In this document: positions 1 to 64,000 of the stretch, in pieces | Layout of the letters: the number at the start of each line of letters is the position of its first letter | Position numbering within the stretch: position 1 is the stretch's first letter | IMG/VR virus record: IMGVR_UViG_3300050821_023931 | Coordinates: 1 to 64,000 of that record | Direction: 5' to 3' (one strand) | Origin: a virus | DNA length: 64,000 nucleotides | Translations under genes and position numbers: made by a program | Notes under the pieces: model-generated | Told to the model about the DNA's origin: nothing | Database searches by the model: none | Seen by the model: only the letters and a program-made list of their open reading frames with translations

Positions 1-573
1 TGTTTCCGGCCTCCAATTGAGGTGCTTCAACATCATGTTAGTTATAAACTCCTTTATTTCAGTATAATCCATACAATATTGTTTCTCTAAAACTGACCAT
101 ATGTGATCATAATCAACAGCCAAATAATGATTTTTTCTATTGTACATCACAGTATATCCTTCCGAATCTTTAATAATGATATTACCTGGATATTCTTTGT
201 CTAAAGAAACACTCCCTAACTTCGATATCAAAAAATCCTCCGATGATAAGGATTTAAATATTTTCCATTTCGCTAGAAGTAGGTTTTTAGTAACTAATAA
301 AGGACCAAAATCATGAGAACCTTCCATCACAATTACTGTTTCCTGACTATCCAGTTTAACATATAAACCACCTCTTAACAATTCACAACAAATACTAATA
401 CCTTTGTTATTTACTATCATATCAATAGCTTCTTGAAAATTCAAATTAAAATCTTCGGGTATTATTTTATCCACACCTTCTTGAAATGTTGAATCAAAAA
501 TTTCTTCCTTTTTTAGTTCTTGTAATTGTTGGATGCCTTTATTCCAAGCAAATAAATCTCTTTTATTTTTCAT
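1..573 (-). CDS. Hypothetical protein, C-terminus off the window edge; paralogue of the gene at 41364-41651
   Basis: The reading frame is open from an ATG at 573 leftwards to base 1 (191 codons) and continues beyond the window. The start forms an ATGA overlap with the stop of the upstream gene (570-1199), so the two are translationally coupled. The C-terminal ~90 visible residues (from EDFLISKLG to LKHLNWRPET) are clearly homologous to the 95-residue protein at 41364-41651. One 64-base stretch (179-242) is identical in DNA. The N-terminal ~100 residues have no counterpart in that copy. I see no recognisable catalytic motif; the function is unknown. Confidence 0.8.
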   Translation of the reverse strand, partial: MKNKRDLFAWNKGIQQLQELKKEEIFDSTFQEGVDKIIPEDFNLNFQEAIDMIVNNKGISICCELLRGGLYVKLDSQETVIVMEGSHDFGPLLVTKNLLLAKWKIFKSLSSEDFLISKLGSVSLDKEYPGNIIIKDSEGYTVMYNRKNHYLAVDYDHIWSVLEKQYCMDYTEIKEFITNMMLKHLNWRPET

Positions 574-1199
574 AACAATAGCCGTTTTTGGTTTATGTTG
601 TCTAAAAGGGCCTGGTGATTCTCACCAAACATTAAAGCTATTTTAGATGTTAAATTTACGGTTGCTTTCTTCAACTCTATAAAGAAAAGCTCAAGATCTA
701 CGGAATAGTCAACCACTATTTGATCAGGAAAAATGTATCCGATTAATGGTAATTTCTCAAAAGGAATGTCTATACAATCTTTTTGATCACCCATATACCT
801 TCTGTATGTTTTTTTACCACCAACATTAGATTCAAGGGCTACTTCCCAATCGAATTGATACCCATAACCATAAATGCTACTACCTATATTACCAGAAAAT
901 CTGCTTGGGTTATTAATACCATTACTTTTTAGGTCATCAAAACAAGAATTACCAATTATAGTTCGATAAATTATAACTTTTCGGATTCTCATTAGAGCTT
1001 CATGATACTCTATTACAGCTAATTTAATAGCCTGCTGAAGATCAATGAAAGTATGAGATTCAAATCCTTGTATATTTAGTGTTGTTAAAATTTCCTTTGG
1101 TGTATTATTAACAAAGAACTTACCTTCCTTATTAATATGAATATCAAACTCGGTTTTAATACCTTGAATTTCAAAATGTATTTTCTTAAACTTAGGCAT
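570..1199 (-). CDS. Hypothetical protein, 209 aa
   Basis: Complete frame with an ATG at 1199 and a TGA overlapping the next gene's start. It is the first gene leftward from the divergent region 1200-1318, where TATATTTG lies at 1226-1219 on this strand, 20 bases from the ATG and in the position of a Bacteroidota -7 element. The protein mixes charged and hydrophobic residues with no signal peptide or membrane segment. The centre is Gly/Tyr-rich (SSIYGYGYQFDWE, about residues 106-118). I do not recognise the family. Confidence 0.75.
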   Translation of the reverse strand: MPKFKKIHFEIQGIKTEFDIHINKEGKFFVNNTPKEILTTLNIQGFESHTFIDLQQAIKLAVIEYHEALMRIRKVIIYRTIIGNSCFDDLKSNGINNPSRFSGNIGSSIYGYGYQFDWEVALESNVGGKKTYRRYMGDQKDCIDIPFEKLPLIGYIFPDQIVVDYSVDLELFFIELKKATVNLTSKIALMFGENHQALLDNINQKRLLL

Positions 1200-1218
1200 G
1201 ATTATATGTTTTAATACG

Positions 1219-1297
1219 CAAATATAACAATATCTAAAACATTATACGTATTTTAGATATAAATGTTTTGAATTCACAAATATAATAATTAATTTTG
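1219..1297. promoter_or_regulatory. Divergent promoter region with inverted-repeat operator
   Basis: Between the divergent genes there is a perfect 10-base inverted repeat, ATATCTAAAA at 1230-1239 and TTTTAGATAT at 1251-1260, with an 11-base spacer. It lies between a leftward -7-like TATATTTG (1226-1219) and the rightward -33 element at 1267. A dimeric repressor bound there could control both directions. The repeat is seen directly; the operator role is inferred. Confidence 0.45.
1267..1297 (+). promoter_or_regulatory. Host-like Bacteroidota promoter
   Basis: TTTG at 1267-1270, a 19-base spacer, then TAATTTTG at 1290-1297. This matches the known Bacteroidota primary sigma consensus (-33 TTTG, -7 TAnnTTTG, spacing about 19). 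Transcription would begin near 1304, about 15 bases before the ATG at 1319. Confidence 0.6.
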
Positions 1298-1318
1298 ATA
1301 CCTAAACCAGATAAAAAT

Positions 1319-1648
1319 ATGAAACAATTAAGATTTACAACAACTGAGCCTACGGGTATGGCTGGTATATTTTCTACACCATCTGATTTACTTGTAACAG
1401 TAGACAATGTTAATGAATTGATTAATAATGGTATCAAAGGACGTACTGCTTATATTCATGCGGATGCTGAAAACCTAGCAGGTTTCGATATACCACATTT
1501 TATCGATGGTGATATGGGTCAATTAGATCTTCCTATTGGTGAACAGAATATTGTAATGCTTCTGAAAAATGGTGAATATAAATGTCAGGCAGTCCTTCAA
1601 AATAGTGTTTTCGCACAAAATGCTTATTTGATTACACTCAAGAAATAA
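1319..1648 (+). CDS. Hypothetical protein, about 109 aa
   Basis: The frame can be extended to a TTG at 1295, but that codon lies inside the -7 element of the promoter, so I choose the ATG at 1319. It starts a compact rightward operon running to 3273. The protein has no cysteines forming a metal site, no signal peptide and no known motif. A small soluble phage accessory protein is the most that can be said. Confidence 0.65.
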   Translation: MKQLRFTTTEPTGMAGIFSTPSDLLVTVDNVNELINNGIKGRTAYIHADAENLAGFDIPHFIDGDMGQLDLPIGEQNIVMLLKNGEYKCQAVLQNSVFAQNAYLITLKK

Positions 1649-1654
1649 CTTTCT

Positions 1655-1951
1655 ATGGAAACCAAAAAAATAGTATGTAAAGTTGAGGTCGTAAGTGATG
1701 ATTATATTAATATGAATTGCCTTGTTCATGACTCGGGTATTTATGAAAGTCGTCGTTTCAAACGTAATTTGATTGAATATGCTATTATTGAAAGTATACT
1801 TAATGGTGAATCTGATTTAAACTTAAACAGTTATATCACTATAACTATAGTGACAAAGCCTGGAAGTATGCTTACTACATTTACTGTAGCAACTCCAGAT
1901 GAAGTCAGAATATGGTATAATAGTTGTAAAAATGTTGAGCAGAAAATATGA
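1655..1951 (+). CDS. Hypothetical protein, 98 aa
   Basis: ATG six bases after the preceding stop; its TGA overlaps the next gene's ATG (ATGA at 1948-1951), indicating coupled translation. The protein begins with a strand-rich, charged N-terminus (METKKIVCKVEVV) and ends in a soluble segment. No family recognised. Confidence 0.7.
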   Translation: METKKIVCKVEVVSDDYINMNCLVHDSGIYESRRFKRNLIEYAIIESILNGESDLNLNSYITITIVTKPGSMLTTFTVATPDEVRIWYNSCKNVEQKI

Positions 1952-2658
1952 AATTAAAAAAGTTCAGTAAAAATACTAAGACAGAAGATTTAGTCAAAGC
2001 CTTATCTATTTATGTTCAAAATATAGATCATGAAGCGTTAACAAGTACGAATGAAATACTTCACTGTCTTGATAATTATAATGATACATCACCAAATGAT
2101 TTTTATCTTTTCGGAATATACAATGATACTGATCATGTAGTAGGATTCTTACAATTTGTACATTTTAAGAAAGGAAAAATATTATTCATTGATTATATCG
2201 TGTTAGGCACCATAAGTAGATCTAAAGGTAGCTTTCAGGAAGTAATAGAGTTATTGAAAGTGTTTCTAATTAAAAATAAAATCGATTTTGATTATATTAT
2301 TTGTGAAGTTGAAGATAACCAGGGAAAAACAAGTTTGATTCGTTTATATAAAATGTTAGGCTTCAAAAAATTTGATATTCCATATGTTCAGCCCTATATC
2401 AGTAATAATTTTGATTTAGAGTTACTTGATGAAAGTTTCAATCAACCTTATGCTTTAATGGTTTATACTGACAAGACTGAAGTTGATAAGTATGAATTTT
2501 TGCGTATTTTGAATGTAATCTATTATGATCATTACAAAAAATGGTATGAAATGTTTCTAACAGACAACGAAATGTTAATTTATACGTATCATATAGATGT
2601 AATGAAAGCCAATCTAATCGGACACCTTGAAAAGGTTGGTATTGTAACTATCAAATAA
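1948..2658 (+). CDS. GNAT-like acetyltransferase (probable)
   Basis: 236 residues. The first ~160 residues have the layout of a GNAT fold: the strand pair FGIYNDTDHVVGFLQFVHF (about 52-70), a strand (ILFIDYIVLG), a helix after a short Gly/Ser/Lys-containing turn (SRSKGSFQEVIELL, around 90-104), then a strand with YIICEVED and the closing RLYKMLGFKKFD, typical of the GNAT C-terminal motif. The last ~70 residues form an extra helical region. The canonical Q/RxxGxG/A acetyl-CoA loop is degenerate, so activity is uncertain. It is fourth-position-like in a short operon of unknown genes and the substrate cannot be inferred. Confidence 0.5.
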   Translation: MKLKKFSKNTKTEDLVKALSIYVQNIDHEALTSTNEILHCLDNYNDTSPNDFYLFGIYNDTDHVVGFLQFVHFKKGKILFIDYIVLGTISRSKGSFQEVIELLKVFLIKNKIDFDYIICEVEDNQGKTSLIRLYKMLGFKKFDIPYVQPYISNNFDLELLDESFNQPYALMVYTDKTEVDKYEFLRILNVIYYDHYKKWYEMFLTDNEMLIYTYHIDVMKANLIGHLEKVGIVTIK

Positions 2659-2670
2659 CCCTTTTATTTT

Positions 2671-3102
2671 ATGGAAAACAAAAACTTTAGTATTGAAGAG
2701 TGTGAAGATTTAGTGGTATCTGTACCGGTAAAAACTATTCTGAAGATATGTAATCCTTTAGAATATGTTTGTTGGTGTGATCTTGATACACCTATAACTC
2801 CTGAAGAAGTATTTGAATACTCAAACAATAATCCTGGCCTAACTCAGCATATACAATCTGAGAAGTTTACCAGATTAGATCATATCAAGAAAATTACTTA
2901 TTTTTTACAAAATGATGCATTAGATCCAATAGAAATGGATGTGGGTGTTCCTGCTTTAGGATGTTATATTGAATGGATGATAATGGATGGTAATCACCGT
3001 TTCTTTGCTGCTATTCTAAAAAATCAAACCAATGTAAGAGTTGGTATATCTGGGTGTATAAGTTATGCTAAAGAACTAGGTCTTTTACCTTCAAAATTTT
3101 AA
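2671..3102 (+). CDS. ParB/sulfiredoxin-fold-like protein
   Basis: 143 residues. The segment MIMDGNHRFFAAIL (about 102-115), followed by a short strand VRVGI, is the signature of the ParB/Srx nuclease-like fold (DGxHRxxAA). The upstream strand PIEMDVGVP is also as expected. It lacks the helix-turn-helix of partition ParB, so a role in plasmid-style partition is unlikely. Phages carry many stand-alone ParB-like proteins of unknown activity. The last third is short and contains GLLPSKF. Confidence 0.5.
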   Translation: MENKNFSIEECEDLVVSVPVKTILKICNPLEYVCWCDLDTPITPEEVFEYSNNNPGLTQHIQSEKFTRLDHIKKITYFLQNDALDPIEMDVGVPALGCYIEWMIMDGNHRFFAAILKNQTNVRVGISGCISYAKELGLLPSKF

Positions 3103-3114
3103 AAATAATTACAA

Positions 3115-3273
3115 ATGAAAAAGTGGGAATATAAAGTATTAGTTATGAATACTGAGAAGGAAGAAGAAAAAATGAATGAATTAGGTAAGGAGGGTTGGAA
3201 ATTAGTTTCCGTAAGACATTCTCCTATTGGTTTACATTCATATTATTTTAAAAGACCTTTAGGATTACAATAA
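3115..3273 (+). CDS. Small DUF4177-like protein, 52 aa
   Basis: ATG at 3115, TAA at 3271-3273. The sequence begins MKKWEYKVLVMN, continues with a charged helix and NELGKEGWKLVSV, and ends with YYFKRPLG. This WEYKVL ... LGxEGWELV ... YYFKR pattern is that of the DUF4177 family, small proteins of unknown role. It closes the operon starting at 1319 and its 3' end overlaps the convergent gene at 3265 by nine bases. Confidence 0.6.
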   Translation: MKKWEYKVLVMNTEKEEEKMNELGKEGWKLVSVRHSPIGLHSYYFKRPLGLQ

Positions 3274-3852
3274 AGGTTCCGTTGATATTTCCTCTGGTTG
3301 ATTCCGGCCCTTACCCATTTTCTTAAGTTTCTCCTTACCCATATCAAGAAGTCTTTTATATTTCTTTACAGGTCTATCAGTTGGTTCTGGTGTTTTTGAA
3401 GCTGGGTTAGTTGTTCCGTATACTTGAGTAGATCTATTAGTAATATCAAACGATTCTTTTTTAGAAGTTTCAATAACATGATTTTGTATTCTAACTATTT
3501 CTGGAAGCCATGTATTATCTTTGGTGATACCATCAATAGTAACCATGAATACTTTTTTACTGTTATCTGAAAAAGTTAATCTAACCAACCCTTTTATTTG
3601 ATCACTCATATTATGAAATGTAGAAAGGTAAGGATCTACAGTATTCCATACAATACCAAGAGGTTTTTGAAATGATGTATCGAAGAAAACACTATTTAAA
3701 CTTTCAGTGATATATTTTCGCCAATCATCTAGTGAAAAATTAGATTTTGTTATGAAAGGAATTTCAAAATACTTATTTTTGTGTAAGTATTCGGTAAACC
3801 TATCACCTTCGGTTTTAGCTTGATTGCTCTTGATGAAATTATTATAGTTCAT
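3265..3852 (-). CDS. Hypothetical protein with capsid-targeting-like N-terminus
   Basis: I place the start at the second ATG (3852) rather than 3861, because a TATATAAT element at 3872-3865 then lies 12 bases upstream, like the other genes here. The protein begins MNYNNFIKSN, resembling the short aromatic leader shared by several proteins in this window and by T4 internal proteins. The C-terminal ~50 residues are basic and Pro-rich (KKYKRLLDMGKEKLKKMGKG), which may bind nucleic acid or membrane. Family unknown; packaging into the virion is inferred only from the leader. Confidence 0.65.
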   Translation of the reverse strand: MNYNNFIKSNQAKTEGDRFTEYLHKNKYFEIPFITKSNFSLDDWRKYITESLNSVFFDTSFQKPLGIVWNTVDPYLSTFHNMSDQIKGLVRLTFSDNSKKVFMVTIDGITKDNTWLPEIVRIQNHVIETSKKESFDITNRSTQVYGTTNPASKTPEPTDRPVKKYKRLLDMGKEKLKKMGKGRNQPEEISTEPLL

Positions 3853-3864
3853 TACTGTCATAAT

Positions 3865-3872
3865 ATTATATA
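3865..3872 (-). promoter_or_regulatory. TATATAAT late-type promoter element
   Basis: TATATAAT on the minus strand, 12 bases before the chosen ATG at 3852. It is one member of a repeated octamer set resembling the T4 late promoter TATAAATA. Confidence 0.35.
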
Positions 3873-3907
3873 TGCAAAACTTTACTTATTAATCTTATAT
3901 TACAATT

Positions 3908-5086
3908 ATGGATATAGTTTATATTTCAGGACTTATAACAGAGATATTAAAGAAGGTTCATAAAGAACCACTTAAACATATTATAGATGATTCTAAAGGA
4001 GATCGTATAGTGTTTGCTTGTCCTTATTGTGGAGACTCTGATACGAACCCTGGTATAAAACGAGGTAATCTTCACTTTGATACCTGGCATTACAAATGTT
4101 ACAATGGTGGTTGTGGTAAATGGTGTTATCTCGATGATATATTAAAAGACTATTCATCTGATATAGATCCATTGAAAAAATTAGAAATGTTGGAGCAGCT
4201 TGATATATCCAAAGAGGAAAGTAAAAAATTTCAAGAATCTAAAATATTAAGTAATAAACTATCAGATTATCTTAAGAAGTTTGTTCATATTGATGATTTA
4301 GTAAATAAGATGGAGACCACCAGGAATATTTTCACTAATCTTAAACCAGTAGATCCTAAATCAGATGTTGGTAGATTTTTATCTGGTAGACATTTGAATA
4401 TTAATGATAATCTGTACGAAGCTGATTATTGGTATTCGGATGAGGCAACTTTCTCACAAAGAGTACTTGTAATATTTAACCGTGATAAAGAAAAGATAAT
4501 AGGTATGCAACTTAGATTTATTGCTAAGAATGCAAAACTAAGATATAAAACATCTACGTTTACCGAAATATATGAACTTGTCTATGGTGAAAAATTGACT
4601 CCAGAAGAAAGTTCTGTTTATGATAGAGTTGGTTATATATTTAATATTTTAAATATTGATTTTAATAAACCTGTCACCGTTTTCGAAGGGTATCTTGATA
4701 GTACTATTTTTCCTAATTCTGTTGGTATGACTGGTACAGAAACTGATATTAAATTTCTTTCTGAACAAGGTATTAAATTCAGATTCTTCTTTGATTATGA
4801 TAATGCTGGCCATATTGAAACAGAAGATCATATTAATGCCGGTGATACTGTATTTCTATGGGGTAAGTTTCTTAAATTATTACAAGCTCATTATAAAGAA
4901 GAAGGTGCTTCTATAGTAAGGCAGTTTAATTCTAAAAAAAGAGATTTAAATGAATGGATCACGGCACCTTATTATACAAATAAAATTGATTTAGAATCCT
5001 GTTTTTCTATGGATAAATTAGATATAATGTATACCATAAAACCTACTAAGAAATTAAGAAAACCGTTCGTTAAGAAAAGTTTGTAA
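3908..5086 (+). CDS. DNA primase, zinc-finger plus TOPRIM
   Basis: 392 residues; would synthesise RNA primers for lagging-strand replication. The N-terminus holds a zinc-binding site, C38-x2-C41 (CPYCGDSD) paired with C64-x4-C69 (KCYNGGC), as in CHC2-type primases and T4 gp61. The TOPRIM core is visible as VFEGYLDS (about 258-265, catalytic Glu) and FFFDYDNAG (about 294-302, metal-binding DxD). The C-terminal tail is basic (KKLRKPFVKKSL). A helicase is not present in this window. It overlaps the convergent structural gene by 17 bases at its 3' end. The assignment to the phage primase family is strong. Confidence 0.85.
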   Translation: MDIVYISGLITEILKKVHKEPLKHIIDDSKGDRIVFACPYCGDSDTNPGIKRGNLHFDTWHYKCYNGGCGKWCYLDDILKDYSSDIDPLKKLEMLEQLDISKEESKKFQESKILSNKLSDYLKKFVHIDDLVNKMETTRNIFTNLKPVDPKSDVGRFLSGRHLNINDNLYEADYWYSDEATFSQRVLVIFNRDKEKIIGMQLRFIAKNAKLRYKTSTFTEIYELVYGEKLTPEESSVYDRVGYIFNILNIDFNKPVTVFEGYLDSTIFPNSVGMTGTETDIKFLSEQGIKFRFFFDYDNAGHIETEDHINAGDTVFLWGKFLKLLQAHYKEEGASIVRQFNSKKRDLNEWITAPYYTNKIDLESCFSMDKLDIMYTIKPTKKLRKPFVKKSL

Positions 5087-6056
5087 ATAGAACTCTTATT
5101 ATTTGTGAAATAGGAAATATTGATACAACATCTTTTGTAAAGACTGCTTGTTTATCTCTTCTATTACACCATTCTATTGAGCTATTAGATGTGTTAATTT
5201 GCGTTAGTAAAGAACCTACAGTATTACTAAAAGCTGTGACTGATGTTAGCCCACCAGCATCAGAATAAGCAGATATTGCTGCTGGTGTACTGCATATAGT
5301 TGTCCCAAAGGTATTATAAAAAGCATTATCTATTAAATATCCCGAATTTATAGTAGCAAAACCAGCATCTATTGTCATTGCTGGATCACTAAATTTTCTA
5401 ACAATTAAATTTGTTAGGTTCCAAGTAAAATATGTCGTTGTAGTACCACCACCACGACCTGAAGGACCAACTCTGAATTCTAAAAAACTGTTTGGGTGTG
5501 GTCTTATGAAAACTAGACAAATAGCTGATGCTGTTGCTGGTAGAGGACCACTAGCATTTCCTGCAAATATAATAAAATTAGCAGTTACCCATTGGAAGTT
5601 TAAAACTTTATTAATTATAACATCTTGATAGTATCCGGTACCTAAAATATAATCTGTTAATTGTAAAACCCCAGGCCCTATTTTAGGTGTCATATTTCTA
5701 TATACATGTACACTTTGAGGTACTGCATTTCCTTTATATAATACGTTATATGGTGTAACAGTTGTATCAGATGGTTTTTCAGAATTTTGTACTATATCTA
5801 AATATAAAACATTTGTTGGTGTATATGCTAAAGTTCCTGCTGGTATTTTAAAAATCTCATTGTTATACTTTGCATAACCTTCAGTCCAGCTCAAGGTACT
5901 ATTTAATAATTGTAATTTAAAACCACTAACAATTGCATTCTTACCGACTTGTGTCCCTGTTATATTTGGAAATATTTCTGAATAAGCATTTTGTAAATGT
6001 AGTAAATCCTGTGATGAGAAAGGATGTCCTGGTAGAGTTATAGCTAATTTTTTCAT
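5070..6056 (-). CDS. Tail fibre or baseplate-appended protein
   Basis: 328 residues, last of three leftward genes behind the giant fibre gene (spacing eight bases). It has the look of a phage fibre/baseplate protein: an N-terminal KKLAITLPGHPFSS segment, a Thr/Asn/Gly-rich beta-type sequence, and SGFKLQL...WTEGYAKYNNEIFKIPAGT (about residues 44-76), which resembles segments in tail-appended proteins where a value or unit is set. A Gly-rich turn (RGGGTTTTYF) lies around residue 200. No enzyme motif is visible. The role is inferred mainly from position and composition. Confidence 0.55.
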   Translation of the reverse strand: MKKLAITLPGHPFSSQDLLHLQNAYSEIFPNITGTQVGKNAIVSGFKLQLLNSTLSWTEGYAKYNNEIFKIPAGTLAYTPTNVLYLDIVQNSEKPSDTTVTPYNVLYKGNAVPQSVHVYRNMTPKIGPGVLQLTDYILGTGYYQDVIINKVLNFQWVTANFIIFAGNASGPLPATASAICLVFIRPHPNSFLEFRVGPSGRGGGTTTTYFTWNLTNLIVRKFSDPAMTIDAGFATINSGYLIDNAFYNTFGTTICSTPAAISAYSDAGGLTSVTAFSNTVGSLLTQINTSNSSIEWCNRRDKQAVFTKDVVSIFPISQIIRVLFTNFS

Positions 6057-6064
6057 TCTTTTAT

Positions 6065-6562
6065 TTAGTAATTTTCATAGAATTTTATATAAAGATTCTT
6101 CGTTATATCGTCACCATTATATATATAAACTATTTTTTGTGGGATGTCTAGGTAATAAAGAAAATCATTAGCTATTTCTGACTCATCATAACTATTCATA
6201 ATTATTTTTTCAGGTAATGAAATATTACTATTAAGTGGTTGTTGTGTGATTTGTATATTAAAGTTATCCTCAACATATATGTTAAAAGCTGTTGAAAATG
6301 TACCCTGACAATGTATCGCTTTTCCATAACCATAAGGTGTATCTGTTCTGTTCTCTAATGTTATTGATAAAAGTTCCACCGAGGCCCCCTGTATCAATTG
6401 TACTACGGGATAACCATCACCCCTAGATACATGTTCGATGAAATTAGCATTGGATTCAATAATTATATTATAATAATATAAAGTAAGCAAAATATCATCC
6501 GTATTAAAGATAATTTCATTATCTATATTCTGTGGGACTCTAAAATTTACATTTGTGTTCAT
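6065..6562 (-). CDS. Small virion/tail-associated protein, 165 aa
   Basis: Sits between the giant fibre gene and the 328-residue fibre protein, separated by nine and eight bases, so all three are probably one transcript. It is beta-rich (VELLSITLENRTDTPYGYGKAIHCQG) with no signal peptide, and ends DDITKNLYIKFYENY. By position it could be a fibre connector, a chaperone or an ancillary baseplate protein; the sequence does not decide. Confidence 0.5.
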   Translation of the reverse strand: MNTNVNFRVPQNIDNEIIFNTDDILLTLYYYNIIIESNANFIEHVSRGDGYPVVQLIQGASVELLSITLENRTDTPYGYGKAIHCQGTFSTAFNIYVEDNFNIQITQQPLNSNISLPEKIIMNSYDESEIANDFLYYLDIPQKIVYIYNGDDITKNLYIKFYENY

Positions 6563-6571
6563 CTATAATAT

Positions 6572-9500
6572 TTATGATAATTGTATAGCTATAAAATAGC
6601 TTGTTCCAATAATAAGGTTTGATGTTGTTGGTTTATTAACCTTAGCAACAAACATAGTAGTACTGTTTGTTATAATATTACTACCATTGTATATGTAACT
6701 AGTTTGTTGTATCAAACCGTTAGGGTCAATCCCTGAATTTATAGTTAAAGACCCTGAACCCGTTTTAGGATTTGGTGTAATTGTAAATTCATTTACTATT
6801 CCTGTTGTTAAATCATAATTATTCAAGGTAATTAATAATATAAGATCATTATTAGCAACATTCTGAACATAATCAATAGTACTTATAGTTGTTGCTGAAG
6901 AATAATCTACAACACCACTTGTTGAATGGAATGGTTCACCTATAAGCTCTGTTTTATGGAAATGTTCGATAGCACCTTGAGCAAGTGATGGTAAATCTGT
7001 ACTAAGTGTTCCATCACCATATTTACTATTATTATGTCTAAATGTATAATTAAAACTGTTACCATAATTTATATTACTAACTAAATTTATTGATGGTATA
7101 GTATTGTAATAATTATATTTATTTGATAATTGATTATAATCTAATGGTAAAGGTAGTTGAGTAGAATTATCTATAGTTGTAGCATTTCTTAATTTAAAAT
7201 TCAAGGCTGCTCCAGGATCTACAGTATTACCAGAAGTTGAAGATCCAGAAACATACACATTACCAATTATAGCAAAAGATGAAATTAAAATCTTTCTATC
7301 CATTTTAGTATCATTATCTAATATAGAGCCACCAAGCATGTGTCCATTAAATACAGAATGGAAACCTCGACCAGTACTTAATTTATTTGTAGCTCTTGTG
7401 AAAATACTACTTGTTGATATATGATTGTAAATATTGCTAAGTGTTGTGGCTACTCTGTAACCAGAAATACTAGTAGGATCCATATCAGAAGTTATTGTAA
7501 ATGGGTCCATACTCATATACAATGATCTATTACGTGGATTGTTGTAAGAATTTAGATAGGTATTCCAATCATTAGATATTTCTACTTGTGTATCATTATA
7601 GTAACCGAAATAACCAGCTAACCAAATACCTCTGAACCAAAATCCGAGATTGAATTCTTGATAGCTTGTATTAACTAGACCTATATCATTTATAGGTTTT
7701 TGATTAAAGAAATCTTTATTTGGTGTTTCTTTATGTAAGAACATACCTCTCATCCAAACACCACCATGCCATATAGAACCTCTCATAATACCATTTATCC
7801 AAATAGAGGCGAAGTTATCTACATTACCAGTAAACCTGTAAGGATTTAATAAACTAAGATCTTGTGTAGTTAAACTTATTGATGTTATACCAGCTGTACC
7901 ATAAGTTCCATTAAATTTTTGATTATCAACATTAATTGTTGCTGATTGAGCTATATTTCTAGTACCTGTATTATCCGTTACATTAAATGACCAGTTATAA
8001 CCAAGCATCTGATTATAATAATTTGATACTATATTAGTAGGACTCAATAATTTCATATTGTCCATAACACTTAATACATCATAAGATCTAGTATTTGATT
8101 CTCCGGAAGTACCATTTGTTCCACTGGTTCCATAGATATTATCTAAATCATATTCAATAGTTAATTTATTACGTTGATACTGAAGATATACTTGATTGGA
8201 TCCTGAAGTACCAGCAGTACCTGATGTTGCTGCCATTGATATTGTAGGTATATCATTTACAACATAACCAGATCTCCATACAGACAAATCAAATACACCA
8301 CCTTCAAATACACCACAATCCCAAACAGATCTCCAGAAAGTTGAATTCGTTACTTCTGTTTCATCACCAGCATTTGCAACTATTGTTGTATGTGTATCGT
8401 CTGTTGTCCAATAACCTTTTTTCCAACGACTCTCACTGAAAGTACTTATTAAATTATCTGAAATAACGATACCATTTTGAACGAATTTACCATTGCTTGC
8501 TACCCATAATCCACCATCCCATACAGATCCATAAAATAAACCTTTCCTGAATTTCGATTGATAATTGAATTTACTTACATAATAATTATCAACAAAAATA
8601 TCGGTAGCTAAATTATACCAAGATGAATGTTTGAATATACCATTCTTCCATATACCTCTTGTCCATACAGCTGAGTAAATACTATTTAAAGGAACAGCTT
8701 TAAGACTCTTCCAAATACTGCTTATAGAGGTTTGATTGTTGAATAAATTAATACCGGTAATCGTTTGTGTATTTGATATAATAGATTCATTAAATGACAC
8801 AGACTCATTATTAAATCCTGAATCATCAGATATTAATTGTACATTATCACCAATACAATCACCAAAAATAATTTCATTTGGATCTGTAACATCGTCAACG
8901 ATACCCCCAAGCCAAACAGCATTTATAAATTTACCACCCTTAAATTTACTTTGTGTAACATCATAAGAGTCAATAACATAATTATTTAGTAATATTGCTT
9001 CACCACTAGCTGCTGTGTTGTATACAGCAGACCAAGAATCAGTTAAATTTTTGTTTTGAAATATAAGTTTTCCATTAACAGCTATACCATTACTATCTAA
9101 ATCAGAAGTATAAGTTACAGGGTAAAGATTACTCTTAAAAGCTGTAGAAACATTTTTAAGAATAGTAGATATACCATTATTTATTGTACTAGATCCTAAA
9201 GGTAATGAATTTATTACTTGAGAATAGAATGGTACACCGTTGTTAGAAATAGTAAATGTTAAATTTCCAGTAAACATATTACTAACCAGATTGAAATCTG
9301 ATGCTACATCAATACTAAAATATTTATCTTCATTTTGTAGAGATTTAGAATGCCATATACCACCATAGAATATACCACCACGGAATTCACCTCTGTACCA
9401 CTGACCACCTAACCAAAGAGAACTAACTTTTGGTAAAAGTAATGCTTCATCATTAATAGTATTACTAATCTGAACACCGAACTGTTGTGTAAAGTCAGAA

Positions 9501-12500
9501 TCCCATGTGTATGTTTTAAGATTACCATTTATATCAGTAACAACTGGTGATTCCCAAATACCACCATACCATACAGAAGATTCTGTGGCTAATTGATAAT
9601 TATTCGTTATCAAACTATTATTACCTGTATTATAGCTTTGACCATTAGGTAAATAATTCGCTGTGTTTCTACTGTACCATACACCACCAGTCCATATAGA
9701 ATATGGTAAATTATAATTTAAATTTTGATCAAAACTAAACCAACTACCAGATCGCCATTCACCATTAGACCATCTACCTCTTAACCATTCGGTATTATAA
9801 TGAACACCACCATTATTAAAACCGCCTATCCAAAGAGTATTGTAAAGTGTAGCACCTTCATTAACACCATATTTCCATATAAGTTTAAGTGAACTATTAT
9901 TATGTCCAGCCATCATAACACCAGATCTGAAAATATCGCTCATGAAGACACCATTATAGAATATAGAATCTCTTGATACTGAATTAATATCCCACTGAGC
10001 ATCTTCTGTGTTAGGTGTCACAACAAAAGTTTCTGTCTCTGTCCAACCACCATTTGTACCAAAACTATTACTTGCTGCTGTATGAAGTGTTATATCAGAC
10101 TCTGGACCTAATGAAAGATTTTGATTTAAGAATAATGTATTGTTTGTTTTGTAACGTATTATGTTTACACCATATTCACCAACTGTAAAGTTATTAAGTG
10201 TAAACCCATTTACCTTTTTATTCATATCTACAATTGCATAAAAAGAATCTTCTCTTAAATAATCATTAAACCTTACATAAACAAGGTCACCTGTTAAAAA
10301 TGGTTTTCCTGTAAGATCTATTGTAATCGTATAATTAGTATCATTAGTTGTTTTAACAAGTTCTGTTAAACCACCCCAATAATAACTTTCTGTATCACTG
10401 AACCATTGTGCTGTTGCTCCTGATGTAGAACCGAAGGCACCATTTCTAAAATTACCACCATTCCAAATACCATTGAATATCAGACCATCAAAATCTCCAC
10501 CATTCCAAACGTTATTACTTAAATAAGCTGTAGATAATGTATAAGTAAATGGTAAAGTGTCTGTATCACTAATCAAAGTATAATTAGTGATATCTTGATC
10601 ACCTGTAATTGTTAAAGGTTGATCCGAGAATAAAGTAATTTCTTCAGAATCAATAACAACATTAACAGCTTTAGGTAATGTTATTTGAACCGTTGCTAAT
10701 AAACCAAACGGATCATAACTATAATTCGTTATTCTAAATACACGACTTCTTGAACTACCTAGTAAATAAGAATTAACACCAGAAAAACCTCTTAATGTAA
10801 TGTAATCATTAACATTCCATAATAAATCATTCGCTGATGGGATCGTTAATGTTAATGTATTATTTGTAAATGATACTCTGTTATTTAATAGTAAATAATT
10901 TTCACCAAAGAAACTACTTTGTAAAGTTGTTGCTACGTATGTTCCTGAAGCCGGAATATATTGATTATAAGTAACAGATTTAAATTTCGATGTACCATTA
11001 CTGAAACCATATCTATCAAGGTTTAACCAGGCACCAGTATAGAAATCAAGATCTGTTTCACCAGATAAGAAAATTACATTATTTAATTTTCCTGATAATA
11101 CAGGATTAGAAGGGTTTACCGCACCTCTTAATGTATAGTTATTTACACTAGTTATGTCAGAATTCTCTATCATAATATCCTCACCAACGACTAAAGCACT
11201 AGACATTACTATACCTGTTTTTATAATATCTTTAAATGATATATTTGTTAAGGTAGTATCTGATGTTAAACTTATAGGGAAATTTGTTTGTACAAAATTA
11301 GTTCTGAATACCTGAGCGTATTGTGGTGCATATACAACAGCTTTATTTTGTGAAGCACTTAGAAATGTTGATATACCACTTGTTCCTGAATATTCTACAT
11401 ATACAGAATCCATTATAAGTGCACCTTTAACCCAGTTAAGTTTATCTGAAGCACTAATAAATTCTGGTGATGGATATTCAAGAAGAATTTCTATCTCTGA
11501 TTTAATAGAATTCAGATTTTTCTTATCTATAATTCTAAAAATTTGATTCATCCATATGTAAGGTTTTTGGCCTACTGGAAAGACATAAGATGGATCTGTA
11601 AGAGTATTTTCACACTGTATCGTAACATATAACTGATTATTTACTACAAATGTGCTAGTAACTGTTTGTTCACCAAATAATTCGATATACAATCTATTAA
11701 TATAAACATCTTCGCCAGGGACTTGAGATGATACTAATCCTGCTATAAATATATTTTGATTAGTCCATAAAGTAGCAATACTTATAGTTGAATCTAACCA
11801 TTCAGGCACATCACAAACAAGTAAAAGCTCTTCAATACCATTTGGATCAAATGATAATTTTCTAACTTCGTTTATATTTATTTTCTCTTCTTTAAATAAA
11901 CCTGGAATTCTTATAAGATCTGTTTTAGCTAACGGTGAAGCATCTTCTAAATACTGACCGTCTAAGTTATATAGTGCTGTTATTCTAAGAATAAGTTGAT
12001 TAGTATCAAGATTTAATTCAACATATGTTATATCATTTCTCCTTGAATCTGGTTCGATTCTACCAGATGCAAATGTAACATTATTATTGTCTGATAGTAC
12101 TAGACCTTCATGGAAAGTTGATATTGTTCCATTACCAAAATTTTCGAAAAGACCACCTTCAAAAATACCATCATACCATTCACCCTGGAAAATACCATTT
12201 AAGAATCTTGATTCTTTAGAATTATAGTTGTAATCTACATATTTTGGTGTATCCCATGAGCCAATAAATAAACCATTACTTGTATCAGAAATATAAGGAT
12301 CCCATACAGAACTTACAAGATGTGCTGTATATGGCGTTCCACCGACATTAAAGCTTACATTACCGGTTAAATATAAATTATACATCACACGTCCTGTAAT
12401 ATATGGTGAATTAACACTATCAAGAACAAAAGGATACGTTGTAGAATTTGTATGTTTGTAACCATTAATTAATACATCAACATCAAAATTTCTATTAGTA

Positions 12501-15500
12501 GTATATTGGTTAAGATCCTTTAAATTATGCTCAAGTCTATTATTAGATGGTTGTGGTCCTACTGGTATTGTTTTAGATGTTGCTGGTGTATGAATTCCTG
12601 GTAATTTTAATCTTGTTGCTATACCACTATTTAAAGTATATGTTGTAAATGAAGGTGTAGCTTTTTGTATACCATCAAATAAATTAACAAAGAATAGACC
12701 TTCTTGTGAAACAGATATTGCTGGATCACTTGCGTATTTTCGTACAACTGGTGATCCACTAGTTGAGTACATATCTGTTACACTGGTAACATTATAAGAA
12801 GCAGCAACACTATTATTAATTAATTTGGTTGAATAATTTATTGAGAATTTATTAATCTTAGTTGATGTATCATACAAATAAATACTTGTTGTATCTAATG
12901 CTATTTTATTTGCTATAGCTTGATAATTAATCTTATCTGCTATCATACCAGTTACTACAGGAGTGTTGATAGTTCCCCAATCTGTAATAACAGATAAATT
13001 AGCCGTATTAAATTTAGAACCACTTTTTAAAGCATTAACCTGTATCGTATTATTGTTTATTGTAGTCGTATAATTTATATAAGCACCACTCAACTCAATT
13101 ATATTATCTACAACATAACCAGAAGTTGACTCTGATGAAAGTTGAAGATTGAATACAGCTCCACTAGTTGAAGCTAAACCAACAAGACCTGAAGCCATGT
13201 TAGCATTTGTAGTAATACCAGTATTTATTTCTTCAAGTCTGTTAATAGTAAAAGGCTTACCATTGGTTGCTGAATGATTAGCACCAGCTTTTGTTTGTGC
13301 AACTAATAAGGTTCCTTCATAAGTTAATGTGTAATTAGTAAACGAACTATTTGTAATATCTAATAAAGTTCTTACAAGTATTACTTGACTCTCATCACCG
13401 AGAATAAAATTTACCCATCCACCATAAATGCCAGGATTAAATCCATCAATAGAAGATTGTGCTGGACTATATGCAGAAGTTGAATAAAGACCATTTGTAC
13501 CAAAAGCAAAAGATGATGTACCATTTATAGGTGTGAAATCAGATAATTTATAAAGTGTAACAGCACCATTCTCAAAAGTTTCAGTAAATGTTATTGTATC
13601 ACTAGCTACCTGAGCAATAGTACCAACTTCATAATTTATTGTATTCAACGATCCTGATGTACCATTTAAATAGATAGGTGATGTGTTGACCGTATTTCCA
13701 CCAATTAAAATATTAAATATATCATATCCACCAGTATTTGAACCTAATAATTGTATAGTACCATTTGTACCACCAGATATATTTACTGTTCCGGTATCTA
13801 ATGTTCCTGTTATTGTTGTAGCAGTTAAAGAAGCTGTAGTTCCTGTACTTCTGAATATATCAAGAGATTGTCCTTTAAGATTAACTGTGTAACCATTAGA
13901 AATTATCTTATCTCTAAGTCTTCTTAACATATAATCCTGATCCTGACTAAATGGATTTATAAGTGTTTTAGCTATCGTTGTAACACCATCATTTATCTGA
14001 ACAACATAAGGCACATTGTTATTATTAAAAGTTAAATTACCATAATAGAATGGATCTAACGCTATTCCACCAAAAGGATTTGAATTGAAATCGTAATATG
14101 ACCCAGTATATGAACCCTGTGTACCATAAACACTATTATAACCATAAATGAAACTATAAGAACTTCCAGATGTTGCAGCACTAGATCCTGAAGAACCATA
14201 AATGTTATACAACACCAATATATTATCATTACTCACTGCTATATCAATAGGTGTAACAGAATATTCAAAAGCTAAACCACTTGATGAGAAATTACTAATT
14301 ACTTCAGGTGTGGGTAATACAAAATTATCTGAATTAGATTTTACGCTAACAGAACCATTAGCTAAAATAACAGCCTTACTTTTAAATGAAACAAGTTTAC
14401 TTATATTTGGAAGATTATCAGATATCAAAGTTCTATTTAATGTGGGGTTACCATTTGTTCCAGATATAGCTTCTAAACGAACCAAACTAGTATTATCTGT
14501 ATAATATACTAAGTAGTTTGAATGATCCGTAAAACTTGAAACTGATATAAGATTAGCTTCGTCAAAAACTAAATCATTCTCAGAATGATTGTATAATACT
14601 TCTGAACCATTTAATATGCTTAAATTAACTGAACCGTTTTCGTTAATATCATTTATAGGTTTAGTCATACCAATATCGACTGGTATAAAATAACTCCAAC
14701 CAGCTGTAGAAGCTGATAAATTTTTACTTACATATAAGGTATCCGTATTATCATAGAAATATAAACTGATACCACTCGTTGAAGAGTTCTTGATAAATTG
14801 TAAATCTTTTACTGTTCCTGTATGAAGTGTATAACTAACAGATGCTGTTGCTGAATCTATCAATTTTATTTTCGTACCATCCGAAACAGCAAACATTGTT
14901 TTTCCTTGATACGATACAGAAGAGAATTTCTTATCATTAACAGAAATAGACGATGAAGTTCCTGTTATTAAAGCTGTAGTTACAGTACCTGTATTATCAA
15001 ATAATTGGTATAAAGAAGGAGAAGATACACCAACTAAACCATATAAAAGTGTATCTGTACCAGCTATATCAACGAGATTAGAAAGTACAACAGTACTAGT
15101 GAAAGCATTAGTAGCTTCTTGTACAATAGTATCATTTAAGACATAATTGAAATTACCACATCTGTCTAATGTTCGTACCGGTATATTTAAAATATTATAA
15201 TTAGAACCTGGGTTCTCTTTAAACTGTTTGTATCGGCCTTTAGTAACGGTGTTATTTTGATATATGCAATTTGTTACAGCATCATAAGTAATGATGTTTC
15301 CATTATTAACAAGTATATAATTAGAACTTTGTGAAATATTTGAGTCATATTGTGGTTCAACACTATAGAATGTATCATCTTGTGTACCACCTATTATTAT
15401 TCTGTCTGGAACTTGTTGTGATCTGTATATTTCTCCTCCGTTAGTACCAAAGGATGTATTTACAGTCATATACAAATCATTAGTAGCTTTATTAAGAAAC

Positions 15501-18500
15501 TCTGACCAAACATTAGCTCCAGGAGTAATTATTTCAGATTCCATTCTATAAACAGTACCATCATTGAATAAAAGATACAGACAAATACAATCAAAGGTTC
15601 CTGTGTTAAAAGTATCACAAGTTAAATCTATGATTCCTGGAATAGTGTCTATTAAAGTAGATGTTATTGCACCTATTGAAGATATAGCTAGTTCATATAA
15701 ACTATCTGCTAACATAACATAAAGATAAGTGTATCCGGATAAGTTAATACCTGTTATTAACCGATAACTTGTGTTGTATGTTAGTGTAAATGGTGTTCCA
15801 ATACTTAGTAGTCTAGTTGATGTTGTAAAATATACATGACTTGCCGTACCAACTAATACATGTACTAAATCTAATATAGGCTCATTCGTTAACGATATAA
15901 GTTCTGTAGGTTGTGTTGAAATATTATTAGTAACCTGAATTTGGTACTGATTACCTTCATCATTTATAGATGAGAAATATATTGTATTAGTATCAGGACC
16001 AAATACCATTCTTAATGGTGTAAAGTTTAAAACAGGAATAGAGTTTACATAAAGATTAGGTAAACTTTCGTTAACCTTTATTAATCTTTCTATTGTAGAT
16101 GGATCAGGACTTTTATCATCACTTAACCAATATTGATAAGAAGTTGTAGAATTTACAAGATCTAGTAATCTTAATTTTGTATTAGGATTATTAAATCCTG
16201 CAATACCGGAAACGAAATCTGTAAAGCCTATTACAGTAGAGTCTGCTGGGTATAACTCACTGGCAGCATTATATAAAAGTCTAGCATTCTGATAACCGAG
16301 TCTGATATTATTGACTTGGTAACTTAAAGCATTATTTGGGTTTAATTCATTCGTAGTAACACTATTATCTAATGAAGAAATATAGATTCTTTTTATTCTT
16401 TGTGTAGTACCAAAATCAGATGGTTCATTAACAATAAAATAAAAAGTATTGAATATAGTTGTTAATGTATCGTCAACTGTGATTGTAGAAACAGGATATT
16501 GTATATCAGAAATATCTTCAGTATATATTAGAGTTGGTGAAGAACTTAATATGAAAACATTGTTTTGTAAATTTAATGATACTTGATATATTAAATTACC
16601 CTGATATAAAAACAGAGATGTTTTTTCTGTATTTTTAACCCGTATACCATTCATATAACCATATGAAATTGTGTTAGCAATACTAAATCCTGTTACACCT
16701 TGATTAACAGTATTTGTATTAATACTGTAAATTTGACCATTTCTTAAATAAAGAATATCATTAAAGTTTAAAGAAACATCTGTTGTTAAAAGAAAATCTG
16801 CTTCTTCTACGGTAGCATTATTGAAATTATCAGCAATCCATATATCTTTATAAACAATGATTTTAGTTTGTGTCTGTGTAGAGACTGTTATATTATTAAT
16901 AGAATTAATATAATCAGCATTTTTAGTCTGTTGAATAATTTGAAACTGTGTCTTATCTTTACTAACTCTTAACCATCTGTATTCAGTTACACTTATATTA
17001 TTTGTAATTACATCAAAATCATCAAGAAAATAAACCCAAGGAGAATTGTCTGATGTAACCATTTTACTAATACGGTTAAAAGCAAATATTTCTTTCTCTG
17101 GATTATTCAATATTATACCGATAACATCAAGACTATCTGTATTCGTATTATATTCAATCACACGTTGATAAATTCTATCAGCAAACCAGAACAGACCAGT
17201 TTGTAATTCAAGAACATCAATACTATTGTTAATTACAACCAATGGTAATTGATTAGCCTCTGGAGGATTCGGATTATCTAATGTATCATCAAGACCATTG
17301 TATATTTTAAGTCTAGTACCATACTGATCTCTATTGATAATATTGAATTGTTGATTATTAAATACATTCGGGCTTATATTATCAAAATCTTGGAATATTA
17401 TATTGTAATCATTTTGATAAAACGACGGTTGGTCTAATTGTATCCATCCATTACCATCTACATATATAACACTTGGTGCTGAATTCGATTGATTAGTAGC
17501 ATCATTTCTACTTCTGTTGTTTAGAATACCACCATTGCTTTTATCTTTGAATACGCCAAGACCAGTAAGATATGTTCCACCTCTAAAATCAATGCTATCA
17601 ACCCCAGCGTTCTCAATCGATCCATTTAGAAATATACCATTCTTGAATAACCCTCTTTTCCAAAAACCGTTATTCCAGGTTCCGTTATACCATATAGAGT
17701 CACCAAGAGCAAAAGTATTATCTACATTTTCTGCTTGAGCATCAAAACTATTAGTCATGATTCCTTCCATCCAAACACCTGATAACCAAACACCCGATAG
17801 GTAAATACCGTTATTAAAATTACCATTTTTCCAATATCCTGAACGCCATACTGCTTGTATATTGGTATTTGTTAAATCATCACTAAAAATAGAATTAAAG
17901 TTACCATTTTTGAAAATATTGTCTTGAATAAGACCAGAATTAAAATCACCATTCTCCCAAATAGAAGTACCAACAACATTATAACTTCTCTCATTTATTA
18001 ATTCATAATCAATAAATATATCAGATGCTGATATGTTAGGTATAAATGATGTGTCAAGTGTGATTGTAAGATCATATTTGTTAATGTCTATAATTCTAAG
18101 TTTAGTGTCAATATTAGTTTTTACATTAGTAATTCTGTTTTCTGTTGTATTACTATCGATATTAACAACTAATGTTATTTGTCTAACAATATTAATGTTG
18201 GCAACTTCTACCCAATCCCAATATTTAAAATCATCTATACTCTCTACAGATAATGTGAGAGTATCTCTTGTACCATTTAATATATCTGTAAAAACCGTAA
18301 GAGTTCCTTTTTTATAACCAGTCTGCCAGCTTCCAGCATTCCATACACCCTTACAGAAGTTAGATTTAGAAATTCTTGCATATTGAAGGTTTAATGGTAT
18401 TGAAGGAACAACTGCATTAATGACAACAGCAAATCTTAATCTTTCTTGAAGATCCGCTGTATAAAGTATATTTATAATTGGGAATACATTCATATTTAAG

Positions 18501-19945
18501 AATGATTCACCTATCTGATCCGAATAAGATTGTAAGTAAGTATTACCAATAACACTTTTGATATATGATATCAATATTTCATCACCTATTTTAAAATGAC
18601 TTAGGTATTGTTGATCAATTTCTATGTTTACACTAGTTCCATTTTGATAGATATTTAATATTCTAAAAGTAGAAGCACCAACCCATGAACCATTTATCCA
18701 TATAATATCTTTAACTAAAATATCAGTAGCAATACCTGTTACTGGTGTAGAGTCGAATATTCCACCTTCCCAAATAACGGTTGAATATTCGGAAGATGCT
18801 TGGCCAGATTTGAATATACCATTCCAAAATTTACCACCTTGTAAGGCTATATTTGTATAACTTCCAGAAAGTATATCAGTATCGAAAAAGCGTCCTGTAT
18901 CAAATGAGTTTGGTTTAATTGGTGAATCGCTAATAAGAATTTCCAAATTAAAATATCCTATCTCTTTAAATAAACGTTGAGTTATATCTGTTGTAATAGC
19001 AGATAATTCAGTATTTATTTCTTTTATGAATACACTGTTATCAACAATAGAATCAATATTAAAAACTCTATCATTTTTACCAAGATTAATATATTTGTTT
19101 TTGAGTCTAAGTTGTATTGAAAACCCAGCATTATATGCTTGTTGAAGTTCATATGGTAATGATAGAAATTGAATTTTATCATCAGTTATGTTTAAATAAT
19201 GATTGTTTAAATAAATTCGTCCAATATTTCCACTAACAAAAATATTATATCCAGCACCATTAAAATTATTAGCAAAAGTTACTATATTAATTCTTGAACT
19301 ATCATTTGGATCCTTTATAGAACCAAATTGGTTAAGTTCTTGATATTTACCTGTTTTATTAGAATTATATTTACTTGTAAATGCACCATATTGTATGGAT
19401 CCTCCTATTACGGTACCTTGTGTAAATTGAGCTGGTGTATTAATATATTTATTGTTGAATTTAGCTGAATTTGTTTGAACAGGATTTTCTGAATCACCAT
19501 TTTCTGAAATTTTAAATTCTCCAAACAAACCACTGTTAAAAATTCCACCATTAAATTCACCTCTAACAAATACTGATTTAGAAAGATATGCTTCCTTGAT
19601 ATCATTAACGCCTGGTGAGGTTAAATAAACCGTTGGTGGATTAATTATTAAACTAGTAATACCAGCTGATGTAAAGGATTCATTACCTATTGTAATAGGA
19701 ATGTTAAGAGTAATACTATTTGAATTATTAGTATTATCTATATCTAAAATCGTATATCCAGCAGCAAAAGGATCATAAAGATTATAGGCTGGATTTTCAG
19801 GTTTAGTAAATTTCGTGTTATCATAATTACCTCCATGTATAAATACTCTATCACCAATTGAAAGATTAGAATCTAATTCAGTATAAAATTTTAGATAGTT
19901 ACCATTTAAATCTACATAATTTAAAAGTTTAACACTATTTGACAT
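6572..19945 (-). CDS. Giant tail fibre/adhesin-like virion protein, 4457 aa
   Basis: A single uninterrupted 13.4-kb frame. It contains many blocks of a five-residue aromatic-glycine repeat of the form [W/F]xxGx (for example SIWYNGTWNNGFWKRG and AVWTRGIWKNGIF). The blocks lie at about 19360-19580, 18700-18860, 17520-17960, 12130-12240, 10430-10510, 9340-9990, 8240-8720 and 7560-7810. This periodicity suggests a beta-solenoid or stacked-strand fibre. Bases 12300-17400 lack it and instead resemble repeated beta blades (LYQLFDNTG, IYYFSS-like strands). Gly-Thr-Ser tracts occur near 8100-8225. There is no enzyme motif. A TATATAAA element lies 22 bases upstream of the ATG. It likely forms a long host-contact fibre; receptor unknown. 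Confidence 0.75.
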   Translation of the reverse strand: MSNSVKLLNYVDLNGNYLKFYTELDSNLSIGDRVFIHGGNYDNTKFTKPENPAYNLYDPFAAGYTILDIDNTNNSNSITLNIPITIGNESFTSAGITSLIINPPTVYLTSPGVNDIKEAYLSKSVFVRGEFNGGIFNSGLFGEFKISENGDSENPVQTNSAKFNNKYINTPAQFTQGTVIGGSIQYGAFTSKYNSNKTGKYQELNQFGSIKDPNDSSRINIVTFANNFNGAGYNIFVSGNIGRIYLNNHYLNITDDKIQFLSLPYELQQAYNAGFSIQLRLKNKYINLGKNDRVFNIDSIVDNSVFIKEINTELSAITTDITQRLFKEIGYFNLEILISDSPIKPNSFDTGRFFDTDILSGSYTNIALQGGKFWNGIFKSGQASSEYSTVIWEGGIFDSTPVTGIATDILVKDIIWINGSWVGASTFRILNIYQNGTSVNIEIDQQYLSHFKIGDEILISYIKSVIGNTYLQSYSDQIGESFLNMNVFPIINILYTADLQERLRFAVVINAVVPSIPLNLQYARISKSNFCKGVWNAGSWQTGYKKGTLTVFTDILNGTRDTLTLSVESIDDFKYWDWVEVANINIVRQITLVVNIDSNTTENRITNVKTNIDTKLRIIDINKYDLTITLDTSFIPNISASDIFIDYELINERSYNVVGTSIWENGDFNSGLIQDNIFKNGNFNSIFSDDLTNTNIQAVWRSGYWKNGNFNNGIYLSGVWLSGVWMEGIMTNSFDAQAENVDNTFALGDSIWYNGTWNNGFWKRGLFKNGIFLNGSIENAGVDSIDFRGGTYLTGLGVFKDKSNGGILNNRSRNDATNQSNSAPSVIYVDGNGWIQLDQPSFYQNDYNIIFQDFDNISPNVFNNQQFNIINRDQYGTRLKIYNGLDDTLDNPNPPEANQLPLVVINNSIDVLELQTGLFWFADRIYQRVIEYNTNTDSLDVIGIILNNPEKEIFAFNRISKMVTSDNSPWVYFLDDFDVITNNISVTEYRWLRVSKDKTQFQIIQQTKNADYINSINNITVSTQTQTKIIVYKDIWIADNFNNATVEEADFLLTTDVSLNFNDILYLRNGQIYSINTNTVNQGVTGFSIANTISYGYMNGIRVKNTEKTSLFLYQGNLIYQVSLNLQNNVFILSSSPTLIYTEDISDIQYPVSTITVDDTLTTIFNTFYFIVNEPSDFGTTQRIKRIYISSLDNSVTTNELNPNNALSYQVNNIRLGYQNARLLYNAASELYPADSTVIGFTDFVSGIAGFNNPNTKLRLLDLVNSTTSYQYWLSDDKSPDPSTIERLIKVNESLPNLYVNSIPVLNFTPLRMVFGPDTNTIYFSSINDEGNQYQIQVTNNISTQPTELISLTNEPILDLVHVLVGTASHVYFTTSTRLLSIGTPFTLTYNTSYRLITGINLSGYTYLYVMLADSLYELAISSIGAITSTLIDTIPGIIDLTCDTFNTGTFDCICLYLLFNDGTVYRMESEIITPGANVWSEFLNKATNDLYMTVNTSFGTNGGEIYRSQQVPDRIIIGGTQDDTFYSVEPQYDSNISQSSNYILVNNGNIITYDAVTNCIYQNNTVTKGRYKQFKENPGSNYNILNIPVRTLDRCGNFNYVLNDTIVQEATNAFTSTVVLSNLVDIAGTDTLLYGLVGVSSPSLYQLFDNTGTVTTALITGTSSSISVNDKKFSSVSYQGKTMFAVSDGTKIKLIDSATASVSYTLHTGTVKDLQFIKNSSTSGISLYFYDNTDTLYVSKNLSASTAGWSYFIPVDIGMTKPINDINENGSVNLSILNGSEVLYNHSENDLVFDEANLISVSSFTDHSNYLVYYTDNTSLVRLEAISGTNGNPTLNRTLISDNLPNISKLVSFKSKAVILANGSVSVKSNSDNFVLPTPEVISNFSSSGLAFEYSVTPIDIAVSNDNILVLYNIYGSSGSSAATSGSSYSFIYGYNSVYGTQGSYTGSYYDFNSNPFGGIALDPFYYGNLTFNNNNVPYVVQINDGVTTIAKTLINPFSQDQDYMLRRLRDKIISNGYTVNLKGQSLDIFRSTGTTASLTATTITGTLDTGTVNISGGTNGTIQLLGSNTGGYDIFNILIGGNTVNTSPIYLNGTSGSLNTINYEVGTIAQVASDTITFTETFENGAVTLYKLSDFTPINGTSSFAFGTNGLYSTSAYSPAQSSIDGFNPGIYGGWVNFILGDESQVILVRTLLDITNSSFTNYTLTYEGTLLVAQTKAGANHSATNGKPFTINRLEEINTGITTNANMASGLVGLASTSGAVFNLQLSSESTSGYVVDNIIELSGAYINYTTTINNNTIQVNALKSGSKFNTANLSVITDWGTINTPVVTGMIADKINYQAIANKIALDTTSIYLYDTSTKINKFSINYSTKLINNSVAASYNVTSVTDMYSTSGSPVVRKYASDPAISVSQEGLFFVNLFDGIQKATPSFTTYTLNSGIATRLKLPGIHTPATSKTIPVGPQPSNNRLEHNLKDLNQYTTNRNFDVDVLINGYKHTNSTTYPFVLDSVNSPYITGRVMYNLYLTGNVSFNVGGTPYTAHLVSSVWDPYISDTSNGLFIGSWDTPKYVDYNYNSKESRFLNGIFQGEWYDGIFEGGLFENFGNGTISTFHEGLVLSDNNNVTFASGRIEPDSRRNDITYVELNLDTNQLILRITALYNLDGQYLEDASPLAKTDLIRIPGLFKEEKININEVRKLSFDPNGIEELLLVCDVPEWLDSTISIATLWTNQNIFIAGLVSSQVPGEDVYINRLYIELFGEQTVTSTFVVNNQLYVTIQCENTLTDPSYVFPVGQKPYIWMNQIFRIIDKKNLNSIKSEIEILLEYPSPEFISASDKLNWVKGALIMDSVYVEYSGTSGISTFLSASQNKAVVYAPQYAQVFRTNFVQTNFPISLTSDTTLTNISFKDIIKTGIVMSSALVVGEDIMIENSDITSVNNYTLRGAVNPSNPVLSGKLNNVIFLSGETDLDFYTGAWLNLDRYGFSNGTSKFKSVTYNQYIPASGTYVATTLQSSFFGENYLLLNNRVSFTNNTLTLTIPSANDLLWNVNDYITLRGFSGVNSYLLGSSRSRVFRITNYSYDPFGLLATVQITLPKAVNVVIDSEEITLFSDQPLTITGDQDITNYTLISDTDTLPFTYTLSTAYLSNNVWNGGDFDGLIFNGIWNGGNFRNGAFGSTSGATAQWFSDTESYYWGGLTELVKTTNDTNYTITIDLTGKPFLTGDLVYVRFNDYLREDSFYAIVDMNKKVNGFTLNNFTVGEYGVNIIRYKTNNTLFLNQNLSLGPESDITLHTAASNSFGTNGGWTETETFVVTPNTEDAQWDINSVSRDSIFYNGVFMSDIFRSGVMMAGHNNSSLKLIWKYGVNEGATLYNTLWIGGFNNGGVHYNTEWLRGRWSNGEWRSGSWFSFDQNLNYNLPYSIWTGGVWYSRNTANYLPNGQSYNTGNNSLITNNYQLATESSVWYGGIWESPVVTDINGNLKTYTWDSDFTQQFGVQISNTINDEALLLPKVSSLWLGGQWYRGEFRGGIFYGGIWHSKSLQNEDKYFSIDVASDFNLVSNMFTGNLTFTISNNGVPFYSQVINSLPLGSSTINNGISTILKNVSTAFKSNLYPVTYTSDLDSNGIAVNGKLIFQNKNLTDSWSAVYNTAASGEAILLNNYVIDSYDVTQSKFKGGKFINAVWLGGIVDDVTDPNEIIFGDCIGDNVQLISDDSGFNNESVSFNESIISNTQTITGINLFNNQTSISSIWKSLKAVPLNSIYSAVWTRGIWKNGIFKHSSWYNLATDIFVDNYYVSKFNYQSKFRKGLFYGSVWDGGLWVASNGKFVQNGIVISDNLISTFSESRWKKGYWTTDDTHTTIVANAGDETEVTNSTFWRSVWDCGVFEGGVFDLSVWRSGYVVNDIPTISMAATSGTAGTSGSNQVYLQYQRNKLTIEYDLDNIYGTSGTNGTSGESNTRSYDVLSVMDNMKLLSPTNIVSNYYNQMLGYNWSFNVTDNTGTRNIAQSATINVDNQKFNGTYGTAGITSISLTTQDLSLLNPYRFTGNVDNFASIWINGIMRGSIWHGGVWMRGMFLHKETPNKDFFNQKPINDIGLVNTSYQEFNLGFWFRGIWLAGYFGYYNDTQVEISNDWNTYLNSYNNPRNRSLYMSMDPFTITSDMDPTSISGYRVATTLSNIYNHISTSSIFTRATNKLSTGRGFHSVFNGHMLGGSILDNDTKMDRKILISSFAIIGNVYVSGSSTSGNTVDPGAALNFKLRNATTIDNSTQLPLPLDYNQLSNKYNYYNTIPSINLVSNINYGNSFNYTFRHNNSKYGDGTLSTDLPSLAQGAIEHFHKTELIGEPFHSTSGVVDYSSATTISTIDYVQNVANNDLILLITLNNYDLTTGIVNEFTITPNPKTGSGSLTINSGIDPNGLIQQTSYIYNGSNIITNSTTMFVAKVNKPTTSNLIIGTSYFIAIQLS

Positions 19946-19967
19946 CCAGACATATTTTATTATTGCC

Positions 19968-19975
19968 TTTATATA
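19968..19975 (-). promoter_or_regulatory. TATATAAA late-type promoter element
   Basis: TATATAAA on the minus strand, 22 bases upstream of the giant fibre gene start. Resembles the T4 late promoter TATAAATA. Confidence 0.5.
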
Positions 19976-20017
19976 TCAAAAGAATAATTATTTCAATAGA
20001 TAATCGAGATGTTTTTT

Positions 20018-20045
20018 AAAAAATAAAAGGCCCCGAAGGGCCTTT
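20018..20045 (-). terminator. Intrinsic terminator with UUCG loop
   Basis: A perfect eight-base stem, AAAGGCCC (20026-20033) with GGGCCTTT (20038-20045). Read leftwards the loop is TTCG closed by C-G, the very stable UUCG tetraloop, followed by TATTTTTT. It lies just after the dnaK stop and separates the chaperone operon from the fibre operon. Confidence 0.85.
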
Positions 20046-20048
20046 ATA

Positions 20049-21920
20049 TTATTTTACTTCTTCATAATCTACAGTTTCAGCATCTTGAGGTGTCTCTGAA
20101 GCTTCTGTTTGAGCTTCTGTTGTAGCAGAATTTGATTGTATTTCACCATAAAACTTACTAAGCTCCTGATTAAGACTTGTAGTTAAAGAATCCATTTTCG
20201 TAAAGTCTTTAGAATTCTTAGCTTCTATGAGATCTTTAATTAAAGTTTCAACTGAAGACTTAGTTGCTGGTGTCACTTTGTCACCATATTCTTTGAATTG
20301 TTTTTCGGCCTGAAATATTGTTGATTCAACAGCATTAAGTTTCTCAACTTCCTCTTTGAATTTCTTATCAGCTTCAGCATTTGCTTCCGCTTCACTTTTC
20401 ATTCGTTCTATTTCTTCTTTTGTTAGAGATGTTTTATTATCAATTCTGATAGATTGTTGTTTACCAGTATTTTTTTCTCTTGCTGTAACAGTAAGTATAC
20501 TGTTTGCATCTACACTGAATTTAACTTCTATCTGAGGTGTTCCACGCATTCCTGGGGGAATTCCATCAAGAGTAAATTTACCAAGAGATTTATTATCAGA
20601 AGCTCTTGTTCTTTCACCTTGTAAAACATGTATTTCAACAGATGTTTGATTGTCTGAAGCTGTAGAATAAACTTCTGTTTTTTCTGTTGGTATAGTTGTA
20701 TTACCATCAATCATCTTTGTAAAAACGCTTCCAAAAGTTTCTATACCAAGTGAAATTGGTAAAACGTCTAAAAGTAAAATATCAGTTGTTTCTCCAGTCA
20801 AAACGCCACCTTGCAGAGCTGCACCCTCAGAGACACAAAGATCCAAATTCAATGTTTTATTAAGTTTTTTACCAAAGAATTCTTCTAATTTTGTTTGTAA
20901 AGAAGGTATGCGACAGCTCCCACCAACAAGTAAGATATCGTCAATTGATGTTATATCGATATTTTCTTTTTTTAGACATTTATCACATAAATCAATAATT
21001 CTATTATTGAAAAATTCTATCAACTGTTCGAATTTTGATCTACTAATTGTTTTATTTAAATGTAAAGGTACACCATTTAAAACTGTTATATACGGAAGAG
21101 AAATATCAGAAGAAGGGCTAGAGCTTAATTCGCATTTTAGTTTTTCGGATGCTTCTATAAGTCTTTGTAAAGACATTGTGTCTTTTCTTAGATCAAATCC
21201 AGTTTCTGTGAGAAACTCAGTGGCAACATAATTTATAATTGCCTCATCCACAAGAAATCCACCTAAATCTAAATCGCCATGGGTTGATACTATCTCAAAA
21301 ATATTATCTGAAATATTTACAACTGAAATATCTACAGTGGAACCTCCAGCATCAACAACTATTACAGTTTTTTCAGTATCATCTGGATATTTCACATTTA
21401 AACAACCAGCTGTAGGCTCACTAATAATCCTTTCAACTTGAAGATTGCTTATAATACCAGCATTTTTAGTTGCTTCTCTTTCTTCATTATTAAAGAAAGC
21501 TGGTACTGTAATAACAGCTCTTGTTATTTCTTCACCCAAATAATCTTCAGCAGTTTTCTTCAATTTTTGAAGTATCATGGCTGATATTTCTTCTGGTGAA
21601 TAAACTCGGTCACCAATTTGAACAGCAGCCCTACCGTTTGAATTTACAATTTTGTAGGGGCGTTTTAAATCTTTCACTTGATCATACGTTTTACCCATTA
21701 ATCTCTTAATGTTATAGATGGTATTCTCTGGATTCATGTTGGCTTGTCTTTTTGCTGAATCGCCAACCTTTATACCATCTTTCGTGAAAGCCACCCAACT
21801 TGGGGTAGTGTATAAACCTTCAGAATTAGGTATAGTTTTTACTTCCCCACCTTCGATAATTGATACAGCAGAATTTGAGCTTCCCAAATCTATTCCGATT
21901 ATTTTGTTTGATTTTGACAT
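20049..21920 (-). CDS. dnaK: Hsp70 chaperone DnaK
   Basis: 623 residues, close to the bacterial length (638 in E. coli), so a complete chaperone. The ATPase domain is clear: GIDLGSSNSAVS at the N-terminus (phosphate loop 1), AVITVPAFFN, the phosphate-2 segment VVDAGGSTVDISVV and the adenosine segment LVGGSCRIP. The linker is LLLDVLPISLGIET and the substrate domain contains the GIPPGMRGTPQIEVKF block. The helical lid is Ala/Glu/Lys-rich and ends DYEEVK. It sits one base after the hsp20 stop, so the two are co-transcribed. No DnaJ or GrpE lies in the window; it would have to use host or distant phage partners. It may fold the very large tail proteins (inference). Confidence 0.95.
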   Translation of the reverse strand: MSKSNKIIGIDLGSSNSAVSIIEGGEVKTIPNSEGLYTTPSWVAFTKDGIKVGDSAKRQANMNPENTIYNIKRLMGKTYDQVKDLKRPYKIVNSNGRAAVQIGDRVYSPEEISAMILQKLKKTAEDYLGEEITRAVITVPAFFNNEEREATKNAGIISNLQVERIISEPTAGCLNVKYPDDTEKTVIVVDAGGSTVDISVVNISDNIFEIVSTHGDLDLGGFLVDEAIINYVATEFLTETGFDLRKDTMSLQRLIEASEKLKCELSSSPSSDISLPYITVLNGVPLHLNKTISRSKFEQLIEFFNNRIIDLCDKCLKKENIDITSIDDILLVGGSCRIPSLQTKLEEFFGKKLNKTLNLDLCVSEGAALQGGVLTGETTDILLLDVLPISLGIETFGSVFTKMIDGNTTIPTEKTEVYSTASDNQTSVEIHVLQGERTRASDNKSLGKFTLDGIPPGMRGTPQIEVKFSVDANSILTVTAREKNTGKQQSIRIDNKTSLTKEEIERMKSEAEANAEADKKFKEEVEKLNAVESTIFQAEKQFKEYGDKVTPATKSSVETLIKDLIEAKNSKDFTKMDSLTTSLNQELSKFYGEIQSNSATTEAQTEASETPQDAETVDYEEVK

Positions 21921-21921
21921 A

Positions 21922-22362
21922 TTATTTTATTGTTATAGTTTTAGCCTTTTCAGGTTCGATTGTTTTTACTGGTATAATAATACTTAGTATTCCATCTTTC
22001 AATTCTGATGTAATATCTTCAACATCATACTCACCAGTAATAGTGAATTCAGCCTTACCTTTTGATGATTTAATCCATTCCTTTTGGATGAATTTTTTGT
22101 GCTCTTCAATGTCTTTTTTGTATTTTAGCCCTTCATCTTTTACTTCAACAGTAAGTATATCTTTGTCGATAGTAATTGAAATATTTTCTTTTTTTATACT
22201 TGGTGCAAGTATTTCAATTAAATAACTTGTCTCGTTTTGACTAACATTTGCTGGTAATCTTGCTTCTAACTCTTCTGTTAAGGCTTTCAAAAGCTCTTCT
22301 GTTAATTCTTCTCCGACTTTAAGAATTTTCTTCAAATCGAAATCTTTTAAACTGTATTTCAT
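21922..22362 (-). CDS. Small heat-shock protein, Hsp20/alpha-crystallin
   Basis: 146 residues. The alpha-crystallin domain occupies about 38-146: YLIEILAPSIKKENISITIDK, LTVEVKDEG, a central charged loop, FTITGEYDVEDITSELKDGILSIIIP and a C-terminal basic tail. The A-x-x-x-n-G-v-L signature appears as SELKDGILSI. The N-terminal arm is acidic and helical. An ATP-independent holdase that would keep unfolded proteins soluble for DnaK, encoded directly downstream. First gene of the chaperone operon; divergent from the methyltransferase. Confidence 0.88.
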   Translation of the reverse strand: MKYSLKDFDLKKILKVGEELTEELLKALTEELEARLPANVSQNETSYLIEILAPSIKKENISITIDKDILTVEVKDEGLKYKKDIEEHKKFIQKEWIKSSKGKAEFTITGEYDVEDITSELKDGILSIIIPVKTIEPEKAKTITIK

Positions 22363-22394
22363 GGTAGTATAATTTATTTTGTAATTGTTGGATT

Positions 22395-22432
22395 CAAATT
22401 GTTTGCCATATTAATTTATATGACAAATTGTC
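22395..22432. promoter_or_regulatory. Repeated CAAATTGT sites in chaperone promoter region
   Basis: CAAATTGT occurs at 22395-22402 and 22424-22431, 29 bases apart. The second is the core of a perfect 11-base palindrome, GACAA-A-TTGTC, at 22422-22432. Both are between the divergent hsp20-dnaK operon and the methyltransferase gene. A regulator binding site is possible. Confidence 0.3.
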
Positions 22433-22464
22433 CTAAAGTTTTTATAAGGCCTGTAAAAATTACC

Positions 22465-22472
22465 TATATACT
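22465..22472 (+). promoter_or_regulatory. TATATACT promoter element
   Basis: TATATACT, 19 bases before the methyltransferase ATG. The tail sheath gene has the identical octamer at the identical distance (26212-26219). Confidence 0.4.
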
Positions 22473-22491
22473 ATAGAAAGAAAGTTTTTGT

Positions 22492-23439
22492 ATGATTCAC
22501 AATTTTGGTGATGATATTATTTTATATGAAGGTGATATGTTAGAATTATCACCTAAATATATCAAAGATTCCAGTGTTGAACTTTTGTTGGTAGACCCTC
22601 CGTACAATATTGGAAAAGATGGTAAAGATGGTTGGGATACTTTTGTTTCTGAGGCAGCATATTATGATTTTTTATCAAAAGTATTTAAAGAAGCTGATCG
22701 TATATTAAAACCTTCTGGTACAGTTTATATTTTTCATCAGAAATTTAAAGACTTGTGTTGGATACATGATCATCTGACAAAAGTGTACAAGTTCAATTTT
22801 AAGCAGTTGATCACTTGGAATAAAAAATTTAATGGGTGTCGGCTGGAAGGATATCTTGAGGGATATACATCACAAGTAAATAAGAATAGAAATTATCCAA
22901 CAATGTCGGAGAATATATTATTCTTTTCTAAACAGCCCGATCATTTTGAAAACCCATTTGTGAGAGTGATGAAAGAAAATATGAAAAAGTTAAACTTGAC
23001 TCAAACTCATTTAAGTAAACTTATAAAAACTAGGAATGGAAAAAAAAGTGGTTGGTCATCCACAAAACTAAACGGTAGACAACTTCCTACACGAGATCAA
23101 TGGAAAAAACTTTGTGAATATTTTCGGATAGAAGATAAGTACGACTTATTGATAAATATGTATGAAGAAGAAAGATATTATTTTTCTTGTCAGGGTGAGT
23201 TACACTCTGTATGGAATTATTCTATAGATTTTGATAGCTGGCATGTCTCAGCAAAACCGATTACTTTATATCAAAGTATTTTTCGTCATTCATATAGGCC
23301 TGGAAGTCTAATTGTTGATTTATTCTGTGGTTCGGGTAGTGTTATCGCTGCCAGTCTAAAAGAAGCTTGTAAATTAATCACTTTTGAAAATAAATCTGAA
23401 TATGTTAAAAATATAATATCTGATTTATTGGAAGATTAA
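22492..23439 (+). CDS. DNA methyltransferase (N6-adenine/N4-cytosine, beta class) with inserted helix-turn-helix
   Basis: 315 residues. Catalytic motif IV, DPPYNIG (35-41), comes first, and the S-adenosylmethionine motif I, DLFCGSGSVIAASL (about 275-288), comes near the C-terminus. That order defines the beta class. Between them, about residues 163-215, is a XRE/Cro-like helix-turn-helix (MKKLNLTQTHLSKLIK ... WKKLCEYFRI) in the position of the target-recognition region. There is no cognate restriction gene next door apart from a PD-(D/E)XK gene 2 kb away. Likely protects or marks phage DNA. The target base cannot be settled from DPPY alone. Confidence 0.85.
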   Translation: MIHNFGDDIILYEGDMLELSPKYIKDSSVELLLVDPPYNIGKDGKDGWDTFVSEAAYYDFLSKVFKEADRILKPSGTVYIFHQKFKDLCWIHDHLTKVYKFNFKQLITWNKKFNGCRLEGYLEGYTSQVNKNRNYPTMSENILFFSKQPDHFENPFVRVMKENMKKLNLTQTHLSKLIKTRNGKKSGWSSTKLNGRQLPTRDQWKKLCEYFRIEDKYDLLINMYEEERYYFSCQGELHSVWNYSIDFDSWHVSAKPITLYQSIFRHSYRPGSLIVDLFCGSGSVIAASLKEACKLITFENKSEYVKNIISDLLED

Positions 23440-23456
23440 AAATTAAGATATATGTA

Positions 23457-25004
23457 ATGCCTAAACCAAGAGGATATTGGACTAAAGAAAAATGTCATAC
23501 AGAAGCCTTAAAATATAAAACAAGGAAAGAATTTGTTGAAAATGCTAAAAGTGCATATACATCAGCTTATAAAAATGATTGGATAAAGGATATTTGTTCT
23601 CATATGGAATATCATGGTACACGATTTATTCGTTGTGTTTATGTATATGAGTTTGTTGATAATTACGTTTATGTTGGTTTAACATATAATACTAAAAGAA
23701 GAGATAAAGAACATAAAAATGGTTTGAAAAGTGCTGTTTATAAACATATTAAAGAAACTGGGTTAATACCAAATTTCATACCAGGTGATTATATTCCCGT
23801 AGAAGAAGCACAAAAATTAGAAGGGGAAACAGTTCAGAAATATAAACTAAATGGTTGGTGTATATTGAACAAAGCAAAAACAGGTAATTTAGGTGGTAGT
23901 GTTTTAATATGGAACAAAGAAAAATGTGCTCAAGAAGCCCTAAAGTTTAATAGTAGAAATATTTTCAGAATAAATTCTAAATCATATAGAGCAGCTCTTG
24001 CAAACGGTTGGTTAAATGAAATTTGTCAACATATGACCGAAGGGAATAAACCAATAACTTATTGGACTAAAGAAAAATGTCATGAAGAAGCTTTGAAATA
24101 TAAACATAAAACAGTTTTTGAAAAATCATCTACTAGTGCTTATCGAGTTTCTTGTGAAAATGGTTGGTATAAAGAAATTTGTTCCCATATGGAAGTGATA
24201 ATTAAACCAGATGGATACTGGACAAAAGAAGCATGTAAAGAGGAAGCTGTGAAATACAAATCAAGAACAACATTCTTTAAAAACTCTATAAGTGCTTATA
24301 AAGCAGCTTATAGAAGTGGTTGTTTAAATGAAATTTGTCAGCATATGGTTTCAAACAAAAAACCTAATGGTTACTGGGGTAAAGAAAATTGTGCTGAAGA
24401 AGCTTTGAAATATAAATCAAGAAGTGAGTTTTATAAAAAATCTGGTGCTGCTTATAATTCAGCACATAAAAACAAATGGCTTGAAGAAATTTGTACACAT
24501 ATGGAATATTTACAAAAACCTAATGGTTTTTGGAATAAAGAACGTTGTCGAGAAGAAGCTTTGAAATACAAAAATAAAAATGAATTTATTATATCATCCA
24601 AAGCTGGTTATTCTAAAGCATCTAAAAATGGTTGGTTAGACGAAATATGTTCTCATATGATATCAATAAGAAAATTTAGTGGTTATTGGACATATGATAA
24701 ATGTAAAGAAGAGGCTTTGAAATACAATACAAAGAATGATTTTTATATAAATTCAAAGGGTGCTTATCTATCAGCTTATAGAAAGGGATGGTATGAAGAA
24801 ATATGTTCTCATATGGTTTCACCATTAAAACCAAATGGTTACTGGACATACCAAACATGTAAAGAAGAGGCTTTGAAATACAAAACAAATGTAGAATTTA
24901 GAAAAAAAATGTCTGGGGCTTACAATGTAGCTTATAAAAACAGTTGGTTAGATGAAATATGTTCTCATATGATTCCACCAAAAAATAAAAGAAAATCTAA
25001 ATAA
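23457..25004 (+). CDS. GIY-YIG endonuclease-like protein with eight helical repeats
   Basis: 515 residues. One ~52-residue repeat (GYWTKEKC..EALKYK, then an F, then AY, then NGW..EICSHM) lies at 6-50. A GIY-YIG nuclease domain follows at about 58-147: VYVYEF (GIY), YVGLT (YIG), the helix Arg in KRRDKEH and the catalytic Glu in KLEGETVQKY. Seven further repeats run to the C-terminus. Conserved positions are W, C, EA, Y, F, AY, W and HM. It resembles homing-endonuclease-associated repeats, probably DNA-binding. A second such protein is at 50466-52001. It sits 17 bases after the methyltransferase. No intron or split gene is visible around it, so it is a free-standing homing-type gene. Confidence 0.8.
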   Translation: MPKPRGYWTKEKCHTEALKYKTRKEFVENAKSAYTSAYKNDWIKDICSHMEYHGTRFIRCVYVYEFVDNYVYVGLTYNTKRRDKEHKNGLKSAVYKHIKETGLIPNFIPGDYIPVEEAQKLEGETVQKYKLNGWCILNKAKTGNLGGSVLIWNKEKCAQEALKFNSRNIFRINSKSYRAALANGWLNEICQHMTEGNKPITYWTKEKCHEEALKYKHKTVFEKSSTSAYRVSCENGWYKEICSHMEVIIKPDGYWTKEACKEEAVKYKSRTTFFKNSISAYKAAYRSGCLNEICQHMVSNKKPNGYWGKENCAEEALKYKSRSEFYKKSGAAYNSAHKNKWLEEICTHMEYLQKPNGFWNKERCREEALKYKNKNEFIISSKAGYSKASKNGWLDEICSHMISIRKFSGYWTYDKCKEEALKYNTKNDFYINSKGAYLSAYRKGWYEEICSHMVSPLKPNGYWTYQTCKEEALKYKTNVEFRKKMSGAYNVAYKNSWLDEICSHMIPPKNKRKSK

Positions 25005-25033
25005 ACTTACTTTTAACTTCTGAACAGAATACA

Positions 25034-25041
25034 TATATAAA
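25034..25041 (+). promoter_or_regulatory. TATATAAA late-type promoter element
   Basis: TATATAAA, 15 bases before the ATG at 25057. Confidence 0.4.
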
Positions 25042-25056
25042 GACTTTGTCTGATAT

Positions 25057-25419
25057 ATGGTGAAAGAGGACTTAAATAACTTCAAAGATATAGTAAAGCC
25101 TTTCGTGAGTTATTTTAAATCTCTAGTAGATCATGATGATTATCTTATACTTTATAGAAAATGGGCTCTTTGTAATTTAAATCTTGATACACTCATTGAT
25201 GTGATAGGTGACACAAATCAAGAAATAAAAGTACAAACACCTCTTAAAGTTCTTCTTGATTATTACAGATTTTTTGAAATTAAAAACAAACTTTTTCTAA
25301 CTGATTTATCTATTTCTGAATTACAAACTAATTGGATTAAACTATTAGAATACAGAAATATATGTATAAAAAATACTATTCTAATGAATCTTTATTATCA
25401 TGATTCGTTAGATCTTTAA
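25057..25419 (+). CDS. Hypothetical protein, 120 aa
   Basis: Starts 15 bases after a TATATAAA element and overlaps the convergent nuclease gene by 44 bases at its 3' end. The protein is helical and acidic at the N-terminus (VKEDLNNFKDIVKPF), with no metal site or membrane segment. The length of the overlap is unusual for this compact genome, but both frames have good starts and promoters. Family unknown. Confidence 0.6.
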   Translation: MVKEDLNNFKDIVKPFVSYFKSLVDHDDYLILYRKWALCNLNLDTLIDVIGDTNQEIKVQTPLKVLLDYYRFFEIKNKLFLTDLSISELQTNWIKLLEYRNICIKNTILMNLYYHDSLDL

Positions 25420-26152
25420 TTCGAACCATCCAATTTTTCTGTCCCCTTTTTTCTAACTCAAATCCAGGCACAAACTTTTTTGTCATAAATTTAACCAATG
25501 TTGTTTTAGCTGCTTTTAAATTAGAGTAATGATGTCCAACGGTTTCAACCATAAGATTAAATTCGTATTCATCTTTATCTTTTAAAAATTCATTGATTCT
25601 ATTAATGGTACCTTTGAATACAGTAAAAAATTCTCCTTTGTTATTACCAGCTATTGACTCTTTTTGTTCTTCATAAACATTGGGAAGTTTATATCTAGGT
25701 TGTTTTGGTTCCGGATCATGACGAACTTTTATGGTTTGTCCAAAAAAGAATTCATCTTCACTCATTACACCATACCAATCTTTATTTCTTCTTAAATCAA
25801 CTTCAATTAAACCAATATCAAGGAAATCTTTACATATAGAAGCTGCTAATTCTAAATCGCTGTGATCTTTCTTTTGTATATAAAACATAGGTACAACGAC
25901 TGATACCTTATGTAAATGTTTTGACCAATTGTTTGCTTGACATATTACTTTAAAGCAAAAAGATGATTTAACTTCTAATCCCCAAAATATACCATCTTTT
26001 ACCGCTAAAATATCTATTCTTTTATCACCACCGGTTCCACTCATAGATACTTCCTTGTAAACGGTCCAACCAAGAAACTCTAAATATTTTACGGCTCTAG
26101 CAGCCAAGTCAGATTCCGTAAATTTTGCTGTTTTCTTAATTTTAGCTGACAT
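25376..26152 (-). CDS. PD-(D/E)XK nuclease-like protein
   Basis: 258 residues. The N-terminal half has a restriction-endonuclease-like core: a helix (DLAARAVKYLEFLGWTVYKEV), then GGDKRIDILAV with D47, then the beta strand WGLEVKSS with E60 and K62. This is the D...ExK active-site pattern. The C-terminal ~120 residues are different and may bind DNA. It has its own TATATAAA element 18 bases upstream. Candidate roles are degradation of host DNA or restriction of rival phage; no substrate can be read from the sequence. Confidence 0.65.
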   Translation of the reverse strand: MSAKIKKTAKFTESDLAARAVKYLEFLGWTVYKEVSMSGTGGDKRIDILAVKDGIFWGLEVKSSFCFKVICQANNWSKHLHKVSVVVPMFYIQKKDHSDLELAASICKDFLDIGLIEVDLRRNKDWYGVMSEDEFFFGQTIKVRHDPEPKQPRYKLPNVYEEQKESIAGNNKGEFFTVFKGTINRINEFLKDKDEYEFNLMVETVGHHYSNLKAAKTTLVKFMTKKFVPGFELEKRGQKNWMVRIKDLTNHDNKDSLE

Positions 26153-26170
26153 CTATATTTTTAATGTTTC

Positions 26171-26178
26171 TTTATATA
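26171..26178 (-). promoter_or_regulatory. TATATAAA late-type promoter element
   Basis: TATATAAA on the minus strand, 18 bases before the nuclease ATG at 26152. Confidence 0.45.
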
Positions 26179-26211
26179 GAAAGCTCATATGGTTCCAAAA
26201 GTTATTTTTAA

Positions 26212-26219
26212 TATATACT
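26212..26219 (+). promoter_or_regulatory. TATATACT promoter element
   Basis: TATATACT, 19 bases before the tail sheath start; same octamer and spacing as before the methyltransferase. Confidence 0.45.
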
Positions 26220-26238
26220 TTCAAACTTTCTAAAATTA

Positions 26239-29200
26239 ATGGCTATTAACATTGCTGATTATGGTGATCCTGGTATAATTATAAACGAAAAGGATTTTTC
26301 TCTATATACGATTTCAGGTTCTGATAATAACGTAACTACGCTTATTATTGGTGTTAGTCGTCAAGGACCTATGAATCTACCTATTCAAGTTAATTCTCCA
26401 GAAAATTTTGAGGAGATCTTCGGATCGTTAGACCGGACTTTGGAGAGAAAAGGATCATTCTTTCATCAAACCGTTGAAAACTTACTAGCTAGTGGTTCCA
26501 CTGTTACTTGTATCAATCTTTTATTGACAGACCCCCAATTTGATTTATATAATTGGATGTCTTTCTCAACGACAGCTTTTGTTCAAAATTCACCTGTTCG
26601 TAGTAATGCTGTAGATAGTTTTTATGATAAGAGAGGATTCTGGAAAAGATCTCCGGATCAATTATTAACGGTAGCAAATAATAGTTCGGTTGATGCAAAC
26701 CCGAGACTTTTTAACCTAGTCAATATGGGTGGTAAGGCTGTATCAGTTCTTATCAGACAATCGGCAAACAAAAATTTTGATATTACTTTAGAAGATTGGT
26801 ATGGTGGTCGTCATTTGGTACCTAATTATCTTCATCCACTAGATTTTGTTTCAGATTACCTGGTAGAAATGTTTGTTTTTGAGGGAAGATGGGATAATTA
26901 TAGAGTATTATCAACAGATCCTAAATTAGGTAAATACTTTAATTCTAATGGTCTTAAAAAAGAACTAATTCAAAATTTTGTAAATGAAAAAAGTTCTAAT
27001 TTTATACAAAGATATGAAGGAACTTTTATTCCATATTTTGCTGATATTAAAGGTAATGATATGTGGCTTCCTAGTCTTGTTAATGATGATATTGATACAT
27101 TAGGTATTTTAGTAGTCCAGGATATAGATAAGTTTGAAATGAGTAATCCATCTGATTATATGGTTGATATTCTTGGGGCCAGTCTTGAAGAAAATAGAAC
27201 TGATGTAATAGATTTCCTTTCATATAAAGAAAATATTGTTGATTTACTTGTTTTAGATGAGATGATGGTCGATCAGATTGGTAATGATTTTGGTTTTGAT
27301 TTAACAGGTTATTTAGGTTCTACTTCTGGAACTTATTATGCAGGAAGAAGGATTGGTTATGCTGAGGGGTATGTACAAGGTTGTCGTCTAAAACCTCTTA
27401 TATTAAGTTCTACTGGAACAGTAACTGTTAATCCGTTCGATTGTGATACTGAAGCTTATGTTATTTTTAAAGGTCAACAATTTACTTTAAGTGATGATAT
27501 TAGTTATGTATTTGCCTTGCATGAAAACATATCAACGAACATGCAAGCTTTGATGTTGTTTTATGTAGACATTACTGGTATTCATATGACTATTGGTGCT
27601 CAATCTTCTATAAATGGATCTATGAAATTTCCTTATATGGATCCTGACAACACGTTAGTCCTTGGATATTATAGATTTTATCAGATTGGTTTACAGTATT
27701 ACATAGAACTTCCTGTAGGAGTAACAATAGATATTAATGGTTTTATATTACCGTATAGATTAGGTAGTGAGACAGCACCAAAGATACATTTTCAAGATGT
27801 TCCGTATGCTTGGCAGATTAATTTATATTTTGAAAATGTAAAAACAGTTACTGGATACGATTATAATGTTAACCGAATATATTATTTATGGTCCATATTA
27901 TCACAAAAGTTAGTTCAGAAAGTATCCATGGTTCTTGATGTAAATAGTAATAAGAAAGTTATTAATTTTATTGAACCTGGTGATGATAATACAGGAAGAT
28001 GGCTTAGAATAGGTGTGCTCGATACAACAGCAAATATTAGAGATACTATTTCTGTGAATTTAGAATTAGCTATTTATTTTGCTGACGTTGATTTTATATT
28101 CCAAGATGAAAATATATTAAGAACTACAGATAATCCATTTGTGATTGGTCAAGATGGTATCGTGGGTAGAGACAGTATGCTTTATCAAGCTTATAAGCAG
28201 AGTTTTGTTAATACTGGTGATCACTTCTTTTTAGAATTGGCTACTGAAATTAATACACAGTTTATTTTTGATAATGGTAATAATTTGCTTGTGTTACAAA
28301 CGGGACCTATTGAAAATTATCTCAATCTTAAAATATTTGTATACGGTTCACAATATAACGATGGTGAGTTTAATGTTATTGGAGAGACTTATTATAATAA
28401 TTATTATGCTTTGGTTTTAGATAAACCTATTGTTGCTGAATCTGTGGCGGAATTAGGAATTTTTGATGCTTCAGTTTTACAGTATTTAAATTTGTATATG
28501 GTAAATGATATACTTTATGCTGACTATAAAGTTGATCCTAACCAAACTGAAGTTTTTCAAAATATAGTTAAACCAAACAATCCTAATAGTTTTAGAAAAA
28601 CTGTTGAGATACAGCAAATACTTAATAACAACATAATACTTGTAGATGCTACTAAATATGTTAATTTATTAAATGTTGGTGATTTCTTACTAGCTGATAC
28701 AACTAGTGATCCATTTTACAGCGAACAAGGCTTTAGAAAAAGGGATTGGGTTAGAATTATTGATATTGTAGCTTATGCACAAAATACTAGTTGGTTGTTA
28801 ATTGAAGCTGATGCTGCTATTAATATAACTAATCTTAATGGTAGTCTTCAAACTACAGGTTTTGTAAAAGTTGAAAATTATGTGAATACTTATAATTTAC
28901 ATACATTCGATGGTTTTAAAGTAAGACCAGAATCTATGCCGGATGGTACAGAAACAAGACTTAACGATATTCTTAATTTAGTTGCTCCAGGAACTAAATT
29001 GTTCGATCAAATTACTGATCCAGAGATATTGGAATGGCGATATTTGGTAGATTCGTTTGGTCTTGGACTTACAACAAATTGTAAACAACAATTGGCTGAC
29101 ATTTGTGGGGCAAAAACATTAGGTTTAGGCTTCCTGAATTTACCTTCTGCAAAAAGTTTTAAAAAATCAACAAGTCCAACATTTACAGATCCTACCTATG

Positions 29201-29943
29201 GTAATCTTTCTATTCAGCAAATAGTTAATGGTGGTTCAAGGGTTACTTCGGGAAGTTTCCAATTTGGTTTAGCTGATGGTGTAGGTATAAGTAATGTTGC
29301 TTATTTCTTCCCTTATGTTATTATCAATGATGATGGAAGGCCATCTTTTGTTCCTCCGGCCAGCTTTGCTGCTAGTTTATTCTTATCAAAATATACTACT
29401 AGAGATAGTCAAATTACACCATGGACGATTATGGCTGGTGCTGATCGAGGATTTATAGCTGGGATAGCTGGTACAGAAATGGAGTTTACACAAAACGATT
29501 TGAATCTATTAAATCTATTAAGAGTAAATCCTATACAAACACATCTTACTAAATTCTATGCTATAGCCTCTGATAACACAGCTGAATCTAAGAATAGTGT
29601 TTTAGGTAATATACATGTTCGTGAGGCTTTAATAAGTTTAGAAAGTTCATTAAGATCAATGCTTAAATCTTTCCAATGGAAATTCAGTATACCTTCAGTA
29701 CGAGCTGAAATTCTTAGACAAGCTAATAATATATGTCAGAATTATTTTACACAAAATGCTATAGCTAATTATAAAAATATATGTGATGAAACGAATAATA
29801 CACCAGATCTTATTGATGCACAGATAGGTGTTTTGGATACTTTTGTTGAACCAATAGCTGGAATGGGAACGATTGTTTTAAATATTGGTGTTGATAAAAC
29901 TGGCGGAATTCAAGTAAATGAGACAACTTCACAAATTTTTTAA
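26239..29943 (+). CDS. Contractile tail sheath protein (gp18-like)
   Basis: 1234 residues. The N-terminus (ADYGDPGIIINEKDFS ... LIIGVSRQGPMNLPIQVNSPENFEEIFG) is the typical start of sheath proteins. The C-terminus carries the expected conserved domain with TPWTIMAGADRGFIAGIAG and a block ending in the helical SVLGNIHVREALISLESSL region. Forms the contractile outer tube that drives injection. It is about twice the length of T4 gp18 (659 aa). The extra mass lies between about residues 370 and 900 and is beta-rich, probably surface-exposed decoration. Strong support for myovirus morphology. A monocistronic late-type promoter precedes it. Confidence 0.9.
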   Translation: MAINIADYGDPGIIINEKDFSLYTISGSDNNVTTLIIGVSRQGPMNLPIQVNSPENFEEIFGSLDRTLERKGSFFHQTVENLLASGSTVTCINLLLTDPQFDLYNWMSFSTTAFVQNSPVRSNAVDSFYDKRGFWKRSPDQLLTVANNSSVDANPRLFNLVNMGGKAVSVLIRQSANKNFDITLEDWYGGRHLVPNYLHPLDFVSDYLVEMFVFEGRWDNYRVLSTDPKLGKYFNSNGLKKELIQNFVNEKSSNFIQRYEGTFIPYFADIKGNDMWLPSLVNDDIDTLGILVVQDIDKFEMSNPSDYMVDILGASLEENRTDVIDFLSYKENIVDLLVLDEMMVDQIGNDFGFDLTGYLGSTSGTYYAGRRIGYAEGYVQGCRLKPLILSSTGTVTVNPFDCDTEAYVIFKGQQFTLSDDISYVFALHENISTNMQALMLFYVDITGIHMTIGAQSSINGSMKFPYMDPDNTLVLGYYRFYQIGLQYYIELPVGVTIDINGFILPYRLGSETAPKIHFQDVPYAWQINLYFENVKTVTGYDYNVNRIYYLWSILSQKLVQKVSMVLDVNSNKKVINFIEPGDDNTGRWLRIGVLDTTANIRDTISVNLELAIYFADVDFIFQDENILRTTDNPFVIGQDGIVGRDSMLYQAYKQSFVNTGDHFFLELATEINTQFIFDNGNNLLVLQTGPIENYLNLKIFVYGSQYNDGEFNVIGETYYNNYYALVLDKPIVAESVAELGIFDASVLQYLNLYMVNDILYADYKVDPNQTEVFQNIVKPNNPNSFRKTVEIQQILNNNIILVDATKYVNLLNVGDFLLADTTSDPFYSEQGFRKRDWVRIIDIVAYAQNTSWLLIEADAAINITNLNGSLQTTGFVKVENYVNTYNLHTFDGFKVRPESMPDGTETRLNDILNLVAPGTKLFDQITDPEILEWRYLVDSFGLGLTTNCKQQLADICGAKTLGLGFLNLPSAKSFKKSTSPTFTDPTYGNLSIQQIVNGGSRVTSGSFQFGLADGVGISNVAYFFPYVIINDDGRPSFVPPASFAASLFLSKYTTRDSQITPWTIMAGADRGFIAGIAGTEMEFTQNDLNLLNLLRVNPIQTHLTKFYAIASDNTAESKNSVLGNIHVREALISLESSLRSMLKSFQWKFSIPSVRAEILRQANNICQNYFTQNAIANYKNICDETNNTPDLIDAQIGVLDTFVEPIAGMGTIVLNIGVDKTGGIQVNETTSQIF

Positions 29944-29981
29944 AATATTTTTTATTTTTTATAAACTTTAATTGGATAGCC

Positions 29982-29989
29982 TATATAAA
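29982..29989 (+). promoter_or_regulatory. TATATAAA promoter element before the gp32-like gene
   Basis: TATATAAA, 75 bases before the ATG at 30065, giving a leader of about 70 bases, longer than elsewhere. T4 gp32 regulates its own mRNA through its leader. A similar role here is possible but only inferred. Confidence 0.4.
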
Positions 29990-30064
29990 TATCACAAGGA
30001 ACATGTTCGCTGCCCCTAATTAAGGCCCTTTGGTAAATAACAAACATATAAACAATTAAATACT

Positions 30065-31078
30065 ATGAGTAAAGATCTATTTCGCTTAGACGCAAAGAAA
30101 ACAACAAATTTTACGGAACAAAAAAGTTTCGTACCAGAAGGTATTTATAAACCTTCTACAAAAACAGCTAAAGATGCACGTGAGGGTTATTCTTCAATAA
30201 TCAGATTACTGCCTAATTTCACACAGAAAAAAGAAGTAGAGGATAATGCGATTCGTATTACTACTTTCTATGTAAACATAGAAGAATATCCGGAACTTAA
30301 CGGAAAGATTTTTTCTAAAACAAACTTCGCTGAAAAATGTCCTCTTGGTACTCTTTACAAAAGATTAAAAGATAGTAAAAGTAGTGAGGATAATGATAAA
30401 TGTGATTTATTCAAAAAATCTACTAAATATTATTCTTATATTCTTGTAATAGAGGATGAAAATGCTCCTGATCTTGAAGGTAAAGTATTGATTTGGGAAT
30501 TTGGTATCAAAATAAAAGAGAAAATCGATATTGAAATGAAGGGTAAAAACAGAAAAAAAGAATCATGTAATGTATATGATCTTGCTGTTGGAAAAGATCT
30601 TCAAATTCTTATCACTGGTGCTGGTCAAATGACTAATTATGATAAATGTGTATTTGTTGAACAACCATCACCTATTTTCTTAAAAGGAAAAGGTGTTATA
30701 CCAACTGAAGAAGACGAAGATGGTAGAGTTATTATTGCTCAAGATATGCAAGAACCTCTTGTTAAATTTCTTCTTAAAAGAAAGAAAAATTTAGAAGAAT
30801 TAGCACCTATTCCATGGGATGATGAAATGGTTGATAAAGTAAATCAAGTAATGGAATACTTGAATGGTTCTACACCAATTGCTTCAGCCAAACAATCAAT
30901 CAAGCAAGTTTCTTCTAAAAGAACAGTTGTTATTGATGACGAAGATGATGCTGATGCACCTGTTGAAAAACCTAAAGCTACAGCGAAAGCGAGTACTAAA
31001 GTAAATACTTCTACAGCAAAAGCTACAATGACAGCCAATCAATTCTTTGGTGATCTTGATGATGAGGATGATGAATAG
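30065..31078 (+). CDS. Single-stranded DNA-binding protein, gp32-like
   Basis: 337 residues. The OB-fold core (about 25-220) includes FTEQKSF near the N-terminus, strands YSYILVIEDENAPDLEGKVLIWEFG and LQILITGAG. Two cysteines, in EKCPLG (about 91) and DKCDLF (about 112), sit where the T4 gp32 zinc-ribbon ligands are expected, but a full set of four is not obvious. The C-terminus is acidic (DDEDDADAPVEKP and GDLDDEDDE), as needed for interactions with replication partners. It coats single-stranded DNA during replication, recombination and repair. A strong terminator follows. Confidence 0.85.
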   Translation: MSKDLFRLDAKKTTNFTEQKSFVPEGIYKPSTKTAKDAREGYSSIIRLLPNFTQKKEVEDNAIRITTFYVNIEEYPELNGKIFSKTNFAEKCPLGTLYKRLKDSKSSEDNDKCDLFKKSTKYYSYILVIEDENAPDLEGKVLIWEFGIKIKEKIDIEMKGKNRKKESCNVYDLAVGKDLQILITGAGQMTNYDKCVFVEQPSPIFLKGKGVIPTEEDEDGRVIIAQDMQEPLVKFLLKRKKNLEELAPIPWDDEMVDKVNQVMEYLNGSTPIASAKQSIKQVSSKRTVVIDDEDDADAPVEKPKATAKASTKVNTSTAKATMTANQFFGDLDDEDDE

Positions 31079-31101
31079 TCTCTAGTAAAAAGTAATTTAA
31101 C

Positions 31102-31138
31102 AAAAAAGGAATGTTTTATTAAAAAACATTCCTTTTTT
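31102..31138 (+). terminator. Intrinsic terminator after the gp32-like gene
   Basis: AAAAAAGGAATGTTTT pairs with AAAACATTCCTTTTTT around a short AT loop, with a terminal T-run on the + strand. The nearly symmetric A/T flanks would also allow leftward termination. Confidence 0.85.
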
Positions 31139-31163
31139 GTTTGACAACTTTAAGCAGTTTAGC

Positions 31164-31171
31164 TATATAAA
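31164..31171 (+). promoter_or_regulatory. TATATAAA late-type promoter element
   Basis: TATATAAA, 20 bases before the ATG at 31192 and just after the preceding terminator. Confidence 0.5.
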
Positions 31172-31191
31172 TAAAAAGAAAAACTTGTAAT

Positions 31192-32361
31192 ATGTATTAT
31201 AAATATAAGTTCGATGGAAAAGGTGAACCTAAAAAAATTATTAGAGAAGAAGGTGACTCTTATATAATGAGTGATGGTGCTCATATAAAAAAAGGACTTT
31301 TCGAAACGTTATTCACTAAATATGAAGGTAATATTAATGAATCAGTATCTATGTATCCTAATAATAACAATTTGAGAAATACTGGATTACCTGTAATTCA
31401 TAATGCTGGAATGATAGATGATGATTCACCTATAGATCCAGATACTTTTTTCAAACAGGGTGCTGTACAAATGCATAGTAGAATTGAATATGATAAAAAC
31501 AATTTAGATAATCCTAATTATCAAAATAAAATTAAACAGGAATCAAGAGACTTAGGTTCTATTGTATTAGATGAAAATGCTAGACATAAACTATACAACA
31601 ATACTATTCCTAATCTGAATGTGCAAGTAGGTCATTCTACTGATAGTGTAGTAAATCCTAATGAGTATGTATCACCTTATGGTTCAAATGTACAAAATAT
31701 AAAAAAGAGCCAACTTAATCCAATGGCTATGGACCCAATGTTTTCGGATGCTAAAATTGAAGGCTCTGTTAAAACAAATAATCCTGGATCTGTAATGCCT
31801 ACTGTTAACAGCAGTACATATCAACAAGATTTATATCTACAACAGCAACAGAATCAACAATCTTTTCAGAATCAACAGTCTGTTCAGAATCCTCTTTTTA
31901 AAAAAATGAAGAGAAAACATTCACATACATTTTCTATTAAATATACTAAGTTTATAGCAGATCCTGATTTTATTAAAATAATGGATTCTAATATGGAAGA
32001 TAGTTTAGTTGAATTATTTGCTGAGGAATTTACAAATGAGGTGATGAAAGATCGTGCTACTATTAAACAAATGTTTATTGATGAGCTTGAACTTGTTGTG
32101 TATGGTAAGAAAAAGACTAAACCAAAAAAGATAGTTACTAAAAAATCGAAAACCGTTGAAATTGAAACGGAAAAGGAAACTGAAGTAACAATTGTTGAGT
32201 CTAAAAAAGATTTAAATATAGATCCTATTTCAGGTAAGAGATTTGCACCAGTCGACCCAAGATATGCTCATTTGAATTTACCACCAGTTCTCGAAGATGA
32301 CGATGATGATGGGACTACAGTTACAATATTAAATGAAGGAATGTCAGAAGAATTAGAATAA
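31192..32361 (+). CDS. Probable virion-associated protein sharing a module with the DnaQ-type exonuclease
   Basis: 389 residues. The N-terminal 60 residues look like a compact beta domain (YYKYKFDGKGEPKKIIREEGD). At about 82-195 there is a segment with DPDTFFKQG, a charged helical stretch, EYVSPYGSN and DPMFSDAKIEGS. The same order of motifs ends the exonuclease at 53042-54034. A Gln/Asn-rich linker (about 213-235) leads to a helical domain of about 60 residues, then a Lys/Thr/Glu-rich tail ending in acidic DDDDDG. No family recognised. The shared module suggests a common binding partner, perhaps gp32 or a replisome/virion component. Confidence 0.65.
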   Translation: MYYKYKFDGKGEPKKIIREEGDSYIMSDGAHIKKGLFETLFTKYEGNINESVSMYPNNNNLRNTGLPVIHNAGMIDDDSPIDPDTFFKQGAVQMHSRIEYDKNNLDNPNYQNKIKQESRDLGSIVLDENARHKLYNNTIPNLNVQVGHSTDSVVNPNEYVSPYGSNVQNIKKSQLNPMAMDPMFSDAKIEGSVKTNNPGSVMPTVNSSTYQQDLYLQQQQNQQSFQNQQSVQNPLFKKMKRKHSHTFSIKYTKFIADPDFIKIMDSNMEDSLVELFAEEFTNEVMKDRATIKQMFIDELELVVYGKKKTKPKKIVTKKSKTVEIETEKETEVTIVESKKDLNIDPISGKRFAPVDPRYAHLNLPPVLEDDDDDGTTVTILNEGMSEELE

Positions 32362-32367
32362 TATAGT

Positions 32368-32565
32368 ATGAAAAAAACATCAACTTATATGACTTATTGT
32401 TTTAAATGTGATGAATATTTATATTACTATCCAGCTAAACTAGTTTTAGAAACAACAAAAGATAGCATTATTAGTAACAGGACCAGAATAATTTCTCTTT
32501 CATGTAATACTTGTGGTAGAACTGGCAATTATGAATTTCCTGAAGAGTTTGAAAAGATAAATTAG
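32368..32565 (+). CDS. Small zinc-ribbon protein, 65 aa
   Basis: ATG six bases after the preceding stop. Two CxxC pairs, CFKC (11-14) and CNTC (46-49), form a zinc ribbon. No further domain. The role is unknown; small zinc ribbons in phages often bind RNA polymerase or nucleic acids, but nothing here proves that. Confidence 0.6.
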   Translation: MKKTSTYMTYCFKCDEYLYYYPAKLVLETTKDSIISNRTRIISLSCNTCGRTGNYEFPEEFEKIN

Positions 32566-32615
32566 TATATCAGAAAGAATTATTCAGATAAATACAATAA
32601 ATTATTTAAGTCATA

Positions 32616-34289
32616 ATGCGTAGCAGTAAATTTATAAAGTTGGATGTTGATGTTCTAATGGAATGGATATATGATGACCAGAATTTTTTAACAGAGGATT
32701 ATCGTGTTGTAGTTAATACCATAAATGATACTAGAGCTTTTAGTCAGCAAGCCATGACAGGACTTGTTAATACTGTTACAGATAATCAGACAGAGAACAA
32801 TTTATTTCCAATTGATGTAAATAAATGGGGTATCCTTGATCCTAATCAATCTACTAACCGCTATAATTATATTCAATATCAGGAATATCCCGGAAATGTC
32901 CCAGAAAGATATGATATTGTAGTATTACATTTTCCTATTGAATATACTTTTACGAATTATTTAGGTGTAGTACTTGAAATTTCTTGTTTAAATTATTCAC
33001 AAACAGAAAAAATAACTTTATCAAATTACTTTTTTGATAAAACAATTGTTTCAAGAAATTCTGATTTAGGTCTTACTGCACCACCGTTTATGTTTGAGGA
33101 AAGAATGTGGGGTAAGAATATACAGATTATGGTACCATCACCTTATTATGTTTCAAGAGAGGTAGTACCAAGTACTGCTTATGGAGTTACACCGGGATCT
33201 ATAAATGCTGATCTTGCAGGTAATACAGGAATTGGTTTATCACCACAATCTCCTATTTTTGTTGATTTTGGATTCCTTACAACAAAGAATACTACATTGT
33301 TACAAACGGCATATTATAGTACGGTTATGTATGGTGTAACATTACCTCAGGTACCTGATTTTGCAACCTTAGCTGTTACTATTGCTCATGCAACAGACGG
33401 TGATTATTTTGAGATAAATGGTCTTTATAACGGAGATATAAGTGACTTTAATAACTTCATGATACAAGCAGCAAATAATGGAAATAGTAGTTATATAATA
33501 TTTGATGTAACCGTGACTGAGAAGACTAGTGTTACAGGAACTTATTCTTTTCAAATGACTGAAAATTGGGAACAACCTATTACATTCAGACCTATAATAT
33601 TTTATTCAAATACAACAGCTGCTATACAAGTTACTATGCGTATAGTTCAGAATACTGACCAAACAAATATACTTATTCGAACTGTAACATATGCTATGTT
33701 ACAGAATGAAGTTTCTAAATATTCAAGGAATCTTACTAAGATAAATGTTGCAAATACTTTCAAGCCAAAACTTTATAATGCTAAACCGGATCAGATAATT
33801 TTTAATAATGCTGATCAGAGACTTACCAAAACTCAGACTATTCAAGTACCTTATCCTGTAATATATGACAGATTTAATATTTTAGTTAAGAATTTATCTG
33901 AACAAGTAAATGATACCACTTGGTATGGTCTTGGTCAAAGTCAAATTTTATTATTTCCTTCACCATCTGACAATATTGTAAAATTTGCTATTGGTAAAGG
34001 TTCTACAGCTGCTGGTATGGTACCGTTTCAAATACAAACTGGTGCTGATGTAGAATTAGTATTTAAGTCAGCTTCTAAATTAATAAAAGCAAGTCTTTGG
34101 GTTGAATCAGGACAAGTTGACTTTACACAAGGTATGATCGTATTTCGTATCTTAGCCAATCAAATGGATGATATTGAAAAGATAGAAAAAGATGGTTTCG
34201 ATCAATATTATATTACTATTACAGATCCTGTTTCTACAGTAACAACAATCCTTTATGCTGGAAGATATTTATTATATAATACAAAATAA
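32616..34289 (+). CDS. Virion structural protein, probable tail or baseplate component, 557 aa
   Basis: It follows the sheath/gp32 block in the rightward structural cluster. Long beta-rich sequence with Asn/Thr/Tyr-rich strands (NYIQYQEYPGNVPERYDIVVLHFPIEYTF) typical of baseplate or neck proteins, and no enzyme motif. The N-terminal ~25 residues (FIKLDVDVLMEWIYDD) look like an attachment helix. A repeated decamer straddles its stop codon. The specific role cannot be decided. Confidence 0.55.
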   Translation: MRSSKFIKLDVDVLMEWIYDDQNFLTEDYRVVVNTINDTRAFSQQAMTGLVNTVTDNQTENNLFPIDVNKWGILDPNQSTNRYNYIQYQEYPGNVPERYDIVVLHFPIEYTFTNYLGVVLEISCLNYSQTEKITLSNYFFDKTIVSRNSDLGLTAPPFMFEERMWGKNIQIMVPSPYYVSREVVPSTAYGVTPGSINADLAGNTGIGLSPQSPIFVDFGFLTTKNTTLLQTAYYSTVMYGVTLPQVPDFATLAVTIAHATDGDYFEINGLYNGDISDFNNFMIQAANNGNSSYIIFDVTVTEKTSVTGTYSFQMTENWEQPITFRPIIFYSNTTAAIQVTMRIVQNTDQTNILIRTVTYAMLQNEVSKYSRNLTKINVANTFKPKLYNAKPDQIIFNNADQRLTKTQTIQVPYPVIYDRFNILVKNLSEQVNDTTWYGLGQSQILLFPSPSDNIVKFAIGKGSTAAGMVPFQIQTGADVELVFKSASKLIKASLWVESGQVDFTQGMIVFRILANQMDDIEKIEKDGFDQYYITITDPVSTVTTILYAGRYLLYNTK

Positions 34290-34300
34290 TACAAAATAAT
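34281..34300 (+). repeat. Tandem decamer ACAAAATAAT x2 at a gene junction
   Basis: Two perfect copies of ACAAAATAAT. The first contains the stop of the 557-residue gene; the second ends immediately before the next ATG. It may mark slippage or a recent duplication. Confidence 0.7.
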
Positions 34301-34459
34301 ATGGAAGAAAAGAAATATGTTTTAGAAGGTGTTTTTACTGAATTTGGTAATACATCATCATATCCTGGAAGAATCTATGGTCTTCATGTTTGGGATAAGA
34401 AAAAGAAACGTTGGAAAGTTGATCCTCTATTTGAAAAAGAATTGGGTATTCAAAAATAG
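34301..34459 (+). CDS. Small hypothetical protein, 52 aa
   Basis: ATG at 34301, TAG at 34457-34459. Translation starts MEEKKYVLEGVF, has YPGRIYGLHVW followed by KKKKRWKVD. Charged and soluble, with no known motif. Tight placement after the previous gene and before the next supports it being real. Confidence 0.5.
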   Translation: MEEKKYVLEGVFTEFGNTSSYPGRIYGLHVWDKKKKRWKVDPLFEKELGIQK

Positions 34460-34477
34460 TTTTTGTAATTTTACTTT

Positions 34478-34810
34478 ATGATTATAAAAGTATATGACAA
34501 AGTTATTAAAAACGAAGGTAATTGGGTTCCTAACGAATTTGATGCCTGGGGTCGAGGAGTTGGTATTGGAGAAATAATATCAATTGTTGGAAATTATGGT
34601 CAGATTCGTTGGCCGAATGGTATACATTTAGAAAATCTATCACATTTGAAATTAATGCCTTTAAAAAAGAATCATATTATATGTCCTAAATGTAAATCAA
34701 CCGATACTTATGAAACAGTAACAATAGAAGGTTGTAATAACTGTGGATTTTTTAAAGATTATCATAATTGGGATCATAATGAACCAGATTTTTACTATGA
34801 AGAAAGTTAA
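34478..34810 (+). CDS. Zinc-ribbon protein, 110 aa
   Basis: The N-terminal 60 residues form a basic beta-type domain (VYDKVIKNEGNWVPNEF, GQIRWPNGIHLENL). Residues about 70-90 hold CPKC ... CNNCG, a classical zinc ribbon, followed by a His-containing tail (FKDYHNWDHNE). Eight bases beyond its stop begins the convergent gene. Function unknown; nucleic-acid or protein binding is plausible. Confidence 0.6.
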   Translation: MIIKVYDKVIKNEGNWVPNEFDAWGRGVGIGEIISIVGNYGQIRWPNGIHLENLSHLKLMPLKKNHIICPKCKSTDTYETVTIEGCNNCGFFKDYHNWDHNEPDFYYEES

Positions 34811-34819
34811 ATGAATAGT

Positions 34820-35098
34820 TTATAAATCCATATCACTTGATATGGTTATCCCGAAATTCATACCATCACTATTTACATATTTTGTATAAGATCTTCCGTA
34901 AGATCCGGCATCAGGTTGTTTAACTGGTTGTGGTCTTGATACTGGTTCTGCTCTTCTTGAACAATCTATGACGGGCACAGAACTATTTGGTGCTGGATTA
35001 TTTTCAATTATTTGTTCTTGTGTTTGAACTACAGTAACGGTATAATACTTATTAGTGTAATGATTTAATACTTTCCCCTGATTATTGTTATAATACAT
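34820..35098 (-). CDS. Hypothetical protein, 92 aa
   Basis: Has its own TATATAAA element (35119-35112) 13 bases upstream. The protein is Tyr/Asn-rich at the N-terminus, Pro/Arg-rich in the middle (RRAEPVSRPQPVKQPD) and ends GITISSDMDL. It looks partly disordered. Family unknown; the late-type promoter suggests expression with virion genes. Confidence 0.55.
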   Translation of the reverse strand: MYYNNNQGKVLNHYTNKYYTVTVVQTQEQIIENNPAPNSSVPVIDCSRRAEPVSRPQPVKQPDAGSYGRSYTKYVNSDGMNFGITISSDMDL

Positions 35099-35111
35099 AA
35101 GGCTTTTTCTT

Positions 35112-35119
35112 TTTATATA
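35112..35119 (-). promoter_or_regulatory. TATATAAA late-type promoter element
   Basis: TATATAAA on the minus strand, 13 bases before the ATG at 35098. Confidence 0.45.
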
Positions 35120-35141
35120 TGAAAAGATTTGGCTGAACTGA

Positions 35142-35149
35142 TATATAAT
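35142..35149 (+). promoter_or_regulatory. TATATAAT late-type promoter element
   Basis: TATATAAT, 17 bases before the ATG at 35167; divergent from the element at 35112-35119. Confidence 0.45.
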
Positions 35150-35166
35150 GAAAATAGAAATTATTT

Positions 35167-36375
35167 ATGTCATTAAAATACTTTGATTCATTTAGCAAGT
35201 TTTTAGAAAATAAAACTGAAGCTGGTGATACAGATATAAAATCTAAATTTCTTAGAAGAGATCCAGATAAACTTATTCATAAAGCTAAGGATAACATGTA
35301 TTCTTTAAATTTTGATCACGCACTTGAATTATTTTCTAAAGCTTTCAGGAATGCTAGAGAAGAGGATAAAGATGAAGCTGTAGAAGAAATAATGTCAGCT
35401 ATAGATTCATTTGAAGTAGAAAAATTACCTAATCTAGATGATGATCAGAAAGAAGAGTTTAAAAAATTTGAAGATGATTTAGATTTATCTTTTATTGAAT
35501 CAGATAGAAAATTAAAAGCTGCTTTAAGAAAGATTGATAATGCTGAGGATAAAATTACAGATGCTGAAGAAGCTCTAAAAAATAAGGATCTTATAAAAGC
35601 TGCTGAATATATTAAGGATGCTGAAAGAAAAATAGATAAAGCTTATTTTAAGAAAATTGAAGATAGTGAAGCCTCTGATGAGGATAAAGAAACCGTTAGA
35701 CATAAAATAGCTGATGTAATAAGTAAAATAGCAACTGTCCAGGCTGATATAAAAGAAGAGACAGAAAATATTAGTGATGAAGCTGAAAAGGAAAGAGTCA
35801 ATAAAAAATTAGATAAAAGAGAACTTGAAGTTGTAGCTAATTTAGAAGATCCTACTCTACCTTCAGCTGCGGTTGGTACAATAGGTACACATATTAATAA
35901 TACGGAGCAAACAACAAATGAACCAGCTAAAACTGATGATACTGTTAAAAGTAATGTTACTACTACTTCAGAGACTGAAAAAGCAAAAGAGGAAGATATA
36001 GTAAACAAAGAAAATGTTCTTCAAGTTGCTTTAGATCCAGAACTATATAAAAATCCTAAATTTAAAAAGACTTTAAATGAAATAGATGCTAATAGACTCG
36101 CAATAATTCTATGGAATGCTATGGATGGGTTAGGTACAAATGAAGAAATTTTATTTAATGCATTACGTTCACCACAGCTTAAAAATATAGCAGATTATTC
36201 ATATCTATCCGATGTTTACAAAAAAATATCTGCTCAAAAAGGAGATGATCCAGTACAAGATCTTTACTTAGCAATATATGATACTCTTATGGGTCAGACA
36301 GAATTAACTACTTCTGAAAGAGATGAATTAGCAGATATTATACTTAATAAGATTAAAGACTCTTTTAAAAAATAA
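35167..36375 (+). CDS. Leader-bearing coiled-coil protein with annexin-like C-terminal segment
   Basis: 402 residues. The N-terminus (LKYFDSFSKFLENKTE) is a capsid-targeting-like leader. Residues about 34-75 resemble a TPR hairpin (LNFDHALELFSKAFRN). About 90-220 is a Lys/Glu-rich helical/coiled-coil region. A Thr/Glu-rich linker leads to residues ~305-400, where LAIILWNAMDGLGTNEEILFNAL closely matches the annexin repeat core (A-x-x-L-x-x-A-M-x-G-L-G-T-d-E-e-x-I), followed by two helices. Annexins bind membranes through such repeats with calcium; the single repeat here may be only structural mimicry. Candidate packaged and injected protein. Confidence 0.55.
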   Translation: MSLKYFDSFSKFLENKTEAGDTDIKSKFLRRDPDKLIHKAKDNMYSLNFDHALELFSKAFRNAREEDKDEAVEEIMSAIDSFEVEKLPNLDDDQKEEFKKFEDDLDLSFIESDRKLKAALRKIDNAEDKITDAEEALKNKDLIKAAEYIKDAERKIDKAYFKKIEDSEASDEDKETVRHKIADVISKIATVQADIKEETENISDEAEKERVNKKLDKRELEVVANLEDPTLPSAAVGTIGTHINNTEQTTNEPAKTDDTVKSNVTTTSETEKAKEEDIVNKENVLQVALDPELYKNPKFKKTLNEIDANRLAIILWNAMDGLGTNEEILFNALRSPQLKNIADYSYLSDVYKKISAQKGDDPVQDLYLAIYDTLMGQTELTTSERDELADIILNKIKDSFKK

Positions 36376-36384
36376 GTACTATAA

Positions 36385-36963
36385 ATGCAACCAAATTCTA
36401 ATAATAGTCAGTTTGTCTTTTGTTTACCAACAGATTTTGTTCCAGATGTTTTGGAATATAAATATAGAAAACATTTACAAAATTATCATCTACCTTTTGA
36501 AACTGTAGTTGATTATTTAAATTCATCGATAAAAGAATTTGATATGCCATCTTTAACTTTTCAGACAGTCGAGCAAACTACTCGTTATGGAAAAAAAATA
36601 GGTTATAGAGGTGGGGGAAGCCCATATGATGTTTATAATAATAAACTAAATATCACATTCAGATCTATTAATAACCATGCTAATTATTTCATTATGCGAG
36701 ATTGCTTAATGTATCATTATATAAATTCATCTAATATATTTGTATCACCATTTCTTGTTTATGTATTAGATTTTTATTATAATGAAAATTTTATTTATAC
36801 TTTTAAAGAATTAATACCTACTGGTTTAACAGATTTTAAATTGGCTTATCATGATCAAGACAATGACGAAAAAATATTTTCAGTAACGGCTATCTATAAT
36901 TATTTAGAAATAGAATATTTACTTCATGATAAGCCACAACTTCCACCAAAAAAGCATCTATAA
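36385..36963 (+). CDS. Probable tail tube or baseplate protein, 192 aa
   Basis: The N-terminal block FVFCLPTDFVPDVLEYKY and the central KLNITFRSINNHANYFIMRDCLMYHY resemble segments of tube/baseplate proteins in T4-like phages (F-P-x-D-F-V-P; strand-rich T-F-R ... N-Y). The length is close to T4 gp19 (163 aa) plus an insertion. It lies within a cluster of structural genes, 9 bases after the preceding stop. Alternatives are a neck or tail-completion protein. Confidence 0.4.
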   Translation: MQPNSNNSQFVFCLPTDFVPDVLEYKYRKHLQNYHLPFETVVDYLNSSIKEFDMPSLTFQTVEQTTRYGKKIGYRGGGSPYDVYNNKLNITFRSINNHANYFIMRDCLMYHYINSSNIFVSPFLVYVLDFYYNENFIYTFKELIPTGLTDFKLAYHDQDNDEKIFSVTAIYNYLEIEYLLHDKPQLPPKKHL

Positions 36964-36988
36964 CTATTATTAGATTCTTAAAAATTGT

Positions 36989-37387
36989 ATGGAAGAAAGA
37001 AACGAAATCCTTAAGGCCAATATACTTGCCTTATTCAAATTATTTGATAATGCTACACATGTAATTGTAAATTATATGATAAGTCATAATGCATTTACAC
37101 AGAATTTTCAAGATTTGATTATTAATAATAATAAACTTACTCAACTCTCGAAGTTAGAAGATCCGAAACCACCATTTTTTCATTCTCAAAATGAAATGCA
37201 TAATTATTATAATGATCTTTTTGTACAACCAAAACATGAACCGGTTGAACCTAAACCTGTACCCTTCAAAAATGAAACTGAGTGTTTACAATCACAACTT
37301 ATAGAAGCTTTAGCAAAAGAGGATTATTTAAAAGCAGCACATATCAGGGATTATGCTAACGAATTTAAAATTAATTTGCAAGCATAA
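36989..37387 (+). CDS. Hypothetical protein with UVR-like C-terminal motif, 132 aa
   Basis: The N-terminal two-thirds are helical and end in a Pro/Glu/Lys linker (KHEPVEPKPVPFKNE). The C-terminal ~30 residues (LIEALAKEDYLKAAHIRDYANEF) match the UVR motif consensus (L-x-x-A-x-x-e-d-y-e-x-A-A-x-x-R-D) known from UvrB, UvrC and McsA, where it mediates protein-protein contacts. There is no UvrA or UvrC in the window. It could mimic UvrB to bind a host repair or stress protein. Confidence 0.5.
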   Translation: MEERNEILKANILALFKLFDNATHVIVNYMISHNAFTQNFQDLIINNNKLTQLSKLEDPKPPFFHSQNEMHNYYNDLFVQPKHEPVEPKPVPFKNETECLQSQLIEALAKEDYLKAAHIRDYANEFKINLQA

Positions 37388-37449
37388 TCAAAACTTTATT
37401 TTTAAAACCAATATAACTATAAGTTAACCACTTTTAAATATAACTATAA

Positions 37450-38604
37450 ATGATTAGAACACTAGAACCAGAAATTGATATCTTCGATGATATTACATCC
37501 TTAATTAAGGTAAGAAAGGGTGAAAAAATTTTAAGTAGAGAACCTTATGCTGCCGAGCTTTATAATTTAATGCTTGGATATGACACATATGATTCTTCTA
37601 CGAATACTTTAGCAGAAGGAGATGTTGTTGAAGGTAGAATAGTTCAAATGACAGAACTGTATCTTGCTGTTGACATTCGCTCAAAAGATTATCTCTATAT
37701 TGACATGAGGTCTGATGAGTCTCTAGCAATTAGAGAATCTGGTAAAACTATTGGTGATAAAATATCTGTACTTGTTACACATTTTAAAACTGATCCATAT
37801 GATGCTAGAGGAAGTTTTACTAAGTATTTAAGACAAGTTGTTGAAGTAAAAATGAAGGAGGATTCTGATACTGAAACAATGTTCAAATGTTACATCAAAG
37901 AATTGACTCCGGCTGGTTATCTTGTTGATATTGTTCGTGAGGGTCTTAAATTTGCAGCCTTTATGCCTAATACTCTTGCTGGTGTAAATAAACTACATGA
38001 TCCACAATCATTAGTTGGTACCACAATGGATATTATGTTAGATGGTTACAGTTATGAAAAGAAAACCTTCATTGCTTCCAGAAAGAAATATTTAGAGACT
38101 TTGATTCCTTCAACTATCAAGAAAATGGATATCACTGATGCTGAAGGTAATTATTTACCATACGAAGGTGTTGTTACTGGTGTATCTGATTTTGGTGTGT
38201 TTGTTGAAGTTTATGGTTGTGTTACTGGACTTATTCATAAGTCTAATATTGAGCCTGAACTTAAAATTGATACAATTCAGCCAGGTAAAATTATAGCTTT
38301 CTATATTAAAGAGAAACTAGCTAAGAAATTAATACTTACTAGAGTTATTCGTGAGACAATTTGGGATACCATAAGAGGTGGTCGAATATACGATGGTATA
38401 GTGAAAGATATTAAATCATTTGGTGCTCTTATCCGTTTGGATGAAGAAACAATAGGTCTTATACACAATTTAGAAATGGTAAAAGGTGGCTTTACATTAA
38501 AAGCTGGTGATACTGCTCGTGTAAAAGTTCTTTCTGTTAATAGAGAAGATAGAAAAATTTTCTTGACTATGGCTCCTAAAAAGACCTCTAAACCAGCTAA
38601 ATAA
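37450..38604 (+). CDS. Multi-S1-domain RNA-binding protein (ribosomal S1-like)
   Basis: 384 residues with about four S1 (OB) domains: ~56-125 (LAEGDVVEGRIVQMTELYLAVDI), ~142-210 (TMFKCYIKELTPAGYLVDI), ~238-305 (YEGVVTGVSDFGVFVEV with TGLIHKSNI) and ~312-380 (YDGIVKDIKSFGALIRL with IGLIHNLEM and NREDRKIFLTM). The last two are canonical. Bacterial S1 usually has six domains; this is a shortened version. In Bacteroidota, start selection relies on A-rich leaders and S1 rather than on Shine-Dalgarno pairing, so a phage S1-like protein could favour phage mRNAs. A strong terminator follows. Confidence 0.75.
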   Translation: MIRTLEPEIDIFDDITSLIKVRKGEKILSREPYAAELYNLMLGYDTYDSSTNTLAEGDVVEGRIVQMTELYLAVDIRSKDYLYIDMRSDESLAIRESGKTIGDKISVLVTHFKTDPYDARGSFTKYLRQVVEVKMKEDSDTETMFKCYIKELTPAGYLVDIVREGLKFAAFMPNTLAGVNKLHDPQSLVGTTMDIMLDGYSYEKKTFIASRKKYLETLIPSTIKKMDITDAEGNYLPYEGVVTGVSDFGVFVEVYGCVTGLIHKSNIEPELKIDTIQPGKIIAFYIKEKLAKKLILTRVIRETIWDTIRGGRIYDGIVKDIKSFGALIRLDEETIGLIHNLEMVKGGFTLKAGDTARVKVLSVNREDRKIFLTMAPKKTSKPAK

Positions 38605-38628
38605 ATCCTGCTAACAAGTAGGTAAACA

Positions 38629-38662
38629 AAAACCTCCAGTATATTTTACTGGAGGTTTTTTT
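38629..38662 (+). terminator. Intrinsic terminator after the S1-like gene
   Basis: A 13-base stem, AAAACCTCCAGTA (38629-38641) with TACTGGAGGTTTT (38647-38659), loop TATTT, and a T-run on the + strand. Confidence 0.9.
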
Positions 38663-38678
38663 ATTATGTAAATTGTTT

Positions 38679-38686
38679 TATATTTG
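38679..38686 (+). promoter_or_regulatory. -7-like TATATTTG before the DHFR gene
   Basis: TATATTTG matches the Bacteroidota -7 element TAnnTTTG, 21 bases before the DHFR ATG. The -33 position falls in the T-tract of the preceding terminator (TTTT instead of TTTG), so it is only a partial match. Confidence 0.35.
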
Positions 38687-38707
38687 TGTTTATAACAAAG
38701 TTTTTAT

Positions 38708-39214
38708 ATGAATGCTATTGTATGTGTTGATGTTAATGGTGGTATCGGTTTAGATACAGATCTCTTATTTCATTTCTCAAAAGATATGAAACGATTCAAA
38801 TCTCTTACTCAGAATTCCGTAGTAATTATGGGTAGGAAAACTTTCGAGACTTTTCCCAGTCCTTTGAAAAATAGAATAAATATTGTTCTTACTAAACAAA
38901 TTGACTATGTTAAAGAGGGTGTTATCGTAACAAATAAAGAAAATATTAACAGTATTTTAAGTAGGCCTGAATTTAAAGATATGTCTGTTTGGATTATTGG
39001 TGGAGCCGAGATATATGAGTTATTTCGTGATGAAATAACTTGCTGGGAAATAACATATGTCCCAGAGGTTGTTGAAAGTAATGTGAATATCAGTGAACTT
39101 ATTAAATGTATAAGAAGTACTTGGTATCGGTCAGAGATAACTGAAAATATTGATTTTGATAAAAAAACTGATACAGAAAAAACCTTTTATTTTGAAACAT
39201 ATAAACCATGCTAG
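38708..39214 (+). CDS. Dihydrofolate reductase
   Basis: 168 residues, normal DHFR length. The N-terminus MNAIVCVDVNGGIGLDTDLLFHFSKDMKRFK has the substrate and NADPH pocket (GGIG; LLFHFSKDM with the catalytic Asp). VVIMGRKTFETFP and VWIIGGAEIYELF are the two classical cofactor motifs. It reduces dihydrofolate to tetrahydrofolate for thymidylate synthesis. It overlaps the dCMP deaminase gene by seven bases, so the two are co-translated; a thymidylate synthase is not in the window. Confidence 0.93.
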   Translation: MNAIVCVDVNGGIGLDTDLLFHFSKDMKRFKSLTQNSVVIMGRKTFETFPSPLKNRINIVLTKQIDYVKEGVIVTNKENINSILSRPEFKDMSVWIIGGAEIYELFRDEITCWEITYVPEVVESNVNISELIKCIRSTWYRSEITENIDFDKKTDTEKTFYFETYKPC

Positions 39215-39858
39215 TAGTAGAATCTAAATATAGAGAAATTGCCCGGTATATCATTTTCATGAAAATGGCTGAGAACCTGGCTAAATTAAGTTGTGATCCT
39301 AAACGGCAGGTTGGAGCTTTGCTTATTAAGAAGGACTTTAAAAATGTTATTAGTATTGGTATCAATGGTACTATACCTGGAGCATCAAACAGACGTTCTA
39401 GCATGGAGACAGGATCTTCCGGACTGAGACATGCTGAAAGGAATTGTTTGGTTATGGCTAATGTTACAAACCCAAAAGAGTATATGTTATTCTGTACTTT
39501 ATCACCTTGCCCAGATTGTGCTGGTGATATTGCTGTAGCAGGTATTGATACTGTTTATTATAAGGATATTTACCCAAGTGGTTTTAAGGCTGGCCAGATA
39601 GCCATGACAGAAGCAGATATTAATGTTGAATCTATATGGGCTAAATTAAACAGACTGTTTACCGATATCGTTCATGGATCCATGGTCCTTTACAGAGAAT
39701 CTTTTTATAGTAAAACTATAACTAATGAAGGTGTAACCATATTAACAAAAAAGTATCTCGAAAAATTCGGGATACCTTTTGATGATAATTTAGATATGAC
39801 AGACTGGAAATACGACTTTGTTGGAAGTTTTACCAAATATCTGTATAGTGTTGTTTAG
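39208..39858 (+). CDS. dCMP/cytidine-type deaminase
   Basis: 216 residues. Zinc-dependent deaminase motifs: H75-A-E77 (LRHAERN) and C101-x-x-C104 (SPCPDCA), plus the upstream CDPKRQVGALLI segment common to dCMP deaminases. It converts dCMP to dUMP, feeding thymidylate synthesis together with the overlapping DHFR gene. The C-terminal ~75 residues are an extension of unknown fold. Its stop overlaps the convergent gene at 39855 by four bases. Confidence 0.88.
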   Translation: MLVVESKYREIARYIIFMKMAENLAKLSCDPKRQVGALLIKKDFKNVISIGINGTIPGASNRRSSMETGSSGLRHAERNCLVMANVTNPKEYMLFCTLSPCPDCAGDIAVAGIDTVYYKDIYPSGFKAGQIAMTEADINVESIWAKLNRLFTDIVHGSMVLYRESFYSKTITNEGVTILTKKYLEKFGIPFDDNLDMTDWKYDFVGSFTKYLYSVV

Positions 39859-40196
39859 TATTTATTAAACTCGGCGTAGATGTTATTAACTTTTTTAACA
39901 AGATTTTCATCCGCTACTTCGTTTCTCAACATACTTCTGTGGCTATTTAAAATAGCGATCATGTGACTAAGTTTAGCAACAAGATCTTTGTTTTTAATTT
40001 CAGTCTCTTCAGGAGTAGTTGCTGCTGGTTCAGCTGGTGTTTGATCTTCACCGAAATCAACTGAATCGTTAGTAGTTGAAGCTGGTGGTGTAGCTGTTCC
40101 TGATGAGGAAGCTGTAGTTGTTTGTTTATCTTCTTCGAATTCTAAATTTTCATTAGCTTTAGTAAATTCGTGGAATGATTTAAGTTTTCTTTCCAT
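39855..40196 (-). CDS. Small protein with capsid-targeting-like leader, 113 aa
   Basis: Begins LKSFHEFTKANENLEFEED, very like the T4 internal-protein leader (aromatic, two residues, aromatic, then acidic sites of the xxE type). A Thr/Ala/Pro-rich linker (TASSSGTATPPASTTND) follows, then a C-terminal helix pair (LVAKLSHMIAILNSHRSMLRNE ... NNIYAEF). A TATATAAA element lies 31 bases upstream. Candidate internal virion protein, cleaved during head maturation (inference). Confidence 0.6.
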   Translation of the reverse strand: MERKLKSFHEFTKANENLEFEEDKQTTTASSSGTATPPASTTNDSVDFGEDQTPAEPAATTPEETEIKNKDLVAKLSHMIAILNSHRSMLRNEVADENLVKKVNNIYAEFNKY

Positions 40197-40227
40197 AGGT
40201 TTTATTCTGTTTTAAGTATTTTATAGA

Positions 40228-40235
40228 TTTATATA
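40228..40235 (-). promoter_or_regulatory. TATATAAA late-type promoter element
   Basis: TATATAAA on the minus strand, 31 bases before the ATG at 40196. Confidence 0.4.
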
Positions 40236-40295
40236 TCTCAGACTCTATATATCAATTGTAATTATGGTGAAAATATTTTTTGAATATATAAATAC

Positions 40296-40460
40296 ATGAG
40301 TGATATAAAATTAGATACAGCAATTAAATGTTCTAACTGTGGATGTGTGACCAATGTTGTGAAAACTTTATGTCCTATAAGTGAGACAAAAGGTAAACAA
40401 TCTTATATTAATATATGTACAAAATGTTTTCTTAAAAAGTGTTTATCTATTTTTAAATAA
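40296..40460 (+). CDS. Small zinc-ribbon protein, 54 aa
   Basis: ATG at 40296, TAA at 40458-40460. CSNCGC (12-17) and CTKC (41-44) form a zinc ribbon, with two further cysteines. A TATATAAA octamer ends only three bases before the ATG, which would make the mRNA almost leaderless if it is the promoter. Function unknown. Confidence 0.55.
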   Translation: MSDIKLDTAIKCSNCGCVTNVVKTLCPISETKGKQSYINICTKCFLKKCLSIFK

Positions 40461-40499
40461 ATGCGTGAGGGAGCCAGCGAACCCTTATAGATACTAGTG

Positions 40500-40838
40500 A
40501 TGAAAACTATTTATCTTATTCGTTCAATATCCAAAGAAGGAGATCCTACCTACAAAATTGGTATAACAAGTAAAGAATTTGTATCCAAAAGATTACAAGA
40601 ATTACAGACAGGTAATGCAGGCGTTTTAGATGTTTTATATCGGTTTGAAACTAAGATTGGTGAACAGGTTGAAAGAGCTGTACAAAATTATTATAGCGTT
40701 GGTCGATTAAACAGAGAATGGTTTGATATTGATTATCTAAAAGTAGATGATTTTTTAAGTGTTTGTGAGAAAACAGAAAATAATATAGCCTTGATGATTT
40801 CGGAGAATACATACTTTCAAAATAAAAGAGGCTTTTAG
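40500..40838 (+). CDS. T5orf172/MUG113-like GIY-YIG-fold protein, 112 aa
   Basis: I choose the ATG at 40500 over the in-frame GTG at 40497. The sequence TIYLIRSISKEG ... YKIGITSKEFVSKRLQELQTGN, then ETKIGEQVERAVQNYY and NREWFDI matches the T5orf172 domain, a branch of the GIY-YIG superfamily (YLI for GIY, YKIGIT for YIG, Arg in the following helix, Glu in the third helix). It is a single compact domain with no DNA-binding extension. A stand-alone nuclease role is plausible but unproven. Confidence 0.7.
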   Translation: MKTIYLIRSISKEGDPTYKIGITSKEFVSKRLQELQTGNAGVLDVLYRFETKIGEQVERAVQNYYSVGRLNREWFDIDYLKVDDFLSVCEKTENNIALMISENTYFQNKRGF

Positions 40839-40849
40839 AGCCTCTTTTT
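40824..40849. terminator. Bidirectional intrinsic terminator
   Basis: AAAAGAGGC (40824-40832) pairs with GCCTCTTTT (40840-40848), extended by one T-A pair, with A- and T-runs on each side. It ends the rightward T5orf172-like gene, whose stop is inside the stem, and can also serve the leftward gene ending at 40851. Confidence 0.8.
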
Positions 40850-40850
40850 A

Positions 40851-41309
40851 TTAACCAATTACTTTAATATTTTCTGGTGGAACCGTTTCATCAAGAGTGA
40901 TGTCACCACCTACTAAATCAGGATGAGCATCCATATAAATATCAAATAACATATCCCAGTCGGTCTCACCAGTTTCTTCATCCTCCATTAAATCAGAATT
41001 CCAATAAGTATTTTCCTCTGGGTATAGATCATAATAACTATCAGGTGTAATTGTTATCTCTAATAGTACTGTGTCACCACCAACTCTCTGTATACCAGGA
41101 TCACCTAAAACTGTATGAATTACAGGTATTATTCTACCATAATTAGGAGAAAGACCTTCTTTCATTATATTTTCTAAATATTTAGGTTCCGTTCTGTGGT
41201 ATAATTTAACACCATTAGGAAACATAGCTGTTAATTTATTTACAAAAATATCTTGAAAATACGATTCGCTATACTCGAAATTTTCAAATGTTTTAATGTA
41301 AATACCCAT
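40851..41309 (-). CDS. Probable ADP-ribosyltransferase with capsid-targeting-like leader
   Basis: 152 residues. The leader IKTFENFEYSE (5-15) resembles T4 head-packaged proteins. The body has GVKLYHRTEPKYLENIMKEGL (33-53): a strand with the Y-H-R-T of the NAD pocket (H38), then the helix I-x-x-x-G-L common to small ADP-ribosyltransferases and the KptA/DarT-like group. GGDTVLLEITI (78-88) places a Glu (E84) at the strand where such folds carry function, and VPPENIKVIG closes the protein. In T4, Alt is packaged and injected to ADP-ribosylate host RNA polymerase; this smaller protein may act alike. The family is inferred from motifs only. Confidence 0.55.
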   Translation of the reverse strand: MGIYIKTFENFEYSESYFQDIFVNKLTAMFPNGVKLYHRTEPKYLENIMKEGLSPNYGRIIPVIHTVLGDPGIQRVGGDTVLLEITITPDSYYDLYPEENTYWNSDLMEDEETGETDWDMLFDIYMDAHPDLVGGDITLDETVPPENIKVIG

Positions 41310-41363
41310 GATATAAATTTATAAATTTGATGTATATATGCTGTTTAGAATAGATGATGTTAT

Positions 41364-41651
41364 TTAGTTCTCCAATAGAGGTGTTTCTCTACAGGCTTCG
41401 GGTGTTTCCGGCCTCCAGTTGAGATGCTTCAAGAACATGTTAGTTATAAATAATTGTATATCAGTATAATTCATGTTATATTGCTTCTCAAAAACTGACC
41501 ATATTATTGTATAATCAACATAAAACCAAGCATTTTTTCTATTGTACATAACAACAAATCCATCTAAATCTTTAATCACAATATTACCTGGATATTCTTT
41601 GTCTAAAGAAACACTCCCTAACTTCGATATCAAAAAATCCTCCGCTGTCAT
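41364..41651 (-). CDS. Short paralogue of the gene at 1-573
   Basis: 95 residues, beginning TAEDFLISKLG and sharing most of its sequence with the C-terminal part of the window-edge gene, including the segment KLGSVSLDKEYPGN and MYNRKN. It lacks the first ~100 residues of that protein, so it is a truncated copy or a single-domain form. The DNA of bases 41581-41644 is identical to 179-242. Function unknown. Confidence 0.7.
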   Translation of the reverse strand: MTAEDFLISKLGSVSLDKEYPGNIVIKDLDGFVVMYNRKNAWFYVDYTIIWSVFEKQYNMNYTDIQLFITNMFLKHLNWRPETPEACRETPLLEN

Positions 41652-41667
41652 TTATATGAGTTATTAT

Positions 41668-42066
41668 TTAAGATATCCATAGTGCCTCAAAAATATCTTT
41701 TTGTCTTTCTTTTATACATTCGTCAACTCCTATAACTTTACCCATCATAAGGTCTCTGATATAAGAAAATGTTTCAATATCTAAGCCGGTTTCAGTAAGC
41801 ATTTTATCTTCGTATAGTATGTAACCACTATTCATATTTTTTGATTCATGAATAATTACAAGGAATTTATCTTCTATACCATAACAAATTCCTAAGACGT
41901 TGTTTTTAACGACTCTTTCAAACCTAAACTCCAGAAAATACATTTTTTTATTGAACTGAAATATCAATTTAATTTCTGCTGAAGCATGACCACTACCGGA
42001 CAGATCACTTGCAGAAATATTGTTCTTAAGAATTAAATTCTTTATTTTTTGTGAAATCGTCTTCAT
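41668..42066 (-). CDS. Hypothetical protein, 132 aa
   Basis: An ATG at 42093 would overlap the upstream gene; the ATG at 42066 sits 11 bases after that gene's stop behind an A-rich stretch and is preferred. The protein is strand-rich with no signal peptide (MKTISQKIKNLILKNN at the start; a central block MYFLEFRFERVVKNN). Third-position gene in a leftward series. Family unknown. Confidence 0.6.
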   Translation of the reverse strand: MKTISQKIKNLILKNNISASDLSGSGHASAEIKLIFQFNKKMYFLEFRFERVVKNNVLGICYGIEDKFLVIIHESKNMNSGYILYEDKMLTETGLDIETFSYIRDLMMGKVIGVDECIKERQKDIFEALWIS

Positions 42067-42077
42067 TTTAGTTTTGT

Positions 42078-43352
42078 TTAAAGTTCGAAACATACATATA
42101 CTTCAGCATCATTATGATAGAACCCAGACTTACCAACACTTTTGTAATCTGGTATGTTATTCCATTTTGAATGTCTTGTTGTTCTAACAGAAGCACCATT
42201 ATATTCCAACGTAGGTCTACCACTATTTGTAATACTGGTCATTTTAAAATCATAAATTCCTGTTGGTAGAGATTCTTTTGCACCTTCACTAAGTCCTTTT
42301 ACAGGAAATATAACAACTTTAAATTTAGGAGCTTTTTTGTTTTTTTCGTAATAACTTAAAATCTCTCTTTCTATCTGATATATTGATTTGCTACCAGATA
42401 TTTTTGTCCATTTAGTGTCAGCTTTTATGTTCTTAGACAGTTCTCTTGCTTCGTTAAGATAATCAGTATAAGATTTCTTTGCTTCTTTACCAAGAAGAAT
42501 CAAAAAAGCATTTTTATATTCTTGAATGAGTTCGTTGATAAGTTTTTTACTACGTTCACCATCATTATCACCAATTTTAGCAAATGACACAAGTAATTTT
42601 TTGATATTTGGTGTATCACATATAGTTACAAATTTATCAAAATCAACTCCTGGATTTTCTGTACGATTAAAGTACAACAAGGCACCGAATTCTGTGTTAG
42701 TCATGTTGCCTTTATTGTACATAACATCAAGAAGCTTCATATCTTCTATGAAAGAAGTACTAAGAATTCTGTTTTTAATAATTTCATTCTTTTGAGTTGG
42801 TTTTGTTTCAGTCTTCCAGCCATAATCTCTTATAGCACTTATCGCTGATAAATAACCATCAAAACCATCATAGAAATTAGTTATATTTAGATCAAATATT
42901 ACTTTAAGGGCCAAAGCAAAACCTCTGTCATAATATTTACCGGTTCCATTATAAAACTTGAAGTGATTCAAATAAACCAAAAGTTTTAATATGTTTTGAT
43001 CACTAATATCATCAGTGTGGTATATACGTACTTGTATAGGATGTTCTGGTGCAGTATAGAATAGTAATCTTCTGAAACCATCCAATAGTACATATTCACC
43101 ATCTGTTTTCTCCAGAAGAAAGAAGTTTTGGTATTCGTATATTTCTAATGGAGGATTCTTTTCTAGCTTTTCTTCTCTGTTATGAGAATCGATCTCTCTG
43201 TTATATTCTTCCAGGTTGATCCCTTTTTTAGTTAAATTACCTTTCAAATATGAACTAAGTTTTTTAGCTGATACTGTATTAATTGTATAATCTACACCAA
43301 GAAAATTATCATGTAACTTGGCCGTCGTTTCTATTTTGAATGTGTTTTTCAT
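42078..43352 (-). CDS. ParB/Srx-fold-like protein, 424 aa
   Basis: The N-terminal third contains PPLEIYEYQNFFLLEK and then YVLLDGFRRLLFY (88-100), followed by the strand IQVRIYH. D-G-F/x-R-R is the ParB/Srx nuclease-fold signature. Residues ~110-300 are helical, in the place where ParB carries its DNA-binding domain, and the C-terminal part is a beta-rich domain of unknown type (VVIFPVKGLSEG, GIYDFKMTSITNSG). Possible DNA-binding regulator or nuclease. It is unrelated in sequence outside the core to the shorter ParB-like protein at 2671. Confidence 0.6.
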   Translation of the reverse strand: MKNTFKIETTAKLHDNFLGVDYTINTVSAKKLSSYLKGNLTKKGINLEEYNREIDSHNREEKLEKNPPLEIYEYQNFFLLEKTDGEYVLLDGFRRLLFYTAPEHPIQVRIYHTDDISDQNILKLLVYLNHFKFYNGTGKYYDRGFALALKVIFDLNITNFYDGFDGYLSAISAIRDYGWKTETKPTQKNEIIKNRILSTSFIEDMKLLDVMYNKGNMTNTEFGALLYFNRTENPGVDFDKFVTICDTPNIKKLLVSFAKIGDNDGERSKKLINELIQEYKNAFLILLGKEAKKSYTDYLNEARELSKNIKADTKWTKISGSKSIYQIEREILSYYEKNKKAPKFKVVIFPVKGLSEGAKESLPTGIYDFKMTSITNSGRPTLEYNGASVRTTRHSKWNNIPDYKSVGKSGFYHNDAEVYVCFEL

Positions 43353-43431
43353 AAGTTAAAACTTTATACGTTTTTTGAATATAAACGCAAATAAGTAAAA
43401 AAGGTTGTAAAAACCTAAAAATTCACAACTT

Positions 43432-43665
43432 TTATGTAAAATCAGTTTTACTTCTATAAATTGCAATAGCCTCTCGCATCTTCTCAGCACATTCTTCGAT
43501 AGAATTACCTTTGACTACCGGGAATCGATCATCTGACTTAGATGAAAAATGAGAGAAATATTTACAAGTCCAAACAGTATCAGAACCACCATCCGGCATA
43601 AAACATAAACCGAATGGTTCCCCATTGTAAGTATGTTTAGGTATTTTTGATAATATATCTGTCAT
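43432..43665 (-). CDS. Hypothetical protein, 77 aa
   Basis: Small soluble protein with two cysteine/aromatic-rich patches (FGLCFMPDGGSD and VWTCKYFSHF) and an amphipathic C-terminal helix (SIEECAEKMREAIAIY). It starts two bases after the preceding membrane-protein stop. No family recognised. Confidence 0.55.
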   Translation of the reverse strand: MTDILSKIPKHTYNGEPFGLCFMPDGGSDTVWTCKYFSHFSSKSDDRFPVVKGNSIEECAEKMREAIAIYRSKTDFT

Positions 43666-43667
43666 AT

Positions 43668-43859
43668 TTACTTCTCATTTTTTATATAGCCGTTTGATAT
43701 TCCTGAACAGAATGCTACAACAGCTAATATAAACCAATACCTAAAATCATAAACAGATATTTTAAGTAGAAACAATAAACATAATTGTAAAGCAATCAAT
43801 TCTAAGTTCCTCATACAAAATGAAAAAACTACTAGAAATATTTGAATTAAGTTATTCAT
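43668..43859 (-). CDS. Small membrane protein, 63 aa
   Basis: Two hydrophobic helices: LIQIFLVVFSFC near the N-terminus with LIALQLCLLFLLKI, and YWFILAVVAFCSGIS, ending in basic GYIKNEK. Typical two-pass inner-membrane topology. Position between two unknown soluble genes gives no function; small phage membrane proteins include superinfection-exclusion and lysis factors. Confidence 0.55.
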   Translation of the reverse strand: MNNLIQIFLVVFSFCMRNLELIALQLCLLFLLKISVYDFRYWFILAVVAFCSGISNGYIKNEK

Positions 43860-43863
43860 ATTT

Positions 43864-44451
43864 TTATTCTTTTGATGGTATTATGTTAGAAAACAAAGCC
43901 TCAGTCTCAATTATACCAACAGTAGCATCAAAACTTGTTTCGCTATGTTGTTCTATTCTAAGATAATTTTGCTCATTTTTATCCATATAATCAAAACAAA
44001 CCATTTCTAAAGAACTTTCTATATTCGTTGTTTCTACATCTCTAACAAAACAAGGCTTTTCATTTTGTAGAAGGAATTCTATACCATTATAAGTAATCTT
44101 ATTTGGTGCTGTTTGATTTTCAACAATAGAATCCGCTAGTGTTTCATCAATAGCACCCATATTTACTCTTTCTGTTACAATAATACGAAGACCATTCATA
44201 TCATCCATATAAATATACTTATTAATTGTACCATCGGTAATCTTAAATTCAAATGAGAATACATTATTACTCCAGTCAAACTCTATTTCTTGAATGACTT
44301 CCCAGGCTTTTCCGATATAATCTATAAACCAGCCAGGATGAATATCTGTGATTTTTAGGTTTAATGGATCGTAATTCAATTCAGATTCATCATTTTTGTA
44401 TGATGTAAAACCAAAAAGGTTTTTTAAAAAGTTAAAGATTCTTTTGATCAT
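43864..44451 (-). CDS. Hypothetical protein, 195 aa
   Basis: First gene of a leftward trio (43864, 43668, 43432) with gaps of two to four bases. Begins with a basic amphipathic segment (MIKRIFNFLKNLFGF), which could associate with membrane, and continues as an acidic beta-rich protein (VFSFEFKITDGTINKYIYMDD). A TACCTTTG element (44484-44477), similar to the host -7 box, lies 25 bases upstream, without a clear -33. Function unknown. Confidence 0.6.
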   Translation of the reverse strand: MIKRIFNFLKNLFGFTSYKNDESELNYDPLNLKITDIHPGWFIDYIGKAWEVIQEIEFDWSNNVFSFEFKITDGTINKYIYMDDMNGLRIIVTERVNMGAIDETLADSIVENQTAPNKITYNGIEFLLQNEKPCFVRDVETTNIESSLEMVCFDYMDKNEQNYLRIEQHSETSFDATVGIIETEALFSNIIPSKE

Positions 44452-44560
44452 GTTTGATATGTTTTTATTTTATAAACAAAGGTAAAAAGAATTATATGAA
44501 AATACTAAATAAAACAGAAATAATGTAGTTTTCGTCTTCTGTATAAGATAGCTGGCCGTA

Positions 44561-44568
44561 TATATAAT
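44561..44568 (+). promoter_or_regulatory. TATATAAT late-type promoter element
   Basis: TATATAAT, 24 bases before the ATG of the 1954-residue virion gene. Confidence 0.4.
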
Positions 44569-44592
44569 TCATAATTATAGAAAGAAACCTAA

Positions 44593-47500
44593 ATGTTACA
44601 GTTATTAAATCAGTCGTTATCAGATTTACAATTTTTAAATGTTAACGAAACTGTTTATTTCTATTTTGATAATAGTGGTTATTATACAGGTGGTACACAA
44701 GGAACTTCTGGTACATCTGGTTCTGTCTTTGTAGATCCGTTAAATTTACTTGGTACAGAAAAATATGTATGGAATTTTGATGCTGCGGATTCAACACCAG
44801 ATAAAGCTATACAAACTACTATTGGACCAGATCCTGTAAACAGGGAGGTGAGTTTTCAAAATCCTGGACCAAGAACTGTAGAATTAAAAATATATGATGC
44901 TGGTACCAGTGGTGCTGTTATTTATGATGAGTCTATAAATTTTAGTGTATATCAATTTGCTTCTGAGATTATAGGTCCTGAGTTTGTGCAGGTGAATCAA
45001 ACTGGAAATTTCCAAACTTTAGAAGGTCCTGGTGATGATGTGACCTATAATTGGTATAATAATGGTGTTTTAGAGAAATCGGCTAGTTTAGATACTGATT
45101 CAGAACCACATATGTATTCTATTGCTTTTACTGTTAATATGACAAGAGCTTCTATAAAACTTGTTATGAATCATGGTAATGGTACACAAATACTTCAATT
45201 TGTTTGTGTTGTATCCAGAGGTAATGCAACACAAGGTCAAAAATATGAATCCGATGTAACACCTAAACTTTTGTTCTTTAATAAAGAAGGTGATTGTTTA
45301 AATTTCAATTATAATGTTTATCAGGATGATCGTTCCCAATGGGAAGGAGATATGATATTTCATGTTAACGGTGATGATACATTTAAAACACAAGCTTTGT
45401 ATATTTTTGAATCTGTACCACCAGTAACAATAGATCAATCAAGTTTAATACTGGATAAATTTCAAGTCTTTAATCAATTTGGTATAGATTTTCAGCCTAC
45501 AAATACAATAGCTAAAACTGTTTATAATATTGATAAAATTGAAGCTGTTAATAATTCATCAGATTTTTATACAAAATGGGTATATGGAAACAATTTTCAT
45601 ATTATATTTCCTATTGGTTCCGAGGTTTATTTTGAAAATGTTAATTATTATAACATTACTAACAGTACGACCATTAATACACCTTTATCCGGTACAGCCA
45701 TACCAGATTTTAATTCTTTTCCTGGATTCGGTATACAAACATTTACTGTGTTAGGTACTAAACAAGATGCTATTCTAATTCTTACGACTACCAATAATAA
45801 TGTATACAATAGTAATTATGCTTCAGCTACTAATTTCTATACCTATTCTACAACTACACAAATATATAAAACTGCTCAGGGAGCATTAGTCAACATACAA
45901 CCTGGGACAATAGTAGGTTTAAATATTATTAAAGTCTTTAGTACTGATTTATATCTTACTACACCTACTGTAGATGACGAATTGAACCCAGAATGGAATG
46001 AAAATGGTTTCGAATATCTTTTATATGATCAAAAAAGTTTGACTATAGTAAATAGTCAATTTAATGATGGTGTTTATAATGTGAAATTTCTAAATTCTGA
46101 TCTTACAAATAAACTTTTAACTAAATATTATAAAGTTGATTGTATTAATTTGTTGGATCTTATGCCTAATCCAAGAATGGGTTTTAGAATAGATATAACG
46201 TTTAGAACAACTAGAATTTTATTATCAACGAACCCAGTAGATTTTATACCAGCCAGTACACTACCTTTTTTACTTAGTAAAAATCTTATCATATATGAAG
46301 CTATACCAACAAAAGATTTTACTCCTGGATTATTGCAGACTGGTGTTAGTTTTAATTTTGAAGACAATGGAACTAATAATCCTAATTTTGTTGGAACTTA
46401 TGATTGTATTAAAGTTGATCAAATATTAAATATTGTAACACCAAATAATACAGATACTACAGGATGGAGTATTAGAATGTATAATACTGATAGTTACAGT
46501 GCTCTGGCCTCTCTTGTAAGATTTTCTAATTTTATTGATACTCAACCTCTAGTATATGATTTAGCAACAAGGAATTCATATATTGAGATGTTGACACTTC
46601 AAATAGTGATAAACAATATATCCACTTATAATATACATTTTAAAACTATAGATTTTAACTTTGATAATGGTGATATGGATAGTTTATATGTATTTATTAA
46701 AAACTATATTAATACAAATATAAAAGGTGTTGGTGCTTTTGTTGATAGAGATAATGTAAGAATACTTGAATTCCCAGGATATTCTATAACTACTTTAACT
46801 ATGGGTTGGCAGTATGGTTTTACGATTAAACATAATGTCATACATTCAACATTACTTCCACAATATGGTCTTGCCGGAAATGCTGTTATAAGTCTTAACA
46901 CAAGTGATTATAATGGATTTGTTTATTATAGAACATCTACAAATACTGTTCATATATTTATCTGGGATGATGTAAATTCTGTCGCTGCATGGTATACTAT
47001 GGGTGATACAAAAAAGGTGGTATGGGTTGAAACTACTGGATCTATAGAATATCAACAAAGCACTTTAGGTTCGGCGTATTTAGTTGATACAGTATTATCG
47101 TTTTATCAAACTGGTAATCTATCCGATATTAATTTGGGTCGAGATATACAAGCATATCAATTTGTTAATGCTTATCAAAGTGTGTTTGCAAATTATGGTT
47201 TGGAATTATTTATAAATGGTAGTGACTTGTGTATAACAAGAATACAATTACTTAATTCTACTAGTACTACTGAAGATTATTCTATTATTGGGTTCTTTGC
47301 TTTAACGCAAGCATATTTCACCCCAGCACTTCCGGGTGAAATAACAGAGTCTTATCCTACAGGACTTACCTCAGGGACTGCTGGTATGGCCACTTATACA
47401 CAATTAACACAAGAAGTAAGATTTCAAAGTGTTGAGATGTTTCAGGTTGCTACTCCAGTTATAGCAGAGAAAAACCATTTTATAGGTCTTTATGCTGCAC

Positions 47501-50457
47501 TTAAAAGTATTTCAGCAAACTATCAAAGAAAAATAGAGATATTTTCTATTGATAAAACATTCGGTTTGATTATAAAAATTAATGGAATTAATTATTCTGT
47601 TGCTTATGATGACATTTTTGATAACTCTTTAGTAGGTTATGATACAATTGACTCAACAATGGGTAATTCTTCTGAATCTTTTTTATTGAATGATCTAATT
47701 GATATTCAACGAATATTAATGAATTTTGGTAATCAGGAATTTACAATAGGACAAGAGACCTCATCAAATGATAGTTCTGTTGGTCTAAAATATTATAGAG
47801 AACTTGAAAGTCTTGGTGTGATAATATACCTTGAACGTTCTTCTTTCTTGGATCCTTTATACTCTTCTTCTGGTGGAGGAGCATACGGTGAAAGACCTTA
47901 TGATACACTCGTTATTGAATCTAAATACCCAAATGTACCTGTAACGTTTAGTGTTACCGGTGCTCTCGATTATAGAATTAAAAATAAGGAAATAGAATTT
48001 ATTGATATTGGTGCAACAATGACAGTATCTATAAACTCTGTAAATTATACATTAAATAATATTCCTTCAACACAATCTATTCCTGATACTTTAGAATTAT
48101 TTGTTACTACATATGCAGGACAATTATTTCAAATTGGTATTATAGTGGATCACTATTATTTAGAAAATTTCCCTTATGACAGATCGACTAGTCTTTTATT
48201 TTATACTCTTGCTGATACTACAAGGATTAATATTACAGTATGGACAGGTAAAAATTCTATTCCTGGAAAAGAAACTTATATTATTAATGATTATGCACCT
48301 GGGAATGTAGGTATAATACTTGCTGGTAATGAATTAGCAACAACAGACACTAATATTGACCTTGAAGCAGCTGGTCTTGCTACAGCAATGATAATCGCTG
48401 TTACTGGTGCTAAATTTCCATTAAATAATCAAGAATATAATATAATTTATCTTGCTTCAGACCGTGTTGGATTATCTTATCAGGGACCTTTCTGGCCAAG
48501 CTCAGATGATTTAGGTACAACTCTTCCACAAAGGGTACCTGGATTTGATTGGGAATTATTATCTGAACCTGGTACATCACTTGTTTATGGCACTTCGGGA
48601 ACATCTGGTTTGGTAGAGAATTTAATTATTAAAAGTAGACAATTTCTAAGATATCCAAGAGAAGGATATATGGGTGATACACCAAAGAAGATTCAAGCTC
48701 GTTGGCTTGATGATACGGATACATCAATGTTCTTCTATGAATTTACAGGAAATCAATTAAACGTTACAGATCATGGTGCTTATACTTATGTAGGACCAAC
48801 ACCTTTATTTTCTGATTCGTATAATTTATATCTTAACAGTAATCCTAATAAAGATCTTACAAAAGTAGCTGATCCAAGATATCAACAAACAGTATTTGAA
48901 GATCTTACCTATAATATAGAATTCCTAGATTCAGAAACTGATATTAATCCTCAACCAACACCTTTACAAATATTTATAGGTTATAGAGGAGATCTTGAAG
49001 GTGTAAATACAAGGACTTTAATTATTGAAAGAGTTGAAGATATCAATATAACAATTAATACTGAACCACAGGATCCGACTCGTACATTCTTGCCTTGGGT
49101 TAATATTATGACTTTCGATAGTACTACCAATGAACTTACACTGTCAAGTAACAGAGGTGTGTTAACAAATGCTAACAATAATACTTATAAACCTTATAGT
49201 TTTTTAGATGCTGGATTTTTAATTGGACATCTTGTTCAAATTAATGGTGTTGATAGTAATTCTGCTTATAATGCAATGTCATTTAAAAATAATGGTTTTA
49301 TTGGTGAGATTGCCATTGTTGGTATAAACAAAATCACATTTAAAAATACTACTACACTAGTAGATGAGGTTAGTTATTCAATAATTAAAAATCCTCTTCC
49401 ACCTTTTAATCAAATTCCTGCCGGTTTAAGTGTTACAATAGCTGTAGTTCCTCAACAGATTGCTCAAATTAATATAAATGGTCAAACAGAAATAGAAGAT
49501 GACCGTTTTCTGGCCATGTTCAATATTCTTGGTGGTAAAATTCTTCATAGAGATGTTTTTATATTCAAAGATTATGATATTCAAGAAGCCGGAATTGACT
49601 GGATATTCTTGAATGAAAAAAGAAAAGAAATGCTTTTAATAAGAAATGATATTTACAATTATATCGGTTCTTATAAAGCCGTTATTCATGCTATCAATTA
49701 TTTTGGTTATAATGATGTAAGTTTCAATGAGTATTATTTGAATATCGATAAAACCTCTAACAATTTTGGTAAATTAGTAAAAGTTGAAATTCCTAATATA
49801 TTTGATAACAGTACTCCTGGGTGGAATGCTAATGATTACATAACAAAAACATTACCTAATCCAAGATTCCAAAAGACTGGTTTATTCAATTTAACCTATA
49901 GATTAACGGACACCAATGGTAATAATGTACTAAATTATACTTTAGATGAAGTTACTATTAAACTACTCGGTTTAAAATCTTGGTTACAAGATCAAACAAT
50001 ACCACCAGGTAAAAGAATTAAAGATATAACTGGTGTTGGTGAAGATAACCAAACCACTTATTTAGTACATGATGTTAGAAAAATTATGAAGGTTAAAACA
50101 AGACAAACTTTATCACCTGTAGTTGTGTCCAGAGTAGAAGTTTATCTTCAACCTATTGTAAATGTTGGTGAGACATATAATGTTCATATAGTATTTGGTA
50201 CGGAAGATACAACTACTATGCCTGACTATTATCATTTGAAAATTAGTACTTTTGCTGCGGATCCAGACATTAAGACCACTGGATATAGACTGGCTCCAGT
50301 ACAAACAAAAAATGAATATAGAACAGATCTTACAGGGTACAATTTTACTGTTGACCGCTATACGGATCCTTTCATACTGATAGAAATATTTTCAGACAAT
50401 AACTACGGTGCTACATTCAAATTCCGTAAAACTTATGATATTTCTAATAGTTTATAA
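44593..50457 (+). CDS. Very large virion structural protein, probable baseplate/tail, 1954 aa
   Basis: Uninterrupted 5.9-kb frame. Near the N-terminus (about residues 35-47) is a Gly-Thr-Ser tract (GTQGTSGTSGSVF), then an Ig/PKD-like beta region (YVWNFDAADSTPDKA ... RTVELKIYDAGTSG). The middle is thousands of bases of Asn/Thr/Tyr-rich beta sequence without enzyme motifs. The C-terminal ~450 residues contain a different, better-structured part (DIQEAGIDWIFLNEKRKEMLLIRND, YKAVIHAINYFGYNDVSF) resembling baseplate-core proteins. The size and the late-type promoter make it a structural tail/baseplate component; the exact position in the virion is unknown. Confidence 0.65.
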   Translation: MLQLLNQSLSDLQFLNVNETVYFYFDNSGYYTGGTQGTSGTSGSVFVDPLNLLGTEKYVWNFDAADSTPDKAIQTTIGPDPVNREVSFQNPGPRTVELKIYDAGTSGAVIYDESINFSVYQFASEIIGPEFVQVNQTGNFQTLEGPGDDVTYNWYNNGVLEKSASLDTDSEPHMYSIAFTVNMTRASIKLVMNHGNGTQILQFVCVVSRGNATQGQKYESDVTPKLLFFNKEGDCLNFNYNVYQDDRSQWEGDMIFHVNGDDTFKTQALYIFESVPPVTIDQSSLILDKFQVFNQFGIDFQPTNTIAKTVYNIDKIEAVNNSSDFYTKWVYGNNFHIIFPIGSEVYFENVNYYNITNSTTINTPLSGTAIPDFNSFPGFGIQTFTVLGTKQDAILILTTTNNNVYNSNYASATNFYTYSTTTQIYKTAQGALVNIQPGTIVGLNIIKVFSTDLYLTTPTVDDELNPEWNENGFEYLLYDQKSLTIVNSQFNDGVYNVKFLNSDLTNKLLTKYYKVDCINLLDLMPNPRMGFRIDITFRTTRILLSTNPVDFIPASTLPFLLSKNLIIYEAIPTKDFTPGLLQTGVSFNFEDNGTNNPNFVGTYDCIKVDQILNIVTPNNTDTTGWSIRMYNTDSYSALASLVRFSNFIDTQPLVYDLATRNSYIEMLTLQIVINNISTYNIHFKTIDFNFDNGDMDSLYVFIKNYINTNIKGVGAFVDRDNVRILEFPGYSITTLTMGWQYGFTIKHNVIHSTLLPQYGLAGNAVISLNTSDYNGFVYYRTSTNTVHIFIWDDVNSVAAWYTMGDTKKVVWVETTGSIEYQQSTLGSAYLVDTVLSFYQTGNLSDINLGRDIQAYQFVNAYQSVFANYGLELFINGSDLCITRIQLLNSTSTTEDYSIIGFFALTQAYFTPALPGEITESYPTGLTSGTAGMATYTQLTQEVRFQSVEMFQVATPVIAEKNHFIGLYAALKSISANYQRKIEIFSIDKTFGLIIKINGINYSVAYDDIFDNSLVGYDTIDSTMGNSSESFLLNDLIDIQRILMNFGNQEFTIGQETSSNDSSVGLKYYRELESLGVIIYLERSSFLDPLYSSSGGGAYGERPYDTLVIESKYPNVPVTFSVTGALDYRIKNKEIEFIDIGATMTVSINSVNYTLNNIPSTQSIPDTLELFVTTYAGQLFQIGIIVDHYYLENFPYDRSTSLLFYTLADTTRINITVWTGKNSIPGKETYIINDYAPGNVGIILAGNELATTDTNIDLEAAGLATAMIIAVTGAKFPLNNQEYNIIYLASDRVGLSYQGPFWPSSDDLGTTLPQRVPGFDWELLSEPGTSLVYGTSGTSGLVENLIIKSRQFLRYPREGYMGDTPKKIQARWLDDTDTSMFFYEFTGNQLNVTDHGAYTYVGPTPLFSDSYNLYLNSNPNKDLTKVADPRYQQTVFEDLTYNIEFLDSETDINPQPTPLQIFIGYRGDLEGVNTRTLIIERVEDINITINTEPQDPTRTFLPWVNIMTFDSTTNELTLSSNRGVLTNANNNTYKPYSFLDAGFLIGHLVQINGVDSNSAYNAMSFKNNGFIGEIAIVGINKITFKNTTTLVDEVSYSIIKNPLPPFNQIPAGLSVTIAVVPQQIAQININGQTEIEDDRFLAMFNILGGKILHRDVFIFKDYDIQEAGIDWIFLNEKRKEMLLIRNDIYNYIGSYKAVIHAINYFGYNDVSFNEYYLNIDKTSNNFGKLVKVEIPNIFDNSTPGWNANDYITKTLPNPRFQKTGLFNLTYRLTDTNGNNVLNYTLDEVTIKLLGLKSWLQDQTIPPGKRIKDITGVGEDNQTTYLVHDVRKIMKVKTRQTLSPVVVSRVEVYLQPIVNVGETYNVHIVFGTEDTTTMPDYYHLKISTFAADPDIKTTGYRLAPVQTKNEYRTDLTGYNFTVDRYTDPFILIEIFSDNNYGATFKFRKTYDISNSL

Positions 50458-50465
50458 ATATTGAA

Positions 50466-52001
50466 TTATTTCATGTGAGAACAAATTTCGTTTAACCAAC
50501 CGTTCCTATATGCAGCATCATAAGTTCTTCTACATTTCTCACAAAACTCTTTTTTCTTAGTATATTTTGAAGCTTCTTCTCGACAAATTTCTATTGTATA
50601 ATATCCAGAAGGTTTTTGAGGACTAGTCATATATTCACATATTTCATCTAACCAATTATTTTTGCACGCTATAGTATAAGCACTACCAGAATTTTTTTGA
50701 AATTCACCTCTAGTTTTATATTTTAAAGCTTCTTTAGCACATGTGTCAAAGTTCCATTTTCTTCTGCTTTCATTAGATCTAGCATCTTTCATATGTAAAC
50801 AAACAGTATCAAAAATTTTTAGATTTTTAAGTTTAACATAAGCAGTAAGATATTTTTTATGAAATTCAGTCTTATTTTCACAGGATTTAGCAGCATTTAT
50901 ACAACGTTCTTCTGTCCAGTAATGACGAAGTCTAATTTGTTCCATATGTTGAGTTATATCATACCATTTATTTTTTAAAGCTTTAGAATAGGCTGAAGGA
51001 CTATTAATTTTGAGATCATCTTTATTAATATATTTGAGAGCTTCTTTTTTACATCTCTCATAAGTCCAATAACCGTTAGGTTTTTTAATTTCAATCATAT
51101 GAGAACAAATTTCATCTAACCATTTATTTTTTGATGCTGGATTATAAGCTAAAGAATTATTTTGAAATTCACCTCTAGTTTTATATTTTAAAGCTTCTTG
51201 AGCACATTTTTCTTTTGTCCATTTTATGTTATTGCTACCTAACGCACCACCTTTCGCTTTATTTAATACCTTCCAGCCATTACTTCTATACTCAGATATA
51301 TAAAAGTTCTCGAATTTACCAACTTCATCAGCAGGATATAAACCAATATTTTTAACATTATATTCTTTACAATGGTTTTCGTAGTGTTTAAATACTTGAC
51401 TATTATCCTTATCTTTAGTAAAATGTTCTTTTATTCTTCTATCAATACTACTTGATATACCTACATAAGCATGGTTATCAGTAAACTCAACAATATAAAC
51501 ATATCTTCTGGTTTTATTTCCTTGTGGTATCATATGTGAACATATTTCTTCTAACCAACCACTTTTACATGCTGCAACATAAGCTGCTTTAGAATTTTTT
51601 CCGAATACATTCCTAATATCATATTTCAAAGATTCGATTAAACATAATTCTTTAGTCCAATAATGATCAGGCTTCTTCCTGTTTTCCATATGCGAACATA
51701 TTTTATCAATCCAACCATGACTTAGTGCTGAATTATAAGCACTACCACATTTTCTTTGAAAATCTATTTTCTTTGTATATTTTGAGGCTTCTTCAGCACA
51801 TTTTTCTTTAGTCCAATATCCTACAGGTTTTACAATTTTTATCATATGAGAACAAATTTCATCATACCACCCATTTTTTATAGCAGAACAACGAGCACTA
51901 CCACAATTTTTTATAAATTCTACTTTTGTATTATACTTTAGAGCTTCTTCATGACATTTTTCTTTAGTCCAATATCCTGAAGGTTTTATATTCTTATTCA
52001 T
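50466..52001 (-). CDS. GIY-YIG endonuclease-like protein with eight helical repeats (second copy)
   Basis: 511 residues. Three repeats precede the nuclease domain (about 10-53, 62-105, 114-155). GIY-YIG follows at about 165-262 (YVYIVEF, AYVGISS, helix Arg in DRRIKEH, Glu in FENFYISEYRSNGW), and five further repeats run to the C-terminus. Repeat consensus YWTKEKC..EALKYKTR.EF.KN..AY..A.KNGW.DEICSHM is the same as in the protein at 23457-25004, but there the nuclease comes after repeat one. Repeats six and seven deviate most (loss of the ICSHM ending). It is convergent with the virion gene by eight bases. Likely a free-standing homing-type gene. Confidence 0.8.
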   Translation of the reverse strand: MNKNIKPSGYWTKEKCHEEALKYNTKVEFIKNCGSARCSAIKNGWYDEICSHMIKIVKPVGYWTKEKCAEEASKYTKKIDFQRKCGSAYNSALSHGWIDKICSHMENRKKPDHYWTKELCLIESLKYDIRNVFGKNSKAAYVAACKSGWLEEICSHMIPQGNKTRRYVYIVEFTDNHAYVGISSSIDRRIKEHFTKDKDNSQVFKHYENHCKEYNVKNIGLYPADEVGKFENFYISEYRSNGWKVLNKAKGGALGSNNIKWTKEKCAQEALKYKTRGEFQNNSLAYNPASKNKWLDEICSHMIEIKKPNGYWTYERCKKEALKYINKDDLKINSPSAYSKALKNKWYDITQHMEQIRLRHYWTEERCINAAKSCENKTEFHKKYLTAYVKLKNLKIFDTVCLHMKDARSNESRRKWNFDTCAKEALKYKTRGEFQKNSGSAYTIACKNNWLDEICEYMTSPQKPSGYYTIEICREEASKYTKKKEFCEKCRRTYDAAYRNGWLNEICSHMK

Positions 52002-52047
52002 AAATATTATATGAGTTATGAATATAAAGTTTTGATAAAAAGGTAAT

Positions 52048-52079
52048 AAAAAAGAGAAGTTTTTAGGCTTCTCTTTTTT
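52048..52079 (-). terminator. Intrinsic terminator
   Basis: A perfect 12-base stem, AAAAAAGAGAAG (52048-52059) with CTTCTCTTTTTT (52068-52079), loop of eight bases. It ends the leftward operon 52974-52121; the symmetric A/T ends would work in both directions. Confidence 0.85.
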
Positions 52080-52120
52080 ATTAAAAATATTTTTGTTTAC
52101 TCAGCTTTCAGAATCTTTAA

Positions 52121-52315
52121 CTATTCTTCGTCGTTTGAATATTCTCTAACGTCAAGTAGTTTTAATATACCATCTTTTGTTCCATCATTAAGTTGCCAAT
52201 TTTCATAAGCTGCCCGATCTTCTGCTGTAAAAAGATTTACCCTAAGAACTAAATCAAATAATTCCGAATGATTTTCAAAACCATTCTGTCTTGCTGCTGC
52301 ATCTAAGTCTTCCAT
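52121..52315 (-). CDS. Small acidic hypothetical protein, 64 aa
   Basis: Last gene of the leftward lipoprotein operon. Helical and acidic (EDLDAAARQNGF, FTAEDRAAYENWQLND), ending EYSNDEE. No motif; not secreted. Family unknown. Confidence 0.55.
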   Translation of the reverse strand: MEDLDAAARQNGFENHSELFDLVLRVNLFTAEDRAAYENWQLNDGTKDGILKLLDVREYSNDEE

Positions 52316-52328
52316 TTGTATCTTAATT

Positions 52329-52604
52329 TTAGTTTTGTGAAATTAAATTTTTACAATATCTGGAAACATTGAATACTTTATCAAGTATGTCCTGGTCTTT
52401 TGGTAATTCAACCAGAACTAAAGCTTCAGCCATTTCGGGAGCATTATTTTTTAGATAGGCTGCTCTATACTTATTGAAGTATTTCTCAACATCTACTTTT
52501 TCACCAATTTTCATAAGCGTGAAGGTATCCTTATCAAAAAAGCAGGCTGGTGTTTCAATGTTTTCTAAATAGATTTGATTTTTGTTATTTCTAACATGTA
52601 GCAT
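52329..52604 (-). CDS. Hypothetical protein, 91 aa
   Basis: Middle gene of the lipoprotein operon, starting four bases after the lipoprotein stop. Mixed alpha/beta (IYLENIETPACFFDKDTFTLMKIGEKVDVEKYF), soluble. No family recognised. Confidence 0.55.
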   Translation of the reverse strand: MLHVRNNKNQIYLENIETPACFFDKDTFTLMKIGEKVDVEKYFNKYRAAYLKNNAPEMAEALVLVELPKDQDILDKVFNVSRYCKNLISQN

Positions 52605-52608
52605 AGAA

Positions 52609-52974
52609 TTAATTGGATTTAGTTATTTGTTTTATTGTTTCCTGTGATACTTCATAATAGTAGTACAGAGTATCTGTATCATTATTCATAAAAAAGTTTT
52701 TTGTATATGTTCCATTTCTAATAGTATCACCAACTTGCACATTAAACTTAGTATGTTTTGTAGTTCTATGTGTTATAATTTCTTTTGTATCGATATCTTT
52801 AAGAAATATAATAGTGTATTCAGAAGTGTAAATATAACTTGTAGGTTTGACTAATATTTTAGTAACAACCAAATTTCTACCATTAAAATTCCGAACTCTT
52901 ATTTGTCCTTTTTTTGAAGCACATCCAACAACCACAATACCTATAATTAGTAATAATATCTTTATATGCTTCAT
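52609..52974 (-). CDS. Predicted lipoprotein, 121 aa
   Basis: Signal peptide MKHIKILLLIIGIVVVGC with a lipobox ending VVGC; C18 would be the lipidated residue, followed by ASKKG. Mature part is ~100 residues, beta-rich (QIRVRNFNGRNLVVTKILV ... YTSEYTIIFLKD). It heads a three-gene operon with a consensus host-type promoter 35 bases upstream. Anchored in the cell envelope and expressed from a host-like promoter, it is a candidate for early host-envelope modification. Target unknown. Confidence 0.7.
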   Translation of the reverse strand: MKHIKILLLIIGIVVVGCASKKGQIRVRNFNGRNLVVTKILVKPTSYIYTSEYTIIFLKDIDTKEIITHRTTKHTKFNVQVGDTIRNGTYTKNFFMNNDTDTLYYYYEVSQETIKQITKSN

Positions 52975-53008
52975 AATTCAAAAAACTTTTTGTAATTTTG
53001 TTATATCA

Positions 53009-53038
53009 CAAATATAGATATTATAATTAAAAAACAAA
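53009..53038 (-). promoter_or_regulatory. Host-like Bacteroidota promoter
   Basis: On the minus strand, TTTG (53038-53035), an 18-base spacer and TATATTTG (53016-53009) match the -33/-7 consensus of Bacteroidota. It would transcribe the lipoprotein operon. A TAATTTTG (52993-53000) on the opposite strand, 41 bases before the exonuclease ATG, may be that gene's -7, but no -33 is seen. Confidence 0.6.
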
Positions 53039-53041
53039 ACT

Positions 53042-54034
53042 ATGAAAACATATCAAGATTTAAAAAATCTTTTAGTATTTGACATTGAGACTGTTAAACT
53101 AACAAAAACTTTTTCTGGATTAAGCGAAGGTATGCAAAAAGCTTGGAAAAAAACTTGTGATAAACCATCAGTTACAGATAATGGTGGTCCTGCTACGTTT
53201 GAACAATTGTATACGACTAAAGCTGCTTTATTTGCTGAATTTTCAAAAGTTATTTCCATATCTTATGGCGTTTTCACTGAGACAGCCGACAGAAATCTTC
53301 AACTAACCGTTAGTGAAATTAGTGGTCATGATGAAGTGGAGATACTTACTAAATTTAATGAAGTAGTAAACAAGATTGGTTATAATTTAGTTATGGTAGG
53401 TCATAATATTAAATTCTTTGATATGCCTTTTCTATGTAAAAGATTTCTTATTAATGGTTTATTGATTCCACAACACATGGATATAAGAGGTAAGAAACCT
53501 TGGGAGATTAAACACCTAGATACAGCGGAGATTTGGAATTTTGGTAATCTTAAAGGATCTATGCCTTTGAGTACTATTACAACTGTTCTTGGTATACCAT
53601 CAAGTAAAGATGATATTGACGGTTCAATGGTTGATAGTACATACTATAATGAAGAAAATGGTTTAGCACGAATTACTTTGTATTGTTGCAAAGATGTTGT
53701 TGCTACAGCTCAAGCATATTTAAGAATGAATAGTACACCAGTTATACCAGACGAAAATGTTACTATGCCGGAAATTGATTTGGTTGCCTTAGATCCTGAA
53801 ATGTTTTTTAAACAAGGTAACTCTTACATGAAAAAGGTTATTGATTTTGAAAAAGAAAAATTAGAAAATATTGATTTCAAAAATAAAAAACAAACATCAA
53901 CCACAACAGTAACTCCAGATAAAAATGAAGATACTGGTTTAAATGTGAAAGATTACGTATCACCATATGGTTCTAAAATGGAACCAGTAATAAAAGATCC
54001 TTTATTTTCTGATGCTAAAATAGAATCTAAATAA
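53042..54034 (+). CDS. DnaQ-type 3'-5' exonuclease with extra C-terminal module
   Basis: 330 residues. The exonuclease fold is clear: LVFDIET (D14, E16, Exo I), GHNIKFFDMPFLCKRF (about 120-135, Exo II), and CCKDVVATAQAY near 215 (Exo III), resembling the stand-alone PolB-type exonuclease domain family. The C-terminal ~85 residues are not part of the fold and match the central region of the 389-residue protein at 31192 (FFKQG, YVSPYGS, DPLFSDAKIES). Could act in DNA repair or recombination, or degrade host DNA. The sequence after the fold probably binds a partner. Confidence 0.75.
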   Translation: MKTYQDLKNLLVFDIETVKLTKTFSGLSEGMQKAWKKTCDKPSVTDNGGPATFEQLYTTKAALFAEFSKVISISYGVFTETADRNLQLTVSEISGHDEVEILTKFNEVVNKIGYNLVMVGHNIKFFDMPFLCKRFLINGLLIPQHMDIRGKKPWEIKHLDTAEIWNFGNLKGSMPLSTITTVLGIPSSKDDIDGSMVDSTYYNEENGLARITLYCCKDVVATAQAYLRMNSTPVIPDENVTMPEIDLVALDPEMFFKQGNSYMKKVIDFEKEKLENIDFKNKKQTSTTTVTPDKNEDTGLNVKDYVSPYGSKMEPVIKDPLFSDAKIESK

Positions 54035-54041
54035 TTTCTAT

Positions 54042-54581
54042 ATGAAAATACTTTTAACCTTTATTCTATTTTTGCTTTCATTAACTGGTAAGTCTCAAAC
54101 ATGTATTGTTTACTTCGAAGCTGAAAGAAAAGGTGATGTAAATTTCACCTGGCAAATTAAGAGTGACGAAAAAGAATTAACATATTTGATTCAATGCTCT
54201 AATGATAAGTTAAATTTCACTGATATGTATAAGTATAAAACTGAGCATAGAACTATCAATGTTTCTTTATTTTCGGATTATACTTATTTTCGGCTAAAAA
54301 TCATGATTAATAAAGATTGTTATATTTATTCAGATATACTTTATTTAAAAAACGATCAGCCTATTCAAATATGTCCAGATGTTACCGGGGCTCATATAGT
54401 TTATATTACCAGTAAAGAAGAAGGTACTTGTTACATTTACAATAAAAGTAATACCCAGTTTTTATCATATTCGATTACTGAAGGCTATAATCAAATCTAT
54501 TATCATTTACCCAATGATGAATATACAGTAAAAGTATTTACTGAGAATTTTGTCCAACAAATTAAAATATTTGTAAAATGA
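54042..54581 (+). CDS. Secreted protein resembling the C-terminal sorting part of type IX secretion cargo
   Basis: 179 residues. Signal peptide MKILLTFILFLLSLTGKSQ is followed by a domain at about 22-105 with the order VNFTWQIKSDEKE, YLIQCSNDKLNFTDM, YFRLKIMI and CYIYSDILYL. This is the pattern of the Fn3-like domain that precedes the type IX (Por) sorting signal in Bacteroidota (W-x-x-x-S-E, SxDgxnF, YYRLK). The final ~70 residues (CYIYNKSNTQFLSY, YNQIYYHLPNDEYTVKV, QQIKIFVK) match the C-terminal sorting domain. There is no effector domain. Possibly a decoy or blocker of the secretion/gliding machinery, or a small surface-displayed protein. Confidence 0.55.
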   Translation: MKILLTFILFLLSLTGKSQTCIVYFEAERKGDVNFTWQIKSDEKELTYLIQCSNDKLNFTDMYKYKTEHRTINVSLFSDYTYFRLKIMINKDCYIYSDILYLKNDQPIQICPDVTGAHIVYITSKEEGTCYIYNKSNTQFLSYSITEGYNQIYYHLPNDEYTVKVFTENFVQQIKIFVK

Positions 54582-54838
54582 AAAAAATACTAATTATAAT
54601 ATTCTTCATCTTATCACAAACTATCAATTGTTACTCTTCTGATGGTAAACAAGTAGTAATAGTTTGTCATGCAGATGAAGTGAGTAATATAATAAATCCT
54701 CTATTAGATAGAGGTTATACTGTTGCTTCAATGACAGCAGAAAATGTATCTATAGCAATCGAAACACATTCTTTTATGATTTCTAAAGGATTAATCATCA
54801 TAGTATTAAATAAACCAGTACCAAACATAAAGAAATAA
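54578..54838 (+). CDS. Small secreted protein, 86 aa
   Basis: ATGA overlap with the preceding secreted protein, so co-expressed. Signal peptide KKILIIIFFILSQTINCYSSDG; the cysteine is not in a good lipobox (TINC), so simple cleavage is more likely than lipidation. The mature ~65 residues have an alpha/beta look (VVIVCHADEVSNIINPLLDRGYTVASMTAE). No family recognised. Periplasmic or envelope role by inference. Confidence 0.6.
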   Translation: MKKILIIIFFILSQTINCYSSDGKQVVIVCHADEVSNIINPLLDRGYTVASMTAENVSIAIETHSFMISKGLIIIVLNKPVPNIKK

Positions 54839-54840
54839 TT

Positions 54841-55125
54841 ATGAATACTCACTATCTAAAACAAATTCGTAAAATATACGAAACAAAGTTTAAAAAGGAT
54901 GAAAATGGATATACTTTATTCGTTATTGATCATAAAAACCAACATGTTAGTAAATATGATTCTATAACATCTTTTATAAATGAATTTGTTAATTATGATG
55001 AACTAACCGGTATGTGGTCTATGTATGCTTCAATCTTTTATAAAGAAAGAATTTCAAAGAGACTACATAAAGCTGAGCAAAGACGAAAGTATTATGTAGC
55101 ATTAGAAGAATTAAAACAACAATAA
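54841..55125 (+). CDS. Hypothetical protein, 94 aa
   Basis: ATG three bases after the preceding stop. Basic helical ends (LKQIRKIYETKFKKDE, RISKRLHKAEQRRKYY) around a small strand region. No signal peptide. Convergent with the gene ending at 55127. Family unknown. Confidence 0.55.
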   Translation: MNTHYLKQIRKIYETKFKKDENGYTLFVIDHKNQHVSKYDSITSFINEFVNYDELTGMWSMYASIFYKERISKRLHKAEQRRKYYVALEELKQQ

Positions 55126-55126
55126 A

Positions 55127-56449
55127 TTAAGCTACTACCTTGGCTTTACTTAATCTGCCAAGTGTAGTAGTTTTTACTTCTTTATAAACAGAATGCTCTT
55201 TAATCTCTGCTGTAAATTCAAATATATCACCTTCAGTGAACTCTTCTAATTCCTTACCACCTAAAGAGTCAGCAACAATGAAGCTTTTATTTAGTTTACC
55301 AAATTTCTTAAAAATGTTACCATTTTCATCTTTGAATGTCCATAAATACCAGGTACCATATTCACCCTCACCACTTTTAACATCTTCTAATATGAGTCTT
55401 AAAACGGCCTTCTCTCCTACTTTACCAATCCATACAGATTCTTTATCTTTAAGCAATTGCTCTTGTCTCTCAAGACCTCTATAGTAAGAATTTATAGCCG
55501 GTGCAATTATCATAGCTTCATATAGTCTGATTTTGTTTCTTCCGGTTAAATCATTCAATACTTTATTGTGCTCAAGTTCAAATACCTCATCAAGAGGTGG
55601 GTTAGTTTTAGTACCTTTTAAAACTACATGTTCTGTTAAAGGTAGATTTTCAAAGTAGTGTCTTATTTTACCACAAATAGATTCATTGATACTTGTATTC
55701 AAAACAATATCCTTATCGAAAAGTATTTTCTCTAATTTATCATTAGTGGCCTTTCCATAGTTTGTTCTCCAGCATTCACCAACTCTTCTACCATGTCTAT
55801 CAGTTTCAGAATCATACAATTTTTTTATGTATCCTTCTTCAATAATTAATTTGTTCGCTAATGTAATTACAAGATCCAGTGAATGAGCAGTATTCCATTG
55901 ACTTTGGACATTTTTAAAGTTGAAAGGTGTGAGACCAGTTATTTCCGTTTTGAATTCATTTATGATATCAAACGCTGATACAAATGATTCTGGATTAAGG
56001 CCGATGAAATGTTTCATACAGCTTTTACCAACTTTTATAAAAGCATTCTTAGAATCTTTAAGAATGAATGATTTGTTTCGAGCTATTTTTCTGTTACAAT
56101 GCTCACAGTGCATGTTAGTAACATCTTGATATTTAACTGGTAATTCATCCTCAACGTCTATAGTAAAATGACTAAGACTTTCGTGGTTTACTATGGCAAA
56201 TAAAGCATAATCACCATTCAATTTAAATAATGAAGCAACATTGATAGTCACATCGATAACTTGAAAAAATTCTGATATCAGTTCAGTTTCTCCTGGAACA
56301 GATATTTCCTTATTATAAATATCAGACAATTCCATTGTAGGCTCGGATAATCCGAACTTTACAGCAGCACGAACTACAGCTTTGAAAGCTTTACGAAGTT
56401 CGTACTCTTTTTCTTTAAGAATAGTAATATTTATAATTTTTTCAGTCAT
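55127..56449 (-). CDS. Hypothetical protein with zinc-finger-like segment and possible OB fold, 440 aa
   Basis: Residues about 113-148 contain CEHCNRKIARN, then VGKSCMKHFIG: a C-x-x-C pair with a later C/H set, as in phage and plasmid proteins of unknown role. The C-terminal ~110 residues (VGEKAVLRLILEDV, GTWYLWTFKDENGN, GDIFEFTAEIKEHS) look like an OB-type beta domain. It could bind DNA or RNA. The start overlaps the end of the next upstream gene by one base. Confidence 0.55.
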   Translation of the reverse strand: MTEKIINITILKEKEYELRKAFKAVVRAAVKFGLSEPTMELSDIYNKEISVPGETELISEFFQVIDVTINVASLFKLNGDYALFAIVNHESLSHFTIDVEDELPVKYQDVTNMHCEHCNRKIARNKSFILKDSKNAFIKVGKSCMKHFIGLNPESFVSAFDIINEFKTEITGLTPFNFKNVQSQWNTAHSLDLVITLANKLIIEEGYIKKLYDSETDRHGRRVGECWRTNYGKATNDKLEKILFDKDIVLNTSINESICGKIRHYFENLPLTEHVVLKGTKTNPPLDEVFELEHNKVLNDLTGRNKIRLYEAMIIAPAINSYYRGLERQEQLLKDKESVWIGKVGEKAVLRLILEDVKSGEGEYGTWYLWTFKDENGNIFKKFGKLNKSFIVADSLGGKELEEFTEGDIFEFTAEIKEHSVYKEVKTTTLGRLSKAKVVA

Positions 56450-56595
56450 TACAATAAAGGTTTTTCAGGATGAAAGATTTCAATATGTACAAAATGATTG
56501 TTGATTTGTAATTCAACATGTCCACAATAAGGACAAACATGACCAAAACATTCCTGTTCAAGGTCTTCTATTTCAATAATATTATTTTCGCTCAT
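56449..56595 (-). CDS. Small C2H2-like zinc-finger protein, 48 aa
   Basis: A longer frame reaches 56685 but would overlap the upstream gene by over 100 bases; the ATG at 56595 is preferred (overlap 14 bases). CPYCG followed by NNHFVHIEIFHP gives a C-x-x-C ... H-x5-H zinc finger. An acidic N-terminus (IIEIEDLEQE) precedes it. Function unknown. Confidence 0.5.
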   Translation of the reverse strand: MSENNIIEIEDLEQECFGHVCPYCGHVELQINNHFVHIEIFHPEKPLL

Positions 56596-56950
56596 TTTGT
56601 TGCCATTTAATAAAATCTGTAATACATTCAAAGATTGCTTCAATGCATGGTCCTGTACCCATAAATGAAGGGTTTTTATCATCAAGACTTTTTATATGAC
56701 ATGAAGATGAGTAAATTATCAATTCAAAATCTTTACAGAAAGCCTTTTCTAATTTTAAAACTACCGGCATTAATTCATTCCAGTCAGAATGATAGGAAAA
56801 TTGATAAAGATTATAACCATATTCTTCACCATCAATCATTTTATGGTATCTATTAGGTAGATGTTCATATTTACCAAGTAACCAGCCTTCATGTTTAGCA
56901 ATTATTTTATTACCTTCAATAATTTTTTCTTCGTTCATATTAGTAACCAT
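56582..56950 (-). CDS. Hypothetical protein, 122 aa
   Basis: ATG at 56950 or at 56938 (MNEEK); the first is given. Aromatic- and His-rich soluble protein (KYEHLPNRYHKMIDGEEYGYNLYQFSYHSDWNELM style blocks). No recognised motif. Heads the leftward operon that ends with the gene at 55127. Confidence 0.55.
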   Translation of the reverse strand: MVTNMNEEKIIEGNKIIAKHEGWLLGKYEHLPNRYHKMIDGEEYGYNLYQFSYHSDWNELMPVVLKLEKAFCKDFELIIYSSSCHIKSLDDKNPSFMGTGPCIEAIFECITDFIKWQQNERK

Positions 56951-57024
56951 AATGTATTTAACGGCTAAAACTAATAAATGTTTTCGAATATAAAAAATAT
57001 TTTGATATTTTCCTTTAAATTTTA

Positions 57025-58113
57025 CTATAAAATACCCTTAGTCAGCTTTTTATAATTTGTAAAGACTTCTTTATCAAAGATATTGATCATTTCATCTTTT
57101 ATCTCAGATTCCATGTTTTCTTGAAGTTTTATGAAATCTACTGTAATAGTTTCAATTTCCCAGTTAAAAGTATCAGGATCCAGTTTTAGTTCTAATTGAG
57201 GTTCTTTTACCTTGTTTGTATCAAACATCTCTACACGTTCAAAAACATGATTCTCCATTAAACCAAGTAAAGACTTCCTGGCCTTCTTACTATCCAATAA
57301 TAAATTACTATTTAATACTAGGTCCACCATATCATGAGATACATTACTTGATGATAATTTAACCAAGTCTTCTTCTGTAGCAATTTCCAAGGTTTTATAT
57401 TCTGGAGAATAAGTATTTTCATAAGTATCAATTTCACCAGTTTTCATATCTAGGATAAAAACAGCTTTAGTATCATTTTTATCGGCCCTGTCCATATGAT
57501 ATGGTGCTCCCACATAAGTAAAATTACCATAAGTTTGACGTATATGAATGTGTCCTGAAAACACATGATTAAAATGTTTAAAAGCATTAAGTCTTACAAG
57601 TGTGTCAATAGCTTTCCTTTCATTGTCAAAAGCTCCTTGAAGTTCGCTGTGACAAAAAACATAGTCACATTGTTTATTAGCAAGCAAAAGACTCATTTGT
57701 TCATCACGGTTTTCGATCCAAGGTAGAATGTATATTTTTTTATTATCCTGTGTGATTATTTTAGGTCTTTCATAAAAGAATAGATTATCAATATGTTTGA
57801 GCCATCTTAAACTATTTTGTGTTGGGTCTATGATAGAATACATATCGTGATTACCTATCATTACATGTGTAGGTAATATCTTTGTTGTAGCTTCAAATAT
57901 TTCCTGGGCCAGTAATAATGCCGGAATATAAATGGATGTTCTATCATGAAATATATCACCAAGAAAGTATAAATGATCACCTGGTCTGGCTTTATCTTTA
58001 AGCATTGGTATAAACCATTCAAAAAAGTAGTCTCTTGCACTTTTTACCCACTTTTCAGCGTGTAAAGCATGAACTCCCAAATGTATATCCGAAATAATAA
58101 AAGATTTACTCAT
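57025..58113 (-). CDS. SbcD/Mre11-type nuclease, T4 gp47-like
   Basis: 362 residues. All metallophosphoesterase motifs are present in order: SDIHLG (8-13), GDIFHDR, GNHDMYS, CHSELQG and GHIHIRQ. It would form the recombination/repair nuclease with a gp46-like ATPase (not in the window). In T4, gp46/47 resects double-strand breaks and drives recombination-dependent replication and host DNA breakdown. The C-terminal ~110 residues are the expected helical/capping region. TATATAAT-like sequence lies close upstream of the start. Confidence 0.88.
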   Translation of the reverse strand: MSKSFIISDIHLGVHALHAEKWVKSARDYFFEWFIPMLKDKARPGDHLYFLGDIFHDRTSIYIPALLLAQEIFEATTKILPTHVMIGNHDMYSIIDPTQNSLRWLKHIDNLFFYERPKIITQDNKKIYILPWIENRDEQMSLLLANKQCDYVFCHSELQGAFDNERKAIDTLVRLNAFKHFNHVFSGHIHIRQTYGNFTYVGAPYHMDRADKNDTKAVFILDMKTGEIDTYENTYSPEYKTLEIATEEDLVKLSSSNVSHDMVDLVLNSNLLLDSKKARKSLLGLMENHVFERVEMFDTNKVKEPQLELKLDPDTFNWEIETITVDFIKLQENMESEIKDEMINIFDKEVFTNYKKLTKGIL

Positions 58114-58157
58114 GTATTATTATATATTAAAAATGAGCTTTAGTTGTAATACTTAGA

Positions 58158-58165
58158 TATATAAA
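58158..58165 (+). promoter_or_regulatory. TATATAAA late-type promoter element
   Basis: TATATAAA, 18 bases before the ATG at 58184. Confidence 0.45.
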
Positions 58166-58183
58166 GAAAACAGAACTTAAACA

Positions 58184-59035
58184 ATGGCTTGGTATGGTAG
58201 CAGCTCAAATAGTAAAAAGAAAAAAACTACCCAGAAAAAAGAAAAAGTGAGTACAACCAATGTTCAAGAGAAGGTCATGGGAACAGCAATGGTAAGGATT
58301 GTTGAAACCAAAAAAGATATTATTTTCAAAAGTAAAGAACCATTTCAAATGGAAGATATGAAAGAAGAAACTGAACCAGTTAAAATTATTAAAGAGGAAA
58401 TTAAACCCATAGAGCCTATTAAAATTGTAGAAGCTACTGTTACTGAAATACCTATAGCAGTTAAAGAAATACTTCCAGTTATTGAAACTCCTGTTGAAGT
58501 AAAGGCTCCTGTGATCGAAAAAGTTATACCAGTTAAAATTGTAGTTGAAGAGAATATAATAGAACCAGTTATACCAGAAATTATTCCAGAAATAATTGAA
58601 GAATCGAAAATAGAGGTTCCTGAAGTAATACAAATCACTAATGTGGAAGAAGTTGTTCCTTCAATTACACCTATAGAAGAACCTGTAGAAAAAGATTTAA
58701 ACCCTTTAGATTTAATTAATAAAGCAAATCTTCCAGATGATGCAGAAATAGTTCTTACCGAAGAAGAATTAAAAAGTATGCTTTCTAAAATAGAAATGAA
58801 TGTGAAAGAAAGTATAGTAATGGGTGAAGTTGGGTATACAGAACCTATATTTCCTATTGATAGTAAAGCAGAGAAATTCAGACAACTTTCTAAAAAACCA
58901 TTCGAACTAAGATATAAAGGAATCAAAATATTTGATTCCTATACAAATAAAAGAAAGGTTCAGTTTGAATTTACTCATGTATTTGTTGGTGATAGAAAAT
59001 ATCCTTATCAAAATTTAACTATCCTTAATAAGTAA
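58184..59035 (+). CDS. Protein with extended Pro/Val/Glu rod, 283 aa
   Basis: Basic N-terminal ~30 residues (KKKKTTQKKEKV), then about residues 60-165 of alternating Pro, Ile/Val and Glu (PIEPIKIVEAT, LPVIETPVEVKAPVIE, VIPEIIPEIIEE), an extended rod like TonB-type linkers. Residues about 220-283 form a compact beta domain (KPFELRYKGIKIFDSYTNK ... YQNLTILNK). Starts an operon with the 601-residue protein. Probably virion or scaffold-associated; function unknown. Confidence 0.5.
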   Translation: MAWYGSSSNSKKKKTTQKKEKVSTTNVQEKVMGTAMVRIVETKKDIIFKSKEPFQMEDMKEETEPVKIIKEEIKPIEPIKIVEATVTEIPIAVKEILPVIETPVEVKAPVIEKVIPVKIVVEENIIEPVIPEIIPEIIEESKIEVPEVIQITNVEEVVPSITPIEEPVEKDLNPLDLINKANLPDDAEIVLTEEELKSMLSKIEMNVKESIVMGEVGYTEPIFPIDSKAEKFRQLSKKPFELRYKGIKIFDSYTNKRKVQFEFTHVFVGDRKYPYQNLTILNK

Positions 59036-59049
59036 AAGATATATAGAAT

Positions 59050-60855
59050 ATGACAAAGTTTTTTAAGAAATTTGATAGTTTTATGAATGAAGGTGCTATG
59101 ATTGATCTTAGTACTATATTTGTATCAGCCGTTTTTGGAAGAAGTCTTTTTGAATATAGAAAAGTCAATCTTAAATTATGTGTTAGTGGTATTAATAATA
59201 TTCTTGAAAAATCTTTTAATGAGTTTACTTCCAATAATGTTAATGAGGCTGTATCTGTAGACCGTTATGATCAGGCTATGGAATATTTAAATTTGTATAT
59301 TGAAAAATTAGAAACTTTTATCGATTCTTTAAATAAGAAAATTATTGATAAAGAACAAGCAAAAGAATTAGTTGATCTTATAAAAAAAATAGACAAACAA
59401 TATTTCTCTCCTGCTATAAATGATATTTTAGCTGAACATTTAAAAGATTTTAATAAATTAAGGCTAATAACAAAACCTTACACCTCTAGTATAGACTCTA
59501 AACCATTTGTTATAAGTAAACAAGATATAGAAAAAAAGACCGCTGACCTAGCTGTATTAAAAGATTCGTATCTTGATTTGGTTAGAGATCAATCTGATAT
59601 AGAATATGGTATAGAAAATAATAAACCTTTACCCGATCCTGATTTTACTGTACAATTTTCACCAGGACAAAATAAAACACAAAATTCAGATCCTAAAAAT
59701 CCAGATTTTTTACAAATACAAGAATGGCTTAAGAAATTCCCTGAACTACTAAATATGTTCACCAAATTTAGATTCGATGAGAAAGTCTCGATGAGAAATA
59801 TAGAAGCACTTATTAAAGATATAATACTATACAGGGATTATGTGGGACATTTACCAAAACCAGTAGATCAATATGAATTATTCGATGAATTATCAAATGA
59901 TATTAAGGATTTAAAAAGTAAATTTAAAGTAAACAACACTACAGAAATAACAAAAAATAAACCTACACCATGGAGTAATGGTAAAAAGGAAACTTTAACA
60001 AACTATTTAATTGAAAATTATAAAAAACAAATAAATGAATATTTAGTAGATATTGCTAAAAGTAAATTTACTAATCCTACAGCTAAAGCCCGTGTAGAGT
60101 ATAATAAGATTTTGGAAAAAAGTTGGGTTGAATATAAAGACGAATTATTTGAAAAATGGAAAGATTATTATCTTATAGATAAACTAAGTAAGTTTTTTGA
60201 AATTGGTATAAAAATGACGACTACAAAATTACATGATTATAAAGATAATACTGATAATGATGTTGCTCAAAGGGTCCTTGAAAAATTACCTTTTATTGAT
60301 GCTAGTAGTTTAGAATCTGGTATTTCACATATAACAGCAGGAAATTTTTATATGGTACCTATTCTTGGTAATAATGATCATCCAACGCCACACTGCATTA
60401 TATTCTTTATACCAAATAATATAGAACAAATTGATAATCATGCTGGGTTATGGGCTATTCCTATAGCAAAGGTAAAATTTAATAATTTTAAATATAAAGT
60501 TGAACAATTCTTTCTTGATAGCTCCAACAATTTACTTTCTTCATCACCCATTTTCTTAGTTACTAATACCAAAGCTAATTTAGATATAGATGGTCAGAAA
60601 ATACTTCTTGTTAAAGTTGTACCTAATGAATTCAATATGTTAAAAATGCGATATATCAGAGTTGAAAATCCTGATACTGATAGAAAAGAAAATAGACTGT
60701 ATATAGGATCACCAATTTTTAAACTATTAGCATCTGAGATGAAAGACAAATTTAAAATTGATAAAAATAGTTTACATATAAAATATTATCCTAAAGATAA
60801 AGATGATATTGAAACCTATTTCTTCAGACAAAAAAGAACTAAAAAAGACAATTAA
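59050..60855 (+). CDS. Large leader-bearing virion-associated protein, 601 aa
   Basis: Begins FFKKFDSFMNEG, a capsid-targeting-like leader with an MNE site. The rest is long, charged and helical (NLKLCVSGINNILEKSFNEF ... KIIDKEQAKELVDLIKKID), with a Pro/Gly segment (LPDPDFTVQFSPGQN) in the middle and a beta-rich C-terminal third (HITAGNFYMVPILGNNDH, LLVKVVPNEFNM). No enzyme motif. In T4-like phages large leader-bearing proteins include Alt and head-internal proteins; packaging is inferred only. Confidence 0.55.
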   Translation: MTKFFKKFDSFMNEGAMIDLSTIFVSAVFGRSLFEYRKVNLKLCVSGINNILEKSFNEFTSNNVNEAVSVDRYDQAMEYLNLYIEKLETFIDSLNKKIIDKEQAKELVDLIKKIDKQYFSPAINDILAEHLKDFNKLRLITKPYTSSIDSKPFVISKQDIEKKTADLAVLKDSYLDLVRDQSDIEYGIENNKPLPDPDFTVQFSPGQNKTQNSDPKNPDFLQIQEWLKKFPELLNMFTKFRFDEKVSMRNIEALIKDIILYRDYVGHLPKPVDQYELFDELSNDIKDLKSKFKVNNTTEITKNKPTPWSNGKKETLTNYLIENYKKQINEYLVDIAKSKFTNPTAKARVEYNKILEKSWVEYKDELFEKWKDYYLIDKLSKFFEIGIKMTTTKLHDYKDNTDNDVAQRVLEKLPFIDASSLESGISHITAGNFYMVPILGNNDHPTPHCIIFFIPNNIEQIDNHAGLWAIPIAKVKFNNFKYKVEQFFLDSSNNLLSSSPIFLVTNTKANLDIDGQKILLVKVVPNEFNMLKMRYIRVENPDTDRKENRLYIGSPIFKLLASEMKDKFKIDKNSLHIKYYPKDKDDIETYFFRQKRTKKDN

Positions 60856-60859
60856 ACTT

Positions 60860-61234
60860 ATGAGTATTTTAAAATTTTCAGACTGGAAAAAACAACAAAC
60901 AATAAATGAGGATCTTGATATGACACAAAATCTGAAAGATCTCGAAATGGATAGAACCGATGCTCAGGCAATAATTTCTAGGATAGATTCTATTAAAACT
61001 ATTACAACACCAGAACAACTTGATTCTACTAAAGAATCAGTTTTTAATCAATACAAAGATAAGAAAGGAACTGCTACAGTAGCTGCTTTATCTTTATTGG
61101 ATCTTGAAAGTCAACATAGACTTTATCAGATTAAAACTCAAGATGCTAGCAAGAAATTCACAGAAACTATTACAAGTCTCGATGAAACTATAAAATCTTT
61201 GAAAGATAAAGCAACAGCTAACCCTAACGAATAA
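60860..61234 (+). CDS. Small leader-bearing helical protein, 124 aa
   Basis: The frame could extend to 60803 inside the previous gene, but the ATG at 60860 sits four bases after that stop and gives an N-terminus ILKFSDWKKQQTINEDLD, again a capsid-targeting-like leader with an INE site. The remainder is helical and charged (TQNLKDLEMDRTDAQAIISRID). Probably a small head protein (inference). Confidence 0.6.
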   Translation: MSILKFSDWKKQQTINEDLDMTQNLKDLEMDRTDAQAIISRIDSIKTITTPEQLDSTKESVFNQYKDKKGTATVAALSLLDLESQHRLYQIKTQDASKKFTETITSLDETIKSLKDKATANPNE

Positions 61235-61253
61235 ATAATATCCTATATAAGAT

Positions 61254-62696
61254 ATGGCTGATGAAAATGAATTTTTAGCAATCGATGAAAGTCTTGATAA
61301 TATAGAAAGTATTGTAGGTGAAATACGTGATACAGTTAATAAACAAGATGAATCAGAAGATGATTTTGTCTCTTCTGACAAAGCTGATTTTTATGAAACT
61401 GTAAAAAGTATAAACACTACTCTCGAAAGTGTAAATAGTTATTTTCAAAATATGGGATCTTCTAAGGTTGATAATCTTCAGGAGCCTATAGAACCTATTG
61501 AGGATATCACCAATGATAGAATTTCTGATCAATTAATAGAAACTACTAAAGTAGATAATGCTATGCTTGTGGATCATTTGACCGAAATAAATGATACACT
61601 TAAAGAAATAAAATCTTTTAACAATCCTGAAAATACAACTAATATTAGTCCAGAAGAAACCAATAAAATAGAAAACATCAATAAATCGTCTCAAGGTATA
61701 GATCAGGAGATGAAAACTATAGCTGAACTACAAGAAAGTATTTCTAGTACTAATATAAACAATCAAGGTACCGATATTCTATCAGAATTAAAAGGTGTGT
61801 CTGGTGTAAATTGGCAAGATGAATTGATTGAGCCTTTACAGCAATTAAGAGATATTATAAATGAGCCAGTATTAAAAGATAATATAACAAGTGTTTTAGA
61901 TAGCTTATCCTCTAAAAATATTGATTTGTCAAAAATACAAGAACTTGAAAAAATATTACCAAATATTACGAGTTCTCTCAAAGATTTTAAATTAGACCCG
62001 GCAGCATTTAAGGACCTAGAAGAATTCGAAGAAAATATTAATAATATCAAAACCGTTATGGCTTCAAATAAGTCATCTAATGATTTTGAAAGTCTTGAAA
62101 AAGCTAATAATCCAATATCACAAATAAATACTATACCAGTAACAAATGTGTCAGATGATATGAATTATATTCCTGGTCAAAATGCTATGACTGACACATC
62201 TGATTTTGATACAGAGACTTCTGAAATTAATATTGCAAAAGAAACTAATACTGAATCTAATTTAAAAAAAACTCCTGATGTATTAACACTTGAACATAAT
62301 CAAGAAGCAGCTACGTCGGATTTTGTTGTAGAACCACATAGTTCTCAACAAATAATGCATTCTGAGAATACCACTGATAATCCTTTAGAGACTTCTAATA
62401 GTACAAACTCACAAATGACAAAACTGGTTGAGCTTGTACAGAAACAAAATGATCTATTAAATTCTTTTATCCAAATAAAAACAACTGACCCAGAAAAAGA
62501 TAATAAACCAGAAAAACCTATAATGGAAATGGGTAGTGCACAAAGTAAAGAAGCTGGTACCACTGAATCCGCTGATGATGCTACAAATATCGTATTACAA
62601 CAATTGGTCTCAATAATGGGTATATTAAATTCTAGTATATCAGAACTTTCTTCTTCAATGATGGCTTCTAGGAATAAACCAATAAAATTGAACTAA
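61254..62696 (+). CDS. Coiled-coil protein, 480 aa
   Basis: Acidic, Asn/Ser/Asp-rich protein with repeated heptad-like stretches (FLAIDESLDNIESIVGEIRDTV, LKEIKSFNNPEN, IVLQQLVSIMGILNSSISELSSS). Low sequence complexity and no globular motif. TATATAAG ends two bases before the ATG. It ends in an overlap of four bases with the convergent gene. Candidate scaffold, tape-like or virion protein; not resolved. Confidence 0.5.
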   Translation: MADENEFLAIDESLDNIESIVGEIRDTVNKQDESEDDFVSSDKADFYETVKSINTTLESVNSYFQNMGSSKVDNLQEPIEPIEDITNDRISDQLIETTKVDNAMLVDHLTEINDTLKEIKSFNNPENTTNISPEETNKIENINKSSQGIDQEMKTIAELQESISSTNINNQGTDILSELKGVSGVNWQDELIEPLQQLRDIINEPVLKDNITSVLDSLSSKNIDLSKIQELEKILPNITSSLKDFKLDPAAFKDLEEFEENINNIKTVMASNKSSNDFESLEKANNPISQINTIPVTNVSDDMNYIPGQNAMTDTSDFDTETSEINIAKETNTESNLKKTPDVLTLEHNQEAATSDFVVEPHSSQQIMHSENTTDNPLETSNSTNSQMTKLVELVQKQNDLLNSFIQIKTTDPEKDNKPEKPIMEMGSAQSKEAGTTESADDATNIVLQQLVSIMGILNSSISELSSSMMASRNKPIKLN

Positions 62697-63124
62697 TCTT
62701 TCATTAGTTTCTCAAGATGATCAAGTCGCTCAGCATTTACCATAGCAAAGTTAACTTCTCTCTCAGATTTATTTGGTGATAAGTTCTCTGGGAAATAACC
62801 AACATTTTTATAAAAAGTATCATCATCAATTTCTTCACTATCGATATTAAATACTCGGTAACAGGACTCATTACTAATTATAAGATATAAAGGAACAATA
62901 GATTTTTCACAATCCATTACGACAAAAATATCATTTCCGGATAATGATTCTTTTAAGAAATTATCTGACATTTTGATAAATGCCCAAGGAGAAACACTGG
63001 ATAATAAATCAAAGAAACCAACTGTTTTTACCAGAACCGTTATAGTATAACACCAGATATCAACAACTTCGATATCTCTTCTGTTATTAAATCCTTTTAT
63101 AATGCGTAATGTTAGATTGTTCAT
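62693..63124 (-). CDS. Hypothetical protein, 143 aa
   Basis: Single gene with a consensus host-like promoter 27 bases upstream and convergent with the coiled-coil gene. Mixed alpha/beta sequence, VVDIWCYTITVLVKTVGFF in the N-terminal part and acidic IDSEEIDDDTFYKNVGYFP later. No motif recognised. The promoter suggests early expression. Confidence 0.6.
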   Translation of the reverse strand: MNNLTLRIIKGFNNRRDIEVVDIWCYTITVLVKTVGFFDLLSSVSPWAFIKMSDNFLKESLSGNDIFVVMDCEKSIVPLYLIISNESCYRVFNIDSEEIDDDTFYKNVGYFPENLSPNKSEREVNFAMVNAERLDHLEKLMKD

Positions 63125-63150
63125 ATTTTTATTAATCGTTGTATGATAGT

Positions 63151-63180
63151 CAAATGTAAAACTTTTTTCGGTAACACAAA
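63151..63180 (-). promoter_or_regulatory. Host-like Bacteroidota promoter
   Basis: On the minus strand, TTTG (63180-63177), an 18-base spacer and TACATTTG (63158-63151). Good match to TTTG-N~19-TAnnTTTG; start expected near 63145, with the ATG at 63124. Confidence 0.6.
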
Positions 63181-63293
63181 AATAAAATAATTAAAATTTT
63201 GGTAATGTGGATAATTTTATAATGAAATAATTAATATTTTCTAAAACTTATATTGGTTTTACTATAAAAGTATTAATATCAAACATCAATAAC

Positions 63294-63812
63294 ATGAATG
63301 AATTAGAATCCTTGGGGTTTTCTGTTGATAAAAAGAAAACAAACACTAAATACGGCTTTTTTAAAAGTATTCAAGTATTTTTTAACAAAATACGCATATT
63401 TCTAATCTATAGAAACATTCTAAAAAGGAATAGTATAATTCTATGGGAAAGATTTAATATTCGATTTGATGATGTATATCGTTTATATACAGTAATCATC
63501 ATTCCACCAGAAACAATGTCGCTACTTTCTATGAAAGATAATAAGTACCATATGGTATTTCAGCAGGAAGTCGTTACACAAATAACAAGTTATATAAAAG
63601 CTGTTAGTGGTTATTTAAAAACAGTTGGTATGGGTGAAGAGTGGTATGGTTTGACTGAAATGACAGAAATAGATCAAATGAATTATAAAATAGTAATTAG
63701 TTTTGCTTTTTTTGATACAGTTAAAGTAGCTAACTGGTTGCTAACTATAGGACTGGTTTCTTTTATTGGTTTCTTTATCTGGTTTATTTGGTACATAAAA
63801 CAAATAATTTAA
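63294..63812 (+). CDS. Membrane-anchored hypothetical protein, 172 aa
   Basis: A C-terminal hydrophobic segment (WLLTIGLVSFIGFFIWFIWYI, residues about 148-168) would anchor the protein, with a charged N-terminal soluble part (VDKKKTNTKYGFFKS) that includes a second hydrophobic stretch (YRLYTVIIIPPETMSLL). Topology suggests a cytoplasmic or periplasmic domain with one tail anchor. Function unknown. Confidence 0.55.
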   Translation: MNELESLGFSVDKKKTNTKYGFFKSIQVFFNKIRIFLIYRNILKRNSIILWERFNIRFDDVYRLYTVIIIPPETMSLLSMKDNKYHMVFQQEVVTQITSYIKAVSGYLKTVGMGEEWYGLTEMTEIDQMNYKIVISFAFFDTVKVANWLLTIGLVSFIGFFIWFIWYIKQII

Positions 63813-63840
63813 CATTTCTGAAAACTTTCAAAATTAAGCT

Positions 63841-63848
63841 TATATAAA
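63841..63848 (+). promoter_or_regulatory. TATATAAA late-type promoter element
   Basis: TATATAAA, 23 bases before the ATG at 63872. Confidence 0.4.
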
Positions 63849-63871
63849 CTCTAACTAAAACATTTTAACAT

Positions 63872-64000
63872 ATGCCAAATTTTCATAATATAGAAGCTGA
63901 TATCGAAAATGATTTAAACGATATCATTGAAAAACTTGCTTTTCCTGAGGGAATAAAATTCAAAATTTTAGGTGTCGAGAAGCAAAAGACTCTTTTTAAA
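63872..64000 (+). CDS. Hypothetical protein, N-terminus only
   Basis: ATG at 63872, open to the window end (43 codons). Begins PNFHNIEADIENDLNDIIEKL, an acidic amphipathic helix, then PEGIKFKILGVEKQ. Too short to classify; preceded by a TATATAAA element. Confidence 0.6.
   Translation, partial: MPNFHNIEADIENDLNDIIEKLAFPEGIKFKILGVEKQKTLFK

What the first reader, a model, noticed from the sequence alone, without database searches (positions are those of the whole stretch)
40851..41309. Small ADP-ribosyltransferase with a capsid-targeting-like leader
Seen: the leader IKTFENFEYSE, then LYHRT with a helix ending EGL, then GGDTVLLEITI. Known: T4 Alt is head-packaged by a leader cleaved by the prohead protease and modifies host RNA polymerase. 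Inferred: a minimal injected ADP-ribosyltransferase, about a fifth of Alt's length, in a Bacteroidota phage.
Basis: partly seen in the sequence, partly recalled or inferred. Interest (0 to 1): 0.75.

Follow-up and report, generated by a model that had tools for sequence, protein, structure and literature searches.

The report
Head-packaged ADP-ribosyltransferase-like protein in megaphage
A giant bacterial virus encodes a small enzyme-like protein of the ADP-ribosyltransferase fold carrying an N-terminal 'address label' of the kind phage T4 uses to load proteins into its head, and its giant relatives put the same label on some 40 to 120 different proteins each, which suggests that they inject a large protein arsenal along with their DNA.

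Summary
The ORF is real (152 aa, 40851-41309, minus strand), and both halves of the reading hold up with corrections. (1) The body is an ART-fold domain. A family profile without it finds it among 3693 ORFs (E 3e-4; 7e-7 with a wider set). A profile that includes it matches KptA/Tpt1 (E 1e-9) and DarT1 (E 1e-7). The AlphaFold model matches only ART proteins at the top. It belongs to the KptA/DarT-type phage ARTs, not the Alt/ModA group, and lacks the N-terminal lobe of Tpt1. (2) The leader KTFENF matches the proven T4 capsid-targeting sequence (KTYQEF of IPII/IPIII, not Alt). A matrix trained only on a 636-kb megaphage relative ranks T4 IPIII first and IPII tied second among 145 T4 ORFs. It marks 87, 117, 111 and 44 proteins in four megaphages (7-10 expected) and about none in three control phages. 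All five megaphages encode a T4-type prohead protease, and their capsid proteins share [LIM]xE|N. The leader is modular: an RNA ligase carries it in one megaphage and lacks it in two others. P0001's own cleavage site (YSE|S) is not canonical [LI]xE. Packaging, cleavage, injection and catalysis are inferred; no virion data exist.

The parts
40851..41309 (-). P0001: 152-aa protein, leader plus KptA/DarT-type ART-fold domain
   Evidence: ORF; family HMM E 3.4e-4 and 7.3e-7 with P0001 left out of training
41265..41309 (-). capsid-targeting-like leader MGIYIKTFENFEYSE (residues 1-15)
   Evidence: PSSM score 15.5, second of 72 ORFs in the record; 8 of 20,000 own shuffles reach it; low pLDDT at residues 1-12 in the model
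41277..41294 (-). targeting core KTFENF (residues 6-11), counterpart of KTYQEF in T4 IPII/IPIII
   Evidence: comparison with T4 IPII/IPIII N-termini; T4 CTS residues 4 and 7 are the targeting residues (PMC9026906)
41262..41273 (-). possible but non-canonical protease site Y13-S14-E15 | S16
   Evidence: P3 is Tyr rather than Leu/Ile; megaphage leaders and capsid proteins show [LIM]xE|S/N/A/G
40854..41210 (-). ART-fold domain (residues 34-152): LYHRT, EGLSP, GR, VLLEI, VGGDIT..VPPENIKVI
   Evidence: alignment A6; PDB profile search KptA 1.4e-9, DarT1 1.4e-7; Foldseek
40917..41003 (-). acidic insertion before the last strand (about residues 103-131), absent from most relatives
   Evidence: alignment A6
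39855..40196 (-). second leader-bearing gene nearby (MERKLKSFHEFTKANENLEFE), 113 aa, no Pfam match
   Evidence: PSSM 7.8
35167..36375 (+). leader-bearing 402-aa protein (MSLKYFDSFSKFLEN)
   Evidence: PSSM 15.7
59050..60855 (+). leader-bearing 601-aa protein (MTKFFKKFDSFMNE|GAM), canonical-type site MNE|G, no Pfam match
   Evidence: PSSM 11.7; only exact T4-type regex match in the record

Best explanation
P0001 is a small ART-fold effector that a megaphage loads into its own head. SHOWN by sequence: it carries a leader of a family that is over-represented at N-termini in five large relatives and that matches the proven T4 capsid-targeting sequence; its body is an ART-fold domain of the KptA/DarT type. 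INFERRED: during head assembly the leader binds the internal scaffold (as T4 residues Tyr4 and Phe7 do; here Phe8 and Phe11), so the protein is enclosed before DNA is packaged. The phage's S77 prohead protease may trim it, though its own site is poor. On infection the protein enters the cell with the DNA and acts before any phage gene is expressed, most likely by transferring ADP-ribose from NAD+ onto a host nucleic acid or protein. It is one of dozens of such cargo proteins per megaphage.
For: LEADER. A PSSM trained only on the W01 megaphage gives N-terminal hits versus N-terminal shuffles of: W01 87 v 10, W02 117 v 8, W04 111 v 8, W05 44 v 7, G004 16 v 2.4, this record 6 v 0.6. Controls: MaF61 1 v 1.2, Lak-B2 3 v 1.9, PTm1 3 v 0.85. 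It ranks T4 IPIII first and IPII tied second of 145 T4 ORFs. A blind alignment of 134 leader proteins has only MKxIKxFxxFxxE in common. Synonymous codons at the leader positions are the genomes' ordinary mix, so selection is on the protein. The RNA ligase of W02 carries the leader in front of the point where the orthologues of W01 and W04 begin; of two PNKP-domain proteins in W05 one carries it. PROTEASE. S77 in five of five full megaphages. [LIM]xE|N is conserved in all five major capsid proteins. Relatives of P0001 keep [LI]xE|GL after their leaders. FOLD. An HMM without P0001 finds it; profile against PDB: KptA 1.4e-9, DarT1 1.4e-7; AlphaFold pTM 0.60, with KptA/Tpt1 top in PDB and PBS1 gp278, a putative RNA 2'-phosphotransferase, a DarT and a PARP-domain protein among the viral hits. 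A second compact case is W04:139563-139904 (113 aa, leader plus ART).
Against: There is no virion proteomics for any of these uncultured phages. The record is a 75.6-kb fragment in which no S77 protease was found, so its own head system is not seen. P0001's processing half (EYSE|S) does not fit [LI]xE. The usual ART catalytic residues are not all evident (His38 is present, Asp136 stands where some relatives have Glu, and the second motif is divergent), so catalysis is unproven. No close homologue was found. Single-sequence AlphaFold failed (pLDDT 40). The better model rests on an alignment whose members were chosen for correct landmarks, which favours the ART fold. The Foldseek E-values are weak (0.024). 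With a core-only matrix without Met, this record alone shows little enrichment (4 v 2.2). Some matrix hits are false, e.g. SMC-like ATPases beginning MIVKNIKIKNFKSFG.
Confidence: 0.62

Rival explanations
1. The leader is a real protein tag but not for head packaging: it docks proteins to another phage structure (replication compartment, membrane, chaperone), and P0001 is an ordinary ART-like protein made during infection.
For: The tagged set is very broad (LRR proteins, methyltransferases, a metallopeptidase, NUDIX, RNA ligase) and spread over the whole genome, which is a lot for one head. P0001's own cleavage site is not canonical.
Against: The matrix trained on megaphages picks out the two T4 proteins with the proven capsid-targeting sequence. 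The tag is often followed by a prohead-type site (144 of 382 against 36 for shuffles, partly circular), and all five megaphages have the S77 protease.
Confidence: 0.2
2. P0001 is packaged but not an enzyme: a degenerate ART fold used as a structural, binding or decoy protein.
For: Second ART motif divergent; Glu replaced by Asp at the third; long acidic insertion.
Against: The His and Thr of LYHxT, the GLxP helix and the closing VPPENI strand are all kept.
Confidence: 0.22
3. P0001 is an RNA 2'-phosphotransferase (Tpt1/KptA) repairing RNA, not an ADP-ribosylating effector.
For: KptA is the best profile and fold match. A full-length KptA-like protein, W05:81897-82457, is found by the same profile.
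Against: Only about 35 residues precede LYHRT, so the whole N-terminal lobe of Tpt1, which holds most catalytic residues (own knowledge), is missing. The KptA alignment begins at residue 92 of the solved chain.
Confidence: 0.08
4. The leader and the ART resemblance are both coincidences in an AT-rich genome.
For: No close homologue in any collection searched.
Against: Shuffle tests, control phages, independent HMM detection and the T4 positive control.
Confidence: 0.03

Closest known systems
T4 IPII/IPIII capsid-targeting sequence (CTS) and gp21 (S77) prohead protease
   Same: Short N-terminal K-x-[FY]-x-x-F leader; KTFENF v KTYQEF; in many relatives followed by [LI]xE and a small residue; S77 protease present in the full megaphage genomes
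   Different: [quoted passage not shown] in the megaphages it is on tens to over a hundred unrelated proteins. P0001 lacks the canonical processing half.
T4 Alt (head-packaged ADP-ribosyltransferase)
   Same: Works like it, if packaged: an ART-fold protein delivered with the DNA
   Different: No matrix match to Alt's leader (-6.8); one fifth the length; ART subclass KptA/DarT-like; target unknown
KptA/Tpt1 RNA 2'-phosphotransferase, C-terminal ART lobe
   Same: Best profile and fold match: LYHxT, GLxP, VLLEI, VPPxxI
   Different: Tpt1's N-terminal lobe is absent
Phage ART-like family of Bacillus phage PBS1 gp278 (152 aa)
   Same: Same size and fold; related to the megaphage ART family
   Different: PBS1 gp278 has no such leader (score -6.9)
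SPN3US/phiKZ ejection proteins
   Same: Many head-packaged, protease-processed proteins (PMC5694885)
   Different: Longer propeptides and AxE sites there; here short T4-type leaders with [LI]xE

Membership tests
T4-type capsid-targeting sequence | N-terminal aromatic pair [YF]..F preceded by K (T4 residues 4 and 7, the targeting residues) | tested here: met
   K6-T7-F8-E9-N10-F11; score 15.5; T4 IPIII/IPII rank at the top with the same matrix
T4-type capsid-targeting sequence | processing half: hydrophobic residue at 8 and Glu at 10 ([LI]xE) | tested here: not met
   E12-Y13-S14-E15|S16; P3 is Tyr. Met in many leader relatives
T4-type capsid-targeting sequence | directs the protein into the prohead | not testable with these tools
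   needs virion proteomics or a reporter test
T4-type capsid-targeting sequence | S77 prohead protease in the same phage | tested here: inconclusive
   present in 5 of 5 full megaphage relatives; not on this 75.6-kb fragment
ADP-ribosyltransferase (ART) fold superfamily | sequence profile and fold match to ARTs | tested here: met
ADP-ribosyltransferase (ART) fold superfamily | catalytic residues and NAD+-dependent transfer | tested here: inconclusive
   His38 conserved; second and third motifs divergent; no assay
KptA/Tpt1 | N-terminal RNA-binding lobe with catalytic residues | tested here: not met
   only about 35 residues precede LYHRT; the KptA match covers the C-terminal lobe only
T4 Alt/ModA/ModB | sequence or fold similarity to Alt/ModA | tested here: not met
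   no Alt/Mod match in Pfam, PHROGs or PDB sequence search, nor among the 50 best rows shown of the Foldseek searches

The most novel reading that the evidence does not exclude
Megaphages with genomes of about 460-735 kb use a T4-type capsid-targeting leader as a general, detachable address tag. They pack roughly 40-120 different proteins (ART effectors, RNA repair enzymes, methyltransferases, peptidases, LRR proteins) into their heads and inject them with the DNA, giving the phage a protein-based first strike before transcription begins.
Probability: 0.6. Interest if true: 0.9.

Novelty: new variant of a known kind. Interest (0 to 1): 0.78.

Why it matters
Most megaphage genes have no assigned function, and none of these phages has been cultured (PMC9723777). 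If the leader is a packaging tag, a short N-terminal motif sorts roughly a tenth of the gene content of such genomes into 'injected with the DNA', which makes their early takeover and anti-defence proteins predictable from sequence. It would extend a mechanism known from a few T4 proteins to an arsenal of dozens. P0001 and its W04 counterpart would be compact, testable injected ART candidates. The leader could also serve as an interchangeable tag for loading proteins into phage heads. I found no paper in the searched library that describes such a leader in megaphages, but the library is incomplete.

Tried and rejected
Pfam and PHROGs on P0001 gave only a weak KptA PHROG hit (E 0.27). Direct homologue searches in IMG/VR, INPHARED and GTDB found nothing; the two weak INPHARED hits were rejected, Brandy because the match is antisense to its genes, PhiPS02 because it is short with an E-value of 6. 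Single-sequence AlphaFold was unusable. Alignments A2, A4 and A5 misplaced P0001's central strands; A6 was selected by landmark agreement, a bias noted against the model. A simple regex on this record alone showed little (4-5 hits against 1.3-1.5 expected); the signal became clear only with the megaphage relatives. A DNA-level explanation of the leader (shared promoter or translation element) was rejected because synonymous codons vary as in the rest of the genome. The Alt-leader comparison was rejected. A Lak-phage version of the leader was not detected. Matrix hits at 1948-2658 and 43864-44451 of the window were judged likely false positives.

Full report
THE OBJECT. ORF 40851-41309 (minus strand) encodes 152 aa: MGIYIKTFENFEYSE, then a predicted helix, then LYHRT...EGLSP..GR...VLLEITI...VGGDITLDETVPPENIKVIG. 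The window is part of a 75,618-bp IMG/VR record. Its tail sheath is closest to uncultured megaphages of 462-735 kb (LR756504, LR745206, LR756502, LR756501, LR756500; called W01, W02, W03, W04, W05 here), then to Flavobacterium, Prevotella (Lak) and Tenacibaculum phages. The record looks like a fragment of a phage of that group; a Bacteroidota host is plausible, not shown.

THE LEADER. In the 636-kb relative W01 a large set of unrelated proteins begins MK.[IL]K.[FY]..F..E. A 15-column matrix trained on W01 alone was applied to the other genomes and compared with shuffles of residues 2-30 of each protein: W01 87 observed v 10.2, W02 117 v 8.0 (600 of 635 kb scanned), W04 111 v 8.0, W05 44 v 7.0, G004 (158-kb relative) 16 v 2.4, this record 6 v 0.6. 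Phages outside the group show nothing: MaF61 1 v 1.2, Lak-B2 3 v 1.9, PTm1 3 v 0.85. A core-only matrix without Met keeps the enrichment in the megaphages (108 v 22, 109 v 19, 128 v 18, 50 v 17), but in this record alone it is weak (4 v 2.2). P0001 scores 15.5, which 8 of 20,000 shuffles of its own N-terminus reach.

WHAT THE LEADER IS LIKE. The same matrix, which never saw T4, ranks IPIII (11.9) first and IPII (9.9) tied second among 145 T4 ORFs. These are the two proteins in which the ~10-residue capsid-targeting sequence is conserved (PMC9958956); there residues 4 and 7 govern targeting and 8 and 10 processing (PMC9026906). P0001's KTFENF matches KTYQEF at the targeting half. Its processing half (EYSE|S) does not fit [LI]xE.

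SUPPORT FOR A HEAD FUNCTION. All five full megaphages encode an S77 prohead protease and gp23-type capsid proteins. The five capsid proteins share an [LIM]xE|N site at about residues 40-45, the kind of site that follows many leaders: [LIMVF]xE[SAGN] in 144 of 382 leader proteins against 36 in shuffles (partly circular because the matrix itself favours E). The ART relatives keep [LI]xE|GL after variable leaders (LLNE|GLIKT, LKE|GLIKT, LFE|GLIKT, LYE|GLITS, LNE|GLIMS). Codon use at leader positions is ordinary, so selection acts on the protein.

THE LEADER IS A MODULE. A blind alignment of 134 leader proteins has only MKxIKxFxxFxxE in common. Their Pfam domains include LRR, methyltransferase, metallopeptidase, PNKP phosphatase, RNA ligase, NUDIX and radical SAM (an SMC-type match is probably a false leader). 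The RNA ligase of W02 reads MKLFKYIEFINENSKNEYSIPSYEEAVEL, while its relatives in W01 (MIEKFHIPSYEEAVDL) and W04 (MNKYYIPTYRECL) start at the enzyme itself. In W05 one of two PNKP-domain proteins carries the leader.

THE ART. A profile of megaphage relatives without P0001 finds it among 3693 ORFs at E 3.4e-4, next after a KptA-like protein; a wider 22-sequence profile gives 7.3e-7 (part of the wider set was fetched with a P0001-derived DNA pattern). The joint profile hits solved KptA/Tpt1 (1.4e-9) and DarT1 (1.4e-7). AlphaFold with 10 relatives gives pLDDT 65 and pTM 0.60, with the best core blocks at about 80-92. Foldseek's first 19 PDB hits are all KptA/Tpt1, followed by DarT1 and, lower down, other ARTs; viral hits include PBS1 gp278, a putative RNA 2'-phosphotransferase of phage PaBG, a DarT and a PARP-domain protein. 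The N-terminal lobe of Tpt1 is absent, so an RNA 2'-phosphotransferase is unlikely; an ADP-ribosylating effector is the better guess, with an unknown target. Catalytic competence is not established. Other leader-plus-ART proteins are W04:139563-139904 (113 aa), W04:161902-163488 and L163.

VERDICT. The finding is substantially right and opens onto something larger: a T4-type capsid-targeting leader used as a general tag in megaphages. The sequence facts are shown. Packaging, cleavage, injection and catalysis are inferred, because no virion data exist for these uncultured phages.

Noticed in passing
W04 = LR756501.1 (735 kb), e.g. 5130-5426, 44452-46983, 475399-475854: A short acidic peptide, DPYGEE[N/D/I/E]W, occurs 105 times in 90 of 963 proteins, often within the last 14 residues (39) or first 25 (20), often together with the leader; absent from the other megaphages scanned. 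Codons for P, Y and G are skewed from genome usage, hinting at copying of the DNA.
   Followed up: partly
L181:766-3987 (IMGVR_UViG_3300035490_000323): A 1073-aa phage protein with at least three ART-like blocks, likely a polyvalent protein; Pfam PTS_2-RNA only just under its cut-off.
   Followed up: partly
W05 = LR756500.1 81897-82457: A 186-aa KptA/Tpt1-like protein with both lobes in a megaphage, without the leader.
   Followed up: no
W02 = LR745206.1 470485-471747; W05 317088-317720: RNA ligase and PNKP-domain phosphatase with leaders: predicted head-packaged RNA-repair proteins, possibly against tRNA-cutting defences.
   Followed up: partly
window 20049-21920 (-): Phage-encoded Hsp70 (Pfam HSP70, E 1.6e-198).
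   Followed up: no
window 37450-38604 (+): Protein with S1 RNA-binding repeats resembling ribosomal protein S1 (Pfam S1, E 9e-21).
   Followed up: no
window 6572-19945 (-): A single 4457-aa ORF, not examined.
   Followed up: no
window 43864-44451 (-): DUF4178-domain protein (E 2e-13) in the same minus-strand cluster as P0001.
   Followed up: no
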